Part shown: positions 1 through 64,000 of the stretch, piece after piece
How positions within the stretch are numbered: the first letter of the stretch is position 1
How the letters are laid out: each line of letters opens with the position of its first letter
NCBI RefSeq assembly: GCF_003054555.1
Contig: NZ_CP026304.1
Location: forward strand, 7,316,001 to 7,380,000
DNA length: 64,000 nt
Direction of reading: 5' to 3'
Source: Streptomyces lunaelactis
GTDB taxonomy: Bacteria > Actinomycetota > Actinomycetes > Streptomycetales > Streptomycetaceae
Made by a program: the position numbers and the translations under genes
Notes under the pieces: model-generated
Database searches by the model: none
Told to the model about the DNA's origin: nothing
What the model saw: only the letters and a program-made list of their open reading frames with translations

Positions 1-876
1 CTCCAGATCATGTACGGAGTGGCGGGCGAGCGCGAGCTGCCGGAGGCCGAACTGCCCTGGCTGCCCGGCTACGAGAAGTCGGGCCCGGTCCGGATCGGCA
101 ACGGCGCCGCCAACCAGCTCCAGCTCGATGTGTACGGCGAGGTCGTGGACGCCCTCTGGCTGGGCCAGACCTCCGGGCTCTCCCGCGACGACAGCACCCA
201 CATCCTCCAGATGAAGCTCATGAACCACCTCGAGTCCAACTGGCGCGAGCCCGACGAGGGCATCTGGGAAGTGCGCGGCCCACGCCGTGACTTCGTCCAC
301 TCCAAGGTGATGGCCTGGGTCGCCGCGGACCGCACCGTACGCAGACTCTCCAGGCTGCCGCTGGAGGGCCCGGTGCAGCGCTGGCGCGCGCTGCGCGACG
401 AGATACACCGCGACGTCTGCGCCCACGGCTACGACCCCGAGCGCAACACCTTCACGCAGTACTACGGCTCGCGCGAGCTGGACGCCTCGCTGCTGCTCAT
501 CCCGCAGATGGGCTTTCTGCCGCCCTCCGACCCGCGCGTGGTGGGGACCATCGAGGCCGTCCAGCGGGAGCTGTGCGACGACGGCTTCGTACGCCGCTAT
601 CCGGTGCCCGACGGCGGCTCCGACACCCTCGGCGGTGATGGACTGCGCGGCGGCGAAGGGGTCTTCCTGGCCTGCTCCTTCTGGCTCGCGCACGATCTCG
701 CACTGATCGGCCGCGGGGCGGAGGCACGCCGGCTGTTCGAGCGGCTGCTCGCGCTGCGTACCGATCTCGGTCTTCTGGCCGAGGAATGGGACACCCGGCG
801 CGGCCGGCTGGTGGGAAATTTCCCGCAGGCATTCAGCCATGTGCCGCTGATAGACACCGCCTTGCGGCTGTCCTGA
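1..876 (+). CDS. Glycoside hydrolase family 15 (glucoamylase-like) protein, 5'-truncated
   Basis: This is the C-terminal part (about 291 residues) of a GH15-type glucoamylase/trehalase-like protein; the reading frame is open at base 1, so the start lies outside the window. The sequence contains the family-like GNGAANQLQLDVYGEV and LDASLLLIP stretches and ends with FSHVPLIDTA, as expected for the (alpha/alpha)6 barrel of cytosolic actinomycete GH15 enzymes. The family hydrolyses alpha-glucosidic bonds in oligosaccharides or trehalose. Nothing links it to the pathway that starts 90 bases downstream, so I read it as the flanking core-genome gene and the probable left border of the biosynthetic region. 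Family assignment is firm; the substrate is unknown. Confidence 0.85.
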   Translation, partial: LQIMYGVAGERELPEAELPWLPGYEKSGPVRIGNGAANQLQLDVYGEVVDALWLGQTSGLSRDDSTHILQMKLMNHLESNWREPDEGIWEVRGPRRDFVHSKVMAWVAADRTVRRLSRLPLEGPVQRWRALRDEIHRDVCAHGYDPERNTFTQYYGSRELDASLLLIPQMGFLPPSDPRVVGTIEAVQRELCDDGFVRRYPVPDGGSDTLGGDGLRGGEGVFLACSFWLAHDLALIGRGAEARRLFERLLALRTDLGLLAEEWDTRRGRLVGNFPQAFSHVPLIDTALRLS

Positions 877-968
877 ACGCAGGTGGGCGGCCCGCTCCTG
901 GAGTGAGAGTCGAGCGGGGCGGCGCATTGTCGTACGGCACTGGCATTTCCGCGCAGAGGAGATCGGCC

Positions 969-1169
969 ATGTCGTCGTTGCGAACGTTCGTCCTTGTCAA
1001 TGTGCTGCGTCCCGTGGGCCGGGCCCTCATCGCCTACGGGATGTACTGGGTATGGATCCCCGGCATCCACTATGAGGAAATCCTGCCCACTGACAGGTTC
1101 CCGCGAGAAGACAGCCGTGAATATCGCACCCTTTTCGGTGAGGTCGAGCCGCCTTCAAGGCAGCCTTGA
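969..1169 (+). CDS. Small hypothetical protein, 66 aa, possibly DUF6059-like
   Basis: A short ORF starts at an ATG preceded by a clear AGGAG ribosome site about 8 bases upstream. The peptide begins MSSLRTFVLVNVLRPVGR, has a hydrophobic stretch around residues 18-33 (ALIAYGMYWVWIPGIH) and a charged, acidic tail. This basic N-terminus plus a short hydrophobic segment plus PxxR-type tail resembles small Streptomyces proteins annotated DUF6059 that sit in or beside biosynthetic clusters, but I cannot confirm membership. It is the first gene of the tetronate-type operon, with the acyl-AMP ligase start 50 bases after its stop. The function is unknown; a peripheral membrane or small accessory role is possible. 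Confidence 0.55.
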   Translation: MSSLRTFVLVNVLRPVGRALIAYGMYWVWIPGIHYEEILPTDRFPREDSREYRTLFGEVEPPSRQP

Positions 1170-1218
1170 GACGGATTTCCCAAGCTCTGGCCATAAGTAC
1201 GCGGCTCTGGGGGAAAAG

Positions 1219-2994
1219 ATGGCTGCACACCGGAACTTCACCGAACTCGCGTCGCACAGAGCGTCGGAACTCGCACGCCAGGAGGCCTATTTCTGCGTCC
1301 GTGCGGATCAGCAGGGCGAGCTGGAATCCGATGTGCTCAGCTACGGGGAACTCGGTGAACGGGCCAAGCGGCTCGCCTCCTGGCTCCAGGAGCGCGGATC
1401 GCACGGCCACCGGGTGCTCATCCTCCAGAGCGACGTACGGGAGTTCATGAGCAGCTTCCTGGGCTGTCTGTACGCCGGGGCCGTCGCCGTGCCCGCACCG
1501 GCCCCGGTCGGATCGCGGCAGAACGTCGAACGGGTCGCGAACATCGTCAGGGACGCCTCGGTCAGCTACATCCTGACCGATGCCGCGATGGCCTCGTCCG
1601 TCTCCCAGCTGCTGGCCAACATCGGCCACCAGGAGGTCGCCTGCCTGGCCACGGACCGCGCCGAGGTCGGCGACGCGGACGCCTGGCGGATGCCGGACCT
1701 GTTCCCCGACGACGTGGCCTTTCTGCAGTACACCTCCGGCTCGGTGAGCGAGCCCAAGGGCGTCATGGTCACCCATCGCAATCTGCTCGCCAACCAGCGC
1801 GCCATCCAGCAGGCCATGCGCACCACGGCGCGGTCCCGGGTGGGCGGCTGGCTGCCGTTCCACCACGACATGGGGCTCGTCGGTCATCTGCTGCACCCGC
1901 TGTGGCTCGGCGGCGCCGGAGTGCTGATGCCGCCGATGACCTTTGTGAAGCGCCCGTTGCGCTGGCTGCAGATGGTCGACGAGTACGGCATCACCACGGG
2001 CGGCGGCCCCAACCTGGCGTACGACCTGTGTCTGCGCCGGATCAAGGACGACCAGATAGCGGAGCTCGATCTCTCGCGCTGGGAGACGGCCGTGAACGGT
2101 GCCGAGCCGGTACGGGCCGAGACCATGGACGCCTTCGCCGAGCGCTTCGCGCCGGCCGGCTTCCGCAAGGAGGCCTTCTACCCCTGCTACGGACTCGCCG
2201 AGTCCACACTGCTGGTGACCGGGGGAGCGCCCGGGCGCACGGCCGACACGCGGCAGGTGGACGCCGCCGAACTCGAACACCACCGGCTGCGGCCCGCCTC
2301 GGTCGGCAGCCCCGTCAGGACGCTCGTCAGCTCCGGCAGGCCGCAGGGGTGCGAGGTGGCCATCGTCGACCCCGCGAACTGCAGAAGGCTTCCGGCGGGA
2401 GAGGTGGGCGAGGTCTGGCTGCGCGGCGAGAGCGTGGCCCGCGGCTACTGGAACCGCCCGCTGGAGAACGCCCTCGCCTTCAGGGCCACCACCGAGGACG
2501 GTGAGGAGGGCTATCTGCGTACCGGAGACCTCGGGGCCATGGACGGCGACCAGCTCTACATCACCGGGCGGATGAAGGACATCATGATCGTCGCGGGTCG
2601 CAATCTCTACCCGCAGGACATCGAACGCAGCGTCCAGCGCGTGAGCGCGCTCTTCGGCTCCAGCGCCGCCTTCGCCGTCGAGTCCGACCGCGACCATGTC
2701 GTCGTCGTCCAGGAGGTGCGCACCGGCTCCGGCTTCGAGGCCGAACTGGCCTCGCTCTCCGCCGCGGTACGGATGTGCGTCTCCAAGGAGTTCGAGGTCG
2801 CCGCCGAGAACGTGCTGCTGGTGCGGCCCGGCACCGTACGGCGCACCACCAGCGGAAAGCTTCAGCGCACCGCCATGCGGCAGCTCTTCCTCGACGGACG
2901 GATACAGCCGCTGCACGAGGTGCTGCACCCGGATGTCCGCCAGTTGGTCTCGGTGGGTGCGGGGCAGGAAGTCCCCCACGGAGCCGGCGGATGA
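1219..2994 (+). CDS. Fatty acyl-AMP ligase (FAAL-type)
   Basis: A 591-residue adenylate-forming enzyme. Visible motifs are the P-loop-like YTSGSVSEPKGVMVTH, the YGLAEST core motif, the TGDLG hinge region and the C-terminal GRMKDIMIVAGRNLYPQDIE stretch typical of fatty acyl-AMP ligases; a Lys in the C-terminal TSGKLQR motif is the expected catalytic lysine. FAALs activate a free fatty acid as the adenylate and pass it to an ACP rather than to CoA. The ATG at 1219 is chosen because it follows GGGGGAAAAG; upstream in-frame codons give no homologous sequence. The next gene overlaps by ATGA. With the ACP at 6669 and the two dehydrogenases it should generate the starter acyl-ACP for the polyketide synthase. 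The ligase-to-ACP transfer is inferred from family behaviour. Confidence 0.9.
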   Translation: MAAHRNFTELASHRASELARQEAYFCVRADQQGELESDVLSYGELGERAKRLASWLQERGSHGHRVLILQSDVREFMSSFLGCLYAGAVAVPAPAPVGSRQNVERVANIVRDASVSYILTDAAMASSVSQLLANIGHQEVACLATDRAEVGDADAWRMPDLFPDDVAFLQYTSGSVSEPKGVMVTHRNLLANQRAIQQAMRTTARSRVGGWLPFHHDMGLVGHLLHPLWLGGAGVLMPPMTFVKRPLRWLQMVDEYGITTGGGPNLAYDLCLRRIKDDQIAELDLSRWETAVNGAEPVRAETMDAFAERFAPAGFRKEAFYPCYGLAESTLLVTGGAPGRTADTRQVDAAELEHHRLRPASVGSPVRTLVSSGRPQGCEVAIVDPANCRRLPAGEVGEVWLRGESVARGYWNRPLENALAFRATTEDGEEGYLRTGDLGAMDGDQLYITGRMKDIMIVAGRNLYPQDIERSVQRVSALFGSSAAFAVESDRDHVVVVQEVRTGSGFEAELASLSAAVRMCVSKEFEVAAENVLLVRPGTVRRTTSGKLQRTAMRQLFLDGRIQPLHEVLHPDVRQLVSVGAGQEVPHGAGG

Positions 2995-4907
2995 CGGCGA
3001 CCACCGAGCGGACCGGCACCGCCGAGCGGACCGGGACCACGGAGCGGACCGGGACCACGGAGCGGACCGGGACCCTGCGGACCGTAGCGGCCGTGCACGC
3101 CCCGGACGCCGAGGAGGCCGCTCCCGGTCTGCGCTGGCAGCTCGCGGAACAGCTGGACCAGCGGCTCGGCGACCCCAACGCCGCAGGACCGCTCTCCTAC
3201 GCCCGCGCCGCGAGCGAGGACGCTGCCGAGGAGTTCCCGGCGGAGGCCTGCGAACTGCTGGGCGCCCTAGGCGTCCACCACTACTACATCCCCGCGGAGT
3301 ACGGCGGTTCGCTCACCGGCTTCCCCCAGCTGCTCGAAATCGTGCGCACCATCGCCCGCCGCGATCTGACCACTGCCATCGGACACGGAAAGACCTTCCT
3401 CGGCGCGGTCTGTGTGTGGGTCGCCGAGGACCGTGTCGGAGCGGAGCGCCTCGCCTCCCTCGTACGGGCCGGTGAGCCGGTCTCCCTCGGACTGACCGAA
3501 CGCACCCACGGCAGCGATCTGATGGCCGGCGAGGTCGTCGCCGAGCGCACCGAGGGCGGCTACCTCATCACCGGCGAGAAGTGGCTGATCAACAACGCCA
3601 CCCGGGGCCGGCTCGTCTGCCTGCTGGCCCGCACCGCCGCCGAGGGCGGCCCGCGCGGCTTCAGCCTGCTGCTCGTCGACAAGAACGAACTGCCCGAGGA
3701 CAGCTACCGCACCCTGCCGAAGGTGCACACTCTCGGCATCCGCGGCGCGGACATCAGCGGTATCGCCTTCGACCGCGCGCCCGTCGGCACCTGCTGCCTG
3801 GTCGGACGCGAGGGCGAGGGCCCCGAAGTCGTACTCAAGGCCCTGCAGATCACCCGCTCGCTGTGCACCGCGCTCTCGCTCGGCGCCGCCGACCACGGGC
3901 TGCGCGTCGCCCACCGCTTCGCCGCCGAGCGCGAGCTGTACGGACGCAAGCTGCTCGACCTCCCCGCGGCCCGCCGCACGCTCGCCGAGACCTACGCCGA
4001 CCTGCTCGCCATGGAAGCGCTGAGCACCGTCGCCGCCCGCTCCATCCACACCCTGCCCGACGAGCTCAGCGTCACCTCCGCGGTCGCCAAATACCTGGTG
4101 CCGACCGTCGTGGACGACATCCTGAACCGGCTGCGCGGAGTGCTCGGCGCGCGCGCCGTCCTGACCGACCACTACGCACACGGCCGGTTCCAGAAACTGG
4201 AGCGCGACCACCGCATCGTCGGGATCTTCGACGGCAACACGATGGTCAACCTCTATGCCCTGACCGCCCAGTTCCGCACCCTGGCCCGCTACCACCCGGA
4301 CCACGACCGCGAACCGGACGCCGTCGCCGCCACCTTCTCCTACGCCCGCGAGCTGCCCGGCCTGCGCCCGGGACAGCTGAGCCTGCTGGCGCGCCGCGGC
4401 AGCACCGTACTCGGCTCGCTGCCGACGGCCGCCGAAGTACTCGGCGCACAGGCATCCCGGGACCCGGAGCTCGGCCGGGCGGCAGCGCTCGCCCGGACGC
4501 TCGCCACCGCGGCCGATCAGCTGCACACCAGAATGCGGGCCGCGCGCCCCGTGCCCGGCGGCGCACCTGTGGAGAGCTTCGATCTGGCGCGCGGCTACAG
4601 CATGTGCTTCGCCGCCGCCTGCTGCCTCGGCGTCTGGCAGCACAACCGGCGCCTCGCCCGCGAGGTGCGCACCGCCGAGCTGTGGACCTCGGGCCTCTGG
4701 CTCGAAGCCGTACTGGCCCGGCTCGTGGACCGGCTCGAACAGGCGGTGCCGGGCATCACAGGACCGCAGCCCCGCCCGCCCGCCGCCTACGACGCCGAAC
4801 TGGAGTCGCTGTACGAGCGGTTGCTCGGCCGGCTGACCGCACAGTACGAAGCGGGAGAGCTGTTCTCCCTGCTGCCCGGCCGTATCGCAGAGGGACCGCC
4901 ATGCTGA
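2991..4907 (+). CDS. Acyl-CoA dehydrogenase-like flavoprotein 1
   Basis: A 638-residue flavin-dependent acyl dehydrogenase. After a repetitive N-terminal tail (residues about 1-35, copies of ERTGT) come the ACAD N-terminal helical domain, the beta domain (SLGLTERTHGSDL, GEKWLINNATRG) and the C-terminal helical domain (ITRSLCTALSLG, GVLGARAV). It is longer than classic ACADs of about 380 residues because of an extra C-terminal region of about 180 residues. In lipid-starter systems, ACADs introduce double bonds into ACP-bound acyl chains, so desaturation of the chain loaded by the upstream ligase is the likely job. The start at 2991 overlaps the ligase stop as ATGA. It is paralogous to the next gene; the two could act as a pair or at different positions. 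Confidence 0.85.
   Translation: MTATTERTGTAERTGTTERTGTTERTGTLRTVAAVHAPDAEEAAPGLRWQLAEQLDQRLGDPNAAGPLSYARAASEDAAEEFPAEACELLGALGVHHYYIPAEYGGSLTGFPQLLEIVRTIARRDLTTAIGHGKTFLGAVCVWVAEDRVGAERLASLVRAGEPVSLGLTERTHGSDLMAGEVVAERTEGGYLITGEKWLINNATRGRLVCLLARTAAEGGPRGFSLLLVDKNELPEDSYRTLPKVHTLGIRGADISGIAFDRAPVGTCCLVGREGEGPEVVLKALQITRSLCTALSLGAADHGLRVAHRFAAERELYGRKLLDLPAARRTLAETYADLLAMEALSTVAARSIHTLPDELSVTSAVAKYLVPTVVDDILNRLRGVLGARAVLTDHYAHGRFQKLERDHRIVGIFDGNTMVNLYALTAQFRTLARYHPDHDREPDAVAATFSYARELPGLRPGQLSLLARRGSTVLGSLPTAAEVLGAQASRDPELGRAAALARTLATAADQLHTRMRAARPVPGGAPVESFDLARGYSMCFAAACCLGVWQHNRRLAREVRTAELWTSGLWLEAVLARLVDRLEQAVPGITGPQPRPPAAYDAELESLYERLLGRLTAQYEAGELFSLLPGRIAEGPPC
3006..3077 (+). repeat. Four tandem copies of an 18-bp unit inside the ACAD gene
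   Basis: Copies start at 3006, 3024, 3042 and 3060 with core GAGCGGACCGGGACC. They translate to ERTGTA/ERTGTT repeats in the extreme N-terminus of the dehydrogenase, ahead of the recognisable fold. The last two full copies are identical, which suggests recent slippage. The repeat is in frame and probably makes a flexible tail. Confidence 0.9.
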
Positions 4908-6643
4908 CCCCGAACCAGGAAGAAGTCCGCATCCAGCAGCGCGTCGCCGAGCTGGAACGGCGCTTCGGCGACCCCGGCGACCCCGACAACCCGCTCGGCC
5001 TGGACGCGCTGCTCGCCGCCGACGAACGCGGCGAACTGCTCGCCGAGGCCGAGCAGGTCCTGGCGGAGTTCCGGCTGAACGCCGAATTCGTGCCCATCGA
5101 ACTCGGCGGCAGGCTCGACCGGATCGACACCCTCGGCCGGGTCCTGCGCGGAGTCTTCCGCCGGGACGCCAGCCTCGGACTCGGCTACGGCGCCACCACC
5201 TTCATCGCGGCCATCGCGATCTGGACGGCCGGCACCCCCGAGCAGCAGCGGCGGGTCGCCGATCTGCTGCTCGGCGGCGGGCGGCTGGCCGTCGCGTACC
5301 ACGAACTCGCCCACGGCAACGACTTCGTACGCAATGAGTTCAGCGCGACACCCACCGACGACGGCTTTGTGATCTCCGGTGCGAAACACGTCATCAACAA
5401 CGTCGAACGGGCCGAGGCGCTGGTGCTGTTCAGCCGCACCGAGGAGAGCGTCGGCAGCCGCAGCCACTCCGTGCTCCTCGTCGACAAGGCCGTGCTGCCC
5501 GCCGACCGCTACGGCTATCTGCCGCGGTACGAGACCGTCGGCGTACGCGGCTGCCAGAACGCGGGCGTGGAGTTCACCGACTGCCCGCTGCCCGCGGACG
5601 CCCTCGTCGGCAAGCTCGGCGACGGCGTCGAACTGGCCCTGCGCTCCTTCCAGATCACCCGCAGCGTGCTGCCCTCCATGATCCTCGGCGGCGGTGACAC
5701 CGCGCTGCGCACGGCCGTCGGCTTCGCACTGGACCGCAAGCTCTACCACCGCTCCGTGCTGGAGATCCCGCACGCCCGCGCCACGATCGTCGGCGCCTTC
5801 ACGGATCTGCTGATCAGCGACTGTCTGGCGCTGGCCGCCACCCGGGCCGTGCATCTCGTCCCGGAGGCCACCAGTGTGTACGCGGCCGCCGTCAAGTATC
5901 TGCTGCCCAAACTGCTCACCGAGACCGCCTACGACCTGTCCATCGTCCTCGGCGCCAACTTCTACGTACGCAACGGGGCTTACGGCGCCTTCCAGAAGCA
6001 TGTGCGCGATCTGCCCATGATCAGCCTCGGGCACGCGGGCACGGCAGCCTGCCAGGCCACGATCATCCCGCAGCTGCCGAGGCTCGCCCGCACCGCCTGG
6101 TTCACCGGCAAGGGCGCCCCGGAGGGCCTGTTCCGGATCCGCGACGGGCTGCCGCCGCTCGACCCGGCCCGGCTGGTGCTGGTCGCCGGAAGCGATGCGC
6201 TGATCGCCTCGCTGGAGGGCGCGGCGGAGTCCATCGCGGGCACCGAAGGCCGGCGGGCCGGCGAGTACACCGAGGCGCTCACCACCCTCGCCGCGGCGCT
6301 CGAGGACGAGCTCCGCAGCCTCCAGGCCGAGTGCCGGGACATGGCGCCCAAGGACCGCACCGTCCTGGCCAGCCCCAAGGCCTACGCCATCGCCGACCGC
6401 TACACGCTGCTGCTGGCGGGCGCCGCCTGCCTGGGCGTCTGGCGGCACCAGGACCCGGACGACGACCCGTTCCTCGCTTCCCCCGCCTGGCTCGCCGCCG
6501 CGCTCACCCGGCTGGTGAAGCGGCTCGGCCACCCGCTGCCGAAACTCCCGGACGGCTGGGAGAACCAGCTGCTCAACGAGGTACTGAACCGCTATCACGA
6601 AGCCCGCAGTTACGACCTGTACGACACCCCGATCGCCGGCTGA
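4901..6643 (+). CDS. Acyl-CoA dehydrogenase-like flavoprotein 2
   Basis: A 580-residue relative of the preceding gene. It shows the same layout: an N-terminal helical domain, a beta domain with AYHELAHGNDF and GAKHVINNVERAEALVLF, and a C-terminal helical domain with ITRSVLPSMILGGG. It also has a similar extended C-terminus (APKDRTVLASPKAYAIADRY). It lacks the repetitive tail of its neighbour. The start at 4901 overlaps the previous stop by 7 bases, so translation is coupled. Because the beta-domain residues differ (LGLTERTHG in the first, AYHELAHG here), one copy may have altered activity or they may form a heteromer. Its role is probably desaturation of the ACP-bound acyl starter; exact regiochemistry is not predictable. 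Confidence 0.83.
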   Translation: MLTPNQEEVRIQQRVAELERRFGDPGDPDNPLGLDALLAADERGELLAEAEQVLAEFRLNAEFVPIELGGRLDRIDTLGRVLRGVFRRDASLGLGYGATTFIAAIAIWTAGTPEQQRRVADLLLGGGRLAVAYHELAHGNDFVRNEFSATPTDDGFVISGAKHVINNVERAEALVLFSRTEESVGSRSHSVLLVDKAVLPADRYGYLPRYETVGVRGCQNAGVEFTDCPLPADALVGKLGDGVELALRSFQITRSVLPSMILGGGDTALRTAVGFALDRKLYHRSVLEIPHARATIVGAFTDLLISDCLALAATRAVHLVPEATSVYAAAVKYLLPKLLTETAYDLSIVLGANFYVRNGAYGAFQKHVRDLPMISLGHAGTAACQATIIPQLPRLARTAWFTGKGAPEGLFRIRDGLPPLDPARLVLVAGSDALIASLEGAAESIAGTEGRRAGEYTEALTTLAAALEDELRSLQAECRDMAPKDRTVLASPKAYAIADRYTLLLAGAACLGVWRHQDPDDDPFLASPAWLAAALTRLVKRLGHPLPKLPDGWENQLLNEVLNRYHEARSYDLYDTPIAG

Positions 6644-6668
6644 CCGCAGACACGTTGAGGAGCATCAG

Positions 6669-6998
6669 ATGGTGCTGCAACCCACCGGGGGAGAAGCCCC
6701 GGCCCCCTGGTCGACCAAGCCTGTGGCCGAGTTCGACGCACACGACTTCCGCACCTGGCTGATCACACGGCTGAGCGAGTATCTCCAGCGCCCCGCCGAC
6801 GAGATCGGTCCGCGCGTCCCCTTCGCGGAGTACGGGCTCGACTCGGTGGCGGCGCTCAGCCTCTACGGGGACATCGAGGAGGAGTTCGGGCTCTTCCTCG
6901 AACCGACCGTCGCCTGGGACCACCCCACGGCCGACGATCTGGCCCGTCACCTCGCGGAGGAGTTCACCAAGGCCGGCGGCGAGCATCGGGAGGTGTGA
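6669..6998 (+). CDS. Acyl carrier protein (starter-unit ACP)
   Basis: A 109-residue carrier protein with the phosphopantetheine site in YGLDSVAAL (Ser59) followed by the DIEEEFG helix. A proline-rich N-terminal extension of about 20 residues precedes the fold. An AGGAG ribosome site sits 6 bases before the ATG. Placed between the two dehydrogenases and the polyketide synthase, it most likely carries the fatty acyl chain during activation and desaturation and delivers it to the KS. Confidence 0.9.
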   Translation: MVLQPTGGEAPAPWSTKPVAEFDAHDFRTWLITRLSEYLQRPADEIGPRVPFAEYGLDSVAALSLYGDIEEEFGLFLEPTVAWDHPTADDLARHLAEEFTKAGGEHREV

Positions 6999-7000
6999 CC

Positions 7001-9919
7001 ATGGGCCGTACCTCAGGCCCTTCCCAGTATCCGGTCGCGGTGGTGGGTCTGGACTGCAGATTCCCCGGCGCGCCAGGTCCCGAGGCGTACTGGAGGCTGC
7101 TGCTGAGCGGGGCGCACGCCATCGGCGAACGCCCGGCCTCACGCGGCGCGTCCGCCGTGCCCGGCGGCTTCCTGACCGACGCCGACGCCTTCGACCGCGC
7201 CTTTTTCGCCGTCCCCACCGCCGACGCGAGGGCCATGGATCCGCAGCAGCGGCTGCTCCTCGAGTGCTCCTGGCGGGCGATCGAGGACGCCGGAATCTCC
7301 CCGACCCGGCTGGCGGGCGGTTCGGTGGGCACCTATGTGGGCTCCATGTCCGACGACTGGATGCGGCTCAGCCTCGCCGCGCCCGAGGGAGTGAGCCCGC
7401 GCACCGGCACCGGCAGCGGCCGCTCCATGCTCGCCAACCGCATCGCCTACCAGCTCGATCTGCGAGGCCCCAGCCTCACCGTGGACACCGCCTGCTCCTC
7501 GTCGCTGGTGGCCGTGCATCTCGCCTGCACCGCGCTGCGCACCGGCGAGTGCGACCTCGCGCTCGCCGGCGGCGTCAACATCGTCGTCGGCTCGGTGCTC
7601 GACGAGATCTACGCCCAGGCCGGGCTCGCCGCCCCCGACGGGCGGTGCAAGCCGTTCTCCGAAGCCGCCGACGGCATCGGGCGGGGCGAGGGCGTCGGTG
7701 TGGTGGCGCTGCGCCTGCTCGAGGACGCGGTACGCGACGGGGACCCGGTCCACGCGGTGATCCTCGGCAGCGCCGTCAACCAGGACGGCCGCAGCAACGG
7801 CATCATGGCGCCGCACCGTGCCTCCCAGCGCGAGGTCATCGCCACCGCCTGCCGCCGGGCCGGAGCCGCTCCGCAGGACATCCGCTTCATCGAGGCGCAC
7901 GGCACCGGCACACCGCTCGGCGACCAGATCGAAGTGCTGTCGCTCGGCGATGTGTTCCGCGACGAACAGGGCGTACGGGAGTGGCCCCTGGCGGTCGGCG
8001 CGGTCAAGGGCGCGATCGGGCACACCGAGGGCGCGGCCGGAATGGCCGGACTGATCAAGACCGTGCTCTCGCTGCGGCACGGCGTCGTACCGGCGAGTCC
8101 TTGGAGCGGTGAGGAGAATCCGCGGCTCGGTCTCGCCCGCCGCTCCATGGAACTGATCACCGAGCCGCTCGCGCTGCCCGCCGACGGCTGCCGGGCGGGC
8201 GTCTCCAGCTTCGGCATGGGCGGCACCAACGCCCATGTGGTGCTCGCCACCGCCCCACTGCCGGCCGCGCCCGCCGAACCCGGGCCCGGCGTCGGGGTGT
8301 TCACGCTGTCCGCCGACACCCCCCGGGCGCTGCGCCGGAATCTGCGGCTCCAGGCCGTGGATGTCGCGGGCCGCACCGGCGAGGAGCTCGCCCGGCTGTG
8401 CTGGACCAGCAACCGGTCCCGTGCCGCCCTGCCGTACCGCTTCGCCACCGCCGCCGACGGGCCCGAGGAACTCGCCTCCCGGCTGTTCGCGGCGGCGGAG
8501 CTCGAGACTGAGTACGACGAACGCACAGCGGCCGCCGAAGAACCGGTGCTGGCCTTCGCGTTCACCGGACAGGGCGCCCAGTACCCGCGGATGACCGCGG
8601 GACTGTACGAGGGCTCGACCGTCTACCGGACCTTCCTCGAAGAGGCGTCCAAGGCACTGCAGCCGTACACGGTCACCCCCGTTCATGAGGCGATCCTCGC
8701 CGGGGATCCGGTCGTCCACCGGACCGGCACCACCCAGCCCGCCCTGTTCGCCGTGCAGTACGCCCTGGCGCGCACCCTGATGGAGCTCGGGGTGCGGCCC
8801 GCGGCCGTCGTGGGGCACAGCATCGGCGAGTTCGCCGCCGCCGTCGTCGCCGAGGCGCTCGACCTGGCGGACGCCGCCCGGCTGGTCGCCGTGCGCGGCG
8901 CGTTCATGCAGCAACTCCAGGAAGGCGGCGGGATGCTGGCGACCCGGGCCCGCCCGGCGGAGGCCGCCGCGCTGGTCGCGGACGAACCCACCGTCGGCGT
9001 CGGCGCGCTCAACGGGCCCGGCGCCACCGTGCTCTCCGGCGACCTCGCTGCTCTCGAGCGGATCCGCGCCAAGCTGGAGGAACGCGGCCTGATGTGCACC
9101 CCGCTGCGGGTCTCGCACGCTTTTCACTCACCGCTGATGGCACCGATGCTGGGCCGCTTCGAACGGGTCGCGTCCCGCATCCCCGCCGGCCGGCCCCGGC
9201 TGCCCTTCCACTCGACCGTACGCGGCCGGCTGCTCACGCCCGGCGAGGAACTGGACGCCGCCTACTGGACGGAGCACATCTGCGCGACCGTACGGTTCGA
9301 GGACGCCATCACCTCGCTCTGCGACCGGCCGCCCACCCATATCGTCGAGATCGGTCCCAAGCCGGTCCTCAGCAATCTGATCCGGCGCATCGGCGCGGCC
9401 CGCGAGATCCCCGCCCTCGGCGTCTGCCGCAACGAGGACTCCGGGCTCCGCGAGCTCGGCGAACTCCTCGCCCACCTCCACCAGGACGGGCTCGACCCGG
9501 CCTGGGACACCTTCTACCCCGACGCCGGGAAGCAGGCCGTACGGATGCCCGCCCACGCCTTCTCCACCGAGTGGCGGTCCTGGCACCAGCAGCTCACCAC
9601 GGCGGCCCCCGCGCCGCGGCCGGCCGGATCGCCCGCCGCGGCCCACGGCGTCGCCGCCCCGGACCGCGTACGCCAGGGAGTGCGCGAGGCCGTCGCCACG
9701 GTCAGGGGCGGCCGGCACGACGAACTCGACGACGCGCTGCGCTTCTACGACGACCTCGGCTTCGACTCGGTGATGCTGATGGAGCTCAAATACCGGCTGG
9801 AGGTCCGCTTCCCCGAACTCGGCGAGCTCTCCATGCCGGAGATGCTCTCCAGCCTGGTCAGCGTTGAGTCGCTGATCGCGTATTTGAGCGAGCAGCTGAT
9901 CGCGGCGGTGGCCCGGTGA
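7001..9919 (+). CDS. Type I polyketide synthase module, KS-AT-ACP
   Basis: A 972-residue single module. The KS occupies about residues 5-420, with Cys165 in [19 protein letters not shown] and GHTEGAAG supplying the two His. The AT covers about 520-815, with Ser607 in GHSIGEF and the HAFH signature that usually predicts malonyl-CoA. The ACP is at the C-terminus, with Ser923 in GFDSVML. No KR, DH, ER or TE is present, so one round gives an unreduced beta-ketoacyl-ACP, the substrate needed for tetronate closure. A GTG at 6995 overlaps the ACP stop, but GGGAGG lies 7 bases before the ATG at 7001, so I prefer the latter. Translation is followed by a GTGA overlap with the KSIII-like gene. Confidence 0.92.
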
Positions 9920-10968
9920 GCACACCCGGCGGCCGCGGCGGACCGCTCCGGCTGGCCGGTGTCGGCACCGCACTCCCCGGGGAGCCCGTCGACAACGCCA
10001 CGCTGGCCGGCCGGCTCGGCATCGCGCCGGAGTGGGTCGAGACCTTCATCGGCACGAGGACCCGGCACTTCGCCGTCGACCTCAACGGTGGAACGGTCCG
10101 CTGGACCCTGGAGGACCTGTGCACCGACGCCGCCGACCGGGCGCTCGCCGACGCGGGGGCCGACCCCGACGACGTGGCGTTCATCGTCGTCGCCACCGCC
10201 ACACCGGACGCTCTCATGCCGACCACGGCCGCACTCGTCGCGGACCGGCTCGGCATCGACGGAGTGCCCGTCTACCAGCTCCAGTCCGGCTGCTCCGGCG
10301 CCGTACAGGCGATGGCACTCGCCTCCTCGCTGCTCGCCAACGGCGCCCGCGGCCAGAAGCCCGTCGGCCTGGTCATCGGCGGCGACGTCTGCAGCAAACA
10401 CCTCGATCTGCGCCAGGACTTCCGCGCCATGCCGCCCTCCCAGCTCGTCAACTACGTGCTGTTCGGCGACGGCGCGGGAGCCGTCGTCCTCAGCCGCGCA
10501 CCCGGCGCCGCCCGTGCCCTGCTCACCCGGGCCGACCACTGGCTCGGCGGTCTCGGCAGCGCGCCCGGCCAGCGCGTCGAGTGGTTCGGCCAGGCCGACC
10601 GCTACTCCGGCCGGCCCGCCGTGACGGAGGACTACAAGGCCGTCGAGACCCGGGTGCCGGTGCTGGCCCAGGAGGTGCTCGACACCCTGCTCGACCTGCT
10701 CGACTGGCCGGCCGCGAGCCTCGGCCATGTCCTTCCGCCACAGCTCAGCGGCCGGATGACCGAGCGCATCACGAGGAAACTGCGGCAGGGCCTCGAGTGG
10801 GAGGAGGTCTCCTGTGTCGCGGAGACCGGGAACAACGGGAACGCGCTGGTCTTCCTCCAGCTGGAGCGGCTGCTGCCGCGGCTGGGGGCCGGGGGGCGCG
10901 CGGTCGGCATCGCGATCGAGTCCAGCAAGTGGATCAAGGCCGGATTCGCAGTGGAGGCGACGGGATGA
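9916..10968 (+). CDS. KSIII (FabH)-like tetronate-forming enzyme
   Basis: A 350-residue thiolase-fold protein of the FabH class. The nucleophile is Cys126 in QSGCSGAV and a conserved Asn lies in ETGNNGNA; the usual FabH His motif region reads GHVLPPQ. In RK-682, agglomerin and abyssomicin pathways a FabH-like enzyme joins glyceryl-ACP with a beta-ketoacyl-ACP and closes the tetronate ring. The immediate downstream neighbours (FkbH-like, small ACP, acyltransferase) are exactly that set, which supports this role over chain initiation. It starts at GTG overlapping the polyketide synthase stop. Confidence 0.85.
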   Translation: MSTPGGRGGPLRLAGVGTALPGEPVDNATLAGRLGIAPEWVETFIGTRTRHFAVDLNGGTVRWTLEDLCTDAADRALADAGADPDDVAFIVVATATPDALMPTTAALVADRLGIDGVPVYQLQSGCSGAVQAMALASSLLANGARGQKPVGLVIGGDVCSKHLDLRQDFRAMPPSQLVNYVLFGDGAGAVVLSRAPGAARALLTRADHWLGGLGSAPGQRVEWFGQADRYSGRPAVTEDYKAVETRVPVLAQEVLDTLLDLLDWPAASLGHVLPPQLSGRMTERITRKLRQGLEWEEVSCVAETGNNGNALVFLQLERLLPRLGAGGRAVGIAIESSKWIKAGFAVEATG

Positions 10969-12956
10969 GCGCGCGAGGCGCAGCACAGCAGGAGCTACGG
11001 ACCCTCCACGAAGCGGGCGGGCTCGTCGACGCGTACCCCCAGGTGGCCCAGCTGCTCGTCCGGCTCGACGAGGGTGAACTCGACCTCGCGGGACGGCTGC
11101 TGGCCCGGCTGAATCCCTCCGACGTGCTCGCCGCCCACCCCTCGACCCCGGCCGTACGCATCGCGGTCACCGGACGCTCCACCACGGCCGGACTCGTCCC
11201 CGCGCTCACCGCCCAGCTCGCCCGCCACGGACTGCTGCTGATCCCGTACGCGGGCGGCAACGGCGGCTATGTCCAGGACCTGGCCGATCCGGCCTCCGAG
11301 CTGTACGTGCATCAGCCCGAGCTCACCCTGTGCGTACTGGACCCGCTCACCGTCTGGGACCGGGTGCGGCCACCCTGGCAGCCGTACGACGTGGCCCTCG
11401 AAGCCGAGCGGCTGCGGCTGCTGCTGGCCGAACTGGCCGGCACCCACGCGGCGCACGCCCCGGCCGGGGCGACCTTCGTACTGAACACCGTGCCGCTGCT
11501 GCGTCGGTTCACCCATCAGCTGACCGGACTCGCACAGCGGGCCGAACTGGGCGCGGTCTGGCGGGAGTTCAACGCCGATCTGCTGCGGATGTGCGACCCG
11601 GCGGCGGGAGTGGCCGTACTCGACCTGGAGCCGCTGACCTCGGCCGGCGTGCGCGCCGACGATCCGCGGCTGGGAGCCTACGCCGACGCACACTGCACCG
11701 CCGGCCTGCTCGCCGGATACGCCCGCGAGAGCGCGCACCTGGCCCGGGCGCAGCGCGGCGACGCCAAGAAGTGCCTGGTCCTCGACCTCGACGGGACCCT
11801 GTGGGACGGCATACTCGCCGAGGACGGACCCGAGAGGGTGCGGGCCGCCCGGTCGCTGCGCGCGGGCGCCTTCGCCGGCTTCCGGCGGACCGTCGAACAG
11901 CTCGCATCGCAGGGCGTGCTGCTCGCCGTGTGCAGCAAGAACGACCCGGAACCGGTCGCCCGCGCCCTGGCCGCCCACCCCGACTGGCCGCTGAGCAGCG
12001 ACGACTTCGTCAGCGTCGTCGCCGACTGGGGCTCCAAGGCCGAAGGCATCCGCAAGATTGCGGCAGATCTGGGCATCTCGCCGTCGGCCGTGGTCTTCGC
12101 CGACGACAGCGCCTTCGAGCGGGAGGCCGTACGGGCGGGGGTGCCCGGAGCCGCCGTCGTGCCCCTGGACGGCGAGCCCGCCCACCACACCGAACGGCTG
12201 CTGGCCGACGGCTGGTTCGACGTCCCCTCCGTCACCGAGGAGGACCGCGGCCGGGCTTCGCGCTACCGCGAACGCGAGCAGCGTGAGCTCCGGCAGGCGG
12301 CGTCGAAGGACTACGCCAGCTTTCTGCGGAGCCTGGACATCGCAGTCGACGCGGGCCCCGCGAAGGCCCATGAGCTGTCCAGGATCGCCCAGTTGAGCCT
12401 GCGCACCAACCGCTTCAACCTCACCGGAGAGCGGCTGACCGGCGCGGAGATCCAGCGGCTCGCCGAGGATCCGGACGCGCTGGTGCTCGCGGTGCGCGCC
12501 GCCGACCGCTACGGCGAGGACGGAGTGGTCGGCGCGGTGTTCGCCCGCAGGGATCGTGCGGGGCTCCACCTGGAGAACATGGTCGTCAGCTGCCGGGTGC
12601 TCGGCCGCGGGATCGAGAACGCCGTACTGGCCGGGCTGCTGCACGCCGCCCGGGACGCCGGACTGCCTGCCGTACACGCCCGGTGGCGGCAGACCCCTGC
12701 CAACGAGGCGCAGCGCGCGTTCTGCCCGGCGCACGGCTTCGAGACGGCTTCGGAGACGGCAGCTTCGGAGACGGCTTCGGAGACGGCAGCTTCGGAGACG
12801 GCTTCGGAGACGGCTTCGGCGACCGGTGGCGCGATCCGCTACCGGCACGCGCTCGAGCGGCTTCCGCTCGTCCCTTCCCATGTGCGGCTGCGGCTGCGCC
12901 TCACGCACGACCGCGCCCAGGAGGTGGTGGATCCATGCACACCGTCGTCGATCTGA
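10965..12956 (+). CDS. FkbH-like glyceryl-S-ACP synthase
   Basis: A 663-residue HAD-superfamily protein of the FkbH type. The HAD motif I reads VLDLDGTLWDG (Asp274). Further signature segments are AVCSKNDPEPV, VFADDSAFE and, in the C-terminal GNAT-like part, RTNRFNLTGERL. This family dephosphorylates 1,3-bisphosphoglycerate and places the glyceryl unit on a dedicated ACP, here probably the ACP encoded at 12935, whose start lies inside its 3' end. An N-terminal region of about 250 residues (SGNH/partner-like) precedes the HAD domain. The C-terminus carries an unusual Glu-Thr-Ala-Ser repeat insertion (see the repeat entry). The ATG at 10965 overlaps the KSIII stop. Confidence 0.9.
   Translation: MSARGAAQQELRTLHEAGGLVDAYPQVAQLLVRLDEGELDLAGRLLARLNPSDVLAAHPSTPAVRIAVTGRSTTAGLVPALTAQLARHGLLLIPYAGGNGGYVQDLADPASELYVHQPELTLCVLDPLTVWDRVRPPWQPYDVALEAERLRLLLAELAGTHAAHAPAGATFVLNTVPLLRRFTHQLTGLAQRAELGAVWREFNADLLRMCDPAAGVAVLDLEPLTSAGVRADDPRLGAYADAHCTAGLLAGYARESAHLARAQRGDAKKCLVLDLDGTLWDGILAEDGPERVRAARSLRAGAFAGFRRTVEQLASQGVLLAVCSKNDPEPVARALAAHPDWPLSSDDFVSVVADWGSKAEGIRKIAADLGISPSAVVFADDSAFEREAVRAGVPGAAVVPLDGEPAHHTERLLADGWFDVPSVTEEDRGRASRYREREQRELRQAASKDYASFLRSLDIAVDAGPAKAHELSRIAQLSLRTNRFNLTGERLTGAEIQRLAEDPDALVLAVRAADRYGEDGVVGAVFARRDRAGLHLENMVVSCRVLGRGIENAVLAGLLHAARDAGLPAVHARWRQTPANEAQRAFCPAHGFETASETAASETASETAASETASETASATGGAIRYRHALERLPLVPSHVRLRLRLTHDRAQEVVDPCTPSSI
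12743..12825 (+). repeat. 27-bp tandem repeat inserted in the FkbH-like gene
   Basis: Two identical 27-bp units (12743-12769 and 12770-12796) built from GACGGCTTCGGAGACGGC, plus a shortened third copy to about 12825. They keep the frame and encode ETASETAAS repeats just after CPAHGF and before GAIRYRHAL, that is, within or at the edge of the C-terminal transferase-like domain. This is probably a slippage-prone flexible loop. Confidence 0.9.
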
Positions 12957-13162
12957 TCTCCCTCGCCAACGAACACCTGGGCACCGACCTGAAGCCGGAC
13001 GACGCGGGACGCGAGCTGACCGAGCTCCCCTGCTGGGACTCGGTCCATCTGCTGCGTCTCGTCTCCCTGCTGGAGACGGAGCTGGGCAGGCAGGTGCCGG
13101 TCGCCGAGATGCTCGAGGCCCGCAGTCTGAGCGAGATCTGGACCGTAGCGGTGGGGACATGA
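12935..13162 (+). CDS. Acyl carrier protein (glyceryl-ACP)
   Basis: A 75-residue free-standing ACP. The predicted phosphopantetheine serine is Ser36 in CWDSVHLL. Its start at 12935 follows AGGAGGTGG and lies 22 bases inside the end of the FkbH-like gene, which couples the two. Small ACPs next to FkbH-like enzymes in tetronate clusters hold the glyceryl unit; that is the inferred role. It is distinct in sequence from the starter ACP (GLDSVAAL) and from the type II ACP near 41 kb. Confidence 0.88.
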   Translation: MHTVVDLISLANEHLGTDLKPDDAGRELTELPCWDSVHLLRLVSLLETELGRQVPVAEMLEARSLSEIWTVAVGT

Positions 13163-14010
13163 GCGTGTCCGGCGACCGGGCCAGGCGCCATACGCGCTAC
13201 TTCCTGAACTGGGCGCGCGCGGCGGCCCCCGTACATCTGGGCGCCGACGTCGACATGACCCGGATCGAGGAGCACCGGGCCGCCGCACGCGAAGCCGGCC
13301 GGCGGTACTCGGTGGTGAGCTATCTGCTGTACGCCGCCGGGCGGATCGTCGCCCGGCATCCCGAGGCCCGTGCGATGGCCAGGGGCGTGCTGCGGCCGCG
13401 TACCGCGGCGCTGCCGGACGTGGCGGCCAAGCTCGCACTCGACCGCAGGACCGAGGGCGGCGAGCGTGTGGTGCTCACCGCCGTACTGCCGCGGATGGAC
13501 GTGGCGTCACTGACGGAGATCCAGGATTTGGTGGACCTGTGCCGCGAGAGCGACCCGCACGACCTTCCCGGCGCCGCCGCAGTGCGGCTGCTCAGTCAAC
13601 TGCCGCCGCCTGTCGGGGAGTTGGTGTTCCGGCTCGGAGTACGCAGTCCGGGCGCCAGGGCCCAGCGGCTCGGGACCTTCGCGGTGAGCTCACTCGGGCA
13701 CCGCGTTGTCGATGTCTTCCACTCCTACGGCGGCACGGCGGTCACCTTCTGCGCGGGGAGGGTGGCCGACCGTGCCGTGGTGCGTGGCGGCCGGGTGGTG
13801 GCAGCGCCGGTCATGAGCCTCGGCCTGACCTTCGATCACAGAGTGCTCGACGGAGCTGCCGCGGCGGACGTACTCGACGGAGTGGTGAAGCGGCTGGAGG
13901 GCTGGCATGGTGATCTTTCCGGGACCCGTGGCGAACCCCGCGACGGAGCAGGGATTCGCCCGGCCCGTTCGGGTGACCGGCCCGGAGGGCCCCTGGGAAC
14001 AAGTCCGTGA
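13159..14010 (+). CDS. 2-oxoacid dehydrogenase-type acyltransferase (tetronate O-acetyltransferase-like)
   Basis: A 283-residue protein with only the catalytic acyltransferase domain of E2-type enzymes: the hallmark DHRVLDG (His227) is present, and there is no lipoyl or subunit-binding domain. In agglomerin and abyssomicin pathways such a stand-alone E2-like domain acetylates the hydroxymethyl group of the tetronate, which is then eliminated to an exocyclic methylene. It follows the glyceryl-ACP by an ATGA overlap. Its last 104 bases overlap the start of the phosphopantetheinyl transferase, an unusually long overlap; the C-terminal tail after about residue 250 is low-complexity and may not be functional. 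Confidence 0.82.
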   Translation: MSVSGDRARRHTRYFLNWARAAAPVHLGADVDMTRIEEHRAAAREAGRRYSVVSYLLYAAGRIVARHPEARAMARGVLRPRTAALPDVAAKLALDRRTEGGERVVLTAVLPRMDVASLTEIQDLVDLCRESDPHDLPGAAAVRLLSQLPPPVGELVFRLGVRSPGARAQRLGTFAVSSLGHRVVDVFHSYGGTAVTFCAGRVADRAVVRGGRVVAAPVMSLGLTFDHRVLDGAAAADVLDGVVKRLEGWHGDLSGTRGEPRDGAGIRPARSGDRPGGPLGTSP

Positions 14011-14773
14011 CGCGGTACGGGAGTACGGGAGCGTCGTCGTCCACGCCCAGCTCGACGACTGGCTGCCCGCCGACCTGGACGCGCCCGAGCTGCGCCCGCT
14101 GCTGGGCCGCGACTACGCGCGCTTCTCCGCCATGACGCACTATCAGATACGGTCCCGCTTCGTGGCCTCCAGGCTGCTGCTCAAGCATGTCGCGTGCGCG
14201 GTCATCGAAGCCTCACCGCAGAGTGTGGAGCTCGCCTACAAACCGGGCGGGCGCCCCTATCTGCGCGGCCTCGACCAGATCGACATCAGCCTCAGCCACA
14301 CCGACACGCTGCTGCTGGTCGGGCTGACCCGCAAGGGCTGGATCGGCGTGGACGCCGAGCTCAGGGACCGGCCGATGCTCGGACTCGGCACCGAGAACCA
14401 GGTGTGTACGCCGCACGAGCGCAAGGCCCTCGCGCAGATCGCCGACGAGCGGCGCAATGGCGCGCTGGTACGGCTGTGGACCCTGAAGGAGGCGTACAGC
14501 AAGGCGATCGGGCAGGGCATGCGGTTCCGCTTCACCGAGTTCGGCTTCGGGCCGCAGGAGCGCAGGGTGCAGGTCCTGAGACCGGACGGATCGCGGGGGA
14601 CCGGGGACGAATGGACCTTCCACACCTGCCTGGTGGATCGCCGGTACACGGTGAGCGTGGCGCTCTTCGACGCGGGCTTCGGGGACACCAGCGACACCGC
14701 CGCGTCCACCATGCTCGACGCCGGCCTCATGGAGGCGCTCGCGAACACCGGACAGGACGAGGCACAGGCATGA
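13907..14773 (+). CDS. 4'-phosphopantetheinyl transferase (Sfp-type)
   Basis: A 288-residue Sfp-like transferase with the two metal/CoA-binding signatures GWIGVDAEL and WTLKEAYSKAIGQG, preceded by KPGGRPYL and SLSHTDTLLL. It converts apo carrier proteins to the holo form using CoA. Several carrier proteins occur in the window (6669, 7001 C-terminus, 12935, 41005) and any could be its substrate. The ATG at 13907 is preceded by GGAGGG. It lies within the tetronate operon and overlaps the genes on both sides. Confidence 0.9.
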   Translation: MVIFPGPVANPATEQGFARPVRVTGPEGPWEQVRDAVREYGSVVVHAQLDDWLPADLDAPELRPLLGRDYARFSAMTHYQIRSRFVASRLLLKHVACAVIEASPQSVELAYKPGGRPYLRGLDQIDISLSHTDTLLLVGLTRKGWIGVDAELRDRPMLGLGTENQVCTPHERKALAQIADERRNGALVRLWTLKEAYSKAIGQGMRFRFTEFGFGPQERRVQVLRPDGSRGTGDEWTFHTCLVDRRYTVSVALFDAGFGDTSDTAASTMLDAGLMEALANTGQDEAQA

Positions 14774-16020
14774 CGATCACGACAGAGGTCTGTGTGGTGG
14801 GTGGCGGTCCCGGCGGCCGCGCGCTCGCTCTCGCACTGGTACGCCTGGGACGCCGGGTGGTCCTGCTGGAACAGCGCACGGGCGGGGCCCGCGCCTTCCG
14901 GGGTGAGTCCGTATCGCCGGACGGGGTGCGGCTGCTGGCCGGACTCGGCCTCCTGGAGCGGGTGCGCGAGCACACCCACGAGGTGCACCGGCTGGAGATC
15001 GCCGACGGGGGCGCGCGCGTCCTCGACGTACGCTTCGAGACCTTCCCGTACGCCTACCGCCATCCGGTCGAGCTGGCCCAGCCGGTGCTGCTGTCCGCGC
15101 TGGCCGATGCGGCGGAGGAAGGCGGCGGCTGCACCGTGCTCGAACCGGCCGCCGCGGTCGGGCTGCTGCGGGACGGCGGCTCGGTACGCGGGGTCCGCGC
15201 CAAGACCCCCGACGGGGTGATGGAGATACGGGCCGACGTGACCGTCGGCGCGGACGGCCGCTACAGCTCCGTACGCCGGATGTCCGGCCTCGACCACGGC
15301 GCGAAGCGCACCCCGCTGCAGCGGGACGTCGTCTGGATGAAGCTGCCGTTCCCGGCGGCCTGGGACCGGCGGGCCTACCGGGTGCGGATCAGCTCGGGCC
15401 GCCACGGACTCTTCCTGCCCAGCACCGACGGCACCCTGCGGGTGGGTCTCAACATCCCCAAGGGCGGTCTGCGCGAGCTGCGTTCGGGCGGCCTCGGGCG
15501 GCTGCACGCGCGGCTCGCGGAGCTCGCGCCGGAGCTGGAGCGGGAAGCGGCCGACGGCATCCGCAGCTGGTCCGACACCACCCTGCTCGACATCTTCACC
15601 ACGGACGTACGGCGCTGGTCGGCGCCCGGAGTCGTACTGATCGGCGACGCCGCGCACACCCTGTCGCCGATCCTGGGGCAGGGCGTCAACCACGCCCTGG
15701 CGGACGCGGTCGCCCTCGCCCCGCTGCTCGCGCGGGCGCTCGACGCGCCCCGCGGCGGGCGGCCGGCGGCGCTGGCCGCGGCTGTGAACGTCTTCCAGCG
15801 GGACAGGGTGGGCGCGGTCCGGCGCTCCCGGGGGCTGCAGCTGCGCCAGGAGCGGATGTTCAGCCTCTCCGCGCCTCCCGCGGCGGCGCTGCGGCGCACG
15901 GTCTACCGCGCGCTGAACGCGAGCCCCGTGCTCCAGCGGCGGGTGCTCGCCCCCGCCTACTTCCCCGGCCTGCGGCCCGAGCCGGCCGCGGCACCTTCGA
16001 GGACGGAGCTGCGCACATGA
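14770..16020 (+). CDS. FAD-dependent monooxygenase / oxidoreductase
   Basis: A 416-residue flavoprotein of the p-hydroxybenzoate hydroxylase/UbiH superfamily. The FAD dinucleotide motif is VVGGGPGGRALALAL at residues about 8-22, the DG motif is ADVTVGADGRYSSVRR, and the second FAD motif is GDAAHTLSPILGQGVNHALAD. It overlaps the preceding gene as ATGA and the following hydrolase likewise. Within the tetronate block it may hydroxylate, epoxidise or dehydrogenate the acyl chain or ring. Its substrate is not predictable. Confidence 0.83.
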   Translation: MTITTEVCVVGGGPGGRALALALVRLGRRVVLLEQRTGGARAFRGESVSPDGVRLLAGLGLLERVREHTHEVHRLEIADGGARVLDVRFETFPYAYRHPVELAQPVLLSALADAAEEGGGCTVLEPAAAVGLLRDGGSVRGVRAKTPDGVMEIRADVTVGADGRYSSVRRMSGLDHGAKRTPLQRDVVWMKLPFPAAWDRRAYRVRISSGRHGLFLPSTDGTLRVGLNIPKGGLRELRSGGLGRLHARLAELAPELEREAADGIRSWSDTTLLDIFTTDVRRWSAPGVVLIGDAAHTLSPILGQGVNHALADAVALAPLLARALDAPRGGRPAALAAAVNVFQRDRVGAVRRSRGLQLRQERMFSLSAPPAAALRRTVYRALNASPVLQRRVLAPAYFPGLRPEPAAAPSRTELRT

Positions 16021-17126
16021 ACGACGCGACAGAGCTACGGCTCGGGGCACGCCTGCCTCCGCTGGAGGAACTGAAGCGGTACGTCCTGCTGCACGCCCGC
16101 GCCCAGGGGCTCACGCCGGACCGCTGCCGAGAGCTGCTGGCCCGGGTGAGGAGCGCGGAGGGCGGCGGCCCCGACTCCTGGGCCGCGGTCTGGAACCGTA
16201 CGGCGGACGGTCTCGCGGGCCGCGGCGCTCACCTCGACGCGTGCCGCCACTACGGCCTCGCCCGCTTCCCGTACGCGACCGCGGACGACGCCGAGCGGCT
16301 TCGCGCCGGGCAGCGGTGCGTGCGCACCTTCGACCGCTGGCGCAGGACCCGGCGCGGCATCGAGCGGCTCGAACTCGCGGTGGGGGACGGCCGGTTCGCC
16401 TGCTGGACGGCGGGGCTCTCGGCATCCGAGCCGCGCCCGCTGATCGTCGTCATGGGCGGCATCGTCAGCGTCAAGGAACAGTGGGCTCCGATCCTGGCCC
16501 GTGCCGATGCCCTCGGCGTGGCCCTGGCCGTCACCGAGCTGCCCGGCGTGGGCGAGAACACGCTGCCGTACCGGGCGGACAGTCACCGCATGATCGGCGC
16601 GGTGCTCGACGCGGTCGCGGACCGCGCCGATGTCCGGCGGACCTCCGCGATCGCCCTCAGCTTCGGCGGTCACCTGGCCCTGCGCGCAGCCCTTGTCGAC
16701 GACCGCATCCGCGGTGTGGCGACCGTGGGCGCGCCGCTGCGCCACTTCTTCCTCGACCGCGAGTGGCAGCGCCGGGTCCCGGCCACGACGGTGCTCACGC
16801 TCGCACACCTCATCGGCTGCGAGCCGGGCGAGGTCTTCGACGCCGTACGCGAATGGGCGCTGAGCGAGGAGGAGTTGAGGCGGATCACCATTCCGGTGAC
16901 GTACGCGGCTGCACTGCGCGACGACATCGTGCCGCTGACGGAGACGGGAGAGCTGCTGCGGGACGCGGGTGCCCGACGCCAGGTTCTGCTCCTGGACGAC
17001 GAACACGGCGCACCGGGGGAGCTGGCACGGGTGCGGGTGGCACTGCTGCGGGGGGCGCTGGGGCGGTGGGCGTGGTGCGGTGCGCCGGGGTTCTGGCCGT
17101 GTCGGGCGGAACGCAGCGGGTGCTGA
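16017..17126 (+). CDS. Alpha/beta hydrolase (tetronate acetate-elimination-type)
   Basis: A 369-residue alpha/beta hydrolase with an N-terminal helical region of about 120 residues. The nucleophile elbow is ALSFGG (Ser215) and a candidate catalytic His lies in LDDEHGAP. Tetronate clusters such as agglomerin and abyssomicin pair an E2-type acyltransferase with a hydrolase of this size that expels acetate to give the exocyclic double bond. The presence of both in one operon supports that reading. The C-terminal 30 residues are rich in Trp, Cys and Arg and look non-conserved. A simple esterase role cannot be excluded. Confidence 0.78.
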   Translation: MNDATELRLGARLPPLEELKRYVLLHARAQGLTPDRCRELLARVRSAEGGGPDSWAAVWNRTADGLAGRGAHLDACRHYGLARFPYATADDAERLRAGQRCVRTFDRWRRTRRGIERLELAVGDGRFACWTAGLSASEPRPLIVVMGGIVSVKEQWAPILARADALGVALAVTELPGVGENTLPYRADSHRMIGAVLDAVADRADVRRTSAIALSFGGHLALRAALVDDRIRGVATVGAPLRHFFLDREWQRRVPATTVLTLAHLIGCEPGEVFDAVREWALSEEELRRITIPVTYAAALRDDIVPLTETGELLRDAGARRQVLLLDDEHGAPGELARVRVALLRGALGRWAWCGAPGFWPCRAERSGC

Positions 17127-17148
17127 GCCGGAGGGGGCGGGTCGCCGT

Positions 17149-17547
17149 ATGAACGGTGCGAGGGCAATTCAAGCGAGCCGCTCCGGCTGGACCTACCACG
17201 CTCCCGCCGGCCGCGCCCTCAGCGGCGGGATCGGGATCGCCGCCCTCGTCACCGGCGCCCGCCTCGGCGGGGCGCGAAGCCGCGTCCTGTGGACCACCGC
17301 CGTGCTCCCCGACGTCGCCCTGCTCTACGGCATCGCCGCCGCCCCCGGCTTCGAGCGGCTGCCCCCCTACGCCGTACGCCCCTACAACGTCCTGCACTCG
17401 CCCGCCGTACCCGCCGTGCTGCTCACCCTCGCCGCCATCACCCGCAGCCGGCGCACCGCCGTCGCCGGGCTCGGGTGGCTCGGGCATATCGCCGTCGACC
17501 GCGCCTTCGGATACGGGCCCCGCAGGCCGGACGGCCTGCGGTACTGA
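17149..17547 (+). CDS. DUF4260-like small membrane protein
   Basis: A 132-residue protein with alternating hydrophobic helices (about residues 22-40, 45-65, 85-100) and the LGHIAVDRAFGYGPRRPDGLR ending characteristic of DUF4260 proteins. It is predicted to be an integral membrane protein of unknown function. It is separated from the hydrolase by 22 bases and may be transcribed with it. No biosynthetic role can be assigned. Confidence 0.7.
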   Translation: MNGARAIQASRSGWTYHAPAGRALSGGIGIAALVTGARLGGARSRVLWTTAVLPDVALLYGIAAAPGFERLPPYAVRPYNVLHSPAVPAVLLTLAAITRSRRTAVAGLGWLGHIAVDRAFGYGPRRPDGLRY

Positions 17548-17559
17548 ACCACCGCCCGG

Positions 17560-18759
17560 TCAGGACCAGTTCACCGGCAGCGACTCCAGCCGGTTGACGA
17601 GCAGCCCGGTGTGCATCCGGACCTCCTCCACCGGTACGGCAAGCCGCAGCGAAGGGAAGCGCCGGGCCAGTGAGGACAGCGCGATCTGCAGCTCGGCGCG
17701 CGCCAGCGGCGCGCCCAGGCAGTAGTGCGGGCCGTGTCCGAAGGCCAGATGCGGGGCGCCCCGGCGGCCCGGGTCGAAGCGGTCCGCATCCGCGAACCGG
17801 CTCTCGTCCCGGTTCGCGGAACAGATCGCCCCGATCACCGCGCTGCCCGTCGGCACAACGGTCCCTGCCAGCTCGATCTCGGCCGTGGTGACCCTGAGGG
17901 GACCGCCGTCCCCGATGGGGTTGACCCGCAACAGCTCCTCCACCAGCGTGGCCAGTGGCTCGGGTGACGCGGGCACCACACCCAGCCCGCCGGTGTGCCG
18001 CAGCAGCGTGAACACCGACGTCCCCAGCACCCCGACCGTCGTCTCGTGCCCGGCGATCAGCAGCGTCATCGCCATGGTGATCAGCTCGTGCTCGGTCAGC
18101 GGTCCGTCCTCGTCCCGCACCTGGACGAGCGCGCTGAGCAGATCGTCGCCCGGCTTCTGCCGCTTGTCGGCGACGAGTTGCTGCAGATAGGCGACGAGCG
18201 CCAGCTTGCGCTCCAGCATCTGCTCCGGGGTGTGCGCGGTGAGCGACAGAATCGCGTCCGACCAGCCCCTGAACAGTTCACGGTCGGCGAACGGGACACC
18301 AAGCAGCTCGCAGATCACCGCGACGGGATACGGGAACGCGAAGGCGTCGTTGAAGTCGACGGGCCCGCCCCGCTCCGCCATCCGCTCCAGCAGCTCGTCC
18401 GCCAGCTCCTGGATGCGGGGCCGCAGCATGTCAACCCGGCGCGCTGTGAAGGCACTCGACACCAGAGAGCGCAGCCGGGTGTGCTCGGGCGGGTCCATGG
18501 TGAACAGACCGCCCGCGTCGAACGGGACGGCCGTGAGCCGGGGCGACTCGGGAAGCACCGTTGCCGCTCTGCTGCACCGGGGGTCGGAGAGCACGTTACG
18601 TACATCGTCGTAACGGCTGAACAGATACGCTCCGTCACCGCTGGGCATCACGACGTCGGTCACCGGAGCGTCACTGCGCAGCCGCGCGTACTCCTCCGGC
18701 AGTTCGGTCGCCGAGCGGCGAGCGGGTGGATAGCTGCGCACGGTGGATTCCTGAGGCAT
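17560..18759 (-). CDS. Cytochrome P450
   Basis: A 399-residue P450 with the I-helix AGHETT, the K-helix EELLR and the heme-binding loop FGHGPHYCLGAPLAR (Cys347). It belongs to the soluble actinomycete CYP105/107-like group and is expected to hydroxylate or epoxidise a pathway intermediate with ferredoxin partners encoded elsewhere. I start it at the ATG at 18759 (MPQESTV); the longer frame upstream has no family sequence. It is convergent with the tetronate operon, with only 12 bases between stops, and divergent from the response regulator. It may tailor the tetronate product, but association is only by position. Confidence 0.9.
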   Translation of the reverse strand: MPQESTVRSYPPARRSATELPEEYARLRSDAPVTDVVMPSGDGAYLFSRYDDVRNVLSDPRCSRAATVLPESPRLTAVPFDAGGLFTMDPPEHTRLRSLVSSAFTARRVDMLRPRIQELADELLERMAERGGPVDFNDAFAFPYPVAVICELLGVPFADRELFRGWSDAILSLTAHTPEQMLERKLALVAYLQQLVADKRQKPGDDLLSALVQVRDEDGPLTEHELITMAMTLLIAGHETTVGVLGTSVFTLLRHTGGLGVVPASPEPLATLVEELLRVNPIGDGGPLRVTTAEIELAGTVVPTGSAVIGAICSANRDESRFADADRFDPGRRGAPHLAFGHGPHYCLGAPLARAELQIALSSLARRFPSLRLAVPVEEVRMHTGLLVNRLESLPVNWS

Positions 18760-18884
18760 ATCCACACCGTCCGACCTGGTACTCGGGATGTGCTCGAGCT
18801 GGTGTTCAGAGCGACTCGGGGAGGTATCGTCTGCCTTCGCTGACGGCAGGATGGGGGAGCCGAGTGCTGGGTGAACCATGGCAC

Positions 18885-19490
18885 ATGATCAGAGTGGTCC
18901 TTGCGGAGGACATGCACATGGTGCGGGGGGCACTGGTCGCCTTGCTCAATCTCGAGTCCGACATTCAGATCGTGGCGGAGGTCGGTACCGGACGGGACAT
19001 TCTTCCCGCCGTGTTACTGCACCATCCCCATGTCGCGGTGCTGGACATCGATCTGCCGGGCCTGGACGGGCTGGCCGCGGCCGCCGAGGTCCACGCCAAG
19101 CAGCCGTCCTGCCGCACCCTGATCCTCACCGGTCTCGGCCGCCCCGGCAATCTGCGCCGGGCGCTGGAGGCGCAGGTGTCCGGGTTCATCCTGAAGGACG
19201 CGCCACCGAGCCAGCTCGCCGACGCGATAAGACGGGTGTCCGTGGGAGAGCGGGTGATAGACCCGCAGCTCGCGCTCGACGCCTGGGCGGCCAGGGACAA
19301 TCCGCTCACGGCCCGTGAGACCGAGGTACTGCGGATGGCCGCCGACGGCGCGGAGGCGCCCGACATCGCCGGCCGGCTGTATCTGACCGTGGGGACCGTA
19401 CGGAACTATCTGACGACGGTCGTCACCAAACTGGGGGCGCGCAACCGGGTCGACGCGATCCGTATCGCCCGCGAGCAGGGCTGGCTCTGA
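18885..19490 (+). CDS. NarL/FixJ-type response regulator (TTA codon)
   Basis: A 201-residue two-component regulator. The receiver domain (residues about 1-120) has the phospho-acceptor Asp54 in VLDIDLPG and a Lys in GFILKDAP. The LuxR-type HTH follows at 135-195 (LTARETEVLRMAADG, LTVGTVRNYLTTVVTKLGARNR). Base triplet 19014-19016 is an in-frame TTA, so full translation should depend on the bldA tRNA and hence on developmental stage. The ribosome site before ATG 18885 is weak. Its likely partner kinase lies tail to tail at 19521-20777. It probably controls one or more of the flanking pathways. Confidence 0.87.
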   Translation: MIRVVLAEDMHMVRGALVALLNLESDIQIVAEVGTGRDILPAVLLHHPHVAVLDIDLPGLDGLAAAAEVHAKQPSCRTLILTGLGRPGNLRRALEAQVSGFILKDAPPSQLADAIRRVSVGERVIDPQLALDAWAARDNPLTARETEVLRMAADGAEAPDIAGRLYLTVGTVRNYLTTVVTKLGARNRVDAIRIAREQGWL

Positions 19491-19520
19491 GGGGCCCGCC
19501 CGGGCTCTGAGCGGTCCGGA

Positions 19521-20777
19521 CTACGTGATCTGCCGTTCCAGCAGGACCCGTGTCTGCTGCGGCACCCGGCGCTTCCCTCCGCAGTCCAGCGGAACTTCGG
19601 CCTCCAGATGGAAGCAGCCGTCCTCCCGTACGCCGGCGGTCAGTGCGCCGCCGACCGCGCAGACGCGGGCGGAGAGATTGCCGATTCCGCTGCCGTCGTA
19701 GAGGGACGGCTCCTCGGGGGTGCGGGCGACCCCGTCGTTCATCACATGCAGCACCACCGCGCCGTTCCCGGCCCGGTGGGCCGAGATGCGGCAGCGGCGC
19801 ACCCGGCTGTGCCGCAGGATGTTGGTGATCCCCTCACGCAGGACGGTCGCGAGCACCGTGCCCACCTGGTCCGGCAGATCCGTCAGCGTGCAGTCGACCT
19901 CGATGTCGATGCCCGCCGCGCCGCACACCGAGTGTGCGGAGGCGAGTTCCGCGGGGAAGGACATGTCGCGGTAGCTGCGGGCGACCTGCCGGGTGTCGGC
20001 GAGCGCCTGGCGGGAGATCTCCAGCACCGTCGAGAGTTCCTCCCGCGCCCGCGCCGGATGCTGATCGACCAGCCGCAGCGTCAGCTCGCTGCGCAGCGTG
20101 ATCGCGGAGAGGCTGTAGCCCAGCAGATCGTGCAGATCGCGGGCGAAGCGCAGCCGCTCCTGCTCCACCGCGAGCCGGGCGATCTCCTGCTGTGCGCTGC
20201 GCAGTTGGAGCACCATCTCGGAGAGCGCGGTCAGTCCGTAGACCAGACTCGTGATCAGGACGGTGGAGACGCCGATATAGGCGACGTCGATGACGGTCTT
20301 GCCGCTCCAGGACGTCGTCAGCGCCATGGTGCTCACGACGGTGGCTCCGGCTGACAGCCACGACCAGGGCGGGCGCAGTACCAGCAGCAGGGAGCCGGCG
20401 AGGAAGCCGGTGACCCCCACCCAGGCGGTGCCCATGAAGAGGATCGGGGGATAGGTGAGCCCCACCTGCACGGCCAGGATCCAGTACTGCTGTCCGCGCC
20501 TCAGCCGCACCCGTCTGGGCGCCGACAGCACGACCTGACAGGCGAACATCCCGAGCAGGGCCGCCGCGCCCCCGATGAGGTCGGTGAGGCTCTGCTGCAC
20601 CGTGAGCAGATGCAGGGTCGCGGCGGCCAGCACACTGCCAAGAGCGACCAGGAGAATGGTCAGAGCGATCTTGGGCGCCAGACCCGCGTCGCCTCCGCTG
20701 CGCGGAGGCGTGGCCGAATCGCTGCGGTCCGGGCTGTGCAAGTGCTTTCTCTCCTGGGTTCGATTCACGTCAAGCAT
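19521..20777 (-). CDS. NarL-family sensor histidine kinase
   Basis: A 418-residue membrane kinase. About five or six hydrophobic segments lie between residues 36 and 185. They are followed by a coiled linker, the HisKA_3 dimerisation motif with His216 in FARDLHDLLGYS, and an HATPase domain with EGITNILRHS and GSGIGNLSARV. It autophosphorylates and transfers to a NarL-type regulator, presumably the convergent one at 18885. The signal is unknown. Tail-to-tail arrangement, instead of the usual operon, means the pair must be expressed from separate promoters. Confidence 0.88.
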   Translation of the reverse strand: MLDVNRTQERKHLHSPDRSDSATPPRSGGDAGLAPKIALTILLVALGSVLAAATLHLLTVQQSLTDLIGGAAALLGMFACQVVLSAPRRVRLRRGQQYWILAVQVGLTYPPILFMGTAWVGVTGFLAGSLLLVLRPPWSWLSAGATVVSTMALTTSWSGKTVIDVAYIGVSTVLITSLVYGLTALSEMVLQLRSAQQEIARLAVEQERLRFARDLHDLLGYSLSAITLRSELTLRLVDQHPARAREELSTVLEISRQALADTRQVARSYRDMSFPAELASAHSVCGAAGIDIEVDCTLTDLPDQVGTVLATVLREGITNILRHSRVRRCRISAHRAGNGAVVLHVMNDGVARTPEEPSLYDGSGIGNLSARVCAVGGALTAGVREDGCFHLEAEVPLDCGGKRRVPQQTRVLLERQIT

Positions 20778-20846
20778 GTGACCCCCGTTGCACCGCTTCG
20801 CGTGTCTCGATCCTAGGCGAGCACCGAGGGGACGTGATGGCCATTA

Positions 20847-23099
20847 CTAGACAAACAGCGGAATCGGATTGAGCTGCTCATAGGGGATGGGCGTATTCCG
20901 CCGGCCCAGCCGTACGGGCACGTCGTACAGCCGTCCCGAGCCGAAGCGGGCCCAGAAGTGCCGCAGTCCGGGCACCATCACCTTCACGGTCGGCAGCCCG
21001 AGGTCGGGCCGGGTCTGGTCGAGGACGAGCAGCTCCATGCCGTGCTCGCGCACCAGCTGCTCAGCGGCCTTGATGTCGTCGAGGAGGTCCGGGCGCAGCG
21101 TGTAGCCGTAGTCGCCACGGCACTTCGCGGGAACGCTCCGGTCGGGGCCCAGGTAGGGCTGGTTGGCGAGGGTGCGGCGGGTACACCAGTCGATGAGCTG
21201 CGGATCGTCGGCGCAGGGCGGACCCAGTACGGCGGGCAGCAGCTGGTTCAGCTCGGTGAGCGCCCGCCTCAGCGCGATGCCGGGGTCGAAGTGGCAGCCG
21301 AAGCCGAACATGATGTCCTCCTCCGGCTTGTCGATGCGGCGGGAGACCGCGGCCATGGCCGGGATGCCCAGGTCCGAGGTGAGATCCAGTACCCAGAACT
21401 CCCTTTTGAGCTGGGCGTACTGGGCGTGCATCTCGTCGATCCACGGGTCGGGGAAGGAATTCAGGTCGACGCCGGGCTGCCGGGTGCGGTTGTACCACCA
21501 CAGTGCGACGGCATCCCGTTCGACCAGCTCGAAAAAGCCTTGCAGGATGGCGTCTTCGATGCTGCTGCCCGCCGCGTTGCCGTTGGAATCGGCCAGTGCG
21601 AAGCACGGTCCCTGTGCGGGCGGTGCGGAGTAGTAGAGCATCTGGGTCGGCAGCATCCGGTGCCTGCCGTGGGTGAGCGACCAGATCGGCGTCCAGTCGA
21701 TCGGGGTCTTCTCGTCGAACGGGTCGCAGATGTACTGGAACGGCGGCTGTACGGCATTCCACTGCAGCCGGTTCGTGTACTGCCGTTCATCGTAGAGCTG
21801 GCACTGATTGGGGCGGATGGCGTCGCCGGCCAGCTCCGCGAAGCTGGCACGGATCCGCGGTTCGTCCCCGTGGAGCGTGGCGGAGTAACGTTCCACCGCC
21901 TCGCAGAGGGCGCCGACCTTGGCATCGAGCGAGGTGGTTCCCTTGCCTCCGCTCTGGCTGCGCAGACTGGAACGGAACGCCGTCAGACTGCGGTGGGTCA
22001 GCGCCGGATTGGGCCCCGAGTGGTACGAGTTGAGGAAGTCCGGGCCGCCGGGCGCCCGTTGCAGCATGCTGACCACGCCGGTGACCCTGCCGACCAGATG
22101 CTCGTAACGCTCCAGGACCTGCTCGGACGTCAGGGCCCGGTGGCCGCCGGTGAGGGTCTTCTTGGGCCGCGATGTGATGGCGACGGGCTGCTGCACCCGC
22201 TCCCCGACCAGCCGGGGGTCGCCGCACTCAGGACACTGAGGCCGCTGTCCGACCGGATGCGACCGGACACTCAGCGAAAGGTTGTCCAGAACTCGTATGG
22301 CCATCTGGCTCGAATCGCGGTAGCCGGCTATCCACTTGGCCGCTTCCAGGGCGATCGCCTGGAGAGCGAGGGACCGGCTCGCCGCGATGGTCGCGCGCGG
22401 CGGCGCCGCGGCGGAGGACAGCCCGAGCGCCTGCCCCACATGCTGCTCCGGCTGCCGGTGGTGATTGAGCCGGTAGGCCATGCAGTTCCAGCACGCGCCC
22501 TCGCCCGGCTGGAACACCGGCCCGATCCAGGGCTCGACACCGTGTGGTTTGGCCAGCATCCAGGGACGTCCCGACCTGCGCTGTTCCTTGTCGATCTCCT
22601 TGAGCTGAGGCAGGAGATAGTCGTCGCACAGGACGACCGTCAGGGCGCAGCCGCCGGGGCCGCTGAGCGCGACCCCGACGTTGAGAAAGGCGCCCCGGGT
22701 GGCAGTTCCGCCGAGGGAGGCCAGGTCCAGCAGTCGGACCCGGCCCCTCGTCAGAGCCTCTCCCGCGCTCGCCGCCTCGAGCCCCGCGGCTTCCCAGAAC
22801 GCCGCGGCGTCCTTGTCCGTGAAGTCGGCCTGAGGCGGCGCGGCGCATCCGGTGACCAGATTCGCCTGCGTCAGCTTCCCCAGGAGACTGCCGAGTTCGG
22901 TCGGCGACAGCAGGCCCTGGGTGTCCCGCACGAGCGCGGACAGATCCCTGCTGCCGTCCAGAAGAGGAGCGAGGACCGCGACGGCCTCACCCTCGATCGC
23001 GGTGACACCCTGTTCGGAGACCAGATAGGTCGCCTCGCCCGGTACTACGGCGGTGGTGAGGTGTCGCCTGAACCCGATCCGTGGCCATAGGGAATCCAC
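20847..23099 (-). CDS. Fused YcaO-type cyclodehydratase (azoline-forming, RiPP)
   Basis: A 750-residue fusion of the leader-binding/E1-like partner and a YcaO domain. The N-terminal half has a zinc tetrathiolate signature, CWNC (203-206) and CPEC (289-292). The YcaO half shows ATP-site segments SGGKG (383-387), ALCEAVERYS (397-406) and GNAAGSSIEDAILQGFFELVERDA (starting about 507), and ends in a proline-containing PIPLFV tail, as active cyclodehydratases do. The family uses ATP to convert Cys, Ser or Thr side chains to azolines, or in some members forms thioamides. The GTG at 23099 lies 8 bases after the stop of the upstream small gene, whose product has a recognisable leader, so the two look like enzyme and substrate. 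Confidence 0.88.
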   Translation of the reverse strand: MDSLWPRIGFRRHLTTAVVPGEATYLVSEQGVTAIEGEAVAVLAPLLDGSRDLSALVRDTQGLLSPTELGSLLGKLTQANLVTGCAAPPQADFTDKDAAAFWEAAGLEAASAGEALTRGRVRLLDLASLGGTATRGAFLNVGVALSGPGGCALTVVLCDDYLLPQLKEIDKEQRRSGRPWMLAKPHGVEPWIGPVFQPGEGACWNCMAYRLNHHRQPEQHVGQALGLSSAAAPPRATIAASRSLALQAIALEAAKWIAGYRDSSQMAIRVLDNLSLSVRSHPVGQRPQCPECGDPRLVGERVQQPVAITSRPKKTLTGGHRALTSEQVLERYEHLVGRVTGVVSMLQRAPGGPDFLNSYHSGPNPALTHRSLTAFRSSLRSQSGGKGTTSLDAKVGALCEAVERYSATLHGDEPRIRASFAELAGDAIRPNQCQLYDERQYTNRLQWNAVQPPFQYICDPFDEKTPIDWTPIWSLTHGRHRMLPTQMLYYSAPPAQGPCFALADSNGNAAGSSIEDAILQGFFELVERDAVALWWYNRTRQPGVDLNSFPDPWIDEMHAQYAQLKREFWVLDLTSDLGIPAMAAVSRRIDKPEEDIMFGFGCHFDPGIALRRALTELNQLLPAVLGPPCADDPQLIDWCTRRTLANQPYLGPDRSVPAKCRGDYGYTLRPDLLDDIKAAEQLVREHGMELLVLDQTRPDLGLPTVKVMVPGLRHFWARFGSGRLYDVPVRLGRRNTPIPYEQLNPIPLFV

Positions 23100-23106
23100 G
23101 TGCAGC

Positions 23107-23472
23107 TCAGATGGGCAGGGTGCCGACGGCGCCCTGTCGCACAGGCTCGGGGACCAGGGCCTGCCGTGTGGCGCAGATGCAGGCGAAGCGGGCCCCGGGA
23201 ACGCTGAAGGCGGGGTCGCTCTCATCGGCCGAGCTGAGGTTGGTGATCGTGACTTCGGTGTCCGCCTCGGCCGGCAGCGCGGGGATGATGCTTTCCGGCG
23301 CTATCGGAATGCCGAATTCGGCGAGAACATTGCGCGGTTCCAGCGCGTACCGCAGGGCGAGCTCCGGCTGCAGAAAGCTCCGTGCGACGAGTTCGGCGAA
23401 ACGCCAGTCGTGTTCCACGGATGTGGTGCAGGCCCCTTGAGCTGCGGTTCCACTGGACGCGTAACCAGACAT
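23107..23472 (-). CDS. Putative RiPP precursor with nitrile-hydratase-like leader (NHLP)
   Basis: A 121-residue protein. Residues about 20-62 (HDWRFAELVARSFLQPELAL, then EPRNVLAEFGI) resemble the nitrile hydratase alpha-subunit segment used as leader in NHLP precursors. Residues 63-93 are acidic and Thr/Ser-bearing. The candidate core near the C-terminus contains FACICATR (Cys98, Cys100, Thr102) and Thr118. There is no double-Gly cleavage site, so leader processing is unclear. The ATG at 23472 has GGGAG 8 bases upstream. It lies directly before the YcaO gene in the same transcript and divergent from a SARP gene. The precursor call rests on leader resemblance plus context; a structural or carrier function is the alternative. 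Confidence 0.75.
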   Translation of the reverse strand: MSGYASSGTAAQGACTTSVEHDWRFAELVARSFLQPELALRYALEPRNVLAEFGIPIAPESIIPALPAEADTEVTITNLSSADESDPAFSVPGARFACICATRQALVPEPVRQGAVGTLPI

Positions 23473-23747
23473 CTTGGTGCTCCCATCGTGATGTGAACGG
23501 TGCCGGTCAGGTCGTTCCCGTGCGGATGTTCGGCTGCGCATACGACAGCAGTGTGCTGGCGGGTGACTGGAATCGAACAGTGGAGACGTCATCTCCCTGG
23601 ATGTGAAGATTTCATAGGCCCCCTCCAGGTGATCTCCATACATGGCTTGTGATCTGGTCACTGTTTCTGCGTATTTGCCGTATGGGACCCTCCGGTGAAC
23701 CAGCTTCCTGCCACAAGGGAGCTGTCCGACGGGGTGAGGAAAAGGCC
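23473..23747. promoter_or_regulatory. Divergent promoter region between RiPP pair and first SARP gene
   Basis: A 275-base non-coding stretch that must hold both promoters. It is visibly less GC-rich than the genes. An inverted repeat GTGA-TCTGG-TCAC spans 23649-23661, and the SARP-box-like word GGTGAAC (complement GTTCACC) occurs near 23694. I see no regularly spaced heptamers, so operator assignments are tentative. Confidence 0.4.
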
Positions 23748-24590
23748 ATGCCGAACAGGGGGCGCAGGGTGCGCGTCGAAGTACTGGGAAGTCTCCGCGG
23801 CGAGGCCGTGGGAGTCTCTCTGCTTCCCAGCGCCTCCAAACCACGGCAGATCCTGGCTCTTCTCGCCCTCAACGCACAGCACATCGTGCCCGTCCCGGTG
23901 CTCATGGAAGAGCTCTGGGGCGCGGGACCGCCGCGCAGCGCGCCCACCACGCTGCAGACGTACATCCTGCAGCTGCGGCGCAGACTGCGCTCCGCGATCC
24001 CCGAGACGGCCGGGGTATGGGACAAGAACGTCCTGGTGACCCGGCACGGCGGCTATCTGCTCGACGCGGACCCCGCCGATGTCGACGCCCTGGAGTTCGA
24101 CCGCCTCACCGGCGCCGGCCACACCGCCTACGAAGTGGGCGACATGGCCTCCGCGTCGGGCCAGCTCACCGCGGCCCTGAAGCTGTGGCGCGGCCCGGCA
24201 CTGGCCGACGTACCCCATGGGCGCCATCTCGGTATCGAGGTGACCCGGCTCCAGGAGAGCCGGCTCGGGGCACTGGAACGCCGTATCGGCGCCGACCTGC
24301 GGCTCGGCAGGCACCGCGAAGTGCTCGGCGAGCTGAGCGCACTGTGCGAGCACCACCCCCTGCACGAGAGTCTGCGGGCGCAGCAGATGCTCGCCTACTG
24401 CGCGGACGGGCGGTCGTCCGATGCGCTGATCTCCTACAAGCGCCTTCGCGAAACCCTGGTCGAGGAACTGGGCCTTGAGCCCTCTCCTCGAATTCAGCGG
24501 CTTCACCAGGCAATCCTCCGAGGTGAGGAAGCCATGGACGTGTGGAGTGGCCCCGGACGCCCGGGTGGTGCCGGCGCTCTCACCGGCTGA
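23748..24590 (+). CDS. SARP-family transcriptional activator 1
   Basis: A 280-residue Streptomyces antibiotic regulatory protein. The N-terminal OmpR-like winged helix (about residues 8-105) includes KPRQILALLAL and TTLQTYILQLRRRLR. The bacterial transcriptional activation domain follows at 112-255 (EFDRLTGAG, RGPALADVP, LGLEPSPRIQRLHQAIL). SARPs bind direct repeats and recruit RNA polymerase to activate their cluster. GGTGAGGAAAAG precedes the ATG. It is a close paralog of the SARP at 25500, with a thioesterase between them. Its target block is not determinable here. Confidence 0.9.
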   Translation: MPNRGRRVRVEVLGSLRGEAVGVSLLPSASKPRQILALLALNAQHIVPVPVLMEELWGAGPPRSAPTTLQTYILQLRRRLRSAIPETAGVWDKNVLVTRHGGYLLDADPADVDALEFDRLTGAGHTAYEVGDMASASGQLTAALKLWRGPALADVPHGRHLGIEVTRLQESRLGALERRIGADLRLGRHREVLGELSALCEHHPLHESLRAQQMLAYCADGRSSDALISYKRLRETLVEELGLEPSPRIQRLHQAILRGEEAMDVWSGPGRPGGAGALTG

Positions 24591-24708
24591 CGCCGCACCC
24601 GGCACACCCGCTCCACGTCACTCCAGCTCCGATCAAGCGGCCTTCCAGCGGTGGTCGTGACGATCGGGACCCGCGTAGTCGAAACCCGGTGCGGTGTGAG
24701 GAGGCGGC

Positions 24709-25470
24709 GTGAACCAGTACCTTGCGGTGGCGCCCGGAATCTCGGAGTTGCCCGACCCGGCGCTCCGGCTGTTCTGCTTCCATCACGCGGGTGCGGGGGC
24801 TCTGGCCTTCGCCCGCTGGCGTCCCCGCTTCCCGCGGGACGTCCAGGTCCTTCCGGTCCGGCTGCCGGGGCGGGAGACCAGACTGCGGGAGCCGCGCATC
24901 ACCGACTCCGCGCAGCTGCTCGCCGAACTCGACGCGAACCTGGGCCCGTTGCTCGATGTGCCGCACGCTTTCTACGGGCACAGCCTCGGCGCCCTGGTCG
25001 CCTACCGGTTCGCGCTCCATCGCACCCGTGCCGGGCACCGGCCGCCGGTGCTCGTCGGCGTCGGCGCGTGCGCCGCGCCTCATCTGCCCACCCCGCTCGT
25101 CGAGCAGGCGGATCTGCCCGACGACAGACTGCTGGCCGCGCTCGCGCGGTACGGCACCCTGCCGCCCTATCTCTTCGAGCGGCCCAAGTGGCTGGGCATT
25201 CTGCTCTCCACCATGCGCGACGACCTCCAGCTCGCACGGAGTCTGCGGGAGGGGTCCGGCGGAGCGCTGTCCACTCCGCTGCACGCCTTCGCGGGCAGCG
25301 AGGACATGGTCGCCACCGTTCCCACGGTTGCCGCATGGAGCCGCTACACCAGCGCCGCCTTCGATCTGCGGACTGTCGCCGGCGGCCACTTCTTCGTCCG
25401 CGGCGCGGACCTGCCCACCTTGCTCGCGGCACAACTGCGCCTTGTCGCCACACCCCGTCCGATCGCCTGA
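24709..25470 (+). CDS. Type II thioesterase
   Basis: A 253-residue alpha/beta hydrolase of the editing thioesterase class. Ser92 lies in YGHSLGALVAYR, the Asp region in GSEDMVA and the His in GGHFFVRG; FCFHHAGAG and LPVRLPGRETR are typical N-terminal signatures. Such enzymes release misprimed acyl groups from carrier proteins. GTG start 24709 follows GAGGAGG. It sits between the two SARP genes and far from any one synthase, so it may serve the type I module at 7001, the cryptic block at 26-40 kb, or both. Confidence 0.9.
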   Translation: MNQYLAVAPGISELPDPALRLFCFHHAGAGALAFARWRPRFPRDVQVLPVRLPGRETRLREPRITDSAQLLAELDANLGPLLDVPHAFYGHSLGALVAYRFALHRTRAGHRPPVLVGVGACAAPHLPTPLVEQADLPDDRLLAALARYGTLPPYLFERPKWLGILLSTMRDDLQLARSLREGSGGALSTPLHAFAGSEDMVATVPTVAAWSRYTSAAFDLRTVAGGHFFVRGADLPTLLAAQLRLVATPRPIA

Positions 25471-25499
25471 GCCTCAACGCCTCGAAGGGAGTAGCGGAT

Positions 25500-26354
25500 A
25501 TGGACATCAGCGTGCTGGGACCCTGCCGGGTCGTCCAGTCGGGAGTTTCTGTCGTCCCCACTGCAGTCAAACCACGCAAGGTCCTCGCCCTGCTCGCCAT
25601 GCACCCGGACCAAGTGGTCTCGGTGGGCTCACTGGTGGAGGAGCTGTGGGGCGAAGCCCCGCCACGCAGTGTCCAGACCACCTTGCAGACCTACATCCTT
25701 CAGCTGCGCAACCTCATCGCCACCGCAATCGGCGGGGCCTGCCGGCCCGAGCTGCCGAACGGCGCCAAGAGCATCCTCGTCACCGAGTCGGGCGGCTATC
25801 TGCTCGACACCCAGGGCGGGGTCGTCGACGTCTGTGAGTACGAACGGCTCGCCGGGACCGGACATCGCGCCCTGGAGAGCGGCAACTGCCCGGTCGCGTC
25901 CGAATCCTTCCGGGGGGCGCTCGCCCTGTGGCGCGGCCCCGCACTCGTCGACGTCCAGTGCGGAGCGCTCCTCGAGATCGAGGCGACCCGGCTCGAGGAG
26001 TCGCGTCTGAGCATCCTCAACCAGCGTATCGAGGCCGATCTGCGGCTCGGCCGCCACCACGAGTTGGTGGGGGAGCTGTCCGGACTGTCCGCCCAGCATC
26101 CGATGCACGAGGACACCCAGGGGCAGTTGATGCTCGCGCTGTACCGCTCCGGGCGGCGCAGCAACGCGCTCGAGGTCTATCAGCGGCTGCGTACGGTGCT
26201 CTCCATCGAGCTGGGGCTCGACCCCTCGCCCCGTCTCCAGCATCTGCAGCGCGCGATGCTGGAGTCCTCACTCGAACTGGAGATCCAGTCCGAACTCGCG
26301 CGGGTGGGAGCCGGAGTCGGGGCAGGTGTCGGGCGGGGCCTGCGGGCGCGCTGA
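25500..26354 (+). CDS. SARP-family transcriptional activator 2
   Basis: A 284-residue SARP paralogous to the one at 23748. The winged-helix domain has KPRKVLALLAM and TTLQTYILQLRNL, and the activation domain has CEYERLAGTGHRAL, RGPALVDVQ and LGLDPSPRLQHLQRAML. A Gly/Val-rich tail (VGAGVGAGVGRG) ends the protein. The ATG follows AAGGGAG. It converges on the minus-strand operon of block 3 with only 4 bases between stops. The two SARPs could divide control between neighbouring blocks. Confidence 0.9.
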   Translation: MDISVLGPCRVVQSGVSVVPTAVKPRKVLALLAMHPDQVVSVGSLVEELWGEAPPRSVQTTLQTYILQLRNLIATAIGGACRPELPNGAKSILVTESGGYLLDTQGGVVDVCEYERLAGTGHRALESGNCPVASESFRGALALWRGPALVDVQCGALLEIEATRLEESRLSILNQRIEADLRLGRHHELVGELSGLSAQHPMHEDTQGQLMLALYRSGRRSNALEVYQRLRTVLSIELGLDPSPRLQHLQRAMLESSLELEIQSELARVGAGVGAGVGRGLRAR

Positions 26355-26358
26355 ACGC

Positions 26359-27498
26359 TCACGCCCCGGTGGCCCGGCCGCCGGCCCCCCGCGCGTGCAC
26401 GGCATCGGCCGGATCCTCCCGGCGCCGTAGCACCTGGGCCGACTGCCACATCCGGGCTGCCGCCCACTGAGTGTCCGATCCGCGGAAGCCCTCGCACAGC
26501 TGCGGCAGATGGGGCCGCAGCGCCTCCCGCACGGAGGGGGCGAAGTGGACATCGCCGGCCCGGTCGATACGCACCCCCTCGGCCGAGGTGAGCCGTTCGT
26601 TGTAGCCGACGGCGTCGGCGAGGCTGAGCCCGTACGGCAGATCGAGGTCGACCCGCCGCCGGGTGACCCGTGCGGGATAGCCGCCGGGCAGCCCCTGCGG
26701 TCCCGGCACGGCGGTACGCAGTTCCGGACCGCCGTGCAGTGCGGTGAGCAGGCGGGCCACCGTGTGCGCGGTGACCGGGTTCAGCGCCTCGCGCGGCACG
26801 CCCCGCTGCGGGGCCAGAAGCTGTCCCACGCCGCCCAGTTCATGGTTGCCGAGCCAGACCCTGGCCTCGTCGTCCGGGTGGTCGGGCCGGTGCAGATGAC
26901 GGTGGTGCGCCAGCACCCGCAGCCCCCGGCGGGCCGCGGGTCCGAGTGCCGTCTCCACCGATGCGGTGATCAGCGTCCCGTTGCCCACGCCGCACACGAC
27001 CGGCAGACCCAGCCGGTGCAGCAGCGGATTGACCGCGTCCGGATAGCAGGCGTTGACCAACTGCGCCTGTGGCGCGGCCTGCTGGAGCGCCCTGCCGACC
27101 CGCAGCGCGACGGCCGCCTGAAGAGGCAGCGTCGCCGCGAAGCCGCAGCGGTCGAGCACTCTCGTCCAGGCGGACGGCGTACGGTCCCGCTCCCAGGGCG
27201 AATGCCAGGACGCGCACACCAGCACCGTGCCCGGCCGGATCGCCGCCAGCCGCTCTCTCAGCAGTCCGTCGTCGGAGTCCAGCTCACCGGGGACGAACCG
27301 GCGCGGCACCCGGCAGAGTGCCGCCTCGGCCCGCGCCAGATAGCAGACGGACGAGGCCCGTCCGCTGTCCCGGCCGAGCACATGCACCTGGCCGGGCCCC
27401 TGCGCTGCGGGCGTGCGGGCGAGCGTGACACAGACGGCGCGGGCGAGCGAGCCCGTGCCGATGACGACGAGTGTGGGGGGTTCGTGTCGTCGGATCAC
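26359..27498 (-). CDS. NAD(P)-binding dehydrogenase-like protein, function unknown
   Basis: A 379-residue protein opening with a Rossmann nucleotide loop, LVVIGTGSLARAVCVTLAR, and HVLGRDSGRAS as the likely second strand. A region NACYPDAVNPLLHRLGLPVVCGVGNGTL recalls lactate/malate-type dehydrogenases, while the overall length and start suggest the broader saccharopine or ornithine-cyclodeaminase-type group. I cannot place it in a precise family. It begins with GTG overlapping the ATP-grasp stop and is the last gene of a five-gene minus-strand operon. A role in oxidising or reducing an amino-acid-derived intermediate made by the two upstream enzymes is plausible only. Confidence 0.55.
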   Translation of the reverse strand: MIRRHEPPTLVVIGTGSLARAVCVTLARTPAAQGPGQVHVLGRDSGRASSVCYLARAEAALCRVPRRFVPGELDSDDGLLRERLAAIRPGTVLVCASWHSPWERDRTPSAWTRVLDRCGFAATLPLQAAVALRVGRALQQAAPQAQLVNACYPDAVNPLLHRLGLPVVCGVGNGTLITASVETALGPAARRGLRVLAHHRHLHRPDHPDDEARVWLGNHELGGVGQLLAPQRGVPREALNPVTAHTVARLLTALHGGPELRTAVPGPQGLPGGYPARVTRRRVDLDLPYGLSLADAVGYNERLTSAEGVRIDRAGDVHFAPSVREALRPHLPQLCEGFRGSDTQWAAARMWQSAQVLRRREDPADAVHARGAGGRATGA

Positions 27499-28919
27499 CG
27501 GCCGGCCTCCCCGGCACGGGTACTGGCAGCGGCATCGGCCGGATCCGCCCAGGTGAGCACCGCGTTCTCCGCGGCACCCGCCCCGCCGACACTGATCACC
27601 CCGCGGGACGCCGACCTGTCGGCCTCGTCGGCGAGGAACCGCGCCCAGCAGCCGCCCGGCCGGTCGCCGAAGAGCATCGGACTGAGGACGGGCGCCACCT
27701 GAGCGGTGAACACAGCCCTCCCGTCGGTGAGTTCGAGATCGCAGGAGGCGGGCTCGACGTACTGCTGGACCACGCTGTCCGCGGCGGCGAACGCCGCCTC
27801 GACGGCCAGCCGCCAGTCGGCGGGCTCGGTGTGCCGGCCGACGAGGACCTCACGGCCCATCATGCCGATGGCCTTCTTGAGGACGAACCGTTCCTGCCGG
27901 CCGAGGAGCAGCTCGGAGAGGTCGTGGTCCCCGCCCTCCCAGCGGGTGCGGCCGGGCAGCGTGATGCGGGTCCACGGCAGATGGCGGTCGGCCACGGCGC
28001 GCTCGGCGCGGGTCATCCAGGGACGGCCCTCCGAAACGAGCGCCAGAGCCTTCTTGTTGGCGAGCAGCCCGCTGCTCTGCGGCGGAAGAAGAAGCAGCCC
28101 CGCGCGCTGCGCGTCATACACCGGCCGCAGACTCTGACCGCGTTCCGTCCAGTCGGCGGTGGCGAAATTACGCAGACCGAGCGGATAGCGCAGGTTGCCG
28201 GGACGTCCCAGCGCGTCCGGGAGCTGATCCGGTTCGAAGAAGTCGGCGGCGAAGCCGCGCCTGCGGAACTGCTCCAGCTCAATTTCCTGGAAGCGGACGT
28301 CGGCATCGTCCTGGAGATCGCCCAGACTTCCGATGATGGCGACCGCCCTGGGCAGCCGGCGGCTCGAGCACACATCCTCGAAGGCGCGCACCCGGGCGAG
28401 AAGCGGGTCGTGCCCGAAGAAGCGCTCACTGTGAGTTCGCTGCCAGACGGCGGTCAGACCGTGGGACTCGTTGGGGCCGCCGAAGGTGCCGCTGACATTG
28501 AACTCGAGAAGCTGCGGCCCGTTCTCACCGATGACGATGTCCGGGCGGGCCATCATCGAGCAGTACGCCGTCTCCGTGTTGTCCTGCCCGGACAGCAGCG
28601 GATAGTCGGCCGGGTCCGCGCCGAGCGCCTCGATACGGCCCGGCCAGCCGCCGTCGAGGGCGAGGACCGCCCGGCGTACCAGAGCGAGCAGCGTACGGGC
28701 GACGTCGAACAGCTCGTCGTAGGACTGCCGGGGCAGTACGAACGGCTGCGCCGGCACCCAGGGCCCCGGCAGCGACACGCTCAGCCCTGCCAGCTCCCCC
28801 CGCAGCAGCGCGGTCACCTCGGCCGGCGACGCCGTCCGCAGACTCGACGGTGCGGGCCTGCTCTCGTCACGGAACCAGGGGTGCGAGGTTCCCGTCCCCG
28901 CCGACGCGGTGCCGGTCAT
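27495..28919 (-). CDS. ATP-grasp-like ligase
   Basis: A 474-residue protein with features of circularly permuted or glutathionylspermidine-synthase-like ATP-grasp enzymes: NGPQLLEFNVSGTFGG (metal-binding Glu/Asn region), ANKKALALVSEG, RFVLKKAIGMMGREVLVG (Lys/Gly loop) and VVQQYVEPA. Such enzymes form amide or related bonds from an acyl-phosphate intermediate. It overlaps both operon neighbours as ATGA-type junctions, so stoichiometric co-production with the PLP-like protein and the dehydrogenase-like protein is expected. The substrates are unknown; an amino acid or a carboxylate from this block is a reasonable guess. Confidence 0.65.
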   Translation of the reverse strand: MTGTASAGTGTSHPWFRDESRPAPSSLRTASPAEVTALLRGELAGLSVSLPGPWVPAQPFVLPRQSYDELFDVARTLLALVRRAVLALDGGWPGRIEALGADPADYPLLSGQDNTETAYCSMMARPDIVIGENGPQLLEFNVSGTFGGPNESHGLTAVWQRTHSERFFGHDPLLARVRAFEDVCSSRRLPRAVAIIGSLGDLQDDADVRFQEIELEQFRRRGFAADFFEPDQLPDALGRPGNLRYPLGLRNFATADWTERGQSLRPVYDAQRAGLLLLPPQSSGLLANKKALALVSEGRPWMTRAERAVADRHLPWTRITLPGRTRWEGGDHDLSELLLGRQERFVLKKAIGMMGREVLVGRHTEPADWRLAVEAAFAAADSVVQQYVEPASCDLELTDGRAVFTAQVAPVLSPMLFGDRPGGCWARFLADEADRSASRGVISVGGAGAAENAVLTWADPADAAASTRAGEAGR

Positions 28920-30325
28920 GACCGCCGTCCCCGGTGCGAGGCGGCGGGCCCCATGGCGCGGCTCACGACCGGGTGCAGCTCGGCGGTGTCCGCCGCCCGC
29001 TGCAGCCGCTGGGCGGGTATCGGCGAGAAGTCGGTCTCCGCGTACGACCCCGAACCGTGCACCAGCACTTCGGGCTCCGTCAGCAGCCCCCGGTCGACGG
29101 CCTCCATCACTCCCGTGAAGACCATGACGAGGGACCACTCGCGCACCGTGCGCGGATCGTGCGGGAGCTCGACGCCGGCCGGTCGCAGCATCTCGCGGAT
29201 CTGCGGATAGCGGGCCAGGCACTCGTGCAGCGATACGACGACGCCCCCGCCGCCGTTCGCCTTGATCAGCGGCGTCATCACCCGGCTGGTCATGGGCGCT
29301 CGCGTGTAGAAGGTCGGGTCGATGACCTCCTCGGGATGGTGCGTGGTGCGCGGGAAGTGCGGGTCGGAGCTCTGGTGGTACAGCCCGGTGGAGGTCTCCA
29401 GGGTGAAGCGCGGCATCCGCTCCCGGGAGGCGTCGCCGTGCAGCAGATCCAGCACCATGTCGGGGGTGCTGAGGTGCTGTACGAGGAAGTAGCGCGGCGG
29501 CATGCGCTCTTCGCCGCCGCCGGTCAGTGAGGTGCCGTAGTGATGGCCGAGCAGACCGAAGGCGCTGGACACGGCGTGTGCGTGCACCCGTCCGTGGGCC
29601 GGCGGCGGGGGCATCAGCTCCGCCTCCATCAGTGCCCGAACGGTGTCCGCGGCCTGGTAGTTGGCGATGTCGAGGGTGTACCAGAGTGCGCTGCCGTAGC
29701 GCGTACGCAGCAGGTCGCCGTACTCGTCGTAGTAGGCGCGGGCGAGCTCCTTGACGCCCGCCGGGTCCGGGCCCGGGTAGGTCACGACGGGGTTGCGGCG
29801 GCGCAGTTCGGGGTCGGAGCTGAGCGGTGAGTCCCAGAGTTTGGCACGGGAGCGCTCCGGTACGACGCTCACGATCCGCAGCTGGTCCCGGTCCGCGAGC
29901 CCGGCCCGGTGGGCGCGCAGCACGGCGTCGCGCAGAGCGGTGGCCTTGTTGCCGGAGGACGGGGTGAGCAGGGTGACGGGCTCGCCGGTACGCCGGATGT
30001 ACGCGACGGCCCTGGCCACCATCAGCAGCGAGCCGAAGGTCTTGGTGGTACGCGTGCCGGGGTTGCGGCGCAGATCCAGCAGCCGCATCCGGGTTTCGCG
30101 GTAGTCGGGCAGCCGGGCGACCGCGGCCTCGGAGGCTTCGAGGTAGCGCCGCACCGGGCCGTCGAGCGGCGGCAGCTCCGCACCGGGCGTGAAGTCGCCC
30201 GGCAGGGACCTGTGTTCGTGCATGGCCCGGACGGCCCGGCCCACCGTCTCCCAGTACCGGGACAGTGCGGGGACCACTGCCGTAGCGGCGTGCTGCATCT
30301 GGTCGGTTGTCTCGGTGCTGTTCAT
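28916..30325 (-). CDS. Protein with PLP fold-type-II-like motifs (function unknown)
   Basis: A 469-residue protein I do not recognise firmly. Residues 93-130 contain TTKTFGSL (candidate Schiff-base Lys95) and, after a helix and strand, TPSSGNKATALRDAV. This is the order and spacing of the PLP lysine and the Asn-loop in cysteine synthase and threonine synthase relatives. A Ser/Gly-rich VHGSGSYAETD segment near the C-terminus could be the phosphate-facing loop. If the reading is right, it would do beta- or gamma-replacement chemistry on an amino acid. The start ATG 30325 is chosen because the longer upstream frame overlaps unrelated sequence. DUF6002 is a possible database label that I cannot verify. 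Confidence 0.5.
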   Translation of the reverse strand: MNSTETTDQMQHAATAVVPALSRYWETVGRAVRAMHEHRSLPGDFTPGAELPPLDGPVRRYLEASEAAVARLPDYRETRMRLLDLRRNPGTRTTKTFGSLLMVARAVAYIRRTGEPVTLLTPSSGNKATALRDAVLRAHRAGLADRDQLRIVSVVPERSRAKLWDSPLSSDPELRRRNPVVTYPGPDPAGVKELARAYYDEYGDLLRTRYGSALWYTLDIANYQAADTVRALMEAELMPPPPAHGRVHAHAVSSAFGLLGHHYGTSLTGGGEERMPPRYFLVQHLSTPDMVLDLLHGDASRERMPRFTLETSTGLYHQSSDPHFPRTTHHPEEVIDPTFYTRAPMTSRVMTPLIKANGGGGVVVSLHECLARYPQIREMLRPAGVELPHDPRTVREWSLVMVFTGVMEAVDRGLLTEPEVLVHGSGSYAETDFSPIPAQRLQRAADTAELHPVVSRAMGPAASHRGRRS

Positions 30326-30399
30326 CTCCGGCTGACTCCTGACTCGTGAGGTAAGGGAAACGATGGGTCCGGCCCGGCGCCTGTCTTCGTCCCGTGCGG

Positions 30400-31791
30400 T
30401 CATGTCCAGTGCTGCCGGATCCGCCGGTACGCCTCGGTGAGCGGCAGGCCGGTCCGTGAGGCCGCGGCCCGGACCAGGCCGACCACCGCGGCGAGGAACG
30501 GTGTGCCGTCCGGCAGGACCCGGGGGTCGTGCTCGACACGGATGATCAGCGGCCCGTCCATGTCCTGGACCAGCCGGACGCGCAGCGGGAAGCGTGCGAA
30601 CTGGTCGTCGGGCTCCATCCCGGCGGCCAGTTCCGGCGGACACGGGAGGATCTGGAGCCCTGCGGCGGTCAGCCGGCCAAGCGGCGGAAGGAAGTTGAAG
30701 ACGGCGGTCCGGTTGCCCTCGGTGGCCGGTGTTTCCAGCTCCCGCAGCGACAGTCCGTGGAAGGGCGGCGCCGCGTCATTGGCGCGCACGAAGCCCTCGA
30801 GCCAGTCACCGAGTTCGTCGGTGTGCCGGTGCGGGGGCACGGTGACGGCGTGCTCGGCGAGTGGGCCCGGGACATTGAGCCAGTCGCGCCGGTGCCGGCC
30901 GTTGCGGAAGTAGTTGAAGGGCACGAACAGCGGATCGGCCTCATCGCTCCAGGCGGAGATGACCAGCTGGGTCACGGCCAGCAGCAGCCGGTGCCGATCG
31001 GCGCCCACGGCCGAGGAGAGCCGGTTGAGCGTGCGGACGTCCTCCTCGCCCAGTGCCGACTGGGCGGCGGCGTCGGTGCGGTACGGACCCGTCCCGCGGT
31101 CGACGGCTCCCGGGAAGTGCGGCCGCCGTCGCCCATCGGCCGCTCTGCCCAGAGCGTTCTCCCAGTGCGCCCGTGCGGCGGCGCGTTCGGCGGACGCCTC
31201 GTCGAACTGTCCGGCGAAGGCGTGGAATTCAGGAAGGGGAGCGGGAAGGGAGGTCCGCTGACCGGCCAGCACGGCGTACTGGTGCAGCAGTCGACGGACG
31301 ATCAGGATCAGCGTGCGTCCGTCCGCGCAGGCGTGATCGAGAACGATCAGCAGCAGATGTTCGTCCGGTCCCGTCCTCGCCAGCCGAAAGCGGGCCGCCG
31401 GATCCTCCTGCAGATGGAACGACGCCTCGGCAGCCTCCCGCAGCGAAGCACGGATCACCTGCCGTGCCGGACCCGGCTCGATTTCCTCCAGGCGGGCCGG
31501 CGGACGCCCGAAGTCCGGCACCCAGCGCACCGCGCCGCGCTGGGAGCGCAGCCGCCCGCGCAGCACATCGACACTCTCCGTGACCTGCTTCACCGCGCGG
31601 ACCAGCCGATCGGTGTCCAACCGGCCGCGCAGCAGCAGGAGTTCATGGACCGGCGGATAGCGGTGCGTCGTTGGATGTCCATCGGCCCCGTACTCCGCAC
31701 GCAGCAGCATCTCGCGCTGGAGCCCGTACGGTTCGACGCCCCGCAGCGGGAGGGCTGCGCGCGTACGGCGCCGACGCTCCTCGGTATCCAT
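30400..31791 (-). CDS. Stand-alone condensation-domain-like acyltransferase
   Basis: A 463-residue protein of the NRPS condensation/PapA superfamily. The active-site motif reads DHACADG (152-158): the second His (His153) and the DG are kept, but the first His of HHxxxDG is Asp, a change tolerated in several free-standing acyltransferases. Other family-like segments are FRLARTGPDEHLLLIVLDHA and VPFNYFRNGRHRRDW. There is no carrier or adenylation domain. It may join an acyl or aminoacyl thioester to an amine or alcohol made in this block. The start is ATG 31791, 3 bases from the exporter stop. Confidence 0.72.
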   Translation of the reverse strand: MDTEERRRRTRAALPLRGVEPYGLQREMLLRAEYGADGHPTTHRYPPVHELLLLRGRLDTDRLVRAVKQVTESVDVLRGRLRSQRGAVRWVPDFGRPPARLEEIEPGPARQVIRASLREAAEASFHLQEDPAARFRLARTGPDEHLLLIVLDHACADGRTLILIVRRLLHQYAVLAGQRTSLPAPLPEFHAFAGQFDEASAERAAARAHWENALGRAADGRRRPHFPGAVDRGTGPYRTDAAAQSALGEEDVRTLNRLSSAVGADRHRLLLAVTQLVISAWSDEADPLFVPFNYFRNGRHRRDWLNVPGPLAEHAVTVPPHRHTDELGDWLEGFVRANDAAPPFHGLSLRELETPATEGNRTAVFNFLPPLGRLTAAGLQILPCPPELAAGMEPDDQFARFPLRVRLVQDMDGPLIIRVEHDPRVLPDGTPFLAAVVGLVRAAASRTGLPLTEAYRRIRQHWT

Positions 31792-31794
31792 CGG

Positions 31795-33069
31795 CTATCG
31801 CTCCTCGGCGGTGAGGGCGGCGACGGGCTCCCGCTCCGGCTCGCGCGCACTGCCGCTCAGCAGCCCGGGCGCGAGCATCAGTGCGGGACCTGCCATGACG
31901 ATGGCGATCAGGGCGGCGAGACCCAGCTCGCCGAAGCCGGTCAGCGCTCCCGAAACCCAGACGCCGAGCACCAGGAAGGCATCGCAGAGCGGGATCAGGA
32001 GCGCGAAGTACCGGCCGGTCATCCTGGCGGCGAGGCGGCTCTGCACCTCGGCGTAGAAGACCACCGTGCCGACTGCCTCGAAGGCGCCCGCCAGCACCAG
32101 TACCGCGATCGCCGGGGCCGGATGGTCGAGCAGCGGCAGCAGCAGCCAGCAGATGCCCTCGACGACATTCACCGTCATATAGACGGCGCCCTGCCGGAAG
32201 CGGCCGAACGCGGCGGCGAGAAAACCGCCGAGCGAGGCCCCGAGGCCGATTCCGGCGGCGAGATATCCGAACATCCCGGGGACGTCGGAGTAGTGGTGCA
32301 GGGCGTACAGCGGAAGGAAGAGCTTGCTGACTCCGAAGCCGAACATGTACGTGAAGGAGGTGAGCGTCATCACCGCCAGGAAACGGTCCTTGGCGACGAG
32401 CCGCGTCAATTCCCGGACGTTGTCGACGAACATCCGGCGCAGCGTGACGGCCAGCAGCGCCGCGCGCCCCTGCTCCACGGGCGCGGCACGCACCTGATCG
32501 TCCGGCGGTACGGGTGCCGGCGCGGGCAGACCGATCAGCAGCAGGGCGGCGATCAGGGCGAACGCGGCGTCCGCGAGGAACAGCAGCGAATACCCGAAGG
32601 GCACCAGCATCCCGGCGACCGCTGGACCGATCAGATTCGGCAGCCGTTGCGCCGACACCAGCATGGCGTTCCCGCGCAGCTCGGAGCCGGCCGGGACGGC
32701 GACCGCGCGTAGCGACATCCGGGCCGGCACCCCGAAGGCGTAGGCGATTCCGGAGGCGAAGGCGAGCACCTGGATCTGCCACAGTTCGCTCGCGGCAGGC
32801 ACCAGGGGGATCACCAGGGCCCCGCCCAGGGCGCCTCCCATCGCGTACCGGCGCGGGTCCCCGCGGTCGACGAGGTCTCCGACCACCGCCCCGAACAGCA
32901 CATTCGGCAGCAGTTCCAGGGCGAGCGTGAGCGCTGCCAGCAGCCCGGAGCCGTACCGCTGGAGCACCAGCAGGGGCAGTCCGACCGCCGTCATGGTGGC
33001 GCCGAGCCGCAGGGCGAACAGGGACAGTGCCAGTCGGAGAAGCGGCCGGTTCCGCGGTGAATCACGCAT
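31795..33069 (-). CDS. MFS transporter
   Basis: A 424-residue major facilitator with about 11-12 hydrophobic helices and a charged central loop (residues about 190-230, including DDQVRAAPVEQGRAAL). The family motif between helices 2 and 3 reads GAVVGDLVDRGDPRRYAM. I start it at ATG 33069 (MRDSPRNRP), preceded by GGAGC; an earlier in-frame start would cross the repeat described next. As first gene of the minus-strand operon of block 3 it likely exports that block's product or confers self-resistance. Confidence 0.85.
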   Translation of the reverse strand: MRDSPRNRPLLRLALSLFALRLGATMTAVGLPLLVLQRYGSGLLAALTLALELLPNVLFGAVVGDLVDRGDPRRYAMGGALGGALVIPLVPAASELWQIQVLAFASGIAYAFGVPARMSLRAVAVPAGSELRGNAMLVSAQRLPNLIGPAVAGMLVPFGYSLLFLADAAFALIAALLLIGLPAPAPVPPDDQVRAAPVEQGRAALLAVTLRRMFVDNVRELTRLVAKDRFLAVMTLTSFTYMFGFGVSKLFLPLYALHHYSDVPGMFGYLAAGIGLGASLGGFLAAAFGRFRQGAVYMTVNVVEGICWLLLPLLDHPAPAIAVLVLAGAFEAVGTVVFYAEVQSRLAARMTGRYFALLIPLCDAFLVLGVWVSGALTGFGELGLAALIAIVMAGPALMLAPGLLSGSAREPEREPVAALTAEER

Positions 33070-33081
33070 AGCGGCGCTCCT

Positions 33082-33135
33082 GGTGAACGATGCGGACGGC
33101 CGCCGCACGGTGAACGATGCCGGCGGCCGCTGCAC
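33082..33135. repeat. Two tandem 27-bp repeats upstream of the MFS gene
   Basis: Units 33082-33108 and 33109-33135 share GGTGAACGATGC and a GC-rich second half ending in GCAC. Read on the minus strand, each carries CATCGTTCACC, containing the GTTCACC word seen in SARP/AfsR- and PhoP-type boxes. The repeats lie 13-66 bases upstream of the MFS start in the divergent gap between the two arms of block 3. They could be an operator; the 27-bp period is not the canonical 11 or 22. Confidence 0.5.
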
Positions 33136-33298
33136 GCTAGCCGGGCGCTCTTGAGAGCAACTGGAGCCGATGCGGTCCGACACCGGGAATCGCTCCCCGA
33201 GCGGGACTTGAGCGCGTCGCGATTACCGCTGGAGACCTTCGGCTCTTGCCGGTTCCGTCGGCCCCGCCGACACCCCTGTGCCGCGAGGAGACAGCTCG

Positions 33299-34552
33299 AT
33301 GAGCCATCCGTCCATGCCAGTTCTGGAGTCGTTCACCCGCACCTGGCCCAACCTCGAAGCCGCGCACGAGAAGGCGATGAGGTCCGCAACGGCGCTGCTG
33401 ACCTGCCGTGACGAGCTGCTTTCGGTACTGACCCGGGTGGCCACCTACAGCAGTGCCCGCGATGAACTCCTGCGTTCCGTGGGGGCGTTGACGGGAGCAC
33501 CCTGGGAGCTGGCCCGTAGCTGCCCGCCGCAGCTGTCGCGGCTCTCGGTGTTCCTGCCGTCGAACAATATCCTCTACTCCTATGCGCTGTTCGGCCTGAT
33601 CCCCGCGCTCTACTGCGACGAGGTGATCATCCGCCCCTCGGCCCGTGTCCGGGACACCGCATACGCCGTGCACAAGCTGATCAGCAGCCGTCTCGACCCG
33701 GATCACGCCCAGCGGATCAAGATGGCCGACGTCTCCCAGCGGCAGTTCAAGCCGATCTGCTCGGAGTCCGACGCGGTGGTCTTCACCGGCCAGCCCGCCA
33801 ATGCCCACAACGTGATGAAGTCCGTCGGCGACCGGCCGCTCTTCCTCGTCATGGGCTCAGGGCCCAACCCTCTGATCGTCGGCCCCCGCACGGAGCCCGG
33901 CGCCGCCTGCCGTGCCATCCTGCGCGCCCGGCTGTACAACTCCGGTCAGGACTGCCTGTGCCCGGACGTCATCTTCGTCCACCGGCTGCGGCTCGACGCG
34001 ATCGTCGAGCAGCTGCGCGCCGAGTTGTCCGTGCTCACCGTAGGAGCGCGCGCCTGGCCCGACACCGTACTGACCCCGCTGGTCTACGAGGACGCCGCGG
34101 AAGGCGCGGCGGAGTTCCTCACCCTGAACGCCGACCATCTGGTCAGTGGCGGCGAGGTGGACCTGGAGCGGATGCTGGTCGAGCCGTCGCTGCTGGTGTT
34201 CCCCGAAGGCGTGGACTTCCACCCGCCGGAGCTCTTCTCGCCGGTCTTCTGCATCGTGCCGTACGAGGACCCGGAGATGCTCCGCGAGTGGGCCCGCAGC
34301 CCCGAGGAGCTGGAGCGGGGCATGTACGTCTCGGCGCTGGGCGAGCCGCGGCTGACGGGAGAGACCCTGGGCACCGGTGTCATCAGCCGCAACGCCACCA
34401 CCCTGGACGCCGAGGACGGCAACCAGCCGTTCGGCGGGTACGGCGTGCACGCCAGCAGCGTCCGCCGCGACGGGCGGCTGATCGGCCGGCCGCTGCTGCT
34501 GTCCGCGGAGGCCGGGCTGCGGCAGTCGGTCATCACGGGACCGCTGCGATGA
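33299..34552 (+). CDS. Aldehyde-dehydrogenase-fold protein, possibly thioester reductase
   Basis: A 417-residue protein with ALDH-superfamily layout. The cofactor Lys motif is replaced by VIIRPSARV and FTGQPAN is the nucleotide turn. The nucleophile is Cys219 in NSGQDCL, and a C-terminal QPFGGYG corresponds to the family PFGG motif. The general-base Glu of the ELGG motif is absent: that segment reads LFLVMGSGPNPLIVGP. CoA-acylating ALDHs and LuxC-like acyl reductases often lack this Glu, so reduction of an acyl thioester to an aldehyde is more likely than aldehyde oxidation. The ATG at 33299 follows GAGGAG. It opens a six-gene operon with ATGA overlaps. Confidence 0.68.
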   Translation: MSHPSMPVLESFTRTWPNLEAAHEKAMRSATALLTCRDELLSVLTRVATYSSARDELLRSVGALTGAPWELARSCPPQLSRLSVFLPSNNILYSYALFGLIPALYCDEVIIRPSARVRDTAYAVHKLISSRLDPDHAQRIKMADVSQRQFKPICSESDAVVFTGQPANAHNVMKSVGDRPLFLVMGSGPNPLIVGPRTEPGAACRAILRARLYNSGQDCLCPDVIFVHRLRLDAIVEQLRAELSVLTVGARAWPDTVLTPLVYEDAAEGAAEFLTLNADHLVSGGEVDLERMLVEPSLLVFPEGVDFHPPELFSPVFCIVPYEDPEMLREWARSPEELERGMYVSALGEPRLTGETLGTGVISRNATTLDAEDGNQPFGGYGVHASSVRRDGRLIGRPLLLSAEAGLRQSVITGPLR

Positions 34553-35217
34553 GCGTCGCGACCCGGGCGTACGGCACCGACCCTCCCGGCACGGACTGCC
34601 CGTCCGCCCACCGTCCCGGCGCGGCCGGTGACGGCACGGACGGTCCCGGCACCGGGGTGCGGGCGGGGTTCGCGCGGACGCTTGTCGCCGGCGTGGGCCG
34701 GCCGGGTCCCGGGACCGTACAGCTGGTCACCCGAGTCCTCGGCGCCCTGGTCGCCGATGCGGAACCCCCTGGGCACGCGCCCATCGTGCTCGCCGCGACC
34801 GACCACTGCCTGCGTGCCGTCGCCGAGTTCGTCGCCACGTGCGAGGACACGACGCGGCGGCTGCGCCCGTCGGTGTCGCTGGCCCTGGAGCCCTCCCTGC
34901 TGCTCGGCCGCTTCACCGTCGAGCAGGAGTGGGCGGCGCCGTGCTACGCGCTGGTGACGCCCGGCGGCGCGGGCGCAGCCGCCCTGCGCTGGGCGACGGC
35001 CGCCGTCCGCGGCGGCACCGTGCCCGCTGCCGTGGTCTGCGAGGTCGTGCACGGTCAACGGGCGGGCGAGGAGACCGTGCTGGCCGTAGCCGCGCTCATC
35101 GGACCTGGCGGCGCCCCCACCGCCGGGGTGCGTGCTCTCGACCCCGACCGTGACATGCCCGCCGGACTTGACAGCGTGCTGCTGCGCGCGGCCCGCGGGG
35201 AGGTGGCCGGGACATGA
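34549..35217 (+). CDS. Small protein resembling a ketoacyl-synthase N-terminal domain
   Basis: A 222-residue protein I recognise only weakly. After a low-complexity Gly/Pro/Thr tail (residues 1-35), segments such as PIVLAATDHCLRAVAEFV and APCYALVTPGGAGAAALRWA recall the N-terminal half of ketoacyl-synthase-like proteins, with a Cys in place of the usual nucleophile elbow. The C-terminal half of a thiolase fold, with its two His, is missing. It overlaps the neighbours on both sides. It may be a non-catalytic partner of the complete KS encoded at 38281, or a degenerate remnant kept for assembly. Confidence 0.4.
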   Translation: MSVATRAYGTDPPGTDCPSAHRPGAAGDGTDGPGTGVRAGFARTLVAGVGRPGPGTVQLVTRVLGALVADAEPPGHAPIVLAATDHCLRAVAEFVATCEDTTRRLRPSVSLALEPSLLLGRFTVEQEWAAPCYALVTPGGAGAAALRWATAAVRGGTVPAAVVCEVVHGQRAGEETVLAVAALIGPGGAPTAGVRALDPDRDMPAGLDSVLLRAARGEVAGT

Positions 35218-36911
35218 GCGGCGTCCCCGCCGCCTGGCAGCAGGCGGCCGACTGCCTCGCCGACGCGGGCTGCGAGACCGTCTTCGGACTGCCCACCGAC
35301 GAACCCGGGCTGCTGGACGCGGCCGACGCGCACCCCGAACTGCGGGCCGTGGGCGTACGTGCCCACCGCGCCGGAGCCTGCATGGCGATCGGCCATGCCC
35401 TGGTCACCGGCCGGCCCGTGGTGCTGGCCCTCGGCGCGGGACCGCCCTTCGGCGACGCCGTCAGCGCCCTCGTCGAAGCCGACTCGGTGTGTGCGCCGGT
35501 CGTCGTCGTGACCACCCGCATCCCCGCCGACGGGCTGGGCCGCGGCGGCTTCCAGGATGTCGACCAGGTGGCGCTGGCCGCCGCGTTCACCACAACCTAT
35601 CTGCGGGTTCAGGACCCGGGGGCACTGACATGGGCGCTGCGCAGGGCCGTCCACATGTCGCTCAACGGGCGGCCCGGGGTCACGGTGGTCGAGGTCGCCC
35701 ACGAGGTGACCGAGGCCGCGATCCCCGCCGGTGCGCCGTCGGGCAACGGGCCCGTGCGCCGGCTGCTCTCCGTACCGGAGGAGTCCGAACTGCGGCGGGC
35801 CGCCGCGATCCTGGCCGGTGCCGAACGCCCGCTGCTGCTCCTCGGCGGCGGCGCCCGCGCGTCCGGCGCGGGCCCCGCCGCCCTCGCGCTCGCCGAACGC
35901 TGGGGAGCCCCGGTGATGACCACGGCAGCAGGGCGCGGCACCGTACCGGAGGACCATCCGCTGGTCTGCGGCTCGGTCGGCCTGTACGCGACACCGCCGC
36001 TGGACACCGTCCAGTGCGGCGCCGACACGGTCCTCGCCGTGGGCAGCCGGCTCGAGGAGACCGCCCGCATGGGCTGGGACACCCTGGAGTCGGTCCGTCT
36101 TGTGCAGATCGACTGCGACCCGGCGGCGTTCGGCGGGGGAGTGGTGGAGCCCGCCGCAGCGCTGCTCGGCGACGGGGCTGCCACCGTGAGCAGGCTCGCC
36201 GCGCTGCTGCCGGAGCGGAGCCGGGAGGCCGCCGACTGGCTGGAGACCGCGGCACACGCCCGCCGTACGGCCTGCTTGAGCTGGACCGCCGAGGGCGACC
36301 GGGCCGGCTCGCCCGCCCGTACCGCGCTGCACGCACTCGCCGAGATCTTCCCGGACGCCACCACCGTCCATGACAACGGCATGAACGACATCTGGTCCTA
36401 CCACTGGCCGGTCCACCGGGTCGGGCCGGGCGCGCGGACCGTGGTCCCCGGCGAGCAGACGATGCTCGGCTTCGGCACCGCCGCAGCGCCTGGCGTCGCC
36501 CTCGCTTCCGAAGGCCGCCCCACCGTCGTGGTGTGCGGCGACGGCGGGGTCGAGATGGGCCTGGACGCCCTGCCCACCGCGGCCGAACTCGGCCTCGGAC
36601 TCGTCCTGCTGGTCTTCGACAACCAGGGCTACGGCTGGCCCCGGCTGCTGCGCCACGGACTGGCCGCGCCCACCGGACTGACCCGGTTCGCCCGGCCGCT
36701 CCCCGTGGACGACGTGGTACGCGGCCTCGGCGGGCAGGCCGAGTCGCCGGACGGTGCCGACGCCGTCCCGGCCGCCCTCCGCCGGGCGCGGGAGACCGCC
36801 GAATCGGGCCGCATCGCTCTCGTACGGATCACGGTGCCCGACGACGATGTGCCGCCGGGCATCAGGCGGCTGTTCCTGACGGGCGGAGACGGCGCGGGGG
36901 ACGAGACATGA
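35214..36911 (+). CDS. Thiamine-diphosphate-dependent enzyme (acetolactate-synthase-like)
   Basis: A 565-residue TPP enzyme of the acetohydroxyacid synthase/decarboxylase family. The Mg/TPP motif is intact: GDGGVEMG at about residues 442-449 followed about 27 residues later by FDNQGYGW. The N-terminal pyrimidine-binding domain, normally containing a RHE-type Glu, reads VRAHRAGACMAIG, so His51 or Arg52 stands where the cofactor-activating Glu is expected. The central FAD/transhydrogenase-like domain is present (AERPLLLLGGGARASG). It should perform a carboligation or decarboxylation, perhaps with the aldehyde made by the upstream ALDH-like protein. ATGA overlaps on both sides. Confidence 0.85.
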   Translation: MSGVPAAWQQAADCLADAGCETVFGLPTDEPGLLDAADAHPELRAVGVRAHRAGACMAIGHALVTGRPVVLALGAGPPFGDAVSALVEADSVCAPVVVVTTRIPADGLGRGGFQDVDQVALAAAFTTTYLRVQDPGALTWALRRAVHMSLNGRPGVTVVEVAHEVTEAAIPAGAPSGNGPVRRLLSVPEESELRRAAAILAGAERPLLLLGGGARASGAGPAALALAERWGAPVMTTAAGRGTVPEDHPLVCGSVGLYATPPLDTVQCGADTVLAVGSRLEETARMGWDTLESVRLVQIDCDPAAFGGGVVEPAAALLGDGAATVSRLAALLPERSREAADWLETAAHARRTACLSWTAEGDRAGSPARTALHALAEIFPDATTVHDNGMNDIWSYHWPVHRVGPGARTVVPGEQTMLGFGTAAAPGVALASEGRPTVVVCGDGGVEMGLDALPTAAELGLGLVLLVFDNQGYGWPRLLRHGLAAPTGLTRFARPLPVDDVVRGLGGQAESPDGADAVPAALRRARETAESGRIALVRITVPDDDVPPGIRRLFLTGGDGAGDET

Positions 36912-38281
36912 ACGCGGCTCCCGGCGCCCTGGTCATAGACGGGGACCTCATCACTCCCACCGCCCTGCGCACCGCGGTCGAGCGGACCGTCGCCGCGCTC
37001 GACCGTGACATCGGGCCCGGCCGCCCCTCCCTCGCCGTCGGCGTCGACGCGACGACCGGGCCCGCCGTGATCGTCACCGCGCTCGCCGCCTCGCGGCTGG
37101 GGGTGCCGCTGTTCCTGCGCGGCCACTCCGCCGCCGTACAGCACTGGCCGCCGCAGGTCGGCCCGGTGGCCTCACCGGCTGGGGGTGAGCTCGCTCCCGT
37201 CGTCACGGCCACGCGCCGCCGGCCGGCCCGGCCGCCGGAACCCGGCACCGGCGCGGTGTTCTTGACGTCGGGCAGCTCCGGCGCGGCCAAGGCGGTCGCG
37301 CTGTCCCGGTCCGCTCTCGACTACCAGGCCGAGGCGACCGCCCGCCATCTCGGCATCGACGGCGACGACGCACTCCTGCTGCCGCTCCCGCTCAACCACG
37401 CCTACGGATTCAGCGTGTTCGGCATCTGGCGCCGCTTCGGCGGGGAGCTCAATGTGCACACGGTGCTGCGCCCGGAAGCGGTCGCGGCCGATGTGAAGGG
37501 GCGCCGTACGACCTCCCTGGACGGGGTCCCCTTCCTCTACACACTCCTTGTCAGGGCCGCCGCTTCCGATCCCGTACTGCGCGACGCCCTGGCGCGGTTG
37601 ACGGTCCGCGGCTGCGGGGGCGCCGTACTGCCGGCCGCCGTCGCCGCGCACTTCCTCGATGTCGTCGGCGCACCCGTGCACGACGGCTACGGGCTCACCG
37701 AGGCGGGCCCCAATGTGGCGCTGTCCTCGGCCACGCACTGTCGCGCGGGAACGGTCGGCACGCCGCTGCCCGGCACCGAGGTGCGCATCGCCCCGGACAC
37801 CGGCGAAGTCCTGGTCCGGGGACCGGGGTTGATGACCGGCTATCTCGGCCGCGCCGACGCCACGCGGGAGGCGCTGCCCGGCGACGGCTGGCTGCGTACG
37901 GGCGACACGGGCGCACTCGATCCGGACGGCTACCTCAGCGTGCTTGGCCGGCTGAAGGACATCATCATCGTGCTCGGCGAGAACCACGCGCCCGCCACCA
38001 TCGAGGACGTGCTGCGCGCGGACGAGTCGGTCGGGGACGCGGTGGTGGTGGGTGTGCCGACCCAACAGGCCCACGGCGACGCGGTGTTCGCCTTCGTCGA
38101 GCCGGCTGACCCGGGCCGCCCGCCGAGCGAACGGGCGCTGCGCACCCGCTGCTACCGGGGCCTGCCGCCGCTGCTGCGGCCACGCTTCATCCAGGTCGGC
38201 GCGCTGCCGAGGCTGCCGGGCGGCAAGGCGGACCGTCAGCGGCTGCGCCGGCTGGCCGCGACCTCGGGAGGACAGCGCTGA
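36908..38281 (+). CDS. AMP-dependent acyl ligase
   Basis: A 457-residue adenylate-forming enzyme with FLTSGSSGAAKAVALS, HDGYGLTEAGPNVA, RTGDTGALDPDGYLSVLGRLKDII and a catalytic Lys in LPGGKADRQRL. It is shorter than typical acyl-CoA ligases because the N-terminal subdomain is reduced. It activates a carboxylic acid, transferring it to CoA or to a carrier. No carrier protein is encoded in block 3, so the acceptor is either CoA or an ACP from a neighbouring block. Overlaps its neighbours as ATGA. Confidence 0.85.
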   Translation: MNAAPGALVIDGDLITPTALRTAVERTVAALDRDIGPGRPSLAVGVDATTGPAVIVTALAASRLGVPLFLRGHSAAVQHWPPQVGPVASPAGGELAPVVTATRRRPARPPEPGTGAVFLTSGSSGAAKAVALSRSALDYQAEATARHLGIDGDDALLLPLPLNHAYGFSVFGIWRRFGGELNVHTVLRPEAVAADVKGRRTTSLDGVPFLYTLLVRAAASDPVLRDALARLTVRGCGGAVLPAAVAAHFLDVVGAPVHDGYGLTEAGPNVALSSATHCRAGTVGTPLPGTEVRIAPDTGEVLVRGPGLMTGYLGRADATREALPGDGWLRTGDTGALDPDGYLSVLGRLKDIIIVLGENHAPATIEDVLRADESVGDAVVVGVPTQQAHGDAVFAFVEPADPGRPPSERALRTRCYRGLPPLLRPRFIQVGALPRLPGGKADRQRLRRLAATSGGQR

Positions 38282-39480
38282 TGGCCCGACGATCCGTACC
38301 TGACACGGTCATTACGGGCCTGGGCCTGATCACCGCCTACGGGTGGGGCACGGACGCCTACTGGAGCGGCCTGCTGTCCGGCTCCCGGGCCCTGCGCCCG
38401 CACGCGGACCTGGCCGCCGCGGGCTTCGACCGCACGGTGACCGCGGCGCTCGACGACGCGCACCTGGCGGTCACCGCCCACGACGCGCACCGGCTCCACT
38501 CGCGGCGCAGCCGGCTCGCCCGCGCAGCCACCGCGCAGGCACTCCGCGAGGCCTCCCTCACCGGACTCGGTCCCGGCACCCTCGTGGTGGCAGTCGGTCA
38601 GACACCACTGGCCGACGAGGCCGACGACTCCCGCGAAGGCACCACCACCCGCTGGGGACGCGAGGAGTTCGCCGGACCCTCGCCCGCCGATCTGCCCGGC
38701 GTCTCCCCGCGCGCCGAGACCGTCTACCTCTCCCAGGCCTGCGCCTCCGTCTCCTTCGCCCTCGACTACGTGCGCACCTGGCTGCGCTCCGGCTGCGGCA
38801 CCACCGCCCTCGTCGTCGGCACCTGTGTACTCAACGCCTACGAATACGCGGGCATGGCCATCACCGGCGCTCTCAGTCCCACCGGCGCCCGCCCCTTCGA
38901 CACCGCACGCGACGGCACCAGCCTCGGCGAGGGCGCGGGAGCGATCCTGCTGGAGACCGCGGCGGCCGCCGAACAGCGTGGCATCACCCCCCAGGCCGTC
39001 CTCGCCGGCGCGGCCGCCCGCGTGAACGGCCGCAGCCCCGCCGCTTCGGACGAAGCGGCCATCACCGACTGCGTCCTCGCCGCCCTCGAGGACGCCGGAC
39101 TCGAACGCGTCGGCTACATCCACGCCCACGCCACCGGCACCGTCCAGGGCGACACCGTGGAACTCGCCGCCCTCGGAGCCGTGGGCGCGCCGCGCGGCTG
39201 GGTCGCCGTCCCTGTCAGCGGCCACAAGGGCGGCATCGGCCACCTCATGCACGCCTCCTCCGCGCCCGGAATCGCCGCCGCCCTCGGCTTCCTGCGTACC
39301 GGCACGGCCCCCGGCACCCCCGGCCTCGACTCCCCGGAGGCGGCCGGGCGGGCGATCGACGTGCTCACCGCGCCGAGGCGGCTGCCCGGCGCACCCCGCA
39401 GTTGCCTCGTCAACAGCTTCGGCTTCGCCGGAAACAACTCCTCCCTCGTCCTGACCTCACCGGATGGGAGCACCCGATGA
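38281..39480 (+). CDS. Stand-alone beta-ketoacyl synthase (FabF-like)
   Basis: A 399-residue ketosynthase with a full active site: Cys154 in SQACASVSF, first His in HAHATGTVQGD and second His in GHKGGIGHLMHASS. It lacks AT and ACP and is not paired with a chain-length factor. It lies between an AMP ligase and a GNAT-like gene. The sequence departs from type II minimal PKS KS-alpha at 45335 and from the type I KS at 7001, suggesting an independent origin. It probably performs a single Claisen condensation or an acyl transfer on a thioester made in this block. Confidence 0.85.
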   Translation: MARRSVPDTVITGLGLITAYGWGTDAYWSGLLSGSRALRPHADLAAAGFDRTVTAALDDAHLAVTAHDAHRLHSRRSRLARAATAQALREASLTGLGPGTLVVAVGQTPLADEADDSREGTTTRWGREEFAGPSPADLPGVSPRAETVYLSQACASVSFALDYVRTWLRSGCGTTALVVGTCVLNAYEYAGMAITGALSPTGARPFDTARDGTSLGEGAGAILLETAAAAEQRGITPQAVLAGAAARVNGRSPAASDEAAITDCVLAALEDAGLERVGYIHAHATGTVQGDTVELAALGAVGAPRGWVAVPVSGHKGGIGHLMHASSAPGIAAALGFLRTGTAPGTPGLDSPEAAGRAIDVLTAPRRLPGAPRSCLVNSFGFAGNNSSLVLTSPDGSTR

Positions 39481-40691
39481 TCCGTACGATGCGCGCCCGG
39501 GCCGACTACGGCTGGCGGCACAGCGCCGAGCCCGCCGTCGCCCAGCTGCGCCGGCTCTACGAAGGCGAGTTACGCGCAGCGCTGCCCCGCCGGTCCGTGC
39601 ACACCCACGGCGCGGACGGCGGCCCGAGCGCCTCCTACACCGGCCCGTACGAGATCGGCAAAGGGCTGCTCGCCCAGATCGAGTGCCACAGCGGCAGCCC
39701 GGGCTCCCCGTCCGCCGCAGGACCCGAACTGGTCATGGTCGCCGCATCGGCCCGCCGCCTCGCCGCACTGCCCCGCGAGCGCTCGCTGATACTCCCCGCC
39801 CGGGTCCACCAGATCGTGCCGATACGCGGCGACCTGGCAACCGTGCTGGCCGGCCGCAGCCGCCGCAATCTGGACCGGTTCCGGCGCAACCAGCGTGTGG
39901 ACGGCTGGAGTTGGGAGCACGCCGGGAGCGACGAGGACCTCGACTTCTTCCGCCGGCGGATGCTGCTGCCGACCGTGCGCGACCGCTACGGTCCGTACGC
40001 CGTCAGCGAGGACCCCACCGTGATGCGGGAGTGCCTGCTGCGCCAGGGCCATCTCTTCTTCGTACGGGCCGGGGGCCCTGCCGGCGAGCGCATCGCCGGA
40101 GCACTGTGCCGCTGGGACGCCCGGCGGCGCACCCTGCGCTTCCGGCTCACCGGAGTGCTCGACGCCGACCCCGCGCTGCGCAGGGCGGGAGCCCTCATCG
40201 CCGCCGAGTACTTCGTCTTCGAGTGGGCGTGGCGGCACGGCGTCGCCGCTGTCGATCTGTCCGGCGGCGCACCCTTCCTGGCCCGCCCCATCGTCCAGTA
40301 CAAGATGCGGCTGAACGCCGTGACCGTGCCCGCTCCCACTCCCGTACGGCATCTGGGCACCTGGTTGCATGTTGCGAGGGACTCTGCCGGGGTACGCGAC
40401 TTCCTGGCAGCCAACCCGCTGCTCGCCACCGCGCCGGGGGGCGGACTCGAAGCGGTCTACTTCCACGACCGGACGCGTCAGGTCCGGGACGATGTGGCGT
40501 GGCGCAGCCCGGGGGTCGACGGCCCCCGCACGGTGGACCTCGATGAATTCCTCGCCCCGGCAGGCAGGTTGGACGGCGGGTCGAGCAGTGCTCCAGCGCT
40601 GCCTGTCACGGTTCTGAAAGGCCCGCCAACCGCAGGTCTTCCCAGTACATTCCACGAAGGAGGCCGACGGTGGCACACCGGACGCTCATAG
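39477..40691 (+). CDS. GNAT-like / FemAB-type acyltransferase (TTA codon)
   Basis: A 404-residue protein whose second half resembles the GNAT fold as found in aminoacyl and acyl transferases: RNLDRFRRNQRVDGWSW, LCRWDARRRTLRFRLTGVLD, and LSGGAPFLARPIVQYKMRLN near the end. A TTA codon at 39570-39572 near the 5' end makes translation bldA-dependent, so the last step of this operon may be held until differentiation. It begins with an ATGA overlap after the KS and ends 22 bases inside the first type II PKS gene, physically welding block 3 to block 4. The substrate is unknown. Confidence 0.65.
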   Translation: MIRTMRARADYGWRHSAEPAVAQLRRLYEGELRAALPRRSVHTHGADGGPSASYTGPYEIGKGLLAQIECHSGSPGSPSAAGPELVMVAASARRLAALPRERSLILPARVHQIVPIRGDLATVLAGRSRRNLDRFRRNQRVDGWSWEHAGSDEDLDFFRRRMLLPTVRDRYGPYAVSEDPTVMRECLLRQGHLFFVRAGGPAGERIAGALCRWDARRRTLRFRLTGVLDADPALRRAGALIAAEYFVFEWAWRHGVAAVDLSGGAPFLARPIVQYKMRLNAVTVPAPTPVRHLGTWLHVARDSAGVRDFLAANPLLATAPGGGLEAVYFHDRTRQVRDDVAWRSPGVDGPRTVDLDEFLAPAGRLDGGSSSAPALPVTVLKGPPTAGLPSTFHEGGRRWHTGRS

Positions 40692-41008
40692 TGGCTCGGA
40701 TGGAGCCGGGCAAGACCGGCGACATCGCCAAGATCTTCGAGGAGTCGGACTCGAGCGAGCTGCCCCACATGATCGGTGTGGCGAGGCGGTCCCTGTTCAC
40801 CTTCCACGACCTGTACTTCCATCTCGTCGAGGCCGACGAGGACATCAGTCCGCGTCTCTACCAGGCCCGCAGCCACCCGCTCTACGACGACATCAACACC
40901 CGGCTCGCCGAGTGCGTCTCGCCGTACGACCCGAACTGGCGAGAGCCCAAGGACGCGATGGCGCAGTCTTTCTATGTCTGGACCAAAGAGGGAGGAAGGA
41001 TCCAGTGA
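40670..41008 (+). CDS. TcmI-like polyketide cyclase
   Basis: A 112-residue protein closely resembling the tetracenomycin F2 cyclase family: ARRSLFTFHDLYFHLVEAD, YQARSHPLYDDINTRL and SPYDPNW are recognisable. These small ferredoxin-like-fold cyclases close later rings of aromatic polyketides. The GTG start at 40670 follows GAAGGAGG and overlaps the upstream gene. It is the first gene of the type II polyketide block and is followed by the ACP with a GTGA overlap. Confidence 0.9.
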   Translation: MAHRTLIVARMEPGKTGDIAKIFEESDSSELPHMIGVARRSLFTFHDLYFHLVEADEDISPRLYQARSHPLYDDINTRLAECVSPYDPNWREPKDAMAQSFYVWTKEGGRIQ

Positions 41009-41265
41009 GCGAGTTCACACTGGCGGAGCTTGCCGGCAAGCTCCGCGAATGCGCCGGCGAGTCCGAGGGCATCGACCTCGACAGCAACGCGGTGCTGGAC
41101 GTTCCCTTCATCGACCTCGGCTACGACTCCCTCGCGCTGCTCCAGGTGACCGGAGTCATCAAGCGCGAGCATGGCGTCGAACTCTCCGACGACGCCGTGG
41201 TGGAGGCCGAGACGCCGCGCATTCTGCTCAAGATGATCAACGCAAGTCTCCCCGAGGCGGCATGA
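41005..41265 (+). CDS. Acyl carrier protein of the type II PKS
   Basis: An 86-residue ACP with Ser42 in LGYDSLALLQ, the type II signature. GGGAGGAAGG precedes the GTG. Unlike most clusters, the ACP is not next to KS-alpha and the chain-length factor, which lie 4 kb downstream; here it sits between a cyclase and a ketoreductase. It carries the growing poly-beta-ketone chain and is presumably activated by the transferase at 13907 or by a genomic one. Confidence 0.92.
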   Translation: MSEFTLAELAGKLRECAGESEGIDLDSNAVLDVPFIDLGYDSLALLQVTGVIKREHGVELSDDAVVEAETPRILLKMINASLPEAA

Positions 41266-42017
41266 GCGCGGAAGATGCCGTCACCTCGGGACTGGCCGGA
41301 AAGCGAGTGCTCATCACCGGAGGCACCCGAGGCATCGGACGGGCGGCGGCGCTTGCCTTCGCCCGTGCCGGGGCGCAGGTGGTGGCGGGACACAGCAAGG
41401 ACGGCGAGGCCGCCGAATCGCTCGCGCGGGAACTGGGCGAGCTCGGCGAGGGCCATCTGACCGTACGCGCCGATGTCACCACCCCGGACGGAGCCAGACG
41501 GCTCGCCGAGGTCTGCGAGGAACAGCTCGGCGGGCTCGAGGTGCTGGTGAACAACGTCGGCATCGACGGCCACGCCAAGTTCGGCGATCTCGAACCGGCC
41601 GAGTGGCAGCGGCTGTTCGACCACAATGTCACCTCCGCCTATCTGGTCACCCAGGCCGTCCTGGACCTGCTCTCCGAGGGCGCGTCCGTCGTCAACATCG
41701 GTTCGTCGGTCGCTCTGCGCGGCCGCCCCTTCAGCGCCCACTACTCCGCGTCCAAGGCGGCTCTCGTCGGCCTCGGGCGGGCGCTGTGCAAGGAGCTCGG
41801 GCCGCGCGGCATTCGCGTCAACACCGTGGCCCCGGGCGTCACCGAGAGTGAGGCCGGTGGGGATCTGCCCCCGCAGCTGCGGGAGCGGATCGCCTCGATG
41901 ACCGCCCTGGGCCGGCTCGGCCGGCCCGAGGACGTCGCCGGGGCCGTGCTCTTCCTGGCGGGGGACGCGTCCCGCTATGTCTCCGGTGCCACGATCACCG
42001 TCGATGGAGGAATCTGA
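41262..42017 (+). CDS. Short-chain ketoreductase 1
   Basis: A 251-residue SDR with NADPH loop GGTRGIGRAAAL, NNVGI, catalytic Ser in NIGSSVAL and Tyr/Lys in HYSASKAALVG. It belongs to the FabG-like ketoreductases of aromatic polyketide clusters. The ending YVSGATITVDGGI is typical. ATGA overlaps join it to the ACP and the next cyclase. It could reduce the ketide chain or a later ring carbonyl; pentangular pathways often have two ketoreductases and a second is encoded at 48844. Confidence 0.88.
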   Translation: MSAEDAVTSGLAGKRVLITGGTRGIGRAAALAFARAGAQVVAGHSKDGEAAESLARELGELGEGHLTVRADVTTPDGARRLAEVCEEQLGGLEVLVNNVGIDGHAKFGDLEPAEWQRLFDHNVTSAYLVTQAVLDLLSEGASVVNIGSSVALRGRPFSAHYSASKAALVGLGRALCKELGPRGIRVNTVAPGVTESEAGGDLPPQLRERIASMTALGRLGRPEDVAGAVLFLAGDASRYVSGATITVDGGI

Positions 42018-42397
42018 TGCCGTACGCAGCGATCACCTACCGGGTCAAGCCCGGGCACGAGGACGAGATCGCCGAGATCTTCGCCCACTTCAACCGGGTC
42101 GACACCCCCGACTACGCGGGCGACGACGGCGCGGCCGCCGGACGGCTCCTGGGCACCGGGGTGTTCATCAAGGACGACGTGATGGTGCGCGTCATCCACT
42201 ACGACGGCGACTTCGCCGCCATCGGCCGCCACATGGCCACCCAGAAGGGCGTGCACATCCTGGAGGAGAAGCTCCAGCCCTATCTGGCCGAGGAGCGGGA
42301 CACCTCGTCGCCGGCCGGCTTCGCCGCGTACTTCCGCAACGCGACGATGCGCTCCATCGCCCAGCTCACCGTCGACACCCACCCGGCACAGGCCTGA
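42017..42397 (+). CDS. SchA/CurD-like polyketide cyclase 1
   Basis: A 126-residue protein with MPYAAITYRVKPGHEDEIAEIF and VMVRVIHYDGDFAAIGRHMA, typical of the SchA/CurD-like domain found in spore-pigment and pentangular polyketide clusters, where it acts as a cyclase or cyclase partner. Its stop and start overlap as TGATG with the ketoreductase. A close paralog lies at 44332 on the opposite strand. Confidence 0.85.
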   Translation: MPYAAITYRVKPGHEDEIAEIFAHFNRVDTPDYAGDDGAAAGRLLGTGVFIKDDVMVRVIHYDGDFAAIGRHMATQKGVHILEEKLQPYLAEERDTSSPAGFAAYFRNATMRSIAQLTVDTHPAQA

Positions 42398-42402
42398 GCG
42401 CC

Positions 42403-42858
42403 ATGACCGAGGTGCTGGGGATAGCCGTTCTCCTCGGCAGCGGTGTCACCGCGGGGGTGCTCTTCGCCGTCGCGCTGAGCGTGCTTCCCGCGCTCTTCGC
42501 CATGGAGACGGGCACCTACGTGTACGCGCACAAACTGCTGGGCCGCAACTGGGACCCGACCATGCCGGTCGTCGTCCTCACCTCCACGCTGCTCGCGGCG
42601 GTGCTCGCCCTGACCGCCGACGACAGCACGGCCCGCGCACTGTTCGGCGCCGCCGCCATACTGCTGCTGGGCGTTTCCGCCGTGTCCCATCTGTGCAATG
42701 TGCCGATCAACCGCAGGGTCAAGGCCGTCGACAACCCGGACGAGCTGCCCGCCGACTGGGAGGACCCGCGGCCGCTGTGGCGCCGCTGGCATCTCCTGCG
42801 GACTCTGCTCTCCGTCATCGCTCTGGCGCTCAACGCCGCGGCGGTCACCGTCATCTGA
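42403..42858 (+). CDS. DUF1772 (anthrone-oxygenase-like) membrane protein 1
   Basis: A 151-residue protein with about four hydrophobic segments, VSHLCNVPINRRVKAVDNPD and WEDPRPLWRRWHLLRTLLS as conserved polar regions. DUF1772 proteins include cofactor-free anthrone oxygenases that install a quinone oxygen. A paralog is encoded at 48362. It ends the plus-strand run ACP-KR-cyclase-DUF1772. Role inferred from family; whether it is catalytic or a helper cannot be told. Confidence 0.8.
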   Translation: MTEVLGIAVLLGSGVTAGVLFAVALSVLPALFAMETGTYVYAHKLLGRNWDPTMPVVVLTSTLLAAVLALTADDSTARALFGAAAILLLGVSAVSHLCNVPINRRVKAVDNPDELPADWEDPRPLWRRWHLLRTLLSVIALALNAAAVTVI

Positions 42859-42877
42859 CACGGTGACCGCCGCGGCG
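42834..42877. terminator. Bidirectional hairpin terminator between DUF1772 gene and multicopper oxidase gene
   Basis: A perfect 18-bp stem (42834-42851 with 42860-42877, arm CGCCGCGGCGGTCACCGT) encloses an 8-base loop that contains the TGA stop of the DUF1772 gene. The two flanking genes converge, so one hairpin can end both transcripts. There is no long T-run, as usual in Streptomyces. Confidence 0.8.
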
Positions 42878-42902
42878 GTTCTGCTGTGTGAGGGGCGGAC
42901 GG

Positions 42903-44321
42903 TCAGCGCACCATCTCCATCTGGCCCATCATGCCCATCGTCAGATGGCCCATCAGATGGCAGTGGAACATGAACATCCCGGTGTAGTCCGTGAACCTGA
43001 TCAGTATCCGGGCGCTCTCGCCGGGCATCACCGTGACGGTGTCCTTCAGCCCCGCCTCGCTCGGCCCGGCCGGCTTCCCGTTGCGCTCGACGACCCGGAA
43101 GTGCTCCAGATGCGGGTGCATCGAGTGCGGGATGGTGAACGCCGTGTCCTTGTTCTCGATCGTCCAGCTCTCCGTGGTGCCGAGCCTGGGCCGGAAGTCG
43201 ACGCGGTTGACGTCGAAGGGCCGGCCGTTGATCAGATGCTGCTGGCTCGCCGGGTCGAACGACATCGCGAACTGCCGCTCCACCGTCGGCGTACCGAGGT
43301 CCGGTGCCGGCCGCAGCCGGCCGGGCACGCTGCTGGGATCCGCGGCGCTGCGCACCACGTCGAAGCGCAGTACCTCGGGTGCCTCGCCGGGGAATGTCAT
43401 CATCGTCTGCAGGACGACCTTCGAGCCCACCGGGTACTTGGAGAAGTCGACGACGATCTCCTGCCGTTCGGCCGGCCACACCTGCAGGATCCGGCTCGGC
43501 ACCGGTGCGGGCAGCAGCCCGCCGTCGGTGGCGATGTGGGTGAACTCCTCACCCTCGCCCAGCCGCAGTACGAAGGCCCGCTCGTTGGAGGTGTTGACCA
43601 GCCGGAAGCGGTACTTGCGGGCGGCCACCTCGAAGTACGGCCTGGGGGAGCCGTTCACCAGGAACGTCGGCCGGTCCTGGAACCCGTGCAGGTCGTAGAC
43701 GAGCGTGCCGTTCTCCTCGATCTTGGCGTCGCGCAGCTGCAGCGTGACGTCGTACTGGCCCTTGGGAAGCGGCAGCCGGTCCTCGGCCGGGTCGGTCAGC
43801 ACATAGGTGGCGGCCGCTCCGCGGTAGATGTTCTCGGCGTGCGCGTGGTGCGAGTGGTCGTGCACCCACATCGTCGACGCGAGCTGGGTGTTGGGGTAGT
43901 GGAACAGCCTGCTCCGGCCGGGCGCCACCTCGTTGTCGGGGTGCCCGTCGGAGTGCGCCGGGACATGCCCGCCGTGCAGATGCATCGAGAACGGCACGTC
44001 CAGCGCGTTGGCCTGCTCGATGACCACCGGACGGCCGCGCCGCGCCACGATCAGCGGGCTCAGCGCCCCGTTGAACGTACGGACCCGGGACGTCGTCCCG
44101 GGCAGGATGGCCACATCCGCTTCCCGTGTCGTCAGCCGGTAGAGGTCGTGGTCGGCCAGCCGGACCGGCCGCAGCGGCCGCGGCACCCTCAGCGGCACGG
44201 TGAACGGCCTGGTGGGCTCGGTGGCCTGTCTGGGCTGGGCCGCGATGACCAGACCAGCGGGCACGGCGGCCAGAACACCGGCCGCCGTGCCCGCCTTGAG
44301 TAGACTTCTGCGGTTCAGCAC
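42903..44321 (-). CDS. Tat-exported multicopper oxidase (laccase/bilirubin-oxidase-like)
   Basis: A 472-residue multicopper oxidase with all copper motifs in order: MHLHGGH, WVHDHSHHAH, PHSMHPHLEHFRVV and FHCHLMGHLTMGMM. The N-terminus NRRSLLKAG plus a hydrophobic stretch is a twin-arginine signal, so the folded enzyme is exported. These enzymes oxidise phenols by one electron using O2 and can couple aromatic polyketides. Being outside the cell, it would act on released product, for example by oxidation or dimerisation, or in copper/oxidative defence. It is convergent with the preceding gene and co-transcribed with the cyclase at 44332 upstream of it. Confidence 0.9.
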   Translation of the reverse strand: MLNRRSLLKAGTAAGVLAAVPAGLVIAAQPRQATEPTRPFTVPLRVPRPLRPVRLADHDLYRLTTREADVAILPGTTSRVRTFNGALSPLIVARRGRPVVIEQANALDVPFSMHLHGGHVPAHSDGHPDNEVAPGRSRLFHYPNTQLASTMWVHDHSHHAHAENIYRGAAATYVLTDPAEDRLPLPKGQYDVTLQLRDAKIEENGTLVYDLHGFQDRPTFLVNGSPRPYFEVAARKYRFRLVNTSNERAFVLRLGEGEEFTHIATDGGLLPAPVPSRILQVWPAERQEIVVDFSKYPVGSKVVLQTMMTFPGEAPEVLRFDVVRSAADPSSVPGRLRPAPDLGTPTVERQFAMSFDPASQQHLINGRPFDVNRVDFRPRLGTTESWTIENKDTAFTIPHSMHPHLEHFRVVERNGKPAGPSEAGLKDTVTVMPGESARILIRFTDYTGMFMFHCHLMGHLTMGMMGQMEMVR

Positions 44322-44331
44322 GGAATCTCCC

Positions 44332-44718
44332 TCAGTTCGTGGACTGCGCGGTCGCGTCGCGCACGGACATCTGCGCCATGCAGGTGAGCAGGCTCCGCTC
44401 GAACGTGGCGATGAACCCCTCGACGGTGTCCGTCGCGCGGGGCCTGGTCAGATAGGGGGCGAGCCGCTCCTCGACCTCGCGCACGCCCGGCTGCACCGCC
44501 ATGTGCCGGGCGATGGCCTTCAGGTCCCCCTGGTACTCGATGACCCGGACCATCGTGTCGTCGCGGATGAAGACGGCGGTGGCCAGAATGCGCGCGGTCT
44601 CCTCGCCCCCATCGCCCTTGACGACGGGGGAGCCCACCCTGCGGAAGCCGGTGAAGATCTCGGTGATCTCCTTCTCGTAGCCGGCCTTGATGTCGTAGGT
44701 GATGGCGGCGAAAGGCAT
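44332..44718 (-). CDS. SchA/CurD-like polyketide cyclase 2
   Basis: A 128-residue paralog of the protein at 42017: MPFAAITYDIKAGYEKEITEIF and TMVRVIEYQGDLKAIARHMA align with its counterpart, and the C-terminus AQMSVRDATAQ matches AQLTVDTHPAQ. It is the first gene of a short minus-strand transcript with the multicopper oxidase, 10 bases downstream. Two non-identical copies suggest either a heteromer or sequential cyclisation steps. Confidence 0.83.
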   Translation of the reverse strand: MPFAAITYDIKAGYEKEITEIFTGFRRVGSPVVKGDGGEETARILATAVFIRDDTMVRVIEYQGDLKAIARHMAVQPGVREVEERLAPYLTRPRATDTVEGFIATFERSLLTCMAQMSVRDATAQSTN

Positions 44719-44903
44719 GGCTGGCTGCTCCTTCGATGGGTGGGCTCCTGCGCGCCATGGCGCAACACCGCGCTCGCTGTGAACTCGAGCGGCGGTACAC
44801 CGGGCGCCGGGGCAGGCACATCAACGCCCCTTCGAGCCGGTCTGTAGGTACGACTGCGACGGTTCGGGCCACTGGACGAACCAGGTCGTTGAGGAGGCGG
44901 GCA
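44719..44903. promoter_or_regulatory. Divergent promoter region between cyclase 2 and the cupin/minimal-PKS operon
   Basis: A 185-base gap that must carry promoters for the minus-strand cyclase-oxidase pair and the plus-strand cupin-KS-CLF operon. The word TCGAGC, found in SARP target heptamers, occurs at about 44785 and 44832, with a TTCGGGCC near 44863. Spacing is irregular, so this is only a candidate target of one of the two SARPs. Confidence 0.4.
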
Positions 44904-45338
44904 GTGACCACCGAGATCACGCGCACCGTGCGGGTGCACGCTGACGACGTCGAGGCCAACACCCGGCGCGGCGGCGACATCCGGACGACGCTCAGCCCCA
45001 GGACAGTGGGGTGCACTTCCGGTTTCGGCGGAGTGCTGACCCTGGAGCCCGGGGACTTCGTAACCGAGCACTACCACCCGTATTCGGAGGAATTCCTCCA
45101 TGTCGTCTCCGGCCGGCTGGAGATGACGATGGACGGGCAGCCGATCACGCTGGGGCCCGGCGACTCGCTGCTGGTGCCGATCGGTGTACGCCACCGGCTG
45201 GTCAACACGGGCACCGAGACGGCCACTGGGGCCTTCCATCTCTCACCGCTGGCGCCCCGCCCCGAGCTGGGGCATGTGGACACCGAGAAGGTCCAGCGGC
45301 CCGAGGAGTCCAACCCCCAGGTGGGCGGTGCCCAGTGA
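44904..45338 (+). CDS. Cupin-domain protein (cyclase or oxygenase-like)
   Basis: A 144-residue single cupin. The first metal motif is [16 protein letters not shown] (two His and Glu) and the second is [10 protein letters not shown]. Cupins in aromatic polyketide clusters such as resistomycin act as zinc-dependent cyclases, and others serve as oxygenases. GTG start 44904 follows GAGGAGGCGG. It overlaps KS-alpha by GTGA and so is produced with the minimal PKS, which fits an early ring-closure role. Confidence 0.85.
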
Positions 45339-46612
45339 CCCGTACCGCGGTCATCACCGGCATCGGTGTGGTGGCCCCGGGCGGGGTCGGCAGGGAGGCC
45401 TTCTGGGACCTGATCTCCTCGGGGCGCACCGCGACCCGCCGGATCACGCTCTTCGATCCCAGCGCCTTCCGTTCGCAGGTGGCCGCCGAGGCCGACTTCG
45501 ACCCGGTGGCCGCCGGGCTGAATCCGCGTCAGGTCCGCCGTATGGACCGCGCGGCACAGTTCGCGGTGGTCAGCGCACGTGAGGCCGTCGAGGACAGCGG
45601 ACTCGACTTCGCGAACACCCCGCCCGAGCGCATCGGCGTGAGCATCGGCAGCGCCGTCGGCTGCACCATGGGCCTGGAGGAGGAGTACGTCCTCCTCAGC
45701 GACGCCGGCAGGCACTGGCTGGTGGACCACACCTATGGAGTGCCGCATCTGTACGGCTACATGGTGCCCAGCACCCTGGCCGTCGAGGTCGCCTGGGAAG
45801 TGGGCGCGGAAGGCCCCGTCGCCCTGATCTCCACCGGCTGCACCTCCGGGCTCGACTCCATCGGGCACGGCGCGCAGCTCATCGAGGAGGGCACCGCCGA
45901 CGTCGTGCTGACCGGCGCGACCGACGCCCCGCTCTCCCCGATCACCGCGGCCTGCTTCGACGCGATCAAGGCCACCTCGCCCAACAACGGCGATCCCGAG
46001 CACGCCTCCCGCCCCTTCGACCAGGACCGCGACGGCTTCGTCCTCGCGGAGGGCTCCGCGGTCCTCGTACTGGAGGAGAAGGAAGCGGCCCAGCGCCGCG
46101 GCGCCCATATATACGGCGAGCTCGTCGGCTTCGCGGGACGCAGCAACGCCTTCCATATGACGGGCCTCAAAGCCAATGGCCGCGAGATGGCCGAGGCGAT
46201 CAAGGTGGCCCTGGACCGGGCGCACCTCGCCCCGACGTCCGTGGACTACATCAACGCGCACGGCTCGGGCACCAAGCAGAACGACCGGCACGAGACCGCC
46301 GCCTTCAAGCGCACGCTCGGCGGCCACGCGTACAAGGTCCCGGTGAGCTCCATCAAGTCGATGGTCGGCCACTCGCTGGGCGCCATCGGCTCCATCGAGG
46401 TGGCGGCCTGCGCTCTGGCGCTGGACCGCCAGGTGGTGCCGCCCACCGCCAATCTGCGCACCTCCGACCCCGAGTGCGATCTCGACTATGTGCCGCTGAC
46501 CGCGCGCGAGCACCGGATGGATGTGGTGCTCAGCGTCGGCAGCGGCTTCGGCGGCTTCCAGAGCGCAATGGTGCTGGCCCGCCCGGGCGTGGCCAGGAAC
46601 GGGAGGAGCTGA
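45335..46612 (+). CDS. Type II PKS ketosynthase alpha (KS-alpha)
   Basis: A 425-residue ketosynthase with Cys169 in [14 protein letters not shown], the His in [15 protein letters not shown] and the second His in [15 protein letters not shown]. It forms the iterative condensing heterodimer with the chain-length factor downstream and builds a poly-beta-ketone from malonyl-ACP. The GTG start overlaps the cupin stop. The tail [10 protein letters not shown] is short. No malonyl-CoA:ACP transacylase is encoded in the window, as is normal for type II clusters borrowing the FabD enzyme. Confidence 0.95.
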
Positions 46613-46614
46613 CG

Positions 46615-47847
46615 GTGAGTACCACCGCTGCACAGGCCCCGATCGTGACCGGCCTCGGTGTCGTCGCGCCGACCGGGCTCAGCGCCGAGGCCCACTGGGC
46701 CGCCGTCCTCGCCGGGAAGCCGGCGATCGGACGCATCAGCCGCTTCGACCCCTCCACGTATCCGGTACGGCTGGCGGGCGAGGTGCCGAGCTTCGTCACC
46801 AAGGAGCAGGTGCCCAGCCGGCTGATCCAGCAGACCGACCGCTGGACCCATCTGGGTCTGTCCGCGGCCGAGGCGGCCATCGCCGACGCCGAGGTCAACA
46901 CGGCCGAACTGCCCGAGTACGAACTGGCCGTGGTGACCTCCAGCTCCTCCGGCGGCACCGAGTTCGGCCAGCACGAGATGGAGAACCTCTACCAGCACAA
47001 CCCCGAGTGGGTCGGCGCCTACCAGTCCATCGCCTGGTTCTACGCCGCGACCACCGGCCAGGTCTCCATCCGGCACGGGCTGCGCGGCCCCTGCGGAGTG
47101 ATCTGCTGCGAGCAGGCCGGCGGCCTCGACGCCATCGGCCAGGCCAGGCGGCTGATCCGTACCGGATCCCGGCTCGTCGTCACCGGCGGGACGGACGCAT
47201 CGCTGTGCCCGTACGGACTGACCGCGCAGCTGTCCACGGGCAATCTGTCCACCGTCCAGGACCCGGCCCGCGCCTATCTGCCCTTCGACACCGAGGCGTC
47301 GGGCTATCTGCCCGGCGAGGGCGGCGCGATGATCATCGTGGAGAGCGCCGCGGCCGCCGAGGCCCGCGGCGCGCAGAAGAACTACGGCCGGGTGCTCGGC
47401 TATGCGGCGGGCTTCGACCCGCCGCCGGGCTCCGAGCGCCCGCCGTCGCTGCGCCGCACCATCGCGGCCGCGCTCGCCGACGCCCAGCTCGAACCGGGCG
47501 CCGTGGACGTGGTGTTCGCCGACGCCCTCGGCGTACCGGCGGAGGATCAGGCCGAGGCCGAGGCGCTCGCCGAGGTCTTCGGCCCGCGGGGCGTGCCCGT
47601 CACGGCGCCCAAGACGCTGACCGGCCGGCTGTACGGCGGCGGCGCCGCCCTCGACGTCGCCACCGCGCTGCTCTCGCTGCGCGACCAGGTGATCCCGCAC
47701 ACCGTGGGACCCTCCGCACCCGCCCCGGGACAGGACATCGACCTGGTGCTGGGCGAACCGCGCCGCCAGGAACTGCACACCGCGCTCGTCGTCGCCCGAG
47801 GGCACGGCGGCTTCAACGCCGCGCTCGTCCTGGGGCGGGCCGGCTGA
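46615..47847 (+). CDS. Chain-length factor (KS-beta)
   Basis: A 410-residue KS-beta. The active-site Cys is replaced by Gln167 in CCEQAGGLDAI, the hallmark of chain-length factors, which decarboxylate malonyl-ACP and set chain length. In the tunnel-gating stretch SGGTEFGQHEM, Thr115, Gly118 and Met122 align with actinorhodin positions 109, 112 and 116, which are bulkier there. This favours a long chain, in line with a pentangular product. It starts with GTG 2 bases after the KS-alpha stop, giving tight coupling. Confidence 0.94.
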   Translation: MSTTAAQAPIVTGLGVVAPTGLSAEAHWAAVLAGKPAIGRISRFDPSTYPVRLAGEVPSFVTKEQVPSRLIQQTDRWTHLGLSAAEAAIADAEVNTAELPEYELAVVTSSSSGGTEFGQHEMENLYQHNPEWVGAYQSIAWFYAATTGQVSIRHGLRGPCGVICCEQAGGLDAIGQARRLIRTGSRLVVTGGTDASLCPYGLTAQLSTGNLSTVQDPARAYLPFDTEASGYLPGEGGAMIIVESAAAAEARGAQKNYGRVLGYAAGFDPPPGSERPPSLRRTIAAALADAQLEPGAVDVVFADALGVPAEDQAEAEALAEVFGPRGVPVTAPKTLTGRLYGGGAALDVATALLSLRDQVIPHTVGPSAPAPGQDIDLVLGEPRRQELHTALVVARGHGGFNAALVLGRAG

Positions 47848-48357
<510 letters not shown>

Positions 48358-48361
48358 TCAG

Positions 48362-48823
48362 GTGATCGCCTATCTGGTCCCGCTGGTCGTCCTGCTCAAC
48401 GGGCTGGCCGCCGGCGTGCTCCTCGGCACCCAGCTCGGCGGCTGGCCACTGCTCGCCGCTCTGCCCGCCGACCGCTATGTGCACGCGCACTCCTTCTTCG
48501 CCACGCGCTACGACCCGGCGATGCCGGTGTGCCTGCTCGGGACACTGGCCGGCGATGTCGTACTGGCCGTGATCGCGCCGGGCCAGGCGGTCCGCGCCCT
48601 GTTCATCATCGGCGCCGCGCTCTCGGTCGCCACCGTCACCATCTCGATCACCAAGAACGTCCCGGTCAACAAGTGGGTGCAGACCCTCGATCCGGAGAAC
48701 CTGCCGGAGGACTTCGAGGAGAACGACCCGCGCCGGCACTGGGGCGCCTGGAACCAGCGGCGCAGCGTCCTGACCGTGCTCGCCCTGTTCGTCAACTGCC
48801 TCGCCCTCGCCCTGCTGCTCTGA
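48362..48823 (+). CDS. DUF1772 (anthrone-oxygenase-like) membrane protein 2
   Basis: A 153-residue paralog of the protein at 42403, with similar hydrophobic segments, [20 protein letters not shown] and [15 protein letters not shown]. Family members include anthrone oxygenases that act without cofactors. It starts with GTG only 4 bases after the cyclase stop. Retention of two divergent copies suggests two oxidation sites or a two-subunit membrane enzyme. Confidence 0.8.
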
Positions 48824-48843
48824 ACTCTCCCGGAGGAAAAATC

Positions 48844-49596
48844 ATGGATCTCGGCCTTACGGGCAAGAAAGCCCTGGTCACCGGAGGCACCCGAGGAGTC
48901 GGCCGGGGCATCGTACGGGCGCTGGCCCAGGCCGGCGTCGATGTCCTGACCTGCTATCAGAACTCCAGCGACGCTGTCCTGTCGCTGGAGAAGGAACTGA
49001 AGGAGACCGGCGGCAACCACCATGTCGTCAAGGCGGACGTCTCCGATCCCGAGGATGTCGCCGCGCTGCTGGCGCAGGCCAAGTCCCACTTCGGCCGCCT
49101 CGATCTCGTGGTGAACAACGCGGGCGCCATCAGCCATATCCCGTACGCGGAACTGCCGTTCGACGAGTGGCGGCGGATCATCGACACCAACATCACCGGA
49201 ACGCATCTGGTGATCCAGAACGCCCTGCCGCTGCTGCGGAGGGGTTCGTCCGTGGTCACCATCGGCTCCAAGGCCGTCGAGGCCGGCATCCCGCTGCGCT
49301 CCCACTACACCACCACCAAGGCGGCCATCGTCGGTCTGAACCGGTCCCTGGCCAAGGAGTTCGGCTCCAAGGGCATCCGTTTCAACGTCGTCGCACTCGG
49401 CGTCATCGAGACCGAGAACCTGCACAAGCTGCCCGCGGACCAGCAGCAGCTGATGATCGAGCGGTACAGCGCCAAGACCGCGCTGGGCCGGCTCGGCACC
49501 CCCGAAGAGGTCGCGGGGGCGATCCTCTGGCTCGCCAGCGACCTGTCCCGGTACGTCACCGGGTCCACCATCGGCGTCGACGGAGGGATCTCCTGA
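48844..49596 (+). CDS. Short-chain ketoreductase 2
   Basis: A 250-residue SDR with [21 protein letters not shown], Ser in TIGSKAV and Tyr/Lys in [11 protein letters not shown]. Close to FabG-type polyketide ketoreductases and about as long as the one at 41262, but clearly diverged. CCCGGAGGAAAA precedes the ATG. A late-acting ketoreductase next to ABM monooxygenases is typical of pentangular pathways, where it works together with the small monooxygenases. Confidence 0.88.
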
Positions 49597-49958
49597 TGAC
49601 AGGCGGAAACGGCAAGAGCGGCGGCACCGGGAACGAAGGCGCGTTCCGGGTACTCCTGCGGATGGAGATCAACCCGGGCCTCGAGGCGGACTTCGAGAAG
49701 GCCTGGCGCGGCAGCACCCAGGCGGTCACCGGCCACCCCGCCTGCCTCGGCCAGTGGCTGTCGAAGGACACCGCCGAGGAGAGCGTCTACTTCATCGTCA
49801 GCGACTGGACCGACGAGCCCGGCTTCCGCGAGTTCGAGTCCAGCGATGCCCACCTCGCCCACCGCGAACGGCTCCACCCCTACCGCGGCAAGGGCTCGTT
49901 CAACACCATGCGGGTGGTCGCCCACGTCGAGGGCAAGGCCGCCTCACATGCCGCATGA
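49596..49958 (+). CDS. ABM-domain small monooxygenase 1
   Basis: A 120-residue antibiotic-biosynthesis-monooxygenase-type protein: FRVLLRMEINPGLEADFEKAW, GQWLSKD and YFIVSDWTDEPGFREF are characteristic of the dimeric ferredoxin-like fold. A low-complexity Gly/Asn tail precedes it. These cofactor-free enzymes oxidise phenols to quinones in aromatic polyketide pathways. Its ATG overlaps the ketoreductase stop and its end overlaps the second ABM gene. Confidence 0.87.
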   Translation: MTGGNGKSGGTGNEGAFRVLLRMEINPGLEADFEKAWRGSTQAVTGHPACLGQWLSKDTAEESVYFIVSDWTDEPGFREFESSDAHLAHRERLHPYRGKGSFNTMRVVAHVEGKAASHAA

Positions 49959-50259
49959 GGTACGGGTCCTGGTCTACCAGGCGGCCCACGACGACGAGCA
50001 GCTGGAGGCGGTACGCGCCGCGTACCACCTGGTCAGCAAGCGGCTGGCGGAGGTACCGGGGATGCTCGGCAATGAGCTGCTGCGCTCCCCGCTGGACCCC
50101 ACAGCGATCGTCGTCGTGAGCCGCTGGGCCGACCTGGCCGCGTTCCGGCGCTGGGAAGAGAGCGCCGGACACCGCGAGGACACCGCGCCCCTGCGCCCGT
50201 ACCGCGACACCCGGCTCGCCGTGCCGTTCGGCATCTTTGAGGTAGAGGCGGCCTACTGA
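49948..50259 (+). CDS. ABM-domain small monooxygenase 2
   Basis: A 103-residue ABM-fold protein with VRVLVYQAAHDDEQLEAV, PGMLGNELLRSPLDP and VVSRWADLAAFRRWEES. It overlaps the first ABM gene by 11 bases. Pairs of such proteins, as in pradimicin and related pentangular pathways, work together with a ketoreductase to install quinone and hydroxyl oxygens. It ends the KS-to-ABM operon. Confidence 0.87.
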   Translation: MPHEVRVLVYQAAHDDEQLEAVRAAYHLVSKRLAEVPGMLGNELLRSPLDPTAIVVVSRWADLAAFRRWEESAGHREDTAPLRPYRDTRLAVPFGIFEVEAAY

Positions 50260-50303
50260 AGGGCTGGGCCTCTCTTCCGGATCCTGCCGGGCTCGCGTGC
50301 CCT

Positions 50304-50480
50304 AGGGCGTGTTTTAGAAGTCCCGCCTGCCCCGCGGCGCCTGGCACGCGCACTCGCGATGTTGTCGGAGTCGCCCAAGTACGTCCAGTACGAGGGCGAT
50401 CCTCCGCCTTGCGATTGCACACACCAGACGCCGCAGGGCCCGCCCTCCGGGCGGACGGCGCTACTTCTAAAACACGCCCT
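50304..50480. mobile_element. MITE-like element with 18-bp perfect terminal inverted repeats
   Basis: Left terminus 50304-50321 reads AGGGCGTGTTTTAGAAGT; right terminus 50463-50480 is its exact reverse complement. The 177-bp element has no transposase gene. A CTAG sits across the left border, and a further 7-bp imperfect match (GCGTGCC/GGCACGC) lies outside both ends. Its interior contains only short spurious reading frames. The structure fits a non-autonomous IS5-type derivative, and AT-rich ends stand out in this GC-rich DNA. It fills the 310-base gap between the ABM gene and the carboxylase operon. The remaining 40 bases before the element hold no feature I can see; about 90 bases after it lead to the carboxylase start. 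Confidence 0.8.
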
Positions 50481-50569
50481 GGCACGCTCGCACGCACCGC
50501 AGTAGACATCAGCCGCTCCGCGGCGGGCCGCTCCCTGATCCGGCCTGATACGGAAGAGAGGCCCCAGAC

Positions 50570-52267
50570 ATGACCACCACGGTTCAACCCGCCGGCAACC
50601 CCAACGCCGCCGCCGGCGAGCAGGCGGCATGGGTCTCCTGCTCCGGCTGCCGCTCGCTGGTCTACGGCAAGCGCTACACGCGTCTGCTGCGGGTCTGCCC
50701 GGAGTGCGGGGCGCACGCGCGGCTCGACGCTCCCTGCCGTATCGAGCAGCTCTTCGACGCGCACAGCACGCAAGCGGTGCCCGTACCGGCCACCCAGCTC
50801 AACCCACTGGACTTCGTCGACCAACGGCCGTACGCGGAAAGGCTGCAGCAGGCCAGAGCGCGCACCGGGCAGCAGGACGCCGTGCTGGTGGTCCGCGGCC
50901 GGATCGAGGGGCGGCCGCTCGTCGCCGCGGTCATGGACTTCCGCTTCTTCGGCGGCAGCCTGGGCGTGGCGGCGGGCGAGGCGATCACCACGGCCGCCGA
51001 GACCGCGCTCGCCGACCGGGTGCCGCTGCTGATCGTCACCGCCTCCGGCGGGGCGCGCATGCAGGAGGGCGCGCTCTCCCTCATGCAGATGGCCAAGACG
51101 AGCAACGCGCTTGCCGAGCTCGACGAGGCCGGGCTGCTCACCGTCACTCTGGTCACCGACCCGACGTACGGCGGGGTCGCCGCCTCCTTCGCGACCCTCT
51201 CCGACGTGGTGGTCGCGGAACCCGGCGCACGGATGGGCTTCGCCGGTCCGCGGGTCATCGAGCAGACCATCGGGCAGCGCCTTCCCGAAGGCTTCCAGAC
51301 CGCCGAATTCCTGCTGGAGCACGGCCTGGTGGACGACGTCTGGCCGCGCACCGAACTGCGCGCGCGGCTCAGCCGGCTGCTGGCCGTGGCCGAGCAGCCC
51401 GGCGAGGGCTGGGGCGCGGGCGAAGAGGACCCCGTCGTCCGCGACAGCCAGCTCCTGGACCAGCTCCCCGCCTGGGACTGCGTCCAGCTGGCCCGTGAGG
51501 CGGGCCGGCCCACGGCGCTCGAACACATCGGCTACTGGCTGGACGGCTTCGTCGAACTGCACGGCGACCGGGCGGGCGAGGAGTGCCCGGCGATCGTCGG
51601 CGGCATCGGCCGCCTGGACGGACTGCCCGTCATGGTGATCGGCCATCAGAAGGGCCACACCACAGCCGAACTCGTCAGCCGCAACTTCGGCATGCCCTCG
51701 CCGGCCGGCTATCGCAAGACCGCCCGGCTGATGCGGCTCGCCGCCAAACTCGGCATCCCGGTGGTGACCCTGATCGACACCCCCGGCGCCTACCCGGGAC
51801 TCACCGCCGAGGAGAAGGGCCAGTCCAACGCCATCGCCGAGAACCTGCGGCTGATGGGCTCGCTGCCCGTGCCCGTGGTGGCCGTGGTGACCGGCGAGGG
51901 CGGCAGCGGCGGAGCGCTCGCGCTCGGTGTGGCCGACCGGGTGCTGATGTGCGCGAACGCCACCTACTCGGTGATCAGCCCGGAGGGCTGCGCGGCGATC
52001 CTCTGGAAGAACGCGGCGGAGGCAGCGGTGGCCGCCGACGAACTCGCCCTGGACGCGGCCTCGTTGCTGCGCCTCGGCGTGGTCGACGGAGTGATCCCCG
52101 AGCCCGAGGGCGGCGGACACAGGAACACCACGGCGATGAGCGACGCCGTGCGCCGCGCGGCCGTTGTCGCGCTCCGCGAGCTGCGCGGCGGCACCGTGTC
52201 ACCGGCTTCGCGCCGACGGCGCTTCCGCGCCTTCGGGCTGGCCCACGACCCGGAATCTCGTACATGA
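50570..52267 (+). CDS. Acetyl-CoA carboxylase carboxyltransferase, fused beta-alpha subunits
   Basis: A 565-residue fusion of AccD- and AccA-type domains. The N-terminus has a four-Cys zinc ribbon (CSGCRS and CPECGAH). The beta domain includes [20 protein letters not shown] and the alpha domain [21 protein letters not shown] and [16 protein letters not shown]. It transfers carboxyl from biotin to acetyl-CoA to give malonyl-CoA. Together with the next two genes it forms a complete dedicated carboxylase inside the cluster, ensuring extender supply. The MITE-like element sits about 90 bases upstream and may affect its promoter. Confidence 0.93.
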
Positions 52268-52320
52268 ACAGGCCCAACGGCAACGGCAGATACGACGGCA
52301 GGTTCTACGGAGAGAGACCG

Positions 52321-52848
52321 ATGAACGAAGTGACCAAGGAGAGCCTCGGCACCACCAGGACCGGCGATCCGCTCGCCGGTCTGGACTACGACACCAGTGC
52401 GCTGGCTCTCACCGACATCTGCCGCAGCATCGCGGACGTCGTACGAGTCGGCTCCAGCCATCCGCGCCGGGTCCGGGTCTCCCTGGGCGCCGCCAGCGTC
52501 GAGGTGGAGTGGGAGAACGGGCCGGCGCCCGCGGCCCGCGAACCCGTCGCCGCGCCGGCGGCCCAGGAGGAGTCGGTCGACGGCTTCCACGAGTGCGCGC
52601 CGTTGGTGGGCACCTTCTATGCCGCCCCCTCACCCGGCTCGCCGCCCTTCGTCCGCCCCGGCGACCGCGTCGAGGTGGGTCAGCAGCTCGGGATCATCGA
52701 AGCGATGAAGCTGATGAATCCGCTCGAGGCCACCAGAGCAGGACGGGTGGTCGAGGTGCTGGTCGGCGACGGCGGCCCGGTCGAGTACGGACAGCCGGTG
52801 GTGCTCATCGACGCCGAGGACCCCGCAGGCCGGGCCGGGGAGGAATGA
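52321..52848 (+). CDS. Biotin carboxyl carrier protein
   Basis: A 175-residue BCCP with the biotinylation site EAMKLMN (Lys130), preceded by the Pro/Ala-rich linker and PLVGTFYAAPSPGSPPFV. A longer start at ATG 52264 would overlap the carboxyltransferase stop, but GGAGAGAG stands just before ATG 52321, so I prefer that start. It shuttles carboxybiotin between the biotin carboxylase encoded immediately downstream and the carboxyltransferase. Confidence 0.92.
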   Translation: MNEVTKESLGTTRTGDPLAGLDYDTSALALTDICRSIADVVRVGSSHPRRVRVSLGAASVEVEWENGPAPAAREPVAAPAAQEESVDGFHECAPLVGTFYAAPSPGSPPFVRPGDRVEVGQQLGIIEAMKLMNPLEATRAGRVVEVLVGDGGPVEYGQPVVLIDAEDPAGRAGEE

Positions 52849-54194
52849 CCGTGGGCTTCGACACGATCCTGATCGCCAACCGGGGCGAGATCGCCCTGCG
52901 GGTGATCAGGACCTGCAAGGAGATGGGCATTCGCACGGTCGCCGTGCACTCCACCGTCGACAAGGACAGCGCGCATGTGCGGGCCGCCGACACCGCGGTG
53001 CAGATCGGCCCCGGCATGCCGCGCAAGAGCTATCTGTCGGCACCCGCGGTGATCGAGGCCGCGCTGCGCACCGAGGCGGACGCCATCCACCCCGGCTACG
53101 GATTCCTCTCCGAGGACCCCGACTTCGCCGAGATCTGCGCCGACAACGGACTGGTCTTCATCGGGCCGCGGCCCGAGGTCCTCTCACGCCTGGGCGACAA
53201 GGCCGTGGCGAGGGCACTGATGACGGATGCGGGGCTGCCCGTACTGCCGGGCAGCCCCGGCACCGTCGACAGTGCGGCCGAGGCGACGGACCTGGCGGGC
53301 CGGATCGGCTACCCGCTGATCATCAAGGCGGCGGCGGGCGGCGGCGGACGCGGCATGACCGTGGTGCGCCGGCAGAGCGAACTGCTGCCCGCCTACCGTC
53401 AGACCCGCGCCACCGCACAGGCGGTCTTCGGCGACAACCGGGTCTACATGGAGCGCTTCTGCGACAGCGCACGCCATATCGAGGTCCAGGTGCTCGCCGA
53501 CGGCCACGGTACGGTGCTGCACCTCGGCGAGCGGGACTGCTCCGTACAGCGCAGGCACCAGAAGCTCATCGAGGAGAGCCCGGGACCCGGGCTGCACAAG
53601 GAGCTCACGGCCGCGATGGCGCGGGCCGCGGTGCGCGGCGCCCGCGCGGTCGGCTACACCGGCGCCGGCACCTTCGAGTTCCTCGTCCACGACGAGGGCT
53701 TCTCCTTCATGGAGATGAACTGCCGTATCCAGGTGGAACATCCGGTGACCGAGGCGGTGTTCGGCGTCGATCTCGTACGCGAACAGATCCGCGTCGCCGA
53801 GGGGGAGGCCATCGGCTTCAAGCAGGAGGACCTCGTCCCGCGCGGTACGGCCGTCGAGTGCCGGGTCAACGCGGAGGACCCGGCACGGAACTTCGCGCCC
53901 TGCCCGGGCACGCTGGAGGAGTTCGTCCCGCCGGGCGGCCCCTTCGTCCGGGTGGACACACACGGCTATCCGGGCTGGCGGGTGCCCTCGCAGTACGACT
54001 CCCTGCTCGCCAAGGTGATCACCTGGGCGCCGGACCGCGACCATGCCCTGGACCGGATGGACCGTGCGCTGGCCGAGTTCCGGATCGCCGGACCCGGTGT
54101 GCACACCACCATCCCGCTGCTGCGGGAGGTCATCGCCGAACCGGCCTTCCGGGACGGCAAGCACGACACGTCCTTCCTCGACACCCGGCCCTGA
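52845..54194 (+). CDS. Biotin carboxylase
   Basis: A 449-residue AccC-type ATP-grasp enzyme. It shows ILIANRGEIALRVIR, HPGYGFLSEDPDF, the glycine-rich ATP loop IIKAAAGGGGRGM, and RIQVEHPVTEAV. It carboxylates BCCP-bound biotin with bicarbonate and ATP. The ATG overlaps the BCCP stop. With the two preceding genes it gives a self-contained acetyl-CoA carboxylase, as seen in several pentangular polyketide clusters. A strong hairpin follows the gene. Confidence 0.93.
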   Translation: MTVGFDTILIANRGEIALRVIRTCKEMGIRTVAVHSTVDKDSAHVRAADTAVQIGPGMPRKSYLSAPAVIEAALRTEADAIHPGYGFLSEDPDFAEICADNGLVFIGPRPEVLSRLGDKAVARALMTDAGLPVLPGSPGTVDSAAEATDLAGRIGYPLIIKAAAGGGGRGMTVVRRQSELLPAYRQTRATAQAVFGDNRVYMERFCDSARHIEVQVLADGHGTVLHLGERDCSVQRRHQKLIEESPGPGLHKELTAAMARAAVRGARAVGYTGAGTFEFLVHDEGFSFMEMNCRIQVEHPVTEAVFGVDLVREQIRVAEGEAIGFKQEDLVPRGTAVECRVNAEDPARNFAPCPGTLEEFVPPGGPFVRVDTHGYPGWRVPSQYDSLLAKVITWAPDRDHALDRMDRALAEFRIAGPGVHTTIPLLREVIAEPAFRDGKHDTSFLDTRP

Positions 54195-54204
54195 CACCGG
54201 GACG

Positions 54205-54240
54205 CCGCAGGCCCTGACAGCGTGTCGTCAGGGCCTGCGG
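54205..54240. terminator. Bidirectional terminator after the carboxylase operon
   Basis: A perfect 14-bp stem, CCGCAGGCCCTGAC at 54205-54218 paired with 54227-54240, and an 8-base loop, followed on the plus strand by TTTGTG. It lies between the converging biotin carboxylase and SDR genes. Confidence 0.85.
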
Positions 54241-54271
54241 TTTGTGCGTCGGTCTCACGAGCCGTCGTGGC

Positions 54272-54958
54272 TCACCAGCCGACGACGGTGTCCCGGCGGA
54301 AGAGAACCCCCGAGGGCCCGTCGTCGGGGAGGTTCGCCGCACGGACGACGGCCTCGGCCGCGGCCTCGGGGGACTGTTCGGCCTCCGGCCGCATACGGGT
54401 GCGTACGAGCCCGGGGTTGACCGCGTTGACCAGGACCCCCGAGCCCTCCGTCTCCTTGGCCAGCATGACGGTGAGGGCGTTCAGTGACGCCTTGGAGACC
54501 GAGTACGCGGGGCACTGCGGGGCGATGCCGATGGTGAACGTGCCGGTGCCGCTGGAGACATTGACGACCCGGCCCCAGCCGCGCCGTACCATCGCGGGCA
54601 CAAAGGCCTGGGCGACCCGCCAGGACCCCAGCAGATTCACCTCCAGGGTCCGCTCCACCAGATCGAGCGGGATCGCGGAGGGCGCATTGCCCCAGTCCAG
54701 CTGTACGCCCGCGTTGTTGACCAGGATGTCGACGGCTCCCGTGCCGGCCGCGGCGCGCGCCACTGAGCCGGGGTCGGTGATGTCCAGGGCGACGCCCGAA
54801 GCGCCCTCGCCCAGCGCGGCGGCGGCCTTGCGGGCCGCCTCCTCCTCACGCGCGGCGACGACGACGCGATGGCCCCGGGCGTGCATCAGGGCCGCGACCG
54901 CCAGCCCCAGTCCTCGATTGCCGCCGGTCACCAGCACGGTGCGGGGAACAGTAGCCAT
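54272..54958 (-). CDS. Short-chain dehydrogenase/reductase
   Basis: A 228-residue SDR with GGNRGLGLAVAAL, VNNAGVQLDWG, NVSSGTG and the YSVSKASLN catalytic pair. It is more like stand-alone carbonyl-type reductases than the FabG-like ketoreductases at 41262 and 48844. It has its own promoter region, with a terminator separating it from the flavin hydroxylase upstream on the same strand. It may act on a tailored polyketide or a sugar-like side group, or be unrelated to the pathway. Confidence 0.83.
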   Translation of the reverse strand: MATVPRTVLVTGGNRGLGLAVAALMHARGHRVVVAAREEEAARKAAAALGEGASGVALDITDPGSVARAAAGTGAVDILVNNAGVQLDWGNAPSAIPLDLVERTLEVNLLGSWRVAQAFVPAMVRRGWGRVVNVSSGTGTFTIGIAPQCPAYSVSKASLNALTVMLAKETEGSGVLVNAVNPGLVRTRMRPEAEQSPEAAAEAVVRAANLPDDGPSGVLFRRDTVVGW

Positions 54959-54994
54959 GACGGGTGCCTCTCCGGAGTCGGGACGGCGAACGAA

Positions 54995-55027
54995 GGGCCC
55001 GGCACCCCGGACAGGGGTGCCGGGCCC
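54995..55027 (-). terminator. Terminator after the flavin hydroxylase gene
   Basis: A 14-bp perfect stem, GGGCCCGGCACCCC at 54995-55008 paired with 55014-55027, and a 5-base loop. It lies 22 bases past the stop of the minus-strand hydroxylase and 37 bases before the start of the SDR. Minus-strand sequence after the hairpin is TTCGTTC. Confidence 0.85.
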
Positions 55028-55048
55028 TCATGCGTACCAGCTTCTCGA

Positions 55049-56647
55049 TCAGGTGGTACGGGAGAGCAACTGGCTTACAGCTGCGGCCAGTTCGCCCTTG
55101 GGGTCGGCCACGGAGCCCGGCGAGCGCCAGGCGACGAAACCGTCCGGACGGACCAGAACAGCGCCGCCGGCCTCGATGCCGTACGTCTTGGCCACACCGT
55201 TCCCCGGTGCGGTGACGTCCGCGCCGGGACCGCCGATGCGATGGCCGGCGAGTGCGATGCCGAGATCGTCGGCGACGGCCTTCGCCGCATCCACCCACGC
55301 CTGGCCGCCCTCGGCGGTGATGACCACCGGAGTCCGGCCGTACAGATCGAGCACGGAGATGCTCTTGCCGTCGCGCTCCAGCTCCAGATGCGGAGCCCGG
55401 GTACCCGGCTCCCCGCTGAGCTGCTGCGGCGGCACGGGCGGGCCGGGGCTGTAGCGGTAGCCGAACACCGTGGTGCCGTAGGCGTCCGCCGCGTCCTGGG
55501 CCTCCCCCTCGTCGCCCGTACGCTCCTGCATCATTCCCAGGGCCTGCTGGAGCGTCATCCAGGCGACCGGGTGCCGCTCCGCCTGGTAGGTGTCGAGCAG
55601 CTCGGGCCCGGCCTCGCCGTCGAGCACGGCGGCCAGCTTCCAGGCAAGGTTGTTGGCGTCCTGGATGCCGAGGCTGGCCCCGAACCCGCCGGTGGGCGGG
55701 ACCAGATGGGCCGCGTCACCGACCAGGAAGACCCGGCCCTTGCGGTAGTCGCGGGCCACCTGCGCGCCGATGACGAAGCTGAGCCACTTCGCACCGCCGG
55801 CCGGCAGCTGCGCGATGATGCCGACGTCGAGACCGGGTTCCCCGATCGCGGCCCGCACCAGTTCGACGGCCTTCTCCTCCGTGATGTCGTCGAGGGTGTC
55901 CCCCTCGGGCATCCCGGTCGCGAAGATCCACCGCTTCTTGCCGTCGTGCGCGAACAGGATCGTCGAGGGCGCCGGCTTGTCGAGGTAGCAGACCCCGACC
56001 GGACGGCCCCTGGCGGCCTTGCTCAGATCCGCCTCGAAGAGCACCGACACCGTGGTCGCGAACTCGCCCGGCCCGTCGGTCTCGATGCCCAGCGTGGAGC
56101 GGATGGGGCTGCGGCTGCCGTCGGCCGCCACCAGGTACTTGGCGCGCACTGTGCGCTCGGCCCCGGTGCCGGTGTCCTTCAGTACGGCGGTGACGCCGTC
56201 CTCGTCCTGCTCGAAGGAGCTCAGCTCGGTGGAGAACGCCAGCTCCGCGCCGAGTTCGCCGGCGCGCTCGCGCAGCAGGTGCTCCAACCGGTCCTGGTCG
56301 ATCGGCGCCCACTCGCACGGGCTGACCGAACCGCTCGGGTCGGGCTGGTCCGTCGGCCCGCTGAAGATCTCCGCTCCCGCCAGGGTCTCGGCACGGATCA
56401 TCAGCAGCTTGCTGAAGTCCGTGGCGAGGCTGGCCTCGGACCACAGCCGGTCCTCGAGCCCGACCTGCCGGTACAGCTCGACCGTACGCGGATTGACGCC
56501 ACGCGAGCGCGGGTGGCTGAGGGTGTCCGGGTGCCGCTCGACCACCAGCGAACGTATCCCGTGCCAGGCGAGGAAGACAGCGGTCGACAACCCGGTCACC
56601 GCACCTCCTACGACGAGGACCGGGACCTCCTCAGGGCTCTTGCTCAT
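55049..56647 (-). CDS. Aromatic polyketide FAD hydroxylase 1 (PgaE/RdmE-like)
   Basis: A 532-residue flavin hydroxylase with FAD-binding at residues about 9-25 (LVVGGAVTGLSTAV), where the third glycine of GxGxxG is replaced by Ala. The second motif is GDAAHLVPPTGGFGASLGIQDANNLAWKL, followed by a C-terminal thioredoxin-like domain (about 400-532). Such enzymes hydroxylate or Baeyer-Villiger-oxidise aromatic polyketide rings with NADPH and O2. It is followed upstream on the strand by an O-methyltransferase. It is paralogous to the hydroxylase at 57919, and each has a methyltransferase partner. Confidence 0.9.
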   Translation of the reverse strand: MSKSPEEVPVLVVGGAVTGLSTAVFLAWHGIRSLVVERHPDTLSHPRSRGVNPRTVELYRQVGLEDRLWSEASLATDFSKLLMIRAETLAGAEIFSGPTDQPDPSGSVSPCEWAPIDQDRLEHLLRERAGELGAELAFSTELSSFEQDEDGVTAVLKDTGTGAERTVRAKYLVAADGSRSPIRSTLGIETDGPGEFATTVSVLFEADLSKAARGRPVGVCYLDKPAPSTILFAHDGKKRWIFATGMPEGDTLDDITEEKAVELVRAAIGEPGLDVGIIAQLPAGGAKWLSFVIGAQVARDYRKGRVFLVGDAAHLVPPTGGFGASLGIQDANNLAWKLAAVLDGEAGPELLDTYQAERHPVAWMTLQQALGMMQERTGDEGEAQDAADAYGTTVFGYRYSPGPPVPPQQLSGEPGTRAPHLELERDGKSISVLDLYGRTPVVITAEGGQAWVDAAKAVADDLGIALAGHRIGGPGADVTAPGNGVAKTYGIEAGGAVLVRPDGFVAWRSPGSVADPKGELAAAVSQLLSRTT

Positions 56648-56693
56648 GGACGGATTCCTTTCCTCGGGACGTGACGGCCGGACGGCAGCGCGC

Positions 56694-57710
56694 TCACGCG
56701 GCCTTGCGGCAGATGACGACCGTGTCGTAGTCGCTGAGCGGGGCGACCTCCGTCGAGGCGAAGCCGGCGTTCTTGGCGTGCTCGAGGAGTTCGGAGGTCG
56801 GGTACTCGGAACCGCCGTCGGTGACGAGCAGCATGTCCAGGCTGATGACGAGGTTTTCGACGTGCTCGGGCTCGTCGTCGAGCATCCGGTCGTAGACGAT
56901 CAGCGCACCGCCGGGGTTCACCGCCTGGAACGCCTTGGCCACCAGCTCACCGCGCTGCTTCTCGTCCCAGTCGTGCAGCACATGGCCCATGGTCACCACG
57001 TCCGCCTTCACGGGCAGCGGCTCGGTGAAGAAGCTTCCGCCGTGGAAGTGGACCTTGCCGGTCAGGCCGTAGCTCTCGACGTGCTCGTCGAACAGCGGCT
57101 CCATCGGGGGCAGGTCGAAGACATGGCCCTGAAGATGCGGCTGGTTCTTCACGATGATCGAGCACAGGTTGCCGCGCGCGCCGCCCACGTCGAGCACCGA
57201 CTTGGAGCCGGACCAGTCGAATGCGCCGACCAGTTCGGGGCCGACGACGTGAGTGAGGGCGTCCATCATTCCCACGAACTGCTTGAGGATGTGGGGGTTC
57301 TGGACGACCACGTCGAAGTGGCTGCCGGACTGCTGCTCGCCGGTGCGCAGCGCCTCGCCGAGCCGGCCCCAGGCCGGGTACAGGTTGCGGTTGGAGCGCT
57401 CCAGGAAGCCGCCCACCCAGGTGCGCTCGCCGCGCACCAGGTACGTGTCCGCGCCCTTGGCGTTGCGGTACCCGCCGTCCGCACGCTCCAGCAGGCCCAG
57501 GGCCGTCAGCAGGTTCAGCCAGTCGCTCAGGCCCCTGCCGTGCAGTCCGAGCTCCTTGCGGATGTCCTCCTCGGTGGAGGCCCCCTTCGTGTGCAGCGTG
57601 GTGAACAGATCCAGTTCGACTGCGGTCAGCAGCGCCTTGGCGTCGCAGAACGCGTTGCTCAGCCGGATGATTCCGGCCGACGTGCTGACATCCGGGCTGG
57701 TTTGCGTCAT
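56694..57710 (-). CDS. O-methyltransferase 1 (TcmN/DmpM family)
   Basis: A 338-residue SAM-dependent methyltransferase of the plant-type/aromatic polyketide class. It has an N-terminal dimerisation winged helix (about 15-110), the SAM motif VLDVGGARGNL and GHVLHDWDE near the catalytic His. Start ATG 57710 is preceded by GGAAGGAG. It methylates a phenolic hydroxyl, probably one installed by the co-oriented hydroxylase. Divergent from the second hydroxylase over a 208-base gap. Confidence 0.92.
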   Translation of the reverse strand: MTQTSPDVSTSAGIIRLSNAFCDAKALLTAVELDLFTTLHTKGASTEEDIRKELGLHGRGLSDWLNLLTALGLLERADGGYRNAKGADTYLVRGERTWVGGFLERSNRNLYPAWGRLGEALRTGEQQSGSHFDVVVQNPHILKQFVGMMDALTHVVGPELVGAFDWSGSKSVLDVGGARGNLCSIIVKNQPHLQGHVFDLPPMEPLFDEHVESYGLTGKVHFHGGSFFTEPLPVKADVVTMGHVLHDWDEKQRGELVAKAFQAVNPGGALIVYDRMLDDEPEHVENLVISLDMLLVTDGGSEYPTSELLEHAKNAGFASTEVAPLSDYDTVVICRKAA

Positions 57711-57781
57711 GCGCAGGACTCCTTCCAACACGGCGCATGGCCTGGCGCCAGGCCGCTGGGGCGGAGAATCCCCGGCGCGGG

Positions 57782-57796
57782 TTGAGGTCACCTCAA
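57782..57796. promoter_or_regulatory. Perfect inverted repeat TTGAGGT-C-ACCTCAA in the divergent gap
   Basis: A 7-1-7 palindrome in the 208-base intergenic region between the divergently transcribed methyltransferase (57710, -) and hydroxylase (57919, +). It has the symmetry of a dimeric repressor operator and contains TTGA/TCAA half-sites like those by the MarR gene. The rest of the gap holds only the two ribosome sites and presumed promoters. Confidence 0.6.
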
Positions 57797-57918
57797 GAGG
57801 CGCTGGGGGCGCCCGGCCACCGGCGCATCTCCACTGCGTCTCAAGTCGGCGTGGCTACTTATCAGGGGTGCCGCGGAGGGATCCCGGCGGAAGCCCAGCT
57901 TGCCCAGAGGGGATATGC

Positions 57919-59541
57919 ATGTATGACGTGAAGATCCCGGTGCTGATCGTCGGTGGTGGTCCCGTCGGCCTGTCCACTGCACTGTTCAGCGGCCGACGTG
58001 GAGTACGCACGATGCTCCTGGAGAAGAGGGACAGCACTTCCATGCTCCCCCGCGCTCCGGGCCTGCAGGCCCGGACCATGGAGCTGTTCCGCGCGGCGGG
58101 ACTCGGTAAGGACATTCGCGCGCTCGAAATGGGTGACTCCCACGCCTACTTCGAGGGCGGGATCATCAAGGTCGAGACGTTCTCCGACATCGACAACGCG
58201 GAGCTGCTCGAATCGCCGTCCCTGGACGGCGAGACGGTGAGCCCCGAGCGTGTGATGGGCTGTGGCCAGGACCGGTACGAGAAGGTACTGGTGGCCAAGG
58301 CCAAGGAGTACGGCGCCGACGTCCGCTTCAACACGAAGCTGATCTCGTTCGAGCAGGACGCCGACGGCGTCACCGCGATCGCCGAAGACCGCGGAACCGG
58401 AAAGCAGTTCACCATCCGCGCCGACTACCTCGTGGGCGCCGACGGAGCGGGCAGCCGCATCCGTGAGGCGCTCGGAGTCAAGCGGGTCGGCCGCGGCACG
58501 GTGTTCAACGCCCTGAGCATCTACTTCCGGGCGCCGGAGCTGGAGACGCTGCTCAAGGACACCAAGTTCATCCTGTGCTACGCCTCGGCGGGCGGCACCC
58601 TGATGGGTCTGTCCCGGCTGCACGGCTGCGACCCGTGGCTCGCCGCGCCCATCTACTTCCCGGAGAAGGGCGAGAAGCCCGAGGACTACACCGACGAGCG
58701 GTGCATCGACATCGTCCGCCGGGCCTCCGGCAAGGACATCGACGTCGAGATCATGGACAAGGTGCCGTGGCAGGGCGCCCAGCTCGTCTCGGAGACCTTC
58801 CGGGCCGGCCGGGTCTTCCTCGCCGGCGATGCCGCCCATGTGCACCCGCCGGCGGGCGGGTTCGGCGCCAACACCGGTATCCACGATGCGCACAACCTGT
58901 CGTGGAAGCTCGCCGCCGTCCAGCACGGCTGGGGCACCGAGGCGCTGCTCGACACCTATGACGCCGAGCGCCGTCCGCTGGGCACCGCCATGTCGGAGCA
59001 GGCGCTGGTGCGCAACCGCATCCGGCACGGCTACTCCACCGAGCAGGACCGGGCCGACTTCGTGGACGACGTGATCATCACGCTCGGCTACCGGTACCGC
59101 TCCACGTCCATCGTCGGCGCCCAGGGTACGAAGGTGCTCACCCCGGACCTGGAGCTGACCGGCGAGGCGGGCACCCGTGCCCCGCACGTCTGGCTCAAGC
59201 GGGGCGAGGAGACGATTTCCACGATCGACCTGTTCTGGGACTCGTTCGTGCTGCTGACCGGACCCGAAGGCGGTGCCTGGGCCGAGGCCGCGGCGCCGAT
59301 CGCGGAGAAGCTCGGCATTCCGCTGCGTACGCACACGATCGGCCCGGACGAGGAGCTCGGCTCGACCGACCGTGACTGGGCGGAGGTCTACGGCGTGGGC
59401 CGTGGCGGCGCGGTGCTGGTGCGGCCGGACGCCTTCGTGGCCTGGCGGAGTGCCGGGGGAGACGACGATCCGCAGAGTGTGCTGGCGGATGTGCTCGCCC
59501 GGGCCTCGGGCGTCGAGTCCTCAGCCGTACCGGCTCCGTGA
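57919..59541 (+). CDS. Aromatic polyketide FAD hydroxylase 2
   Basis: A 540-residue flavin hydroxylase with VLIVGGGPVGLSTALF (intact GxGxxG), GADGAGSRIREALG, GDAAHVHPPAGGFGANTGIHDAHNLSWKL and a C-terminal thioredoxin-like domain. It is a paralog of the hydroxylase at 55049 but with the canonical FAD loop. It hydroxylates or oxidatively cleaves a ring of the polyketide. ATG 57919 follows GAGGGGA. It is transcribed with the methyltransferase at 59559, mirroring the divergent pair. Confidence 0.92.
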   Translation: MYDVKIPVLIVGGGPVGLSTALFSGRRGVRTMLLEKRDSTSMLPRAPGLQARTMELFRAAGLGKDIRALEMGDSHAYFEGGIIKVETFSDIDNAELLESPSLDGETVSPERVMGCGQDRYEKVLVAKAKEYGADVRFNTKLISFEQDADGVTAIAEDRGTGKQFTIRADYLVGADGAGSRIREALGVKRVGRGTVFNALSIYFRAPELETLLKDTKFILCYASAGGTLMGLSRLHGCDPWLAAPIYFPEKGEKPEDYTDERCIDIVRRASGKDIDVEIMDKVPWQGAQLVSETFRAGRVFLAGDAAHVHPPAGGFGANTGIHDAHNLSWKLAAVQHGWGTEALLDTYDAERRPLGTAMSEQALVRNRIRHGYSTEQDRADFVDDVIITLGYRYRSTSIVGAQGTKVLTPDLELTGEAGTRAPHVWLKRGEETISTIDLFWDSFVLLTGPEGGAWAEAAAPIAEKLGIPLRTHTIGPDEELGSTDRDWAEVYGVGRGGAVLVRPDAFVAWRSAGGDDDPQSVLADVLARASGVESSAVPAP

Positions 59542-59558
59542 GAGGGGGAGGGGCGCAG

Positions 59559-60581
59559 ATGACCGCACACGAGGCTGTGCATCCCGGCGCCGTGCTGGCG
59601 CAGGCGATGGCCTTCCAGCCCGCGCGTCTTGTTCTGACGGGCATCGAGATCGGGCTGTTCACGGAGCTGGCGAAGAAGCCGGCCACCGAGGACGAGATCA
59701 GGGAGCGGCTCGGCCTGCACACGCGGGGCACCGACCATTTCCTGGCCGCGCTGGTCGAACTCGGCTTCCTGGAGCGTTCGTCGAGCGGGGAGTTCCGCAA
59801 CTCGCGGGCGGCGCAGCAGTTCCTGGTACCCGGTGACGAGGGGTATCTCGGCGGCTTCCTGCGGATCGCCGGCCAGGTGATGTATCCGGCGTGGGACAAG
59901 CTGGGCGAGGCGCTGCGCACCGGCGCCCCGCAGGCGGCCACGTACACCGGCGAGGACATGTTCGGCGAGCTCTACGAGAGCGATGAGAAGAAGGACGGGC
60001 TCGTCGGCATGGCGGAGGACGCCAGCCGCCCGCTCATCCCGGCGCTCACCGAGTCGTTCGGCTGGGCGAAGTACTCCTCGGTTCTCGAACTCGGCGGCTG
60101 CCGGGGCAACGTACTGGCGGGTCTGGCGAAGGCGCATCCGCATCTGGACGCGTGTGTCTTCGATCTGCCGCAGCTGGAAGGGGACTTCAGCGCCCATATG
60201 TCGGCGATCGAAATGGCCGGCAAGGTCCGCTACCACGGCGGTGACTTCTTCGCCGATCCGCTGCCGCAGGCCGATGTGCTCATGATCGGGCATGCGCTGG
60301 TCGACTGGAACGACGAGCAGCGCAAGCAGCTGGTGAAGAACACCTTCGACGCGGTACGTCCCGGTGGGGCGTTCCTGGTCTGGGACCCGGTGATCGTCGA
60401 TGACGACGAGAGCTATCTGCGCAATCTGATCCGCAGCCTGAACCTGCAGCTGATGACGCCGCACGGCAAGGGCTACCGGTTCGAGCAGTGTGCCGAGTGG
60501 ATGCGGGAGGCGGGCTACGCCGAGGTCACCCACACCTCACTCGGGCACGACGTCACCCTGGTGGTCGCCCACAAGGACTGA
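59559..60581 (+). CDS. O-methyltransferase 2
   Basis: A 340-residue methyltransferase of the same family as the one at 56694: N-terminal winged helix, SAM-binding VLELGGCRGNVLAG and IGHALVDWNDEQR. A GTG at 59538 is possible, but GGGGGAGGGG lies just before ATG 59559. It ends 22 bases before the MarR gene, convergent with it. The usual His of the catalytic motif (HVLHDW in copy 1) reads HALVDW here, so one residue of the acid-base pair may differ. Confidence 0.9.
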   Translation: MTAHEAVHPGAVLAQAMAFQPARLVLTGIEIGLFTELAKKPATEDEIRERLGLHTRGTDHFLAALVELGFLERSSSGEFRNSRAAQQFLVPGDEGYLGGFLRIAGQVMYPAWDKLGEALRTGAPQAATYTGEDMFGELYESDEKKDGLVGMAEDASRPLIPALTESFGWAKYSSVLELGGCRGNVLAGLAKAHPHLDACVFDLPQLEGDFSAHMSAIEMAGKVRYHGGDFFADPLPQADVLMIGHALVDWNDEQRKQLVKNTFDAVRPGGAFLVWDPVIVDDDESYLRNLIRSLNLQLMTPHGKGYRFEQCAEWMREAGYAEVTHTSLGHDVTLVVAHKD

Positions 60582-60603
60582 CAGGGGGCCGTGGGGCGCC
60601 GTC

Positions 60604-61065
60604 TCACGGCCGGATCCGTCGCAGATGCCGCTCCTGCAGTTCACGGCTGCTGCGCATGAAGTCCAGCAGCAGCGAGAGCTGCTCGGTGGTGTAGCCGGCG
60701 ACCTGCCGGAAGCCGTCGTGCGCCAGCGGGCCGAAGAGCTCGTCCACGGCGCGTACGGCTTCCGGTGTCGGCCGCACCACCGACTTGCGCCGGTCCTTGG
60801 GGTCGGGGGAGCGGGTCACATAGCCGAGCCGGTCCAGGCGGTCCAGCAGGGCCGTGACACTGCCCGTGGTGAGTCCTAGCGCCGCACCCAGTTCGCTGGG
60901 TGCGGCGCTTTCGCGCTGCATGAGGACGTCGAGGCAGTGCAGATCGGTGCGGTTGATCCCCATGCTCTCTGCGGCCGCGGCGTCGAAGGAGTCGACGGCC
61001 GTCTGGAGCGCGCGGATCTCCGCGCCGAGCTCCCGCTGAAGATTTTCTCTCTTATCGCTTGACAT
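60604..61065 (-). CDS. MarR-family transcriptional regulator
   Basis: A 153-residue MarR protein with a winged helix (LHCLDVLMQRESAAPSELGAALGLTTGSVTALLDRL, then RSPDPKDRRKS wing). MarR repressors typically respond to phenolic ligands, which suits an aromatic polyketide cluster with an adjacent antiporter. It is divergent from the hypothetical protein at 61179. Palindromes overlapping its start suggest autoregulation. Confidence 0.9.
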   Translation of the reverse strand: MSSDKRENLQRELGAEIRALQTAVDSFDAAAAESMGINRTDLHCLDVLMQRESAAPSELGAALGLTTGSVTALLDRLDRLGYVTRSPDPKDRRKSVVRPTPEAVRAVDELFGPLAHDGFRQVAGYTTEQLSLLLDFMRSSRELQERHLRRIRP

Positions 61066-61115
61066 CCAAGTAACTCGACCTTCAAGATAAATACATCGAT
61101 AGCTTGACTATCAAG
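61058..61115. promoter_or_regulatory. Two TTGA/TCAA palindromes in the marR divergent region (candidate operator)
   Basis: CTTGA-CTA-TCAAG is a perfect 5-3-5 inverted repeat at 61103-61115; CTTGA-CAT-CCAAG, with one mismatch, lies at 61058-61070 over the MarR start codon. The whole 113-base gap is unusually AT-rich for this genome. Placement between marR and the divergent gene fits repression of both. Confidence 0.65.
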
Positions 61116-61178
61116 ATAGTCGAGCTCCAAGGGAAGTCAAGATCGGGTCGTTGCCCGGGTTCCAGGAGGAACACTGCG

Positions 61179-61700
61179 ATGAACACCCAGCACACCGTTT
61201 CCACGGTCAAGTCCGGCACTGCCGGGACGGAGGAAGTCGCACGCATCGAGGCGTACTACACCAATGTGAAGCGACTGGGCCACTGGACCGCCGCCCGCAC
61301 CGTCGAGGTGACCGCCCGCCGCAGCTCGGTCCAGGTGGATCTGCGGTCCGCATCGATCCCCGAGGGTGACCTCGAGGTCCGGATCGTCGGCGAGCGCTCC
61401 ATCCTCAAGATCCTGGTGCCCGACGGCACCGTCGTCGACGAGTCGGAGCTGGAGTTCGCCGGCCGCTCCGAGGTCAAGGACGCGCAGCGGCACAGCGCGT
61501 CCGGCGGCCGCCGGCTCAAGCTGACCGGCGTACTCAAGCGCGGCGAGGTCCGCATCGTCCGCGGCGGCGTGGCGACCCTCACCGCCATGTTCTCCCGCGA
61601 GTTCGTCGACGACTGCCGTACGGCACACCGTGACGGCACGCTGCCCACCGTCCACGCCCCCGAGAGTGTTCACGAGGGAACCCCGAGGAATGCCCACTGA
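61179..61700 (+). CDS. Hypothetical protein, beta-rich, 173 aa
   Basis: A protein I do not recognise with certainty. The central part (about residues 50-115) alternates charged and hydrophobic strands (SVQVDLRSASIPEGDLEVRI, ILVPDGTVVDESELEF) like the short beta-rich repeat found in DUF1707/LiaF-type cell-envelope-response proteins. No signal peptide or membrane segment is evident. TTCCAGGAGG precedes the ATG. Divergent from marR and upstream of the antiporter by 93 bases, so it may be part of the MarR-controlled output. Confidence 0.55.
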   Translation: MNTQHTVSTVKSGTAGTEEVARIEAYYTNVKRLGHWTAARTVEVTARRSSVQVDLRSASIPEGDLEVRIVGERSILKILVPDGTVVDESELEFAGRSEVKDAQRHSASGGRRLKLTGVLKRGEVRIVRGGVATLTAMFSREFVDDCRTAHRDGTLPTVHAPESVHEGTPRNAH

Positions 61701-61793
61701 TCCTTCAACAGGGCCTTGAGCGCGCCCCCTTAGCTTCGAGAGAGCTGCTGCCGGCCCCTCCGGCGGCTCTCCGCAGGCTCAGGGGGCGTGCGT

Positions 61794-63089
61794 ATGACAC
61801 CTCATCAGATACAGGCTCTGTTCATCGGACTCGCGGCGATACTTGTGCTCAGCCGGGTCCTCGGCGCCGGTGCGCGTTATGTGGGGCAGCCGCCCGTGGT
61901 CGGCGAGATTCTCGCCGGCATCCTGGTCGGACCCTCGCTGTTCGGCGGCGCCGTCGCGGAGTTCCTCTTCCCCGCCGACATCCGCCCACTGCTCACCGCG
62001 CTGGCCAACCTCGGCCTGGTCCTCTTCATGTTCGTCATCGGATACGAACTGGACCTGGCCCTGCTGCGCGGCAAGGAGAAGGTCGCGGCGAGCGTCTCGC
62101 TCTGCTCGGTCGTGCTCCCCTTCTCTCTCGGCGTGCTGCTCGCGCTCCATCTGAGCAACAGTCACCACACCACCAACCGGACCGGGTTCGTGCTCTTCAT
62201 CGGCGCGGCCATGTCCGTCACCGCCTTCCCGGTACTGGCCAGAATCCTGGCCGACAGCGGCCTCGGCCGGACCAGGATCGGCGGGATCGCGCTCGCCAGC
62301 GCGGCCTTCGACGACATCGTGGCCTGGTCGCTGCTGGCCGTCGTGGTCACGGTCTCGGGCGGTGGCGATCAGTGGGCGATGCTGCTCGCACCGGTCTATC
62401 TGGCCCTGATGTTCTTCGTGGTCAAGCCGGGGCTGCGGCGGCTGTTCGACGACCGAGGGGGCAGCGGGCGGATCACCGCGGACCGGCTCATCGTCGTACT
62501 CGGCGGCCTGATGCTGTCCTGCTGGGCCACCGAGTGGCTCGGGGTGCACTTCGTCTTCGGCGCGTTCCTGTTCGGCGTCATCATGCCCCGCAGCACCTCC
62601 GAACTGGTCCGGATGCAGGTCGTCGACCGCTTCGAACACCTCAGCCGGCTGCTGCTGCTCCCGGCGTTCTTCGTCGTCGCCGGCCTGAAGGTCGATCTGT
62701 CGCAGACCGGTCTGAAGGGCCTCGGCGAACTCGGGCTCATCCTGCTCGTCGCCATCTCGGGCAAGTTCATCGGTGCCTTCGTCGGTGCCCGGGTCAACGG
62801 CGTGCCCGCGCTGCAGAGCGGAGTCCTCGCGACACTGATGAACACCCGAGGGCTCACCGAGATCGTCATTCTCACCATCGGACTTCAACTGGGCGTCCTC
62901 GACGCCGGGTTGTACGCCCTCATGGTGGTCATGGCGCTGGTGACGACCGCGATGGCCGGACCGCTGCTGTATCTGTTCAAGCGGCGCGCGGGCGGCTCCG
63001 AGGCCATCGGGAACTACGACGAGGCCGCGGTGGAGGACGAGGCGGGGAAGGAGCGGCCCGTCGCGTCGGCCGGCCGGCCGACGGGCTGA
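61794..63089 (+). CDS. CPA2-type cation/proton antiporter
   Basis: A 431-residue integral membrane protein with about 12 hydrophobic helices and antiporter signatures (GQPPVVGEILAGILVGPSLFG, SVTAFPVLARIL, SAAFDDIVAW with the key Asp pair, FGAFLFGVIMPR, NTRGLTEIV). A charged cytoplasmic tail ends it. The ATG at 61794 follows AGGGGGC better than the GTG at 61788. Antiporters of this class occur next to aromatic polyketide clusters with a MarR regulator, for example the formicamycin cluster, where export or resistance has been proposed. The function here is inferred. Confidence 0.88.
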   Translation: MTPHQIQALFIGLAAILVLSRVLGAGARYVGQPPVVGEILAGILVGPSLFGGAVAEFLFPADIRPLLTALANLGLVLFMFVIGYELDLALLRGKEKVAASVSLCSVVLPFSLGVLLALHLSNSHHTTNRTGFVLFIGAAMSVTAFPVLARILADSGLGRTRIGGIALASAAFDDIVAWSLLAVVVTVSGGGDQWAMLLAPVYLALMFFVVKPGLRRLFDDRGGSGRITADRLIVVLGGLMLSCWATEWLGVHFVFGAFLFGVIMPRSTSELVRMQVVDRFEHLSRLLLLPAFFVVAGLKVDLSQTGLKGLGELGLILLVAISGKFIGAFVGARVNGVPALQSGVLATLMNTRGLTEIVILTIGLQLGVLDAGLYALMVVMALVTTAMAGPLLYLFKRRAGGSEAIGNYDEAAVEDEAGKERPVASAGRPTG

Positions 63090-63108
63090 GAGGCTGACGG
63101 CACGACAG

Positions 63109-63145
63109 CAGAAGGGTCCGCCGGCCTGGCCGGCGGACCCTTCTG
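63109..63145. terminator. Terminator between the antiporter and the LLM-type oxidoreductase genes
   Basis: A perfect 17-bp stem (63109-63125 with 63129-63145) and a 3-base loop lie between two converging genes. It is the strongest hairpin in the window and a natural boundary for the biosynthetic region on its right side. Confidence 0.88.
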
Positions 63146-63163
63146 TGTGCGGCGTTCGGCCTC

Positions 63164-64000
63164 TCAGCCCAGCGTCGCCCCTGCGAGCAGCTCCAGTTGC
63201 CCCGCATCGGAGGTGCAGGGGAAGACCAGCAACTCGTCGCAGCCCGCCGCCTCGTACGCGGCGGCCGTCTCGCGCAGCCGTGCCGCGTCGGTGATGACCG
63301 CCTTGGCCGCCATCTCCGCCTTCGGGCCGATGAAGGAGTAGTACGCCCGCAGATACGACTGGGCGACCTCCGTGGCGCCCGGGCCGAGGCACGCGTACAC
63401 CAGCGCCACCAGCCGCGGTGCGCCGGTACGGCCCCGGTCCTGCCACGCCGCACGGGCCTGACGGGCAAGCTCGGCGTAGGCGGTCGCTGAGCTGCCGCCG
63501 GCGATCCAGCCGTCGGCGAACCTGGCCGCGCGCGCCATCGCCGCGGGAGTGTGGCCGCCCACGATGATCTCCGGCCCCGCACCCTTGGGGAACGGCCCGA
63601 TACCGGGCACCGGACCCTTGCCGCCCCACACCTCCCGCAGCTCCGTGAGGATGCCGTCGAGACGCTTCCCACGGTCGCCGTAGGGGGCGCCGGTGGCGCG
63701 GAAGTCGTCGTCGCGGCCGCCGGCCGCCACCCCGACCGTCAGCCGGCCGCCCGAGATCTCATGGATCGTGGCGAGCTGCTTGGCCAGCAGCGGGGTGCCG
63801 GGGCGGTAGGCGGCGAGCAGGATGGACGTCGTCAGCCGGATCCGCTCGGTCACCGCGGCCGCGGCGGCGAGCGAGGTCAGCGGCTCATAACTGTCGTACA
63901 CCAGACGGTCGAGGGTGCCGAGGCTGGAGAACCCGTGGTTCTCCGCCAGCCGCGCCCAGTCGACGAGGCGGCGCCCGTCGATGTCCGGCACTGTCGTGGG
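63164..64000 (-). CDS. LLM-class F420/flavin-dependent oxidoreductase, 5'-truncated
   Basis: At least 278 residues of a luciferase-like monooxygenase-family protein; the frame stays open to the window end, and homologous proteins start a few residues further upstream. Segments seen are WARLAENHGFSSLGTLDR, SILLAAYRPGTPLLAKQLATIHEISGGRLTVGVAAGG, and FADGWIAGG. These enzymes use F420 or FMN for hydride transfer. It is convergent with the antiporter and past a strong terminator, so it probably belongs to the flanking genome rather than the pathway. Confidence 0.85.
   Translation of the reverse strand, partial: PTTVPDIDGRRLVDWARLAENHGFSSLGTLDRLVYDSYEPLTSLAAAAAVTERIRLTTSILLAAYRPGTPLLAKQLATIHEISGGRLTVGVAAGGRDDDFRATGAPYGDRGKRLDGILTELREVWGGKGPVPGIGPFPKGAGPEIIVGGHTPAAMARAARFADGWIAGGSSATAYAELARQARAAWQDRGRTGAPRLVALVYACLGPGATEVAQSYLRAYYSFIGPKAEMAAKAVITDAARLRETAAAYEAAGCDELLVFPCTSDAGQLELLAGATLG

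Follow-up and report, generated by a model that had tools for sequence, protein, structure and literature searches.

We found that, in the 64-kb stretch of Streptomyces lunaelactis DNA analysed here (the window), a small peptide gene, the gene of its presumed modifying enzyme, a histidine kinase (HK) gene and a response regulator (RR) gene are found together as one unit, by gene content and by gene order, and that this unit recurs across genomes. We lean towards the view that the locus is an autoinducing azol(in)e-peptide signal cassette that is used by different biosynthetic clusters. At its centre stands a precursor-enzyme pair, which its sequences support well as an azol(in)e RiPP (TOMM/LAP) pair.

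A precursor peptide and a fused cyclodehydratase

The precursor gene (23107..23472, minus strand) encodes a 121-aa peptide with an NHLP-type leader, whose match to TIGR04351 (TOMM_nitrile_2) reaches 56.3 bits (E 1.7e-15), below the curated cut-off of 65. The fused cyclodehydratase that follows it, composed of a leader-binding/E1-like part and a YcaO part, is read as 750 aa from GTG 23099 (20847..23099, minus strand), a codon that sits just past the precursor stop. An alternative frame from the first ATG at 23225 (20847-23225, minus strand) has 792 aa; codon statistics, together with an alignment to LynD that begins at residue 48, make GTG 23099 the likely start. On the 20847-23225 reading, the TIGR03882 leader-binding domain covers residues 220-385 and TIGR03604 residues 427-790, PF02624 matches the YcaO fusion at 343.7 bits, and the best solved relative is LynD (4v1t, 585 bits). 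The initial annotation, which had described a nitrile-hydratase-like leader peptide directly ahead of a fused cyclodehydratase, is borne out by these matches, and the features that it had named are present: CWNC (at 245), CPEC (at 331), the core FACICATR and Thr118. Over a set of 78 sequences, one of them from the window, identity is at least 95% at Cys245, Cys248, Cys331 and Cys334 and at Glu 442, 445, 566 and 569, which we take to be the zinc and ATP binding residues; the annotation had proposed checking such conservation at the ATP site.

The window precursor contains Cys98, Cys100, Thr102 and Thr118, the first three of which lie in the candidate core FACICATR (23164..23187, minus strand), whose modification is predicted from sequence. 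In most precursor relatives a (D)LVIEDL-like motif stands ahead of the core, and by comparison with them its counterpart in the window is EVTITNL (residues 73-79; 23236..23256, minus strand), the presumed recognition motif for the leader-binding domain. No Gly-Gly cleavage motif is present in the window precursor. Among 13 precursor homologues, the window's own counted, the leader region is near-invariant and the C-terminus is changeable.

The precursor scan covered 79 loci, with L056 giving no full YcaO. An upstream ORF within the score and length limits was found at 53 of them, and the 26 without one are mainly Amycolatopsis, Streptosporangiaceae and non-actinobacterial loci, which leaves the idea of a precursor in every YcaO relative unsupported. 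Setting aside 11 near copies gave 42 non-redundant precursors, some of them still fairly close relatives; the palindrome described below had no role in picking these ORFs. A loose VIEDL-like pattern stands ahead of the tail in 37 of the 42 (mean of 0.9 for shuffled precursors), a count that is inflated because the precursor picker preferred ORFs with such a motif. Nineteen are shorter than 75 aa and by eye retain only the VIEDL-like motif.

When the tails were sorted by their Cys patterns, 15 had CxC, 16 had [T/S]xC, 10 had another Cys and one had none. CxC is therefore not fixed, and we rejected it as the core-defining feature. Conservation of the CxC segment, which had been named as a check on the pair, thus fails in its strict form, whereas a Cys is retained in the examined tail of 41 of the 42 precursors while the YcaO residues are kept. 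The core is repeated four times in the L037 precursor, and a unit containing FTFC three times in the L089 precursor, which is the look that a precursor for small excised peptides should have. At L105, which the picker skipped, a 64-aa ORF with the motif WIERLD and the core PTWRCFSG is visible by eye.

Gene neighbourhood of the pair across genomes

A scan of GTDB contigs yielded 48 YcaO loci, 47 of them usable. Within the genus, YcaO relatives at E <= 1e-90 occur in 33 of 121 sampled genomes (own genome counted), and our census takes in a 20-kb stretch at each of 30 loci (L087-L116) from the other 32 genomes; G017, where the match lies at a contig end, and G115 fall outside it. Together with the 13 precursor homologues, these counts place the pairing seen in the window beyond chance. 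The 5-kb locus of G115 (L062) likewise shows SARP, a small ORF, YcaO and HK.

We observed a homologous HK gene downstream of YcaO, on the same strand and 71-1879 bp away, in 29 of the 30 census loci, either directly after YcaO or after an intervening SagB gene; the one departure is L111, where HK and RR lie farther along in a larger cluster of NHLM type. RR genes were called at 26 census loci, and tblastn recovered the remaining ones: those of L088 and L091 are complete, those of L096 and L111 partial and distant. A divergent SARP gene lies within 2.5 kb at 19 of the 30, and SagB is the next gene after YcaO at 10. Across the 47 usable GTDB loci, HK was found at 31, RR at 30 (with L013 and L025 added by tblastn), SARP at 26 and SagB at 23. 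Counted by genome, YcaO and HK occur together in 31 of the 121 sampled. HK, RR and the palindrome are more constant partners than SARP; the annotation's two readings, a minimal azoline peptide or a partner of the polyketide machinery, had the pair right but missed these main partners. The window's genome holds a second YcaO gene, L117, within 20 kb of which no HK of the cassette family was found.

Eight Amycolatopsis loci keep YcaO, SagB and SARP, and neither the cassette HK nor the upstream precursor was found at them. Beside the minimal loci, no exporter or leader protease was recognised among the subset of neighbours scanned. Larger RiPP clusters with NHLM exporter genes are seen at the Streptosporangiaceae loci L038-L043, L047, L048, L050 and L054 and at the genus locus L111. 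Those of Streptosporangiaceae add a LanM-like gene, and HK/RR genes are present in the larger clusters, L111 included; the domain names in these clusters come from L040 alone, the other loci being assigned by sequence clustering.

In the window itself, a SARP-type activator gene (Trans_reg_C + BTAD; 23748..24590, plus strand) is divergent from the precursor gene, and a type II thioesterase gene (24709..25470, plus strand) lies between it and a second SARP-type activator gene (25500..26354, plus strand), an order also kept in L009, L010 and L087. Both neighbours had been singled out for a conservation check: the divergent SARP is retained at the 19 census loci given above, but the type II thioesterase cluster occurs in only 5 loci (window counted) and is a neighbour, not a constant part. 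In line with the reported absence of a dehydrogenase, a protease and a RiPP exporter from the 64 kb, a Pfam scan of a subset of the window's ORFs (52 intervals, alternative frames among them) detected neither a SagB dehydrogenase nor a peptidase or an NHLM exporter; a generic MFS transporter lies at 31795-33183.

One flank of the cassette carries genes for KS-AT, KAS III-like and HAD-type proteins, for acyl carrier proteins and an acyltransferase, and for an AMP ligase together with acyl-CoA dehydrogenases, all of which we read as a tetronate-like set. The other flank is an aromatic type II PKS with KS proteins, an ACP, cyclases, SchA/CurD and oxygenases. Among the census loci, a ketosynthase (KS) homologue lies within 20 kb at 10, of which 8 are close to the window's type II KS, and none was found in the 20 kb read at the remaining 20. 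The cassette stands among differing biosynthetic genes, with no fixed tie to one PKS type, and these counts speak against the earlier suggestion that the modified peptide acts with the polyketide machinery. Genes for an AMP ligase, an acyl-CoA dehydrogenase and a phosphopantetheinyl transferase are repeatedly seen near cassette loci.

Kinase and response regulator

The window's HK gene (19521..20777, minus strand) encodes a kinase of the HisKA_3 type whose membrane sensor lacks a large extracellular domain, and a NarL/LuxR-type RR gene (18885..19490, plus strand) is convergent with it. In the AlphaFold2 model of the kinase (mean pLDDT 80, pTM 0.58), the predicted helices match the hydrophobic stretches, with no large outside domain and a DesK-like kinase behind. 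A fold search with the HK gave 97 PDB matches at E <= 0.001, of which the best 29 are all DesK, the nearest solved kinase; DesK is a sensor of membrane state and is not known as a peptide receptor. The kinase tree, rooted against 18 HK paralogues that all come from the genome of the window, places 61 cassette HKs (near copies counted) together on one side of a branch whose support is modest (92/80), and 51 of them, all except ten Streptosporangiaceae rows, group at 100/98.

A palindrome at the precursor promoter

Promoter alignment first revealed a shared 13-bp inverted repeat, RTGA-N5-TCAY. The window has two copies of it, GTGAAGATTTCAT (23603..23615) and, 46 bp from the first, GTGATCTGGTCAC (23649..23661), both inside the divergent precursor/SARP intergenic region (23473..23747). 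Upon examining the 42 non-redundant loci, we found RTGA-N5-TCAY within 330 bp upstream of the precursor at 38 of them (52 sites), the closest copy lying a median 124 bp ahead of the precursor start. In 500 first-order shuffles the average was 0.83 loci and the highest count 5, and the same half-sites with other spacers (0-12) gave 0-4 loci. The density is 3.75 sites per kb at precursor promoters versus 0.089 per kb over whole loci (42-fold). When all 4+4 dyads were ranked, ATGA-N5 (16 loci) and GTGA-N5 (13 loci) came out on top, the maximum for any dyad in 100 shuffles being 9.

Paired copies are often 23 or 45-46 bp apart. The window's 46-bp-spaced pair is the sole occurrence in its 8.57-Mb genome, and pairs with the 23-bp spacing turn up at 6 sites across the 121 genomes, versus 1 for the reversed control pattern, with 5 of the 6 at the cassette. 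The sixth (G121) precedes a SARP gene whose frame is broken into two parts, and 3 kb from it is an RR with 57.5% identity to that of the window; tblastn for YcaO, HK and the precursor in 20 kb of G121 returned nothing.

The palindrome is present at 37 of 42 loci with HK within 2 kb, versus 3 of 26 without (Fisher p 2e-10, kinship ignored), a test that overstates independence since the 26 HK-less loci are mostly Amycolatopsis (8) and Streptosporangiaceae (9), the latter carrying HK genes farther off. Three loci (L023, L026, L051) have the palindrome without HK in the stretch read, and five (L024, L044, L047, L095, L108) have HK without the exact palindrome. At ten of the loci where HK and palindrome coincide, the 2.5 kb upstream contains no SARP; L021, L031 and L094 among them have a SARP elsewhere, and at the other seven none was detected in the stretch. 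These ten loci make the RR the likelier binder of the palindrome and SARP a less likely owner, as judged from gene arrangement; the palindromes of G121, which sit at a SARP promoter, point the other way.

Similarity of cores and kinase sensors

We compared core similarity with similarity of the HK sensor part. A first pass over 33 loci gave r 0.51, with partial correlations of 0.46 given the kinase domain and 0.39 given YcaO; a more careful alignment (n 38) gave r 0.42, with partials of 0.39 and 0.33, respectively. The effect persists with rate-matched columns (partials of 0.30 for YcaO and 0.38 for kinase), and among pairs below 65% YcaO identity the partial given YcaO is 0.26. The p-value for r and the partials is 0.001, the floor of 1000 permutations. 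Reverse partials, of the core against YcaO or the kinase domain given the sensor, were about zero in both passes. By rank the relation is weaker (Spearman 0.08, p 0.088; given YcaO 0.17, p 0.004; given kinase 0.10, p 0.06). These results are suggestive of a core that follows the membrane sensor of the HK beyond YcaO or kinase-domain similarity, to a modest extent and weakly by rank.

Discussion

The reading that we favour builds on what is visible in the sequences themselves, namely gene content and order, the enzyme residues, the palindrome, the co-occurrence with HK and the core-sensor correlation. Binding of the precursor leader, through its NHLP region and/or its VIEDL-like motif, would fall to the E1-like portion of the cyclodehydratase, and the YcaO portion would cyclise Cys, Thr or Ser of the tiny core to azolines, or to azoles where a SagB dehydrogenase is present, giving a peptide of putative heterocyclic structure. 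After presumed leader removal and export, the released peptide would be sensed by the adjoining membrane kinase, probably in the membrane. The HK would then phosphorylate the RR, which may bind the RTGA-N5-TCAY copies that lie in the divergent promoter and, if the sign of regulation is positive, switch on the precursor gene in a positive feedback; where a SARP gene is present, the RR would switch it on too, and SARP would activate the local antibiotic cluster.

An autoinducing cassette is favoured by the HK/RR/SARP gene unit, the single HK lineage, the palindrome and its tie to HK, the core-sensor correlation, the repeated cores at L037 and L089, and the precedents of goadsporin and microbisporicin, which, in the portions of the two texts drawn on here (PMC4603692, PMC4973701), indicate that actinomycete RiPPs can act as feedback signals. 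Against it stand the lack of a recognised exporter or protease at the minimal loci, the DesK-like kinase, the weak rank correlation, the palindrome-only and HK-only loci, and the Amycolatopsis loci that have YcaO, SagB and SARP but no HK.

Among the alternatives, the strongest is a RiPP antibiotic of the usual kind that carries regulators of its own, a reading prompted by the relatives with NHLM genes. Here the peptide itself would be an antibiotic-like end product, a linear azol(in)e peptide, with HK/RR and SARP serving as ordinary regulation or as a stress or immunity sensor. The Streptosporangiaceae loci and L111, as larger RiPP clusters that combine NHLM exporters with HK/RR genes, and the DesK-like kinase domain speak for it, but beside the minimal loci we recognised no gene dedicated to export or immunity, the cassette stands among different biosynthetic genes, the sensor tracks the core, and the regulator and peptide genes share a promoter region with the palindrome; we hold it to be unlikely. 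The DesK-type fold, with a modelled sensor predicted to lack a large extracellular domain, would also suit an HK/RR that responds to a different stimulus (the state of the membrane, or stress of the cell wall or of redox balance), the peptide being a non-signalling output among several, yet the joint presence of HK and YcaO in 29 of 30 loci and the core-sensor agreement beyond YcaO similarity render this improbable. A peptide serving as a building block joined to a polyketide, in a RiPP-polyketide hybrid, would fit the position of the pair between the tetronate-like gene set and the aromatic type II PKS, as well as the AMP ligase, acyl-CoA dehydrogenase and phosphopantetheinyl transferase genes that recur nearby. 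This reading was lowered by the KS homologues found within 20 kb at only 10 of 30 census loci (in the 20 without one a farther KS is possible), and we regard it as very improbable.

Returning to the autoinducing cassette, we give an even chance to its wider form, in which heterocyclised tiny-peptide pheromones, made by YcaO and read by the HK, are carried in about a quarter of Streptomyces species by a portable cassette that serves various antibiotic clusters, with a private core per cluster. Were this true, small peptides that can be synthesised and predicted from sequence would control many of the silent clusters of Streptomyces, and a genome would reveal which elicitor belongs to which cluster. 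Peptide two-component signalling is best known from Firmicutes, and the textbook signals of Streptomyces are small molecules such as gamma-butyrolactones; the cassette would place peptide two-component signalling atop Streptomyces antibiotic regulation.

With regard to known systems, the window pair shares the fused E1-like and YcaO enzyme with LynD/TruD-type azol(in)e RiPPs (TOMM; NHLP subclass, Haft et al. 2010, PMC2887384), and the nitrile-hydratase-like leader and Cys/Thr core with the NHLP subclass as portrayed in the parts of that paper used here. The same parts describe NHLP precursors with a Gly-Gly cleavage motif and a link to an ABC export system (PMC2887384), whereas the window precursor is without Gly-Gly and no NHLM exporter is present among the scanned window ORFs. 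The cassette differs further in its constant HK/RR, its frequent SARP and its precursors of less than 75 aa (19 of 42). Goadsporin, according to sections of PMC4603692, promotes secondary metabolism at low concentration, and microbisporicin, according to sections of PMC4973701, induces its own production through a circuit with an ECF sigma/anti-sigma pair and a regulator with a LuxR-type domain. Like the proposed cassette peptide, both are actinomycete RiPPs that act on secondary metabolism or on their own production, and those sections describe no portable HK/RR cassette inside polyketide clusters. The words polyketide, hybrid and two-component have no occurrence in the main text, as far as it was available, of the 2015 TOMM survey (PMC4603692). 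Across the open-access literature, judged by titles and abstract starts and with subscription journals largely outside, we found no description of the cassette unit, in line with the impression of the initial annotation that no described system has this pairing.

The kinase core fold is shared with DesK/DesR, a system that sits beside a desaturase; unlike it, the cassette HK adjoins a RiPP pair and SARP and has its own conserved palindrome. The agr and ComQXPA systems are two-component peptide quorum sensing systems in which the peptide gene, modifying enzyme, membrane kinase and regulator form one unit, with a conserved site at the promoter of the peptide gene. The cassette departs from them in its YcaO-type modification, in an output that probably runs via SARP and in that no exporter was identified, and it resembles them in uniting a peptide gene, a modifying enzyme, an HK and an RR, with a conserved palindrome at the peptide promoter.

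Loci related to the cassette

An apparent remnant of the cassette lies at 8598-13269 of L144, a locus in the congeneric genome G121, where the response regulator and three palindromes are kept and the SARP frame is broken into two; the YcaO, histidine kinase and precursor genes were all not found by tblastn across 20 kb. We also observe another fused YcaO gene, 42% identical, in the genome of the window itself (locus L117, contig C1 1061601-1081600), which within 20 kb has no histidine kinase of the cassette family; the best ORF found upstream of it is 33 residues long and carries EIAIEELD.

Eight Amycolatopsis loci (L027-L030, L032, L033, L036, L049) retain YcaO, SagB and SARP genes, adjoining HxlR and AraC regulators, and one of them, L027, also retains an RR-like gene. 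These eight contain no histidine kinase of the cassette family, and an upstream search for a precursor found none. Upstream of a YcaO relative in Nocardia panacis (L046) is an ORF of weak coding score (9754-9945), in which a VVIEELD motif precedes the tail RCGCRCGCRCG. The Streptosporangiaceae loci (L038-L043, L047, L048, L050, L054) have a related YcaO with SagB, two histidine kinase/response regulator pairs within one locus, several NHLP precursors, NHLM exporter genes and a LanM-like gene, the domain names being those of L040, with the other loci assigned by clustering.

Biosynthetic genes around the cassette

The stretch 26359-31791 of the window brings together two ORFs with no match in Pfam (26359-27498 and 27495-28919), a DUF6002 protein that scores 690 bits (28916-30643) and, at 30400-31791, a stand-alone condensation domain. 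The cassette is flanked by two biosynthetic sets, an aromatic type II PKS at about 34500-59500 and, at 1-17700, genes for KS-AT, KAS III-like, HAD-type (presumably FkbH-like), ACP and 2-oxoacid-dehydrogenase-type acyltransferase proteins, which together look like a tetronate polyketide set.
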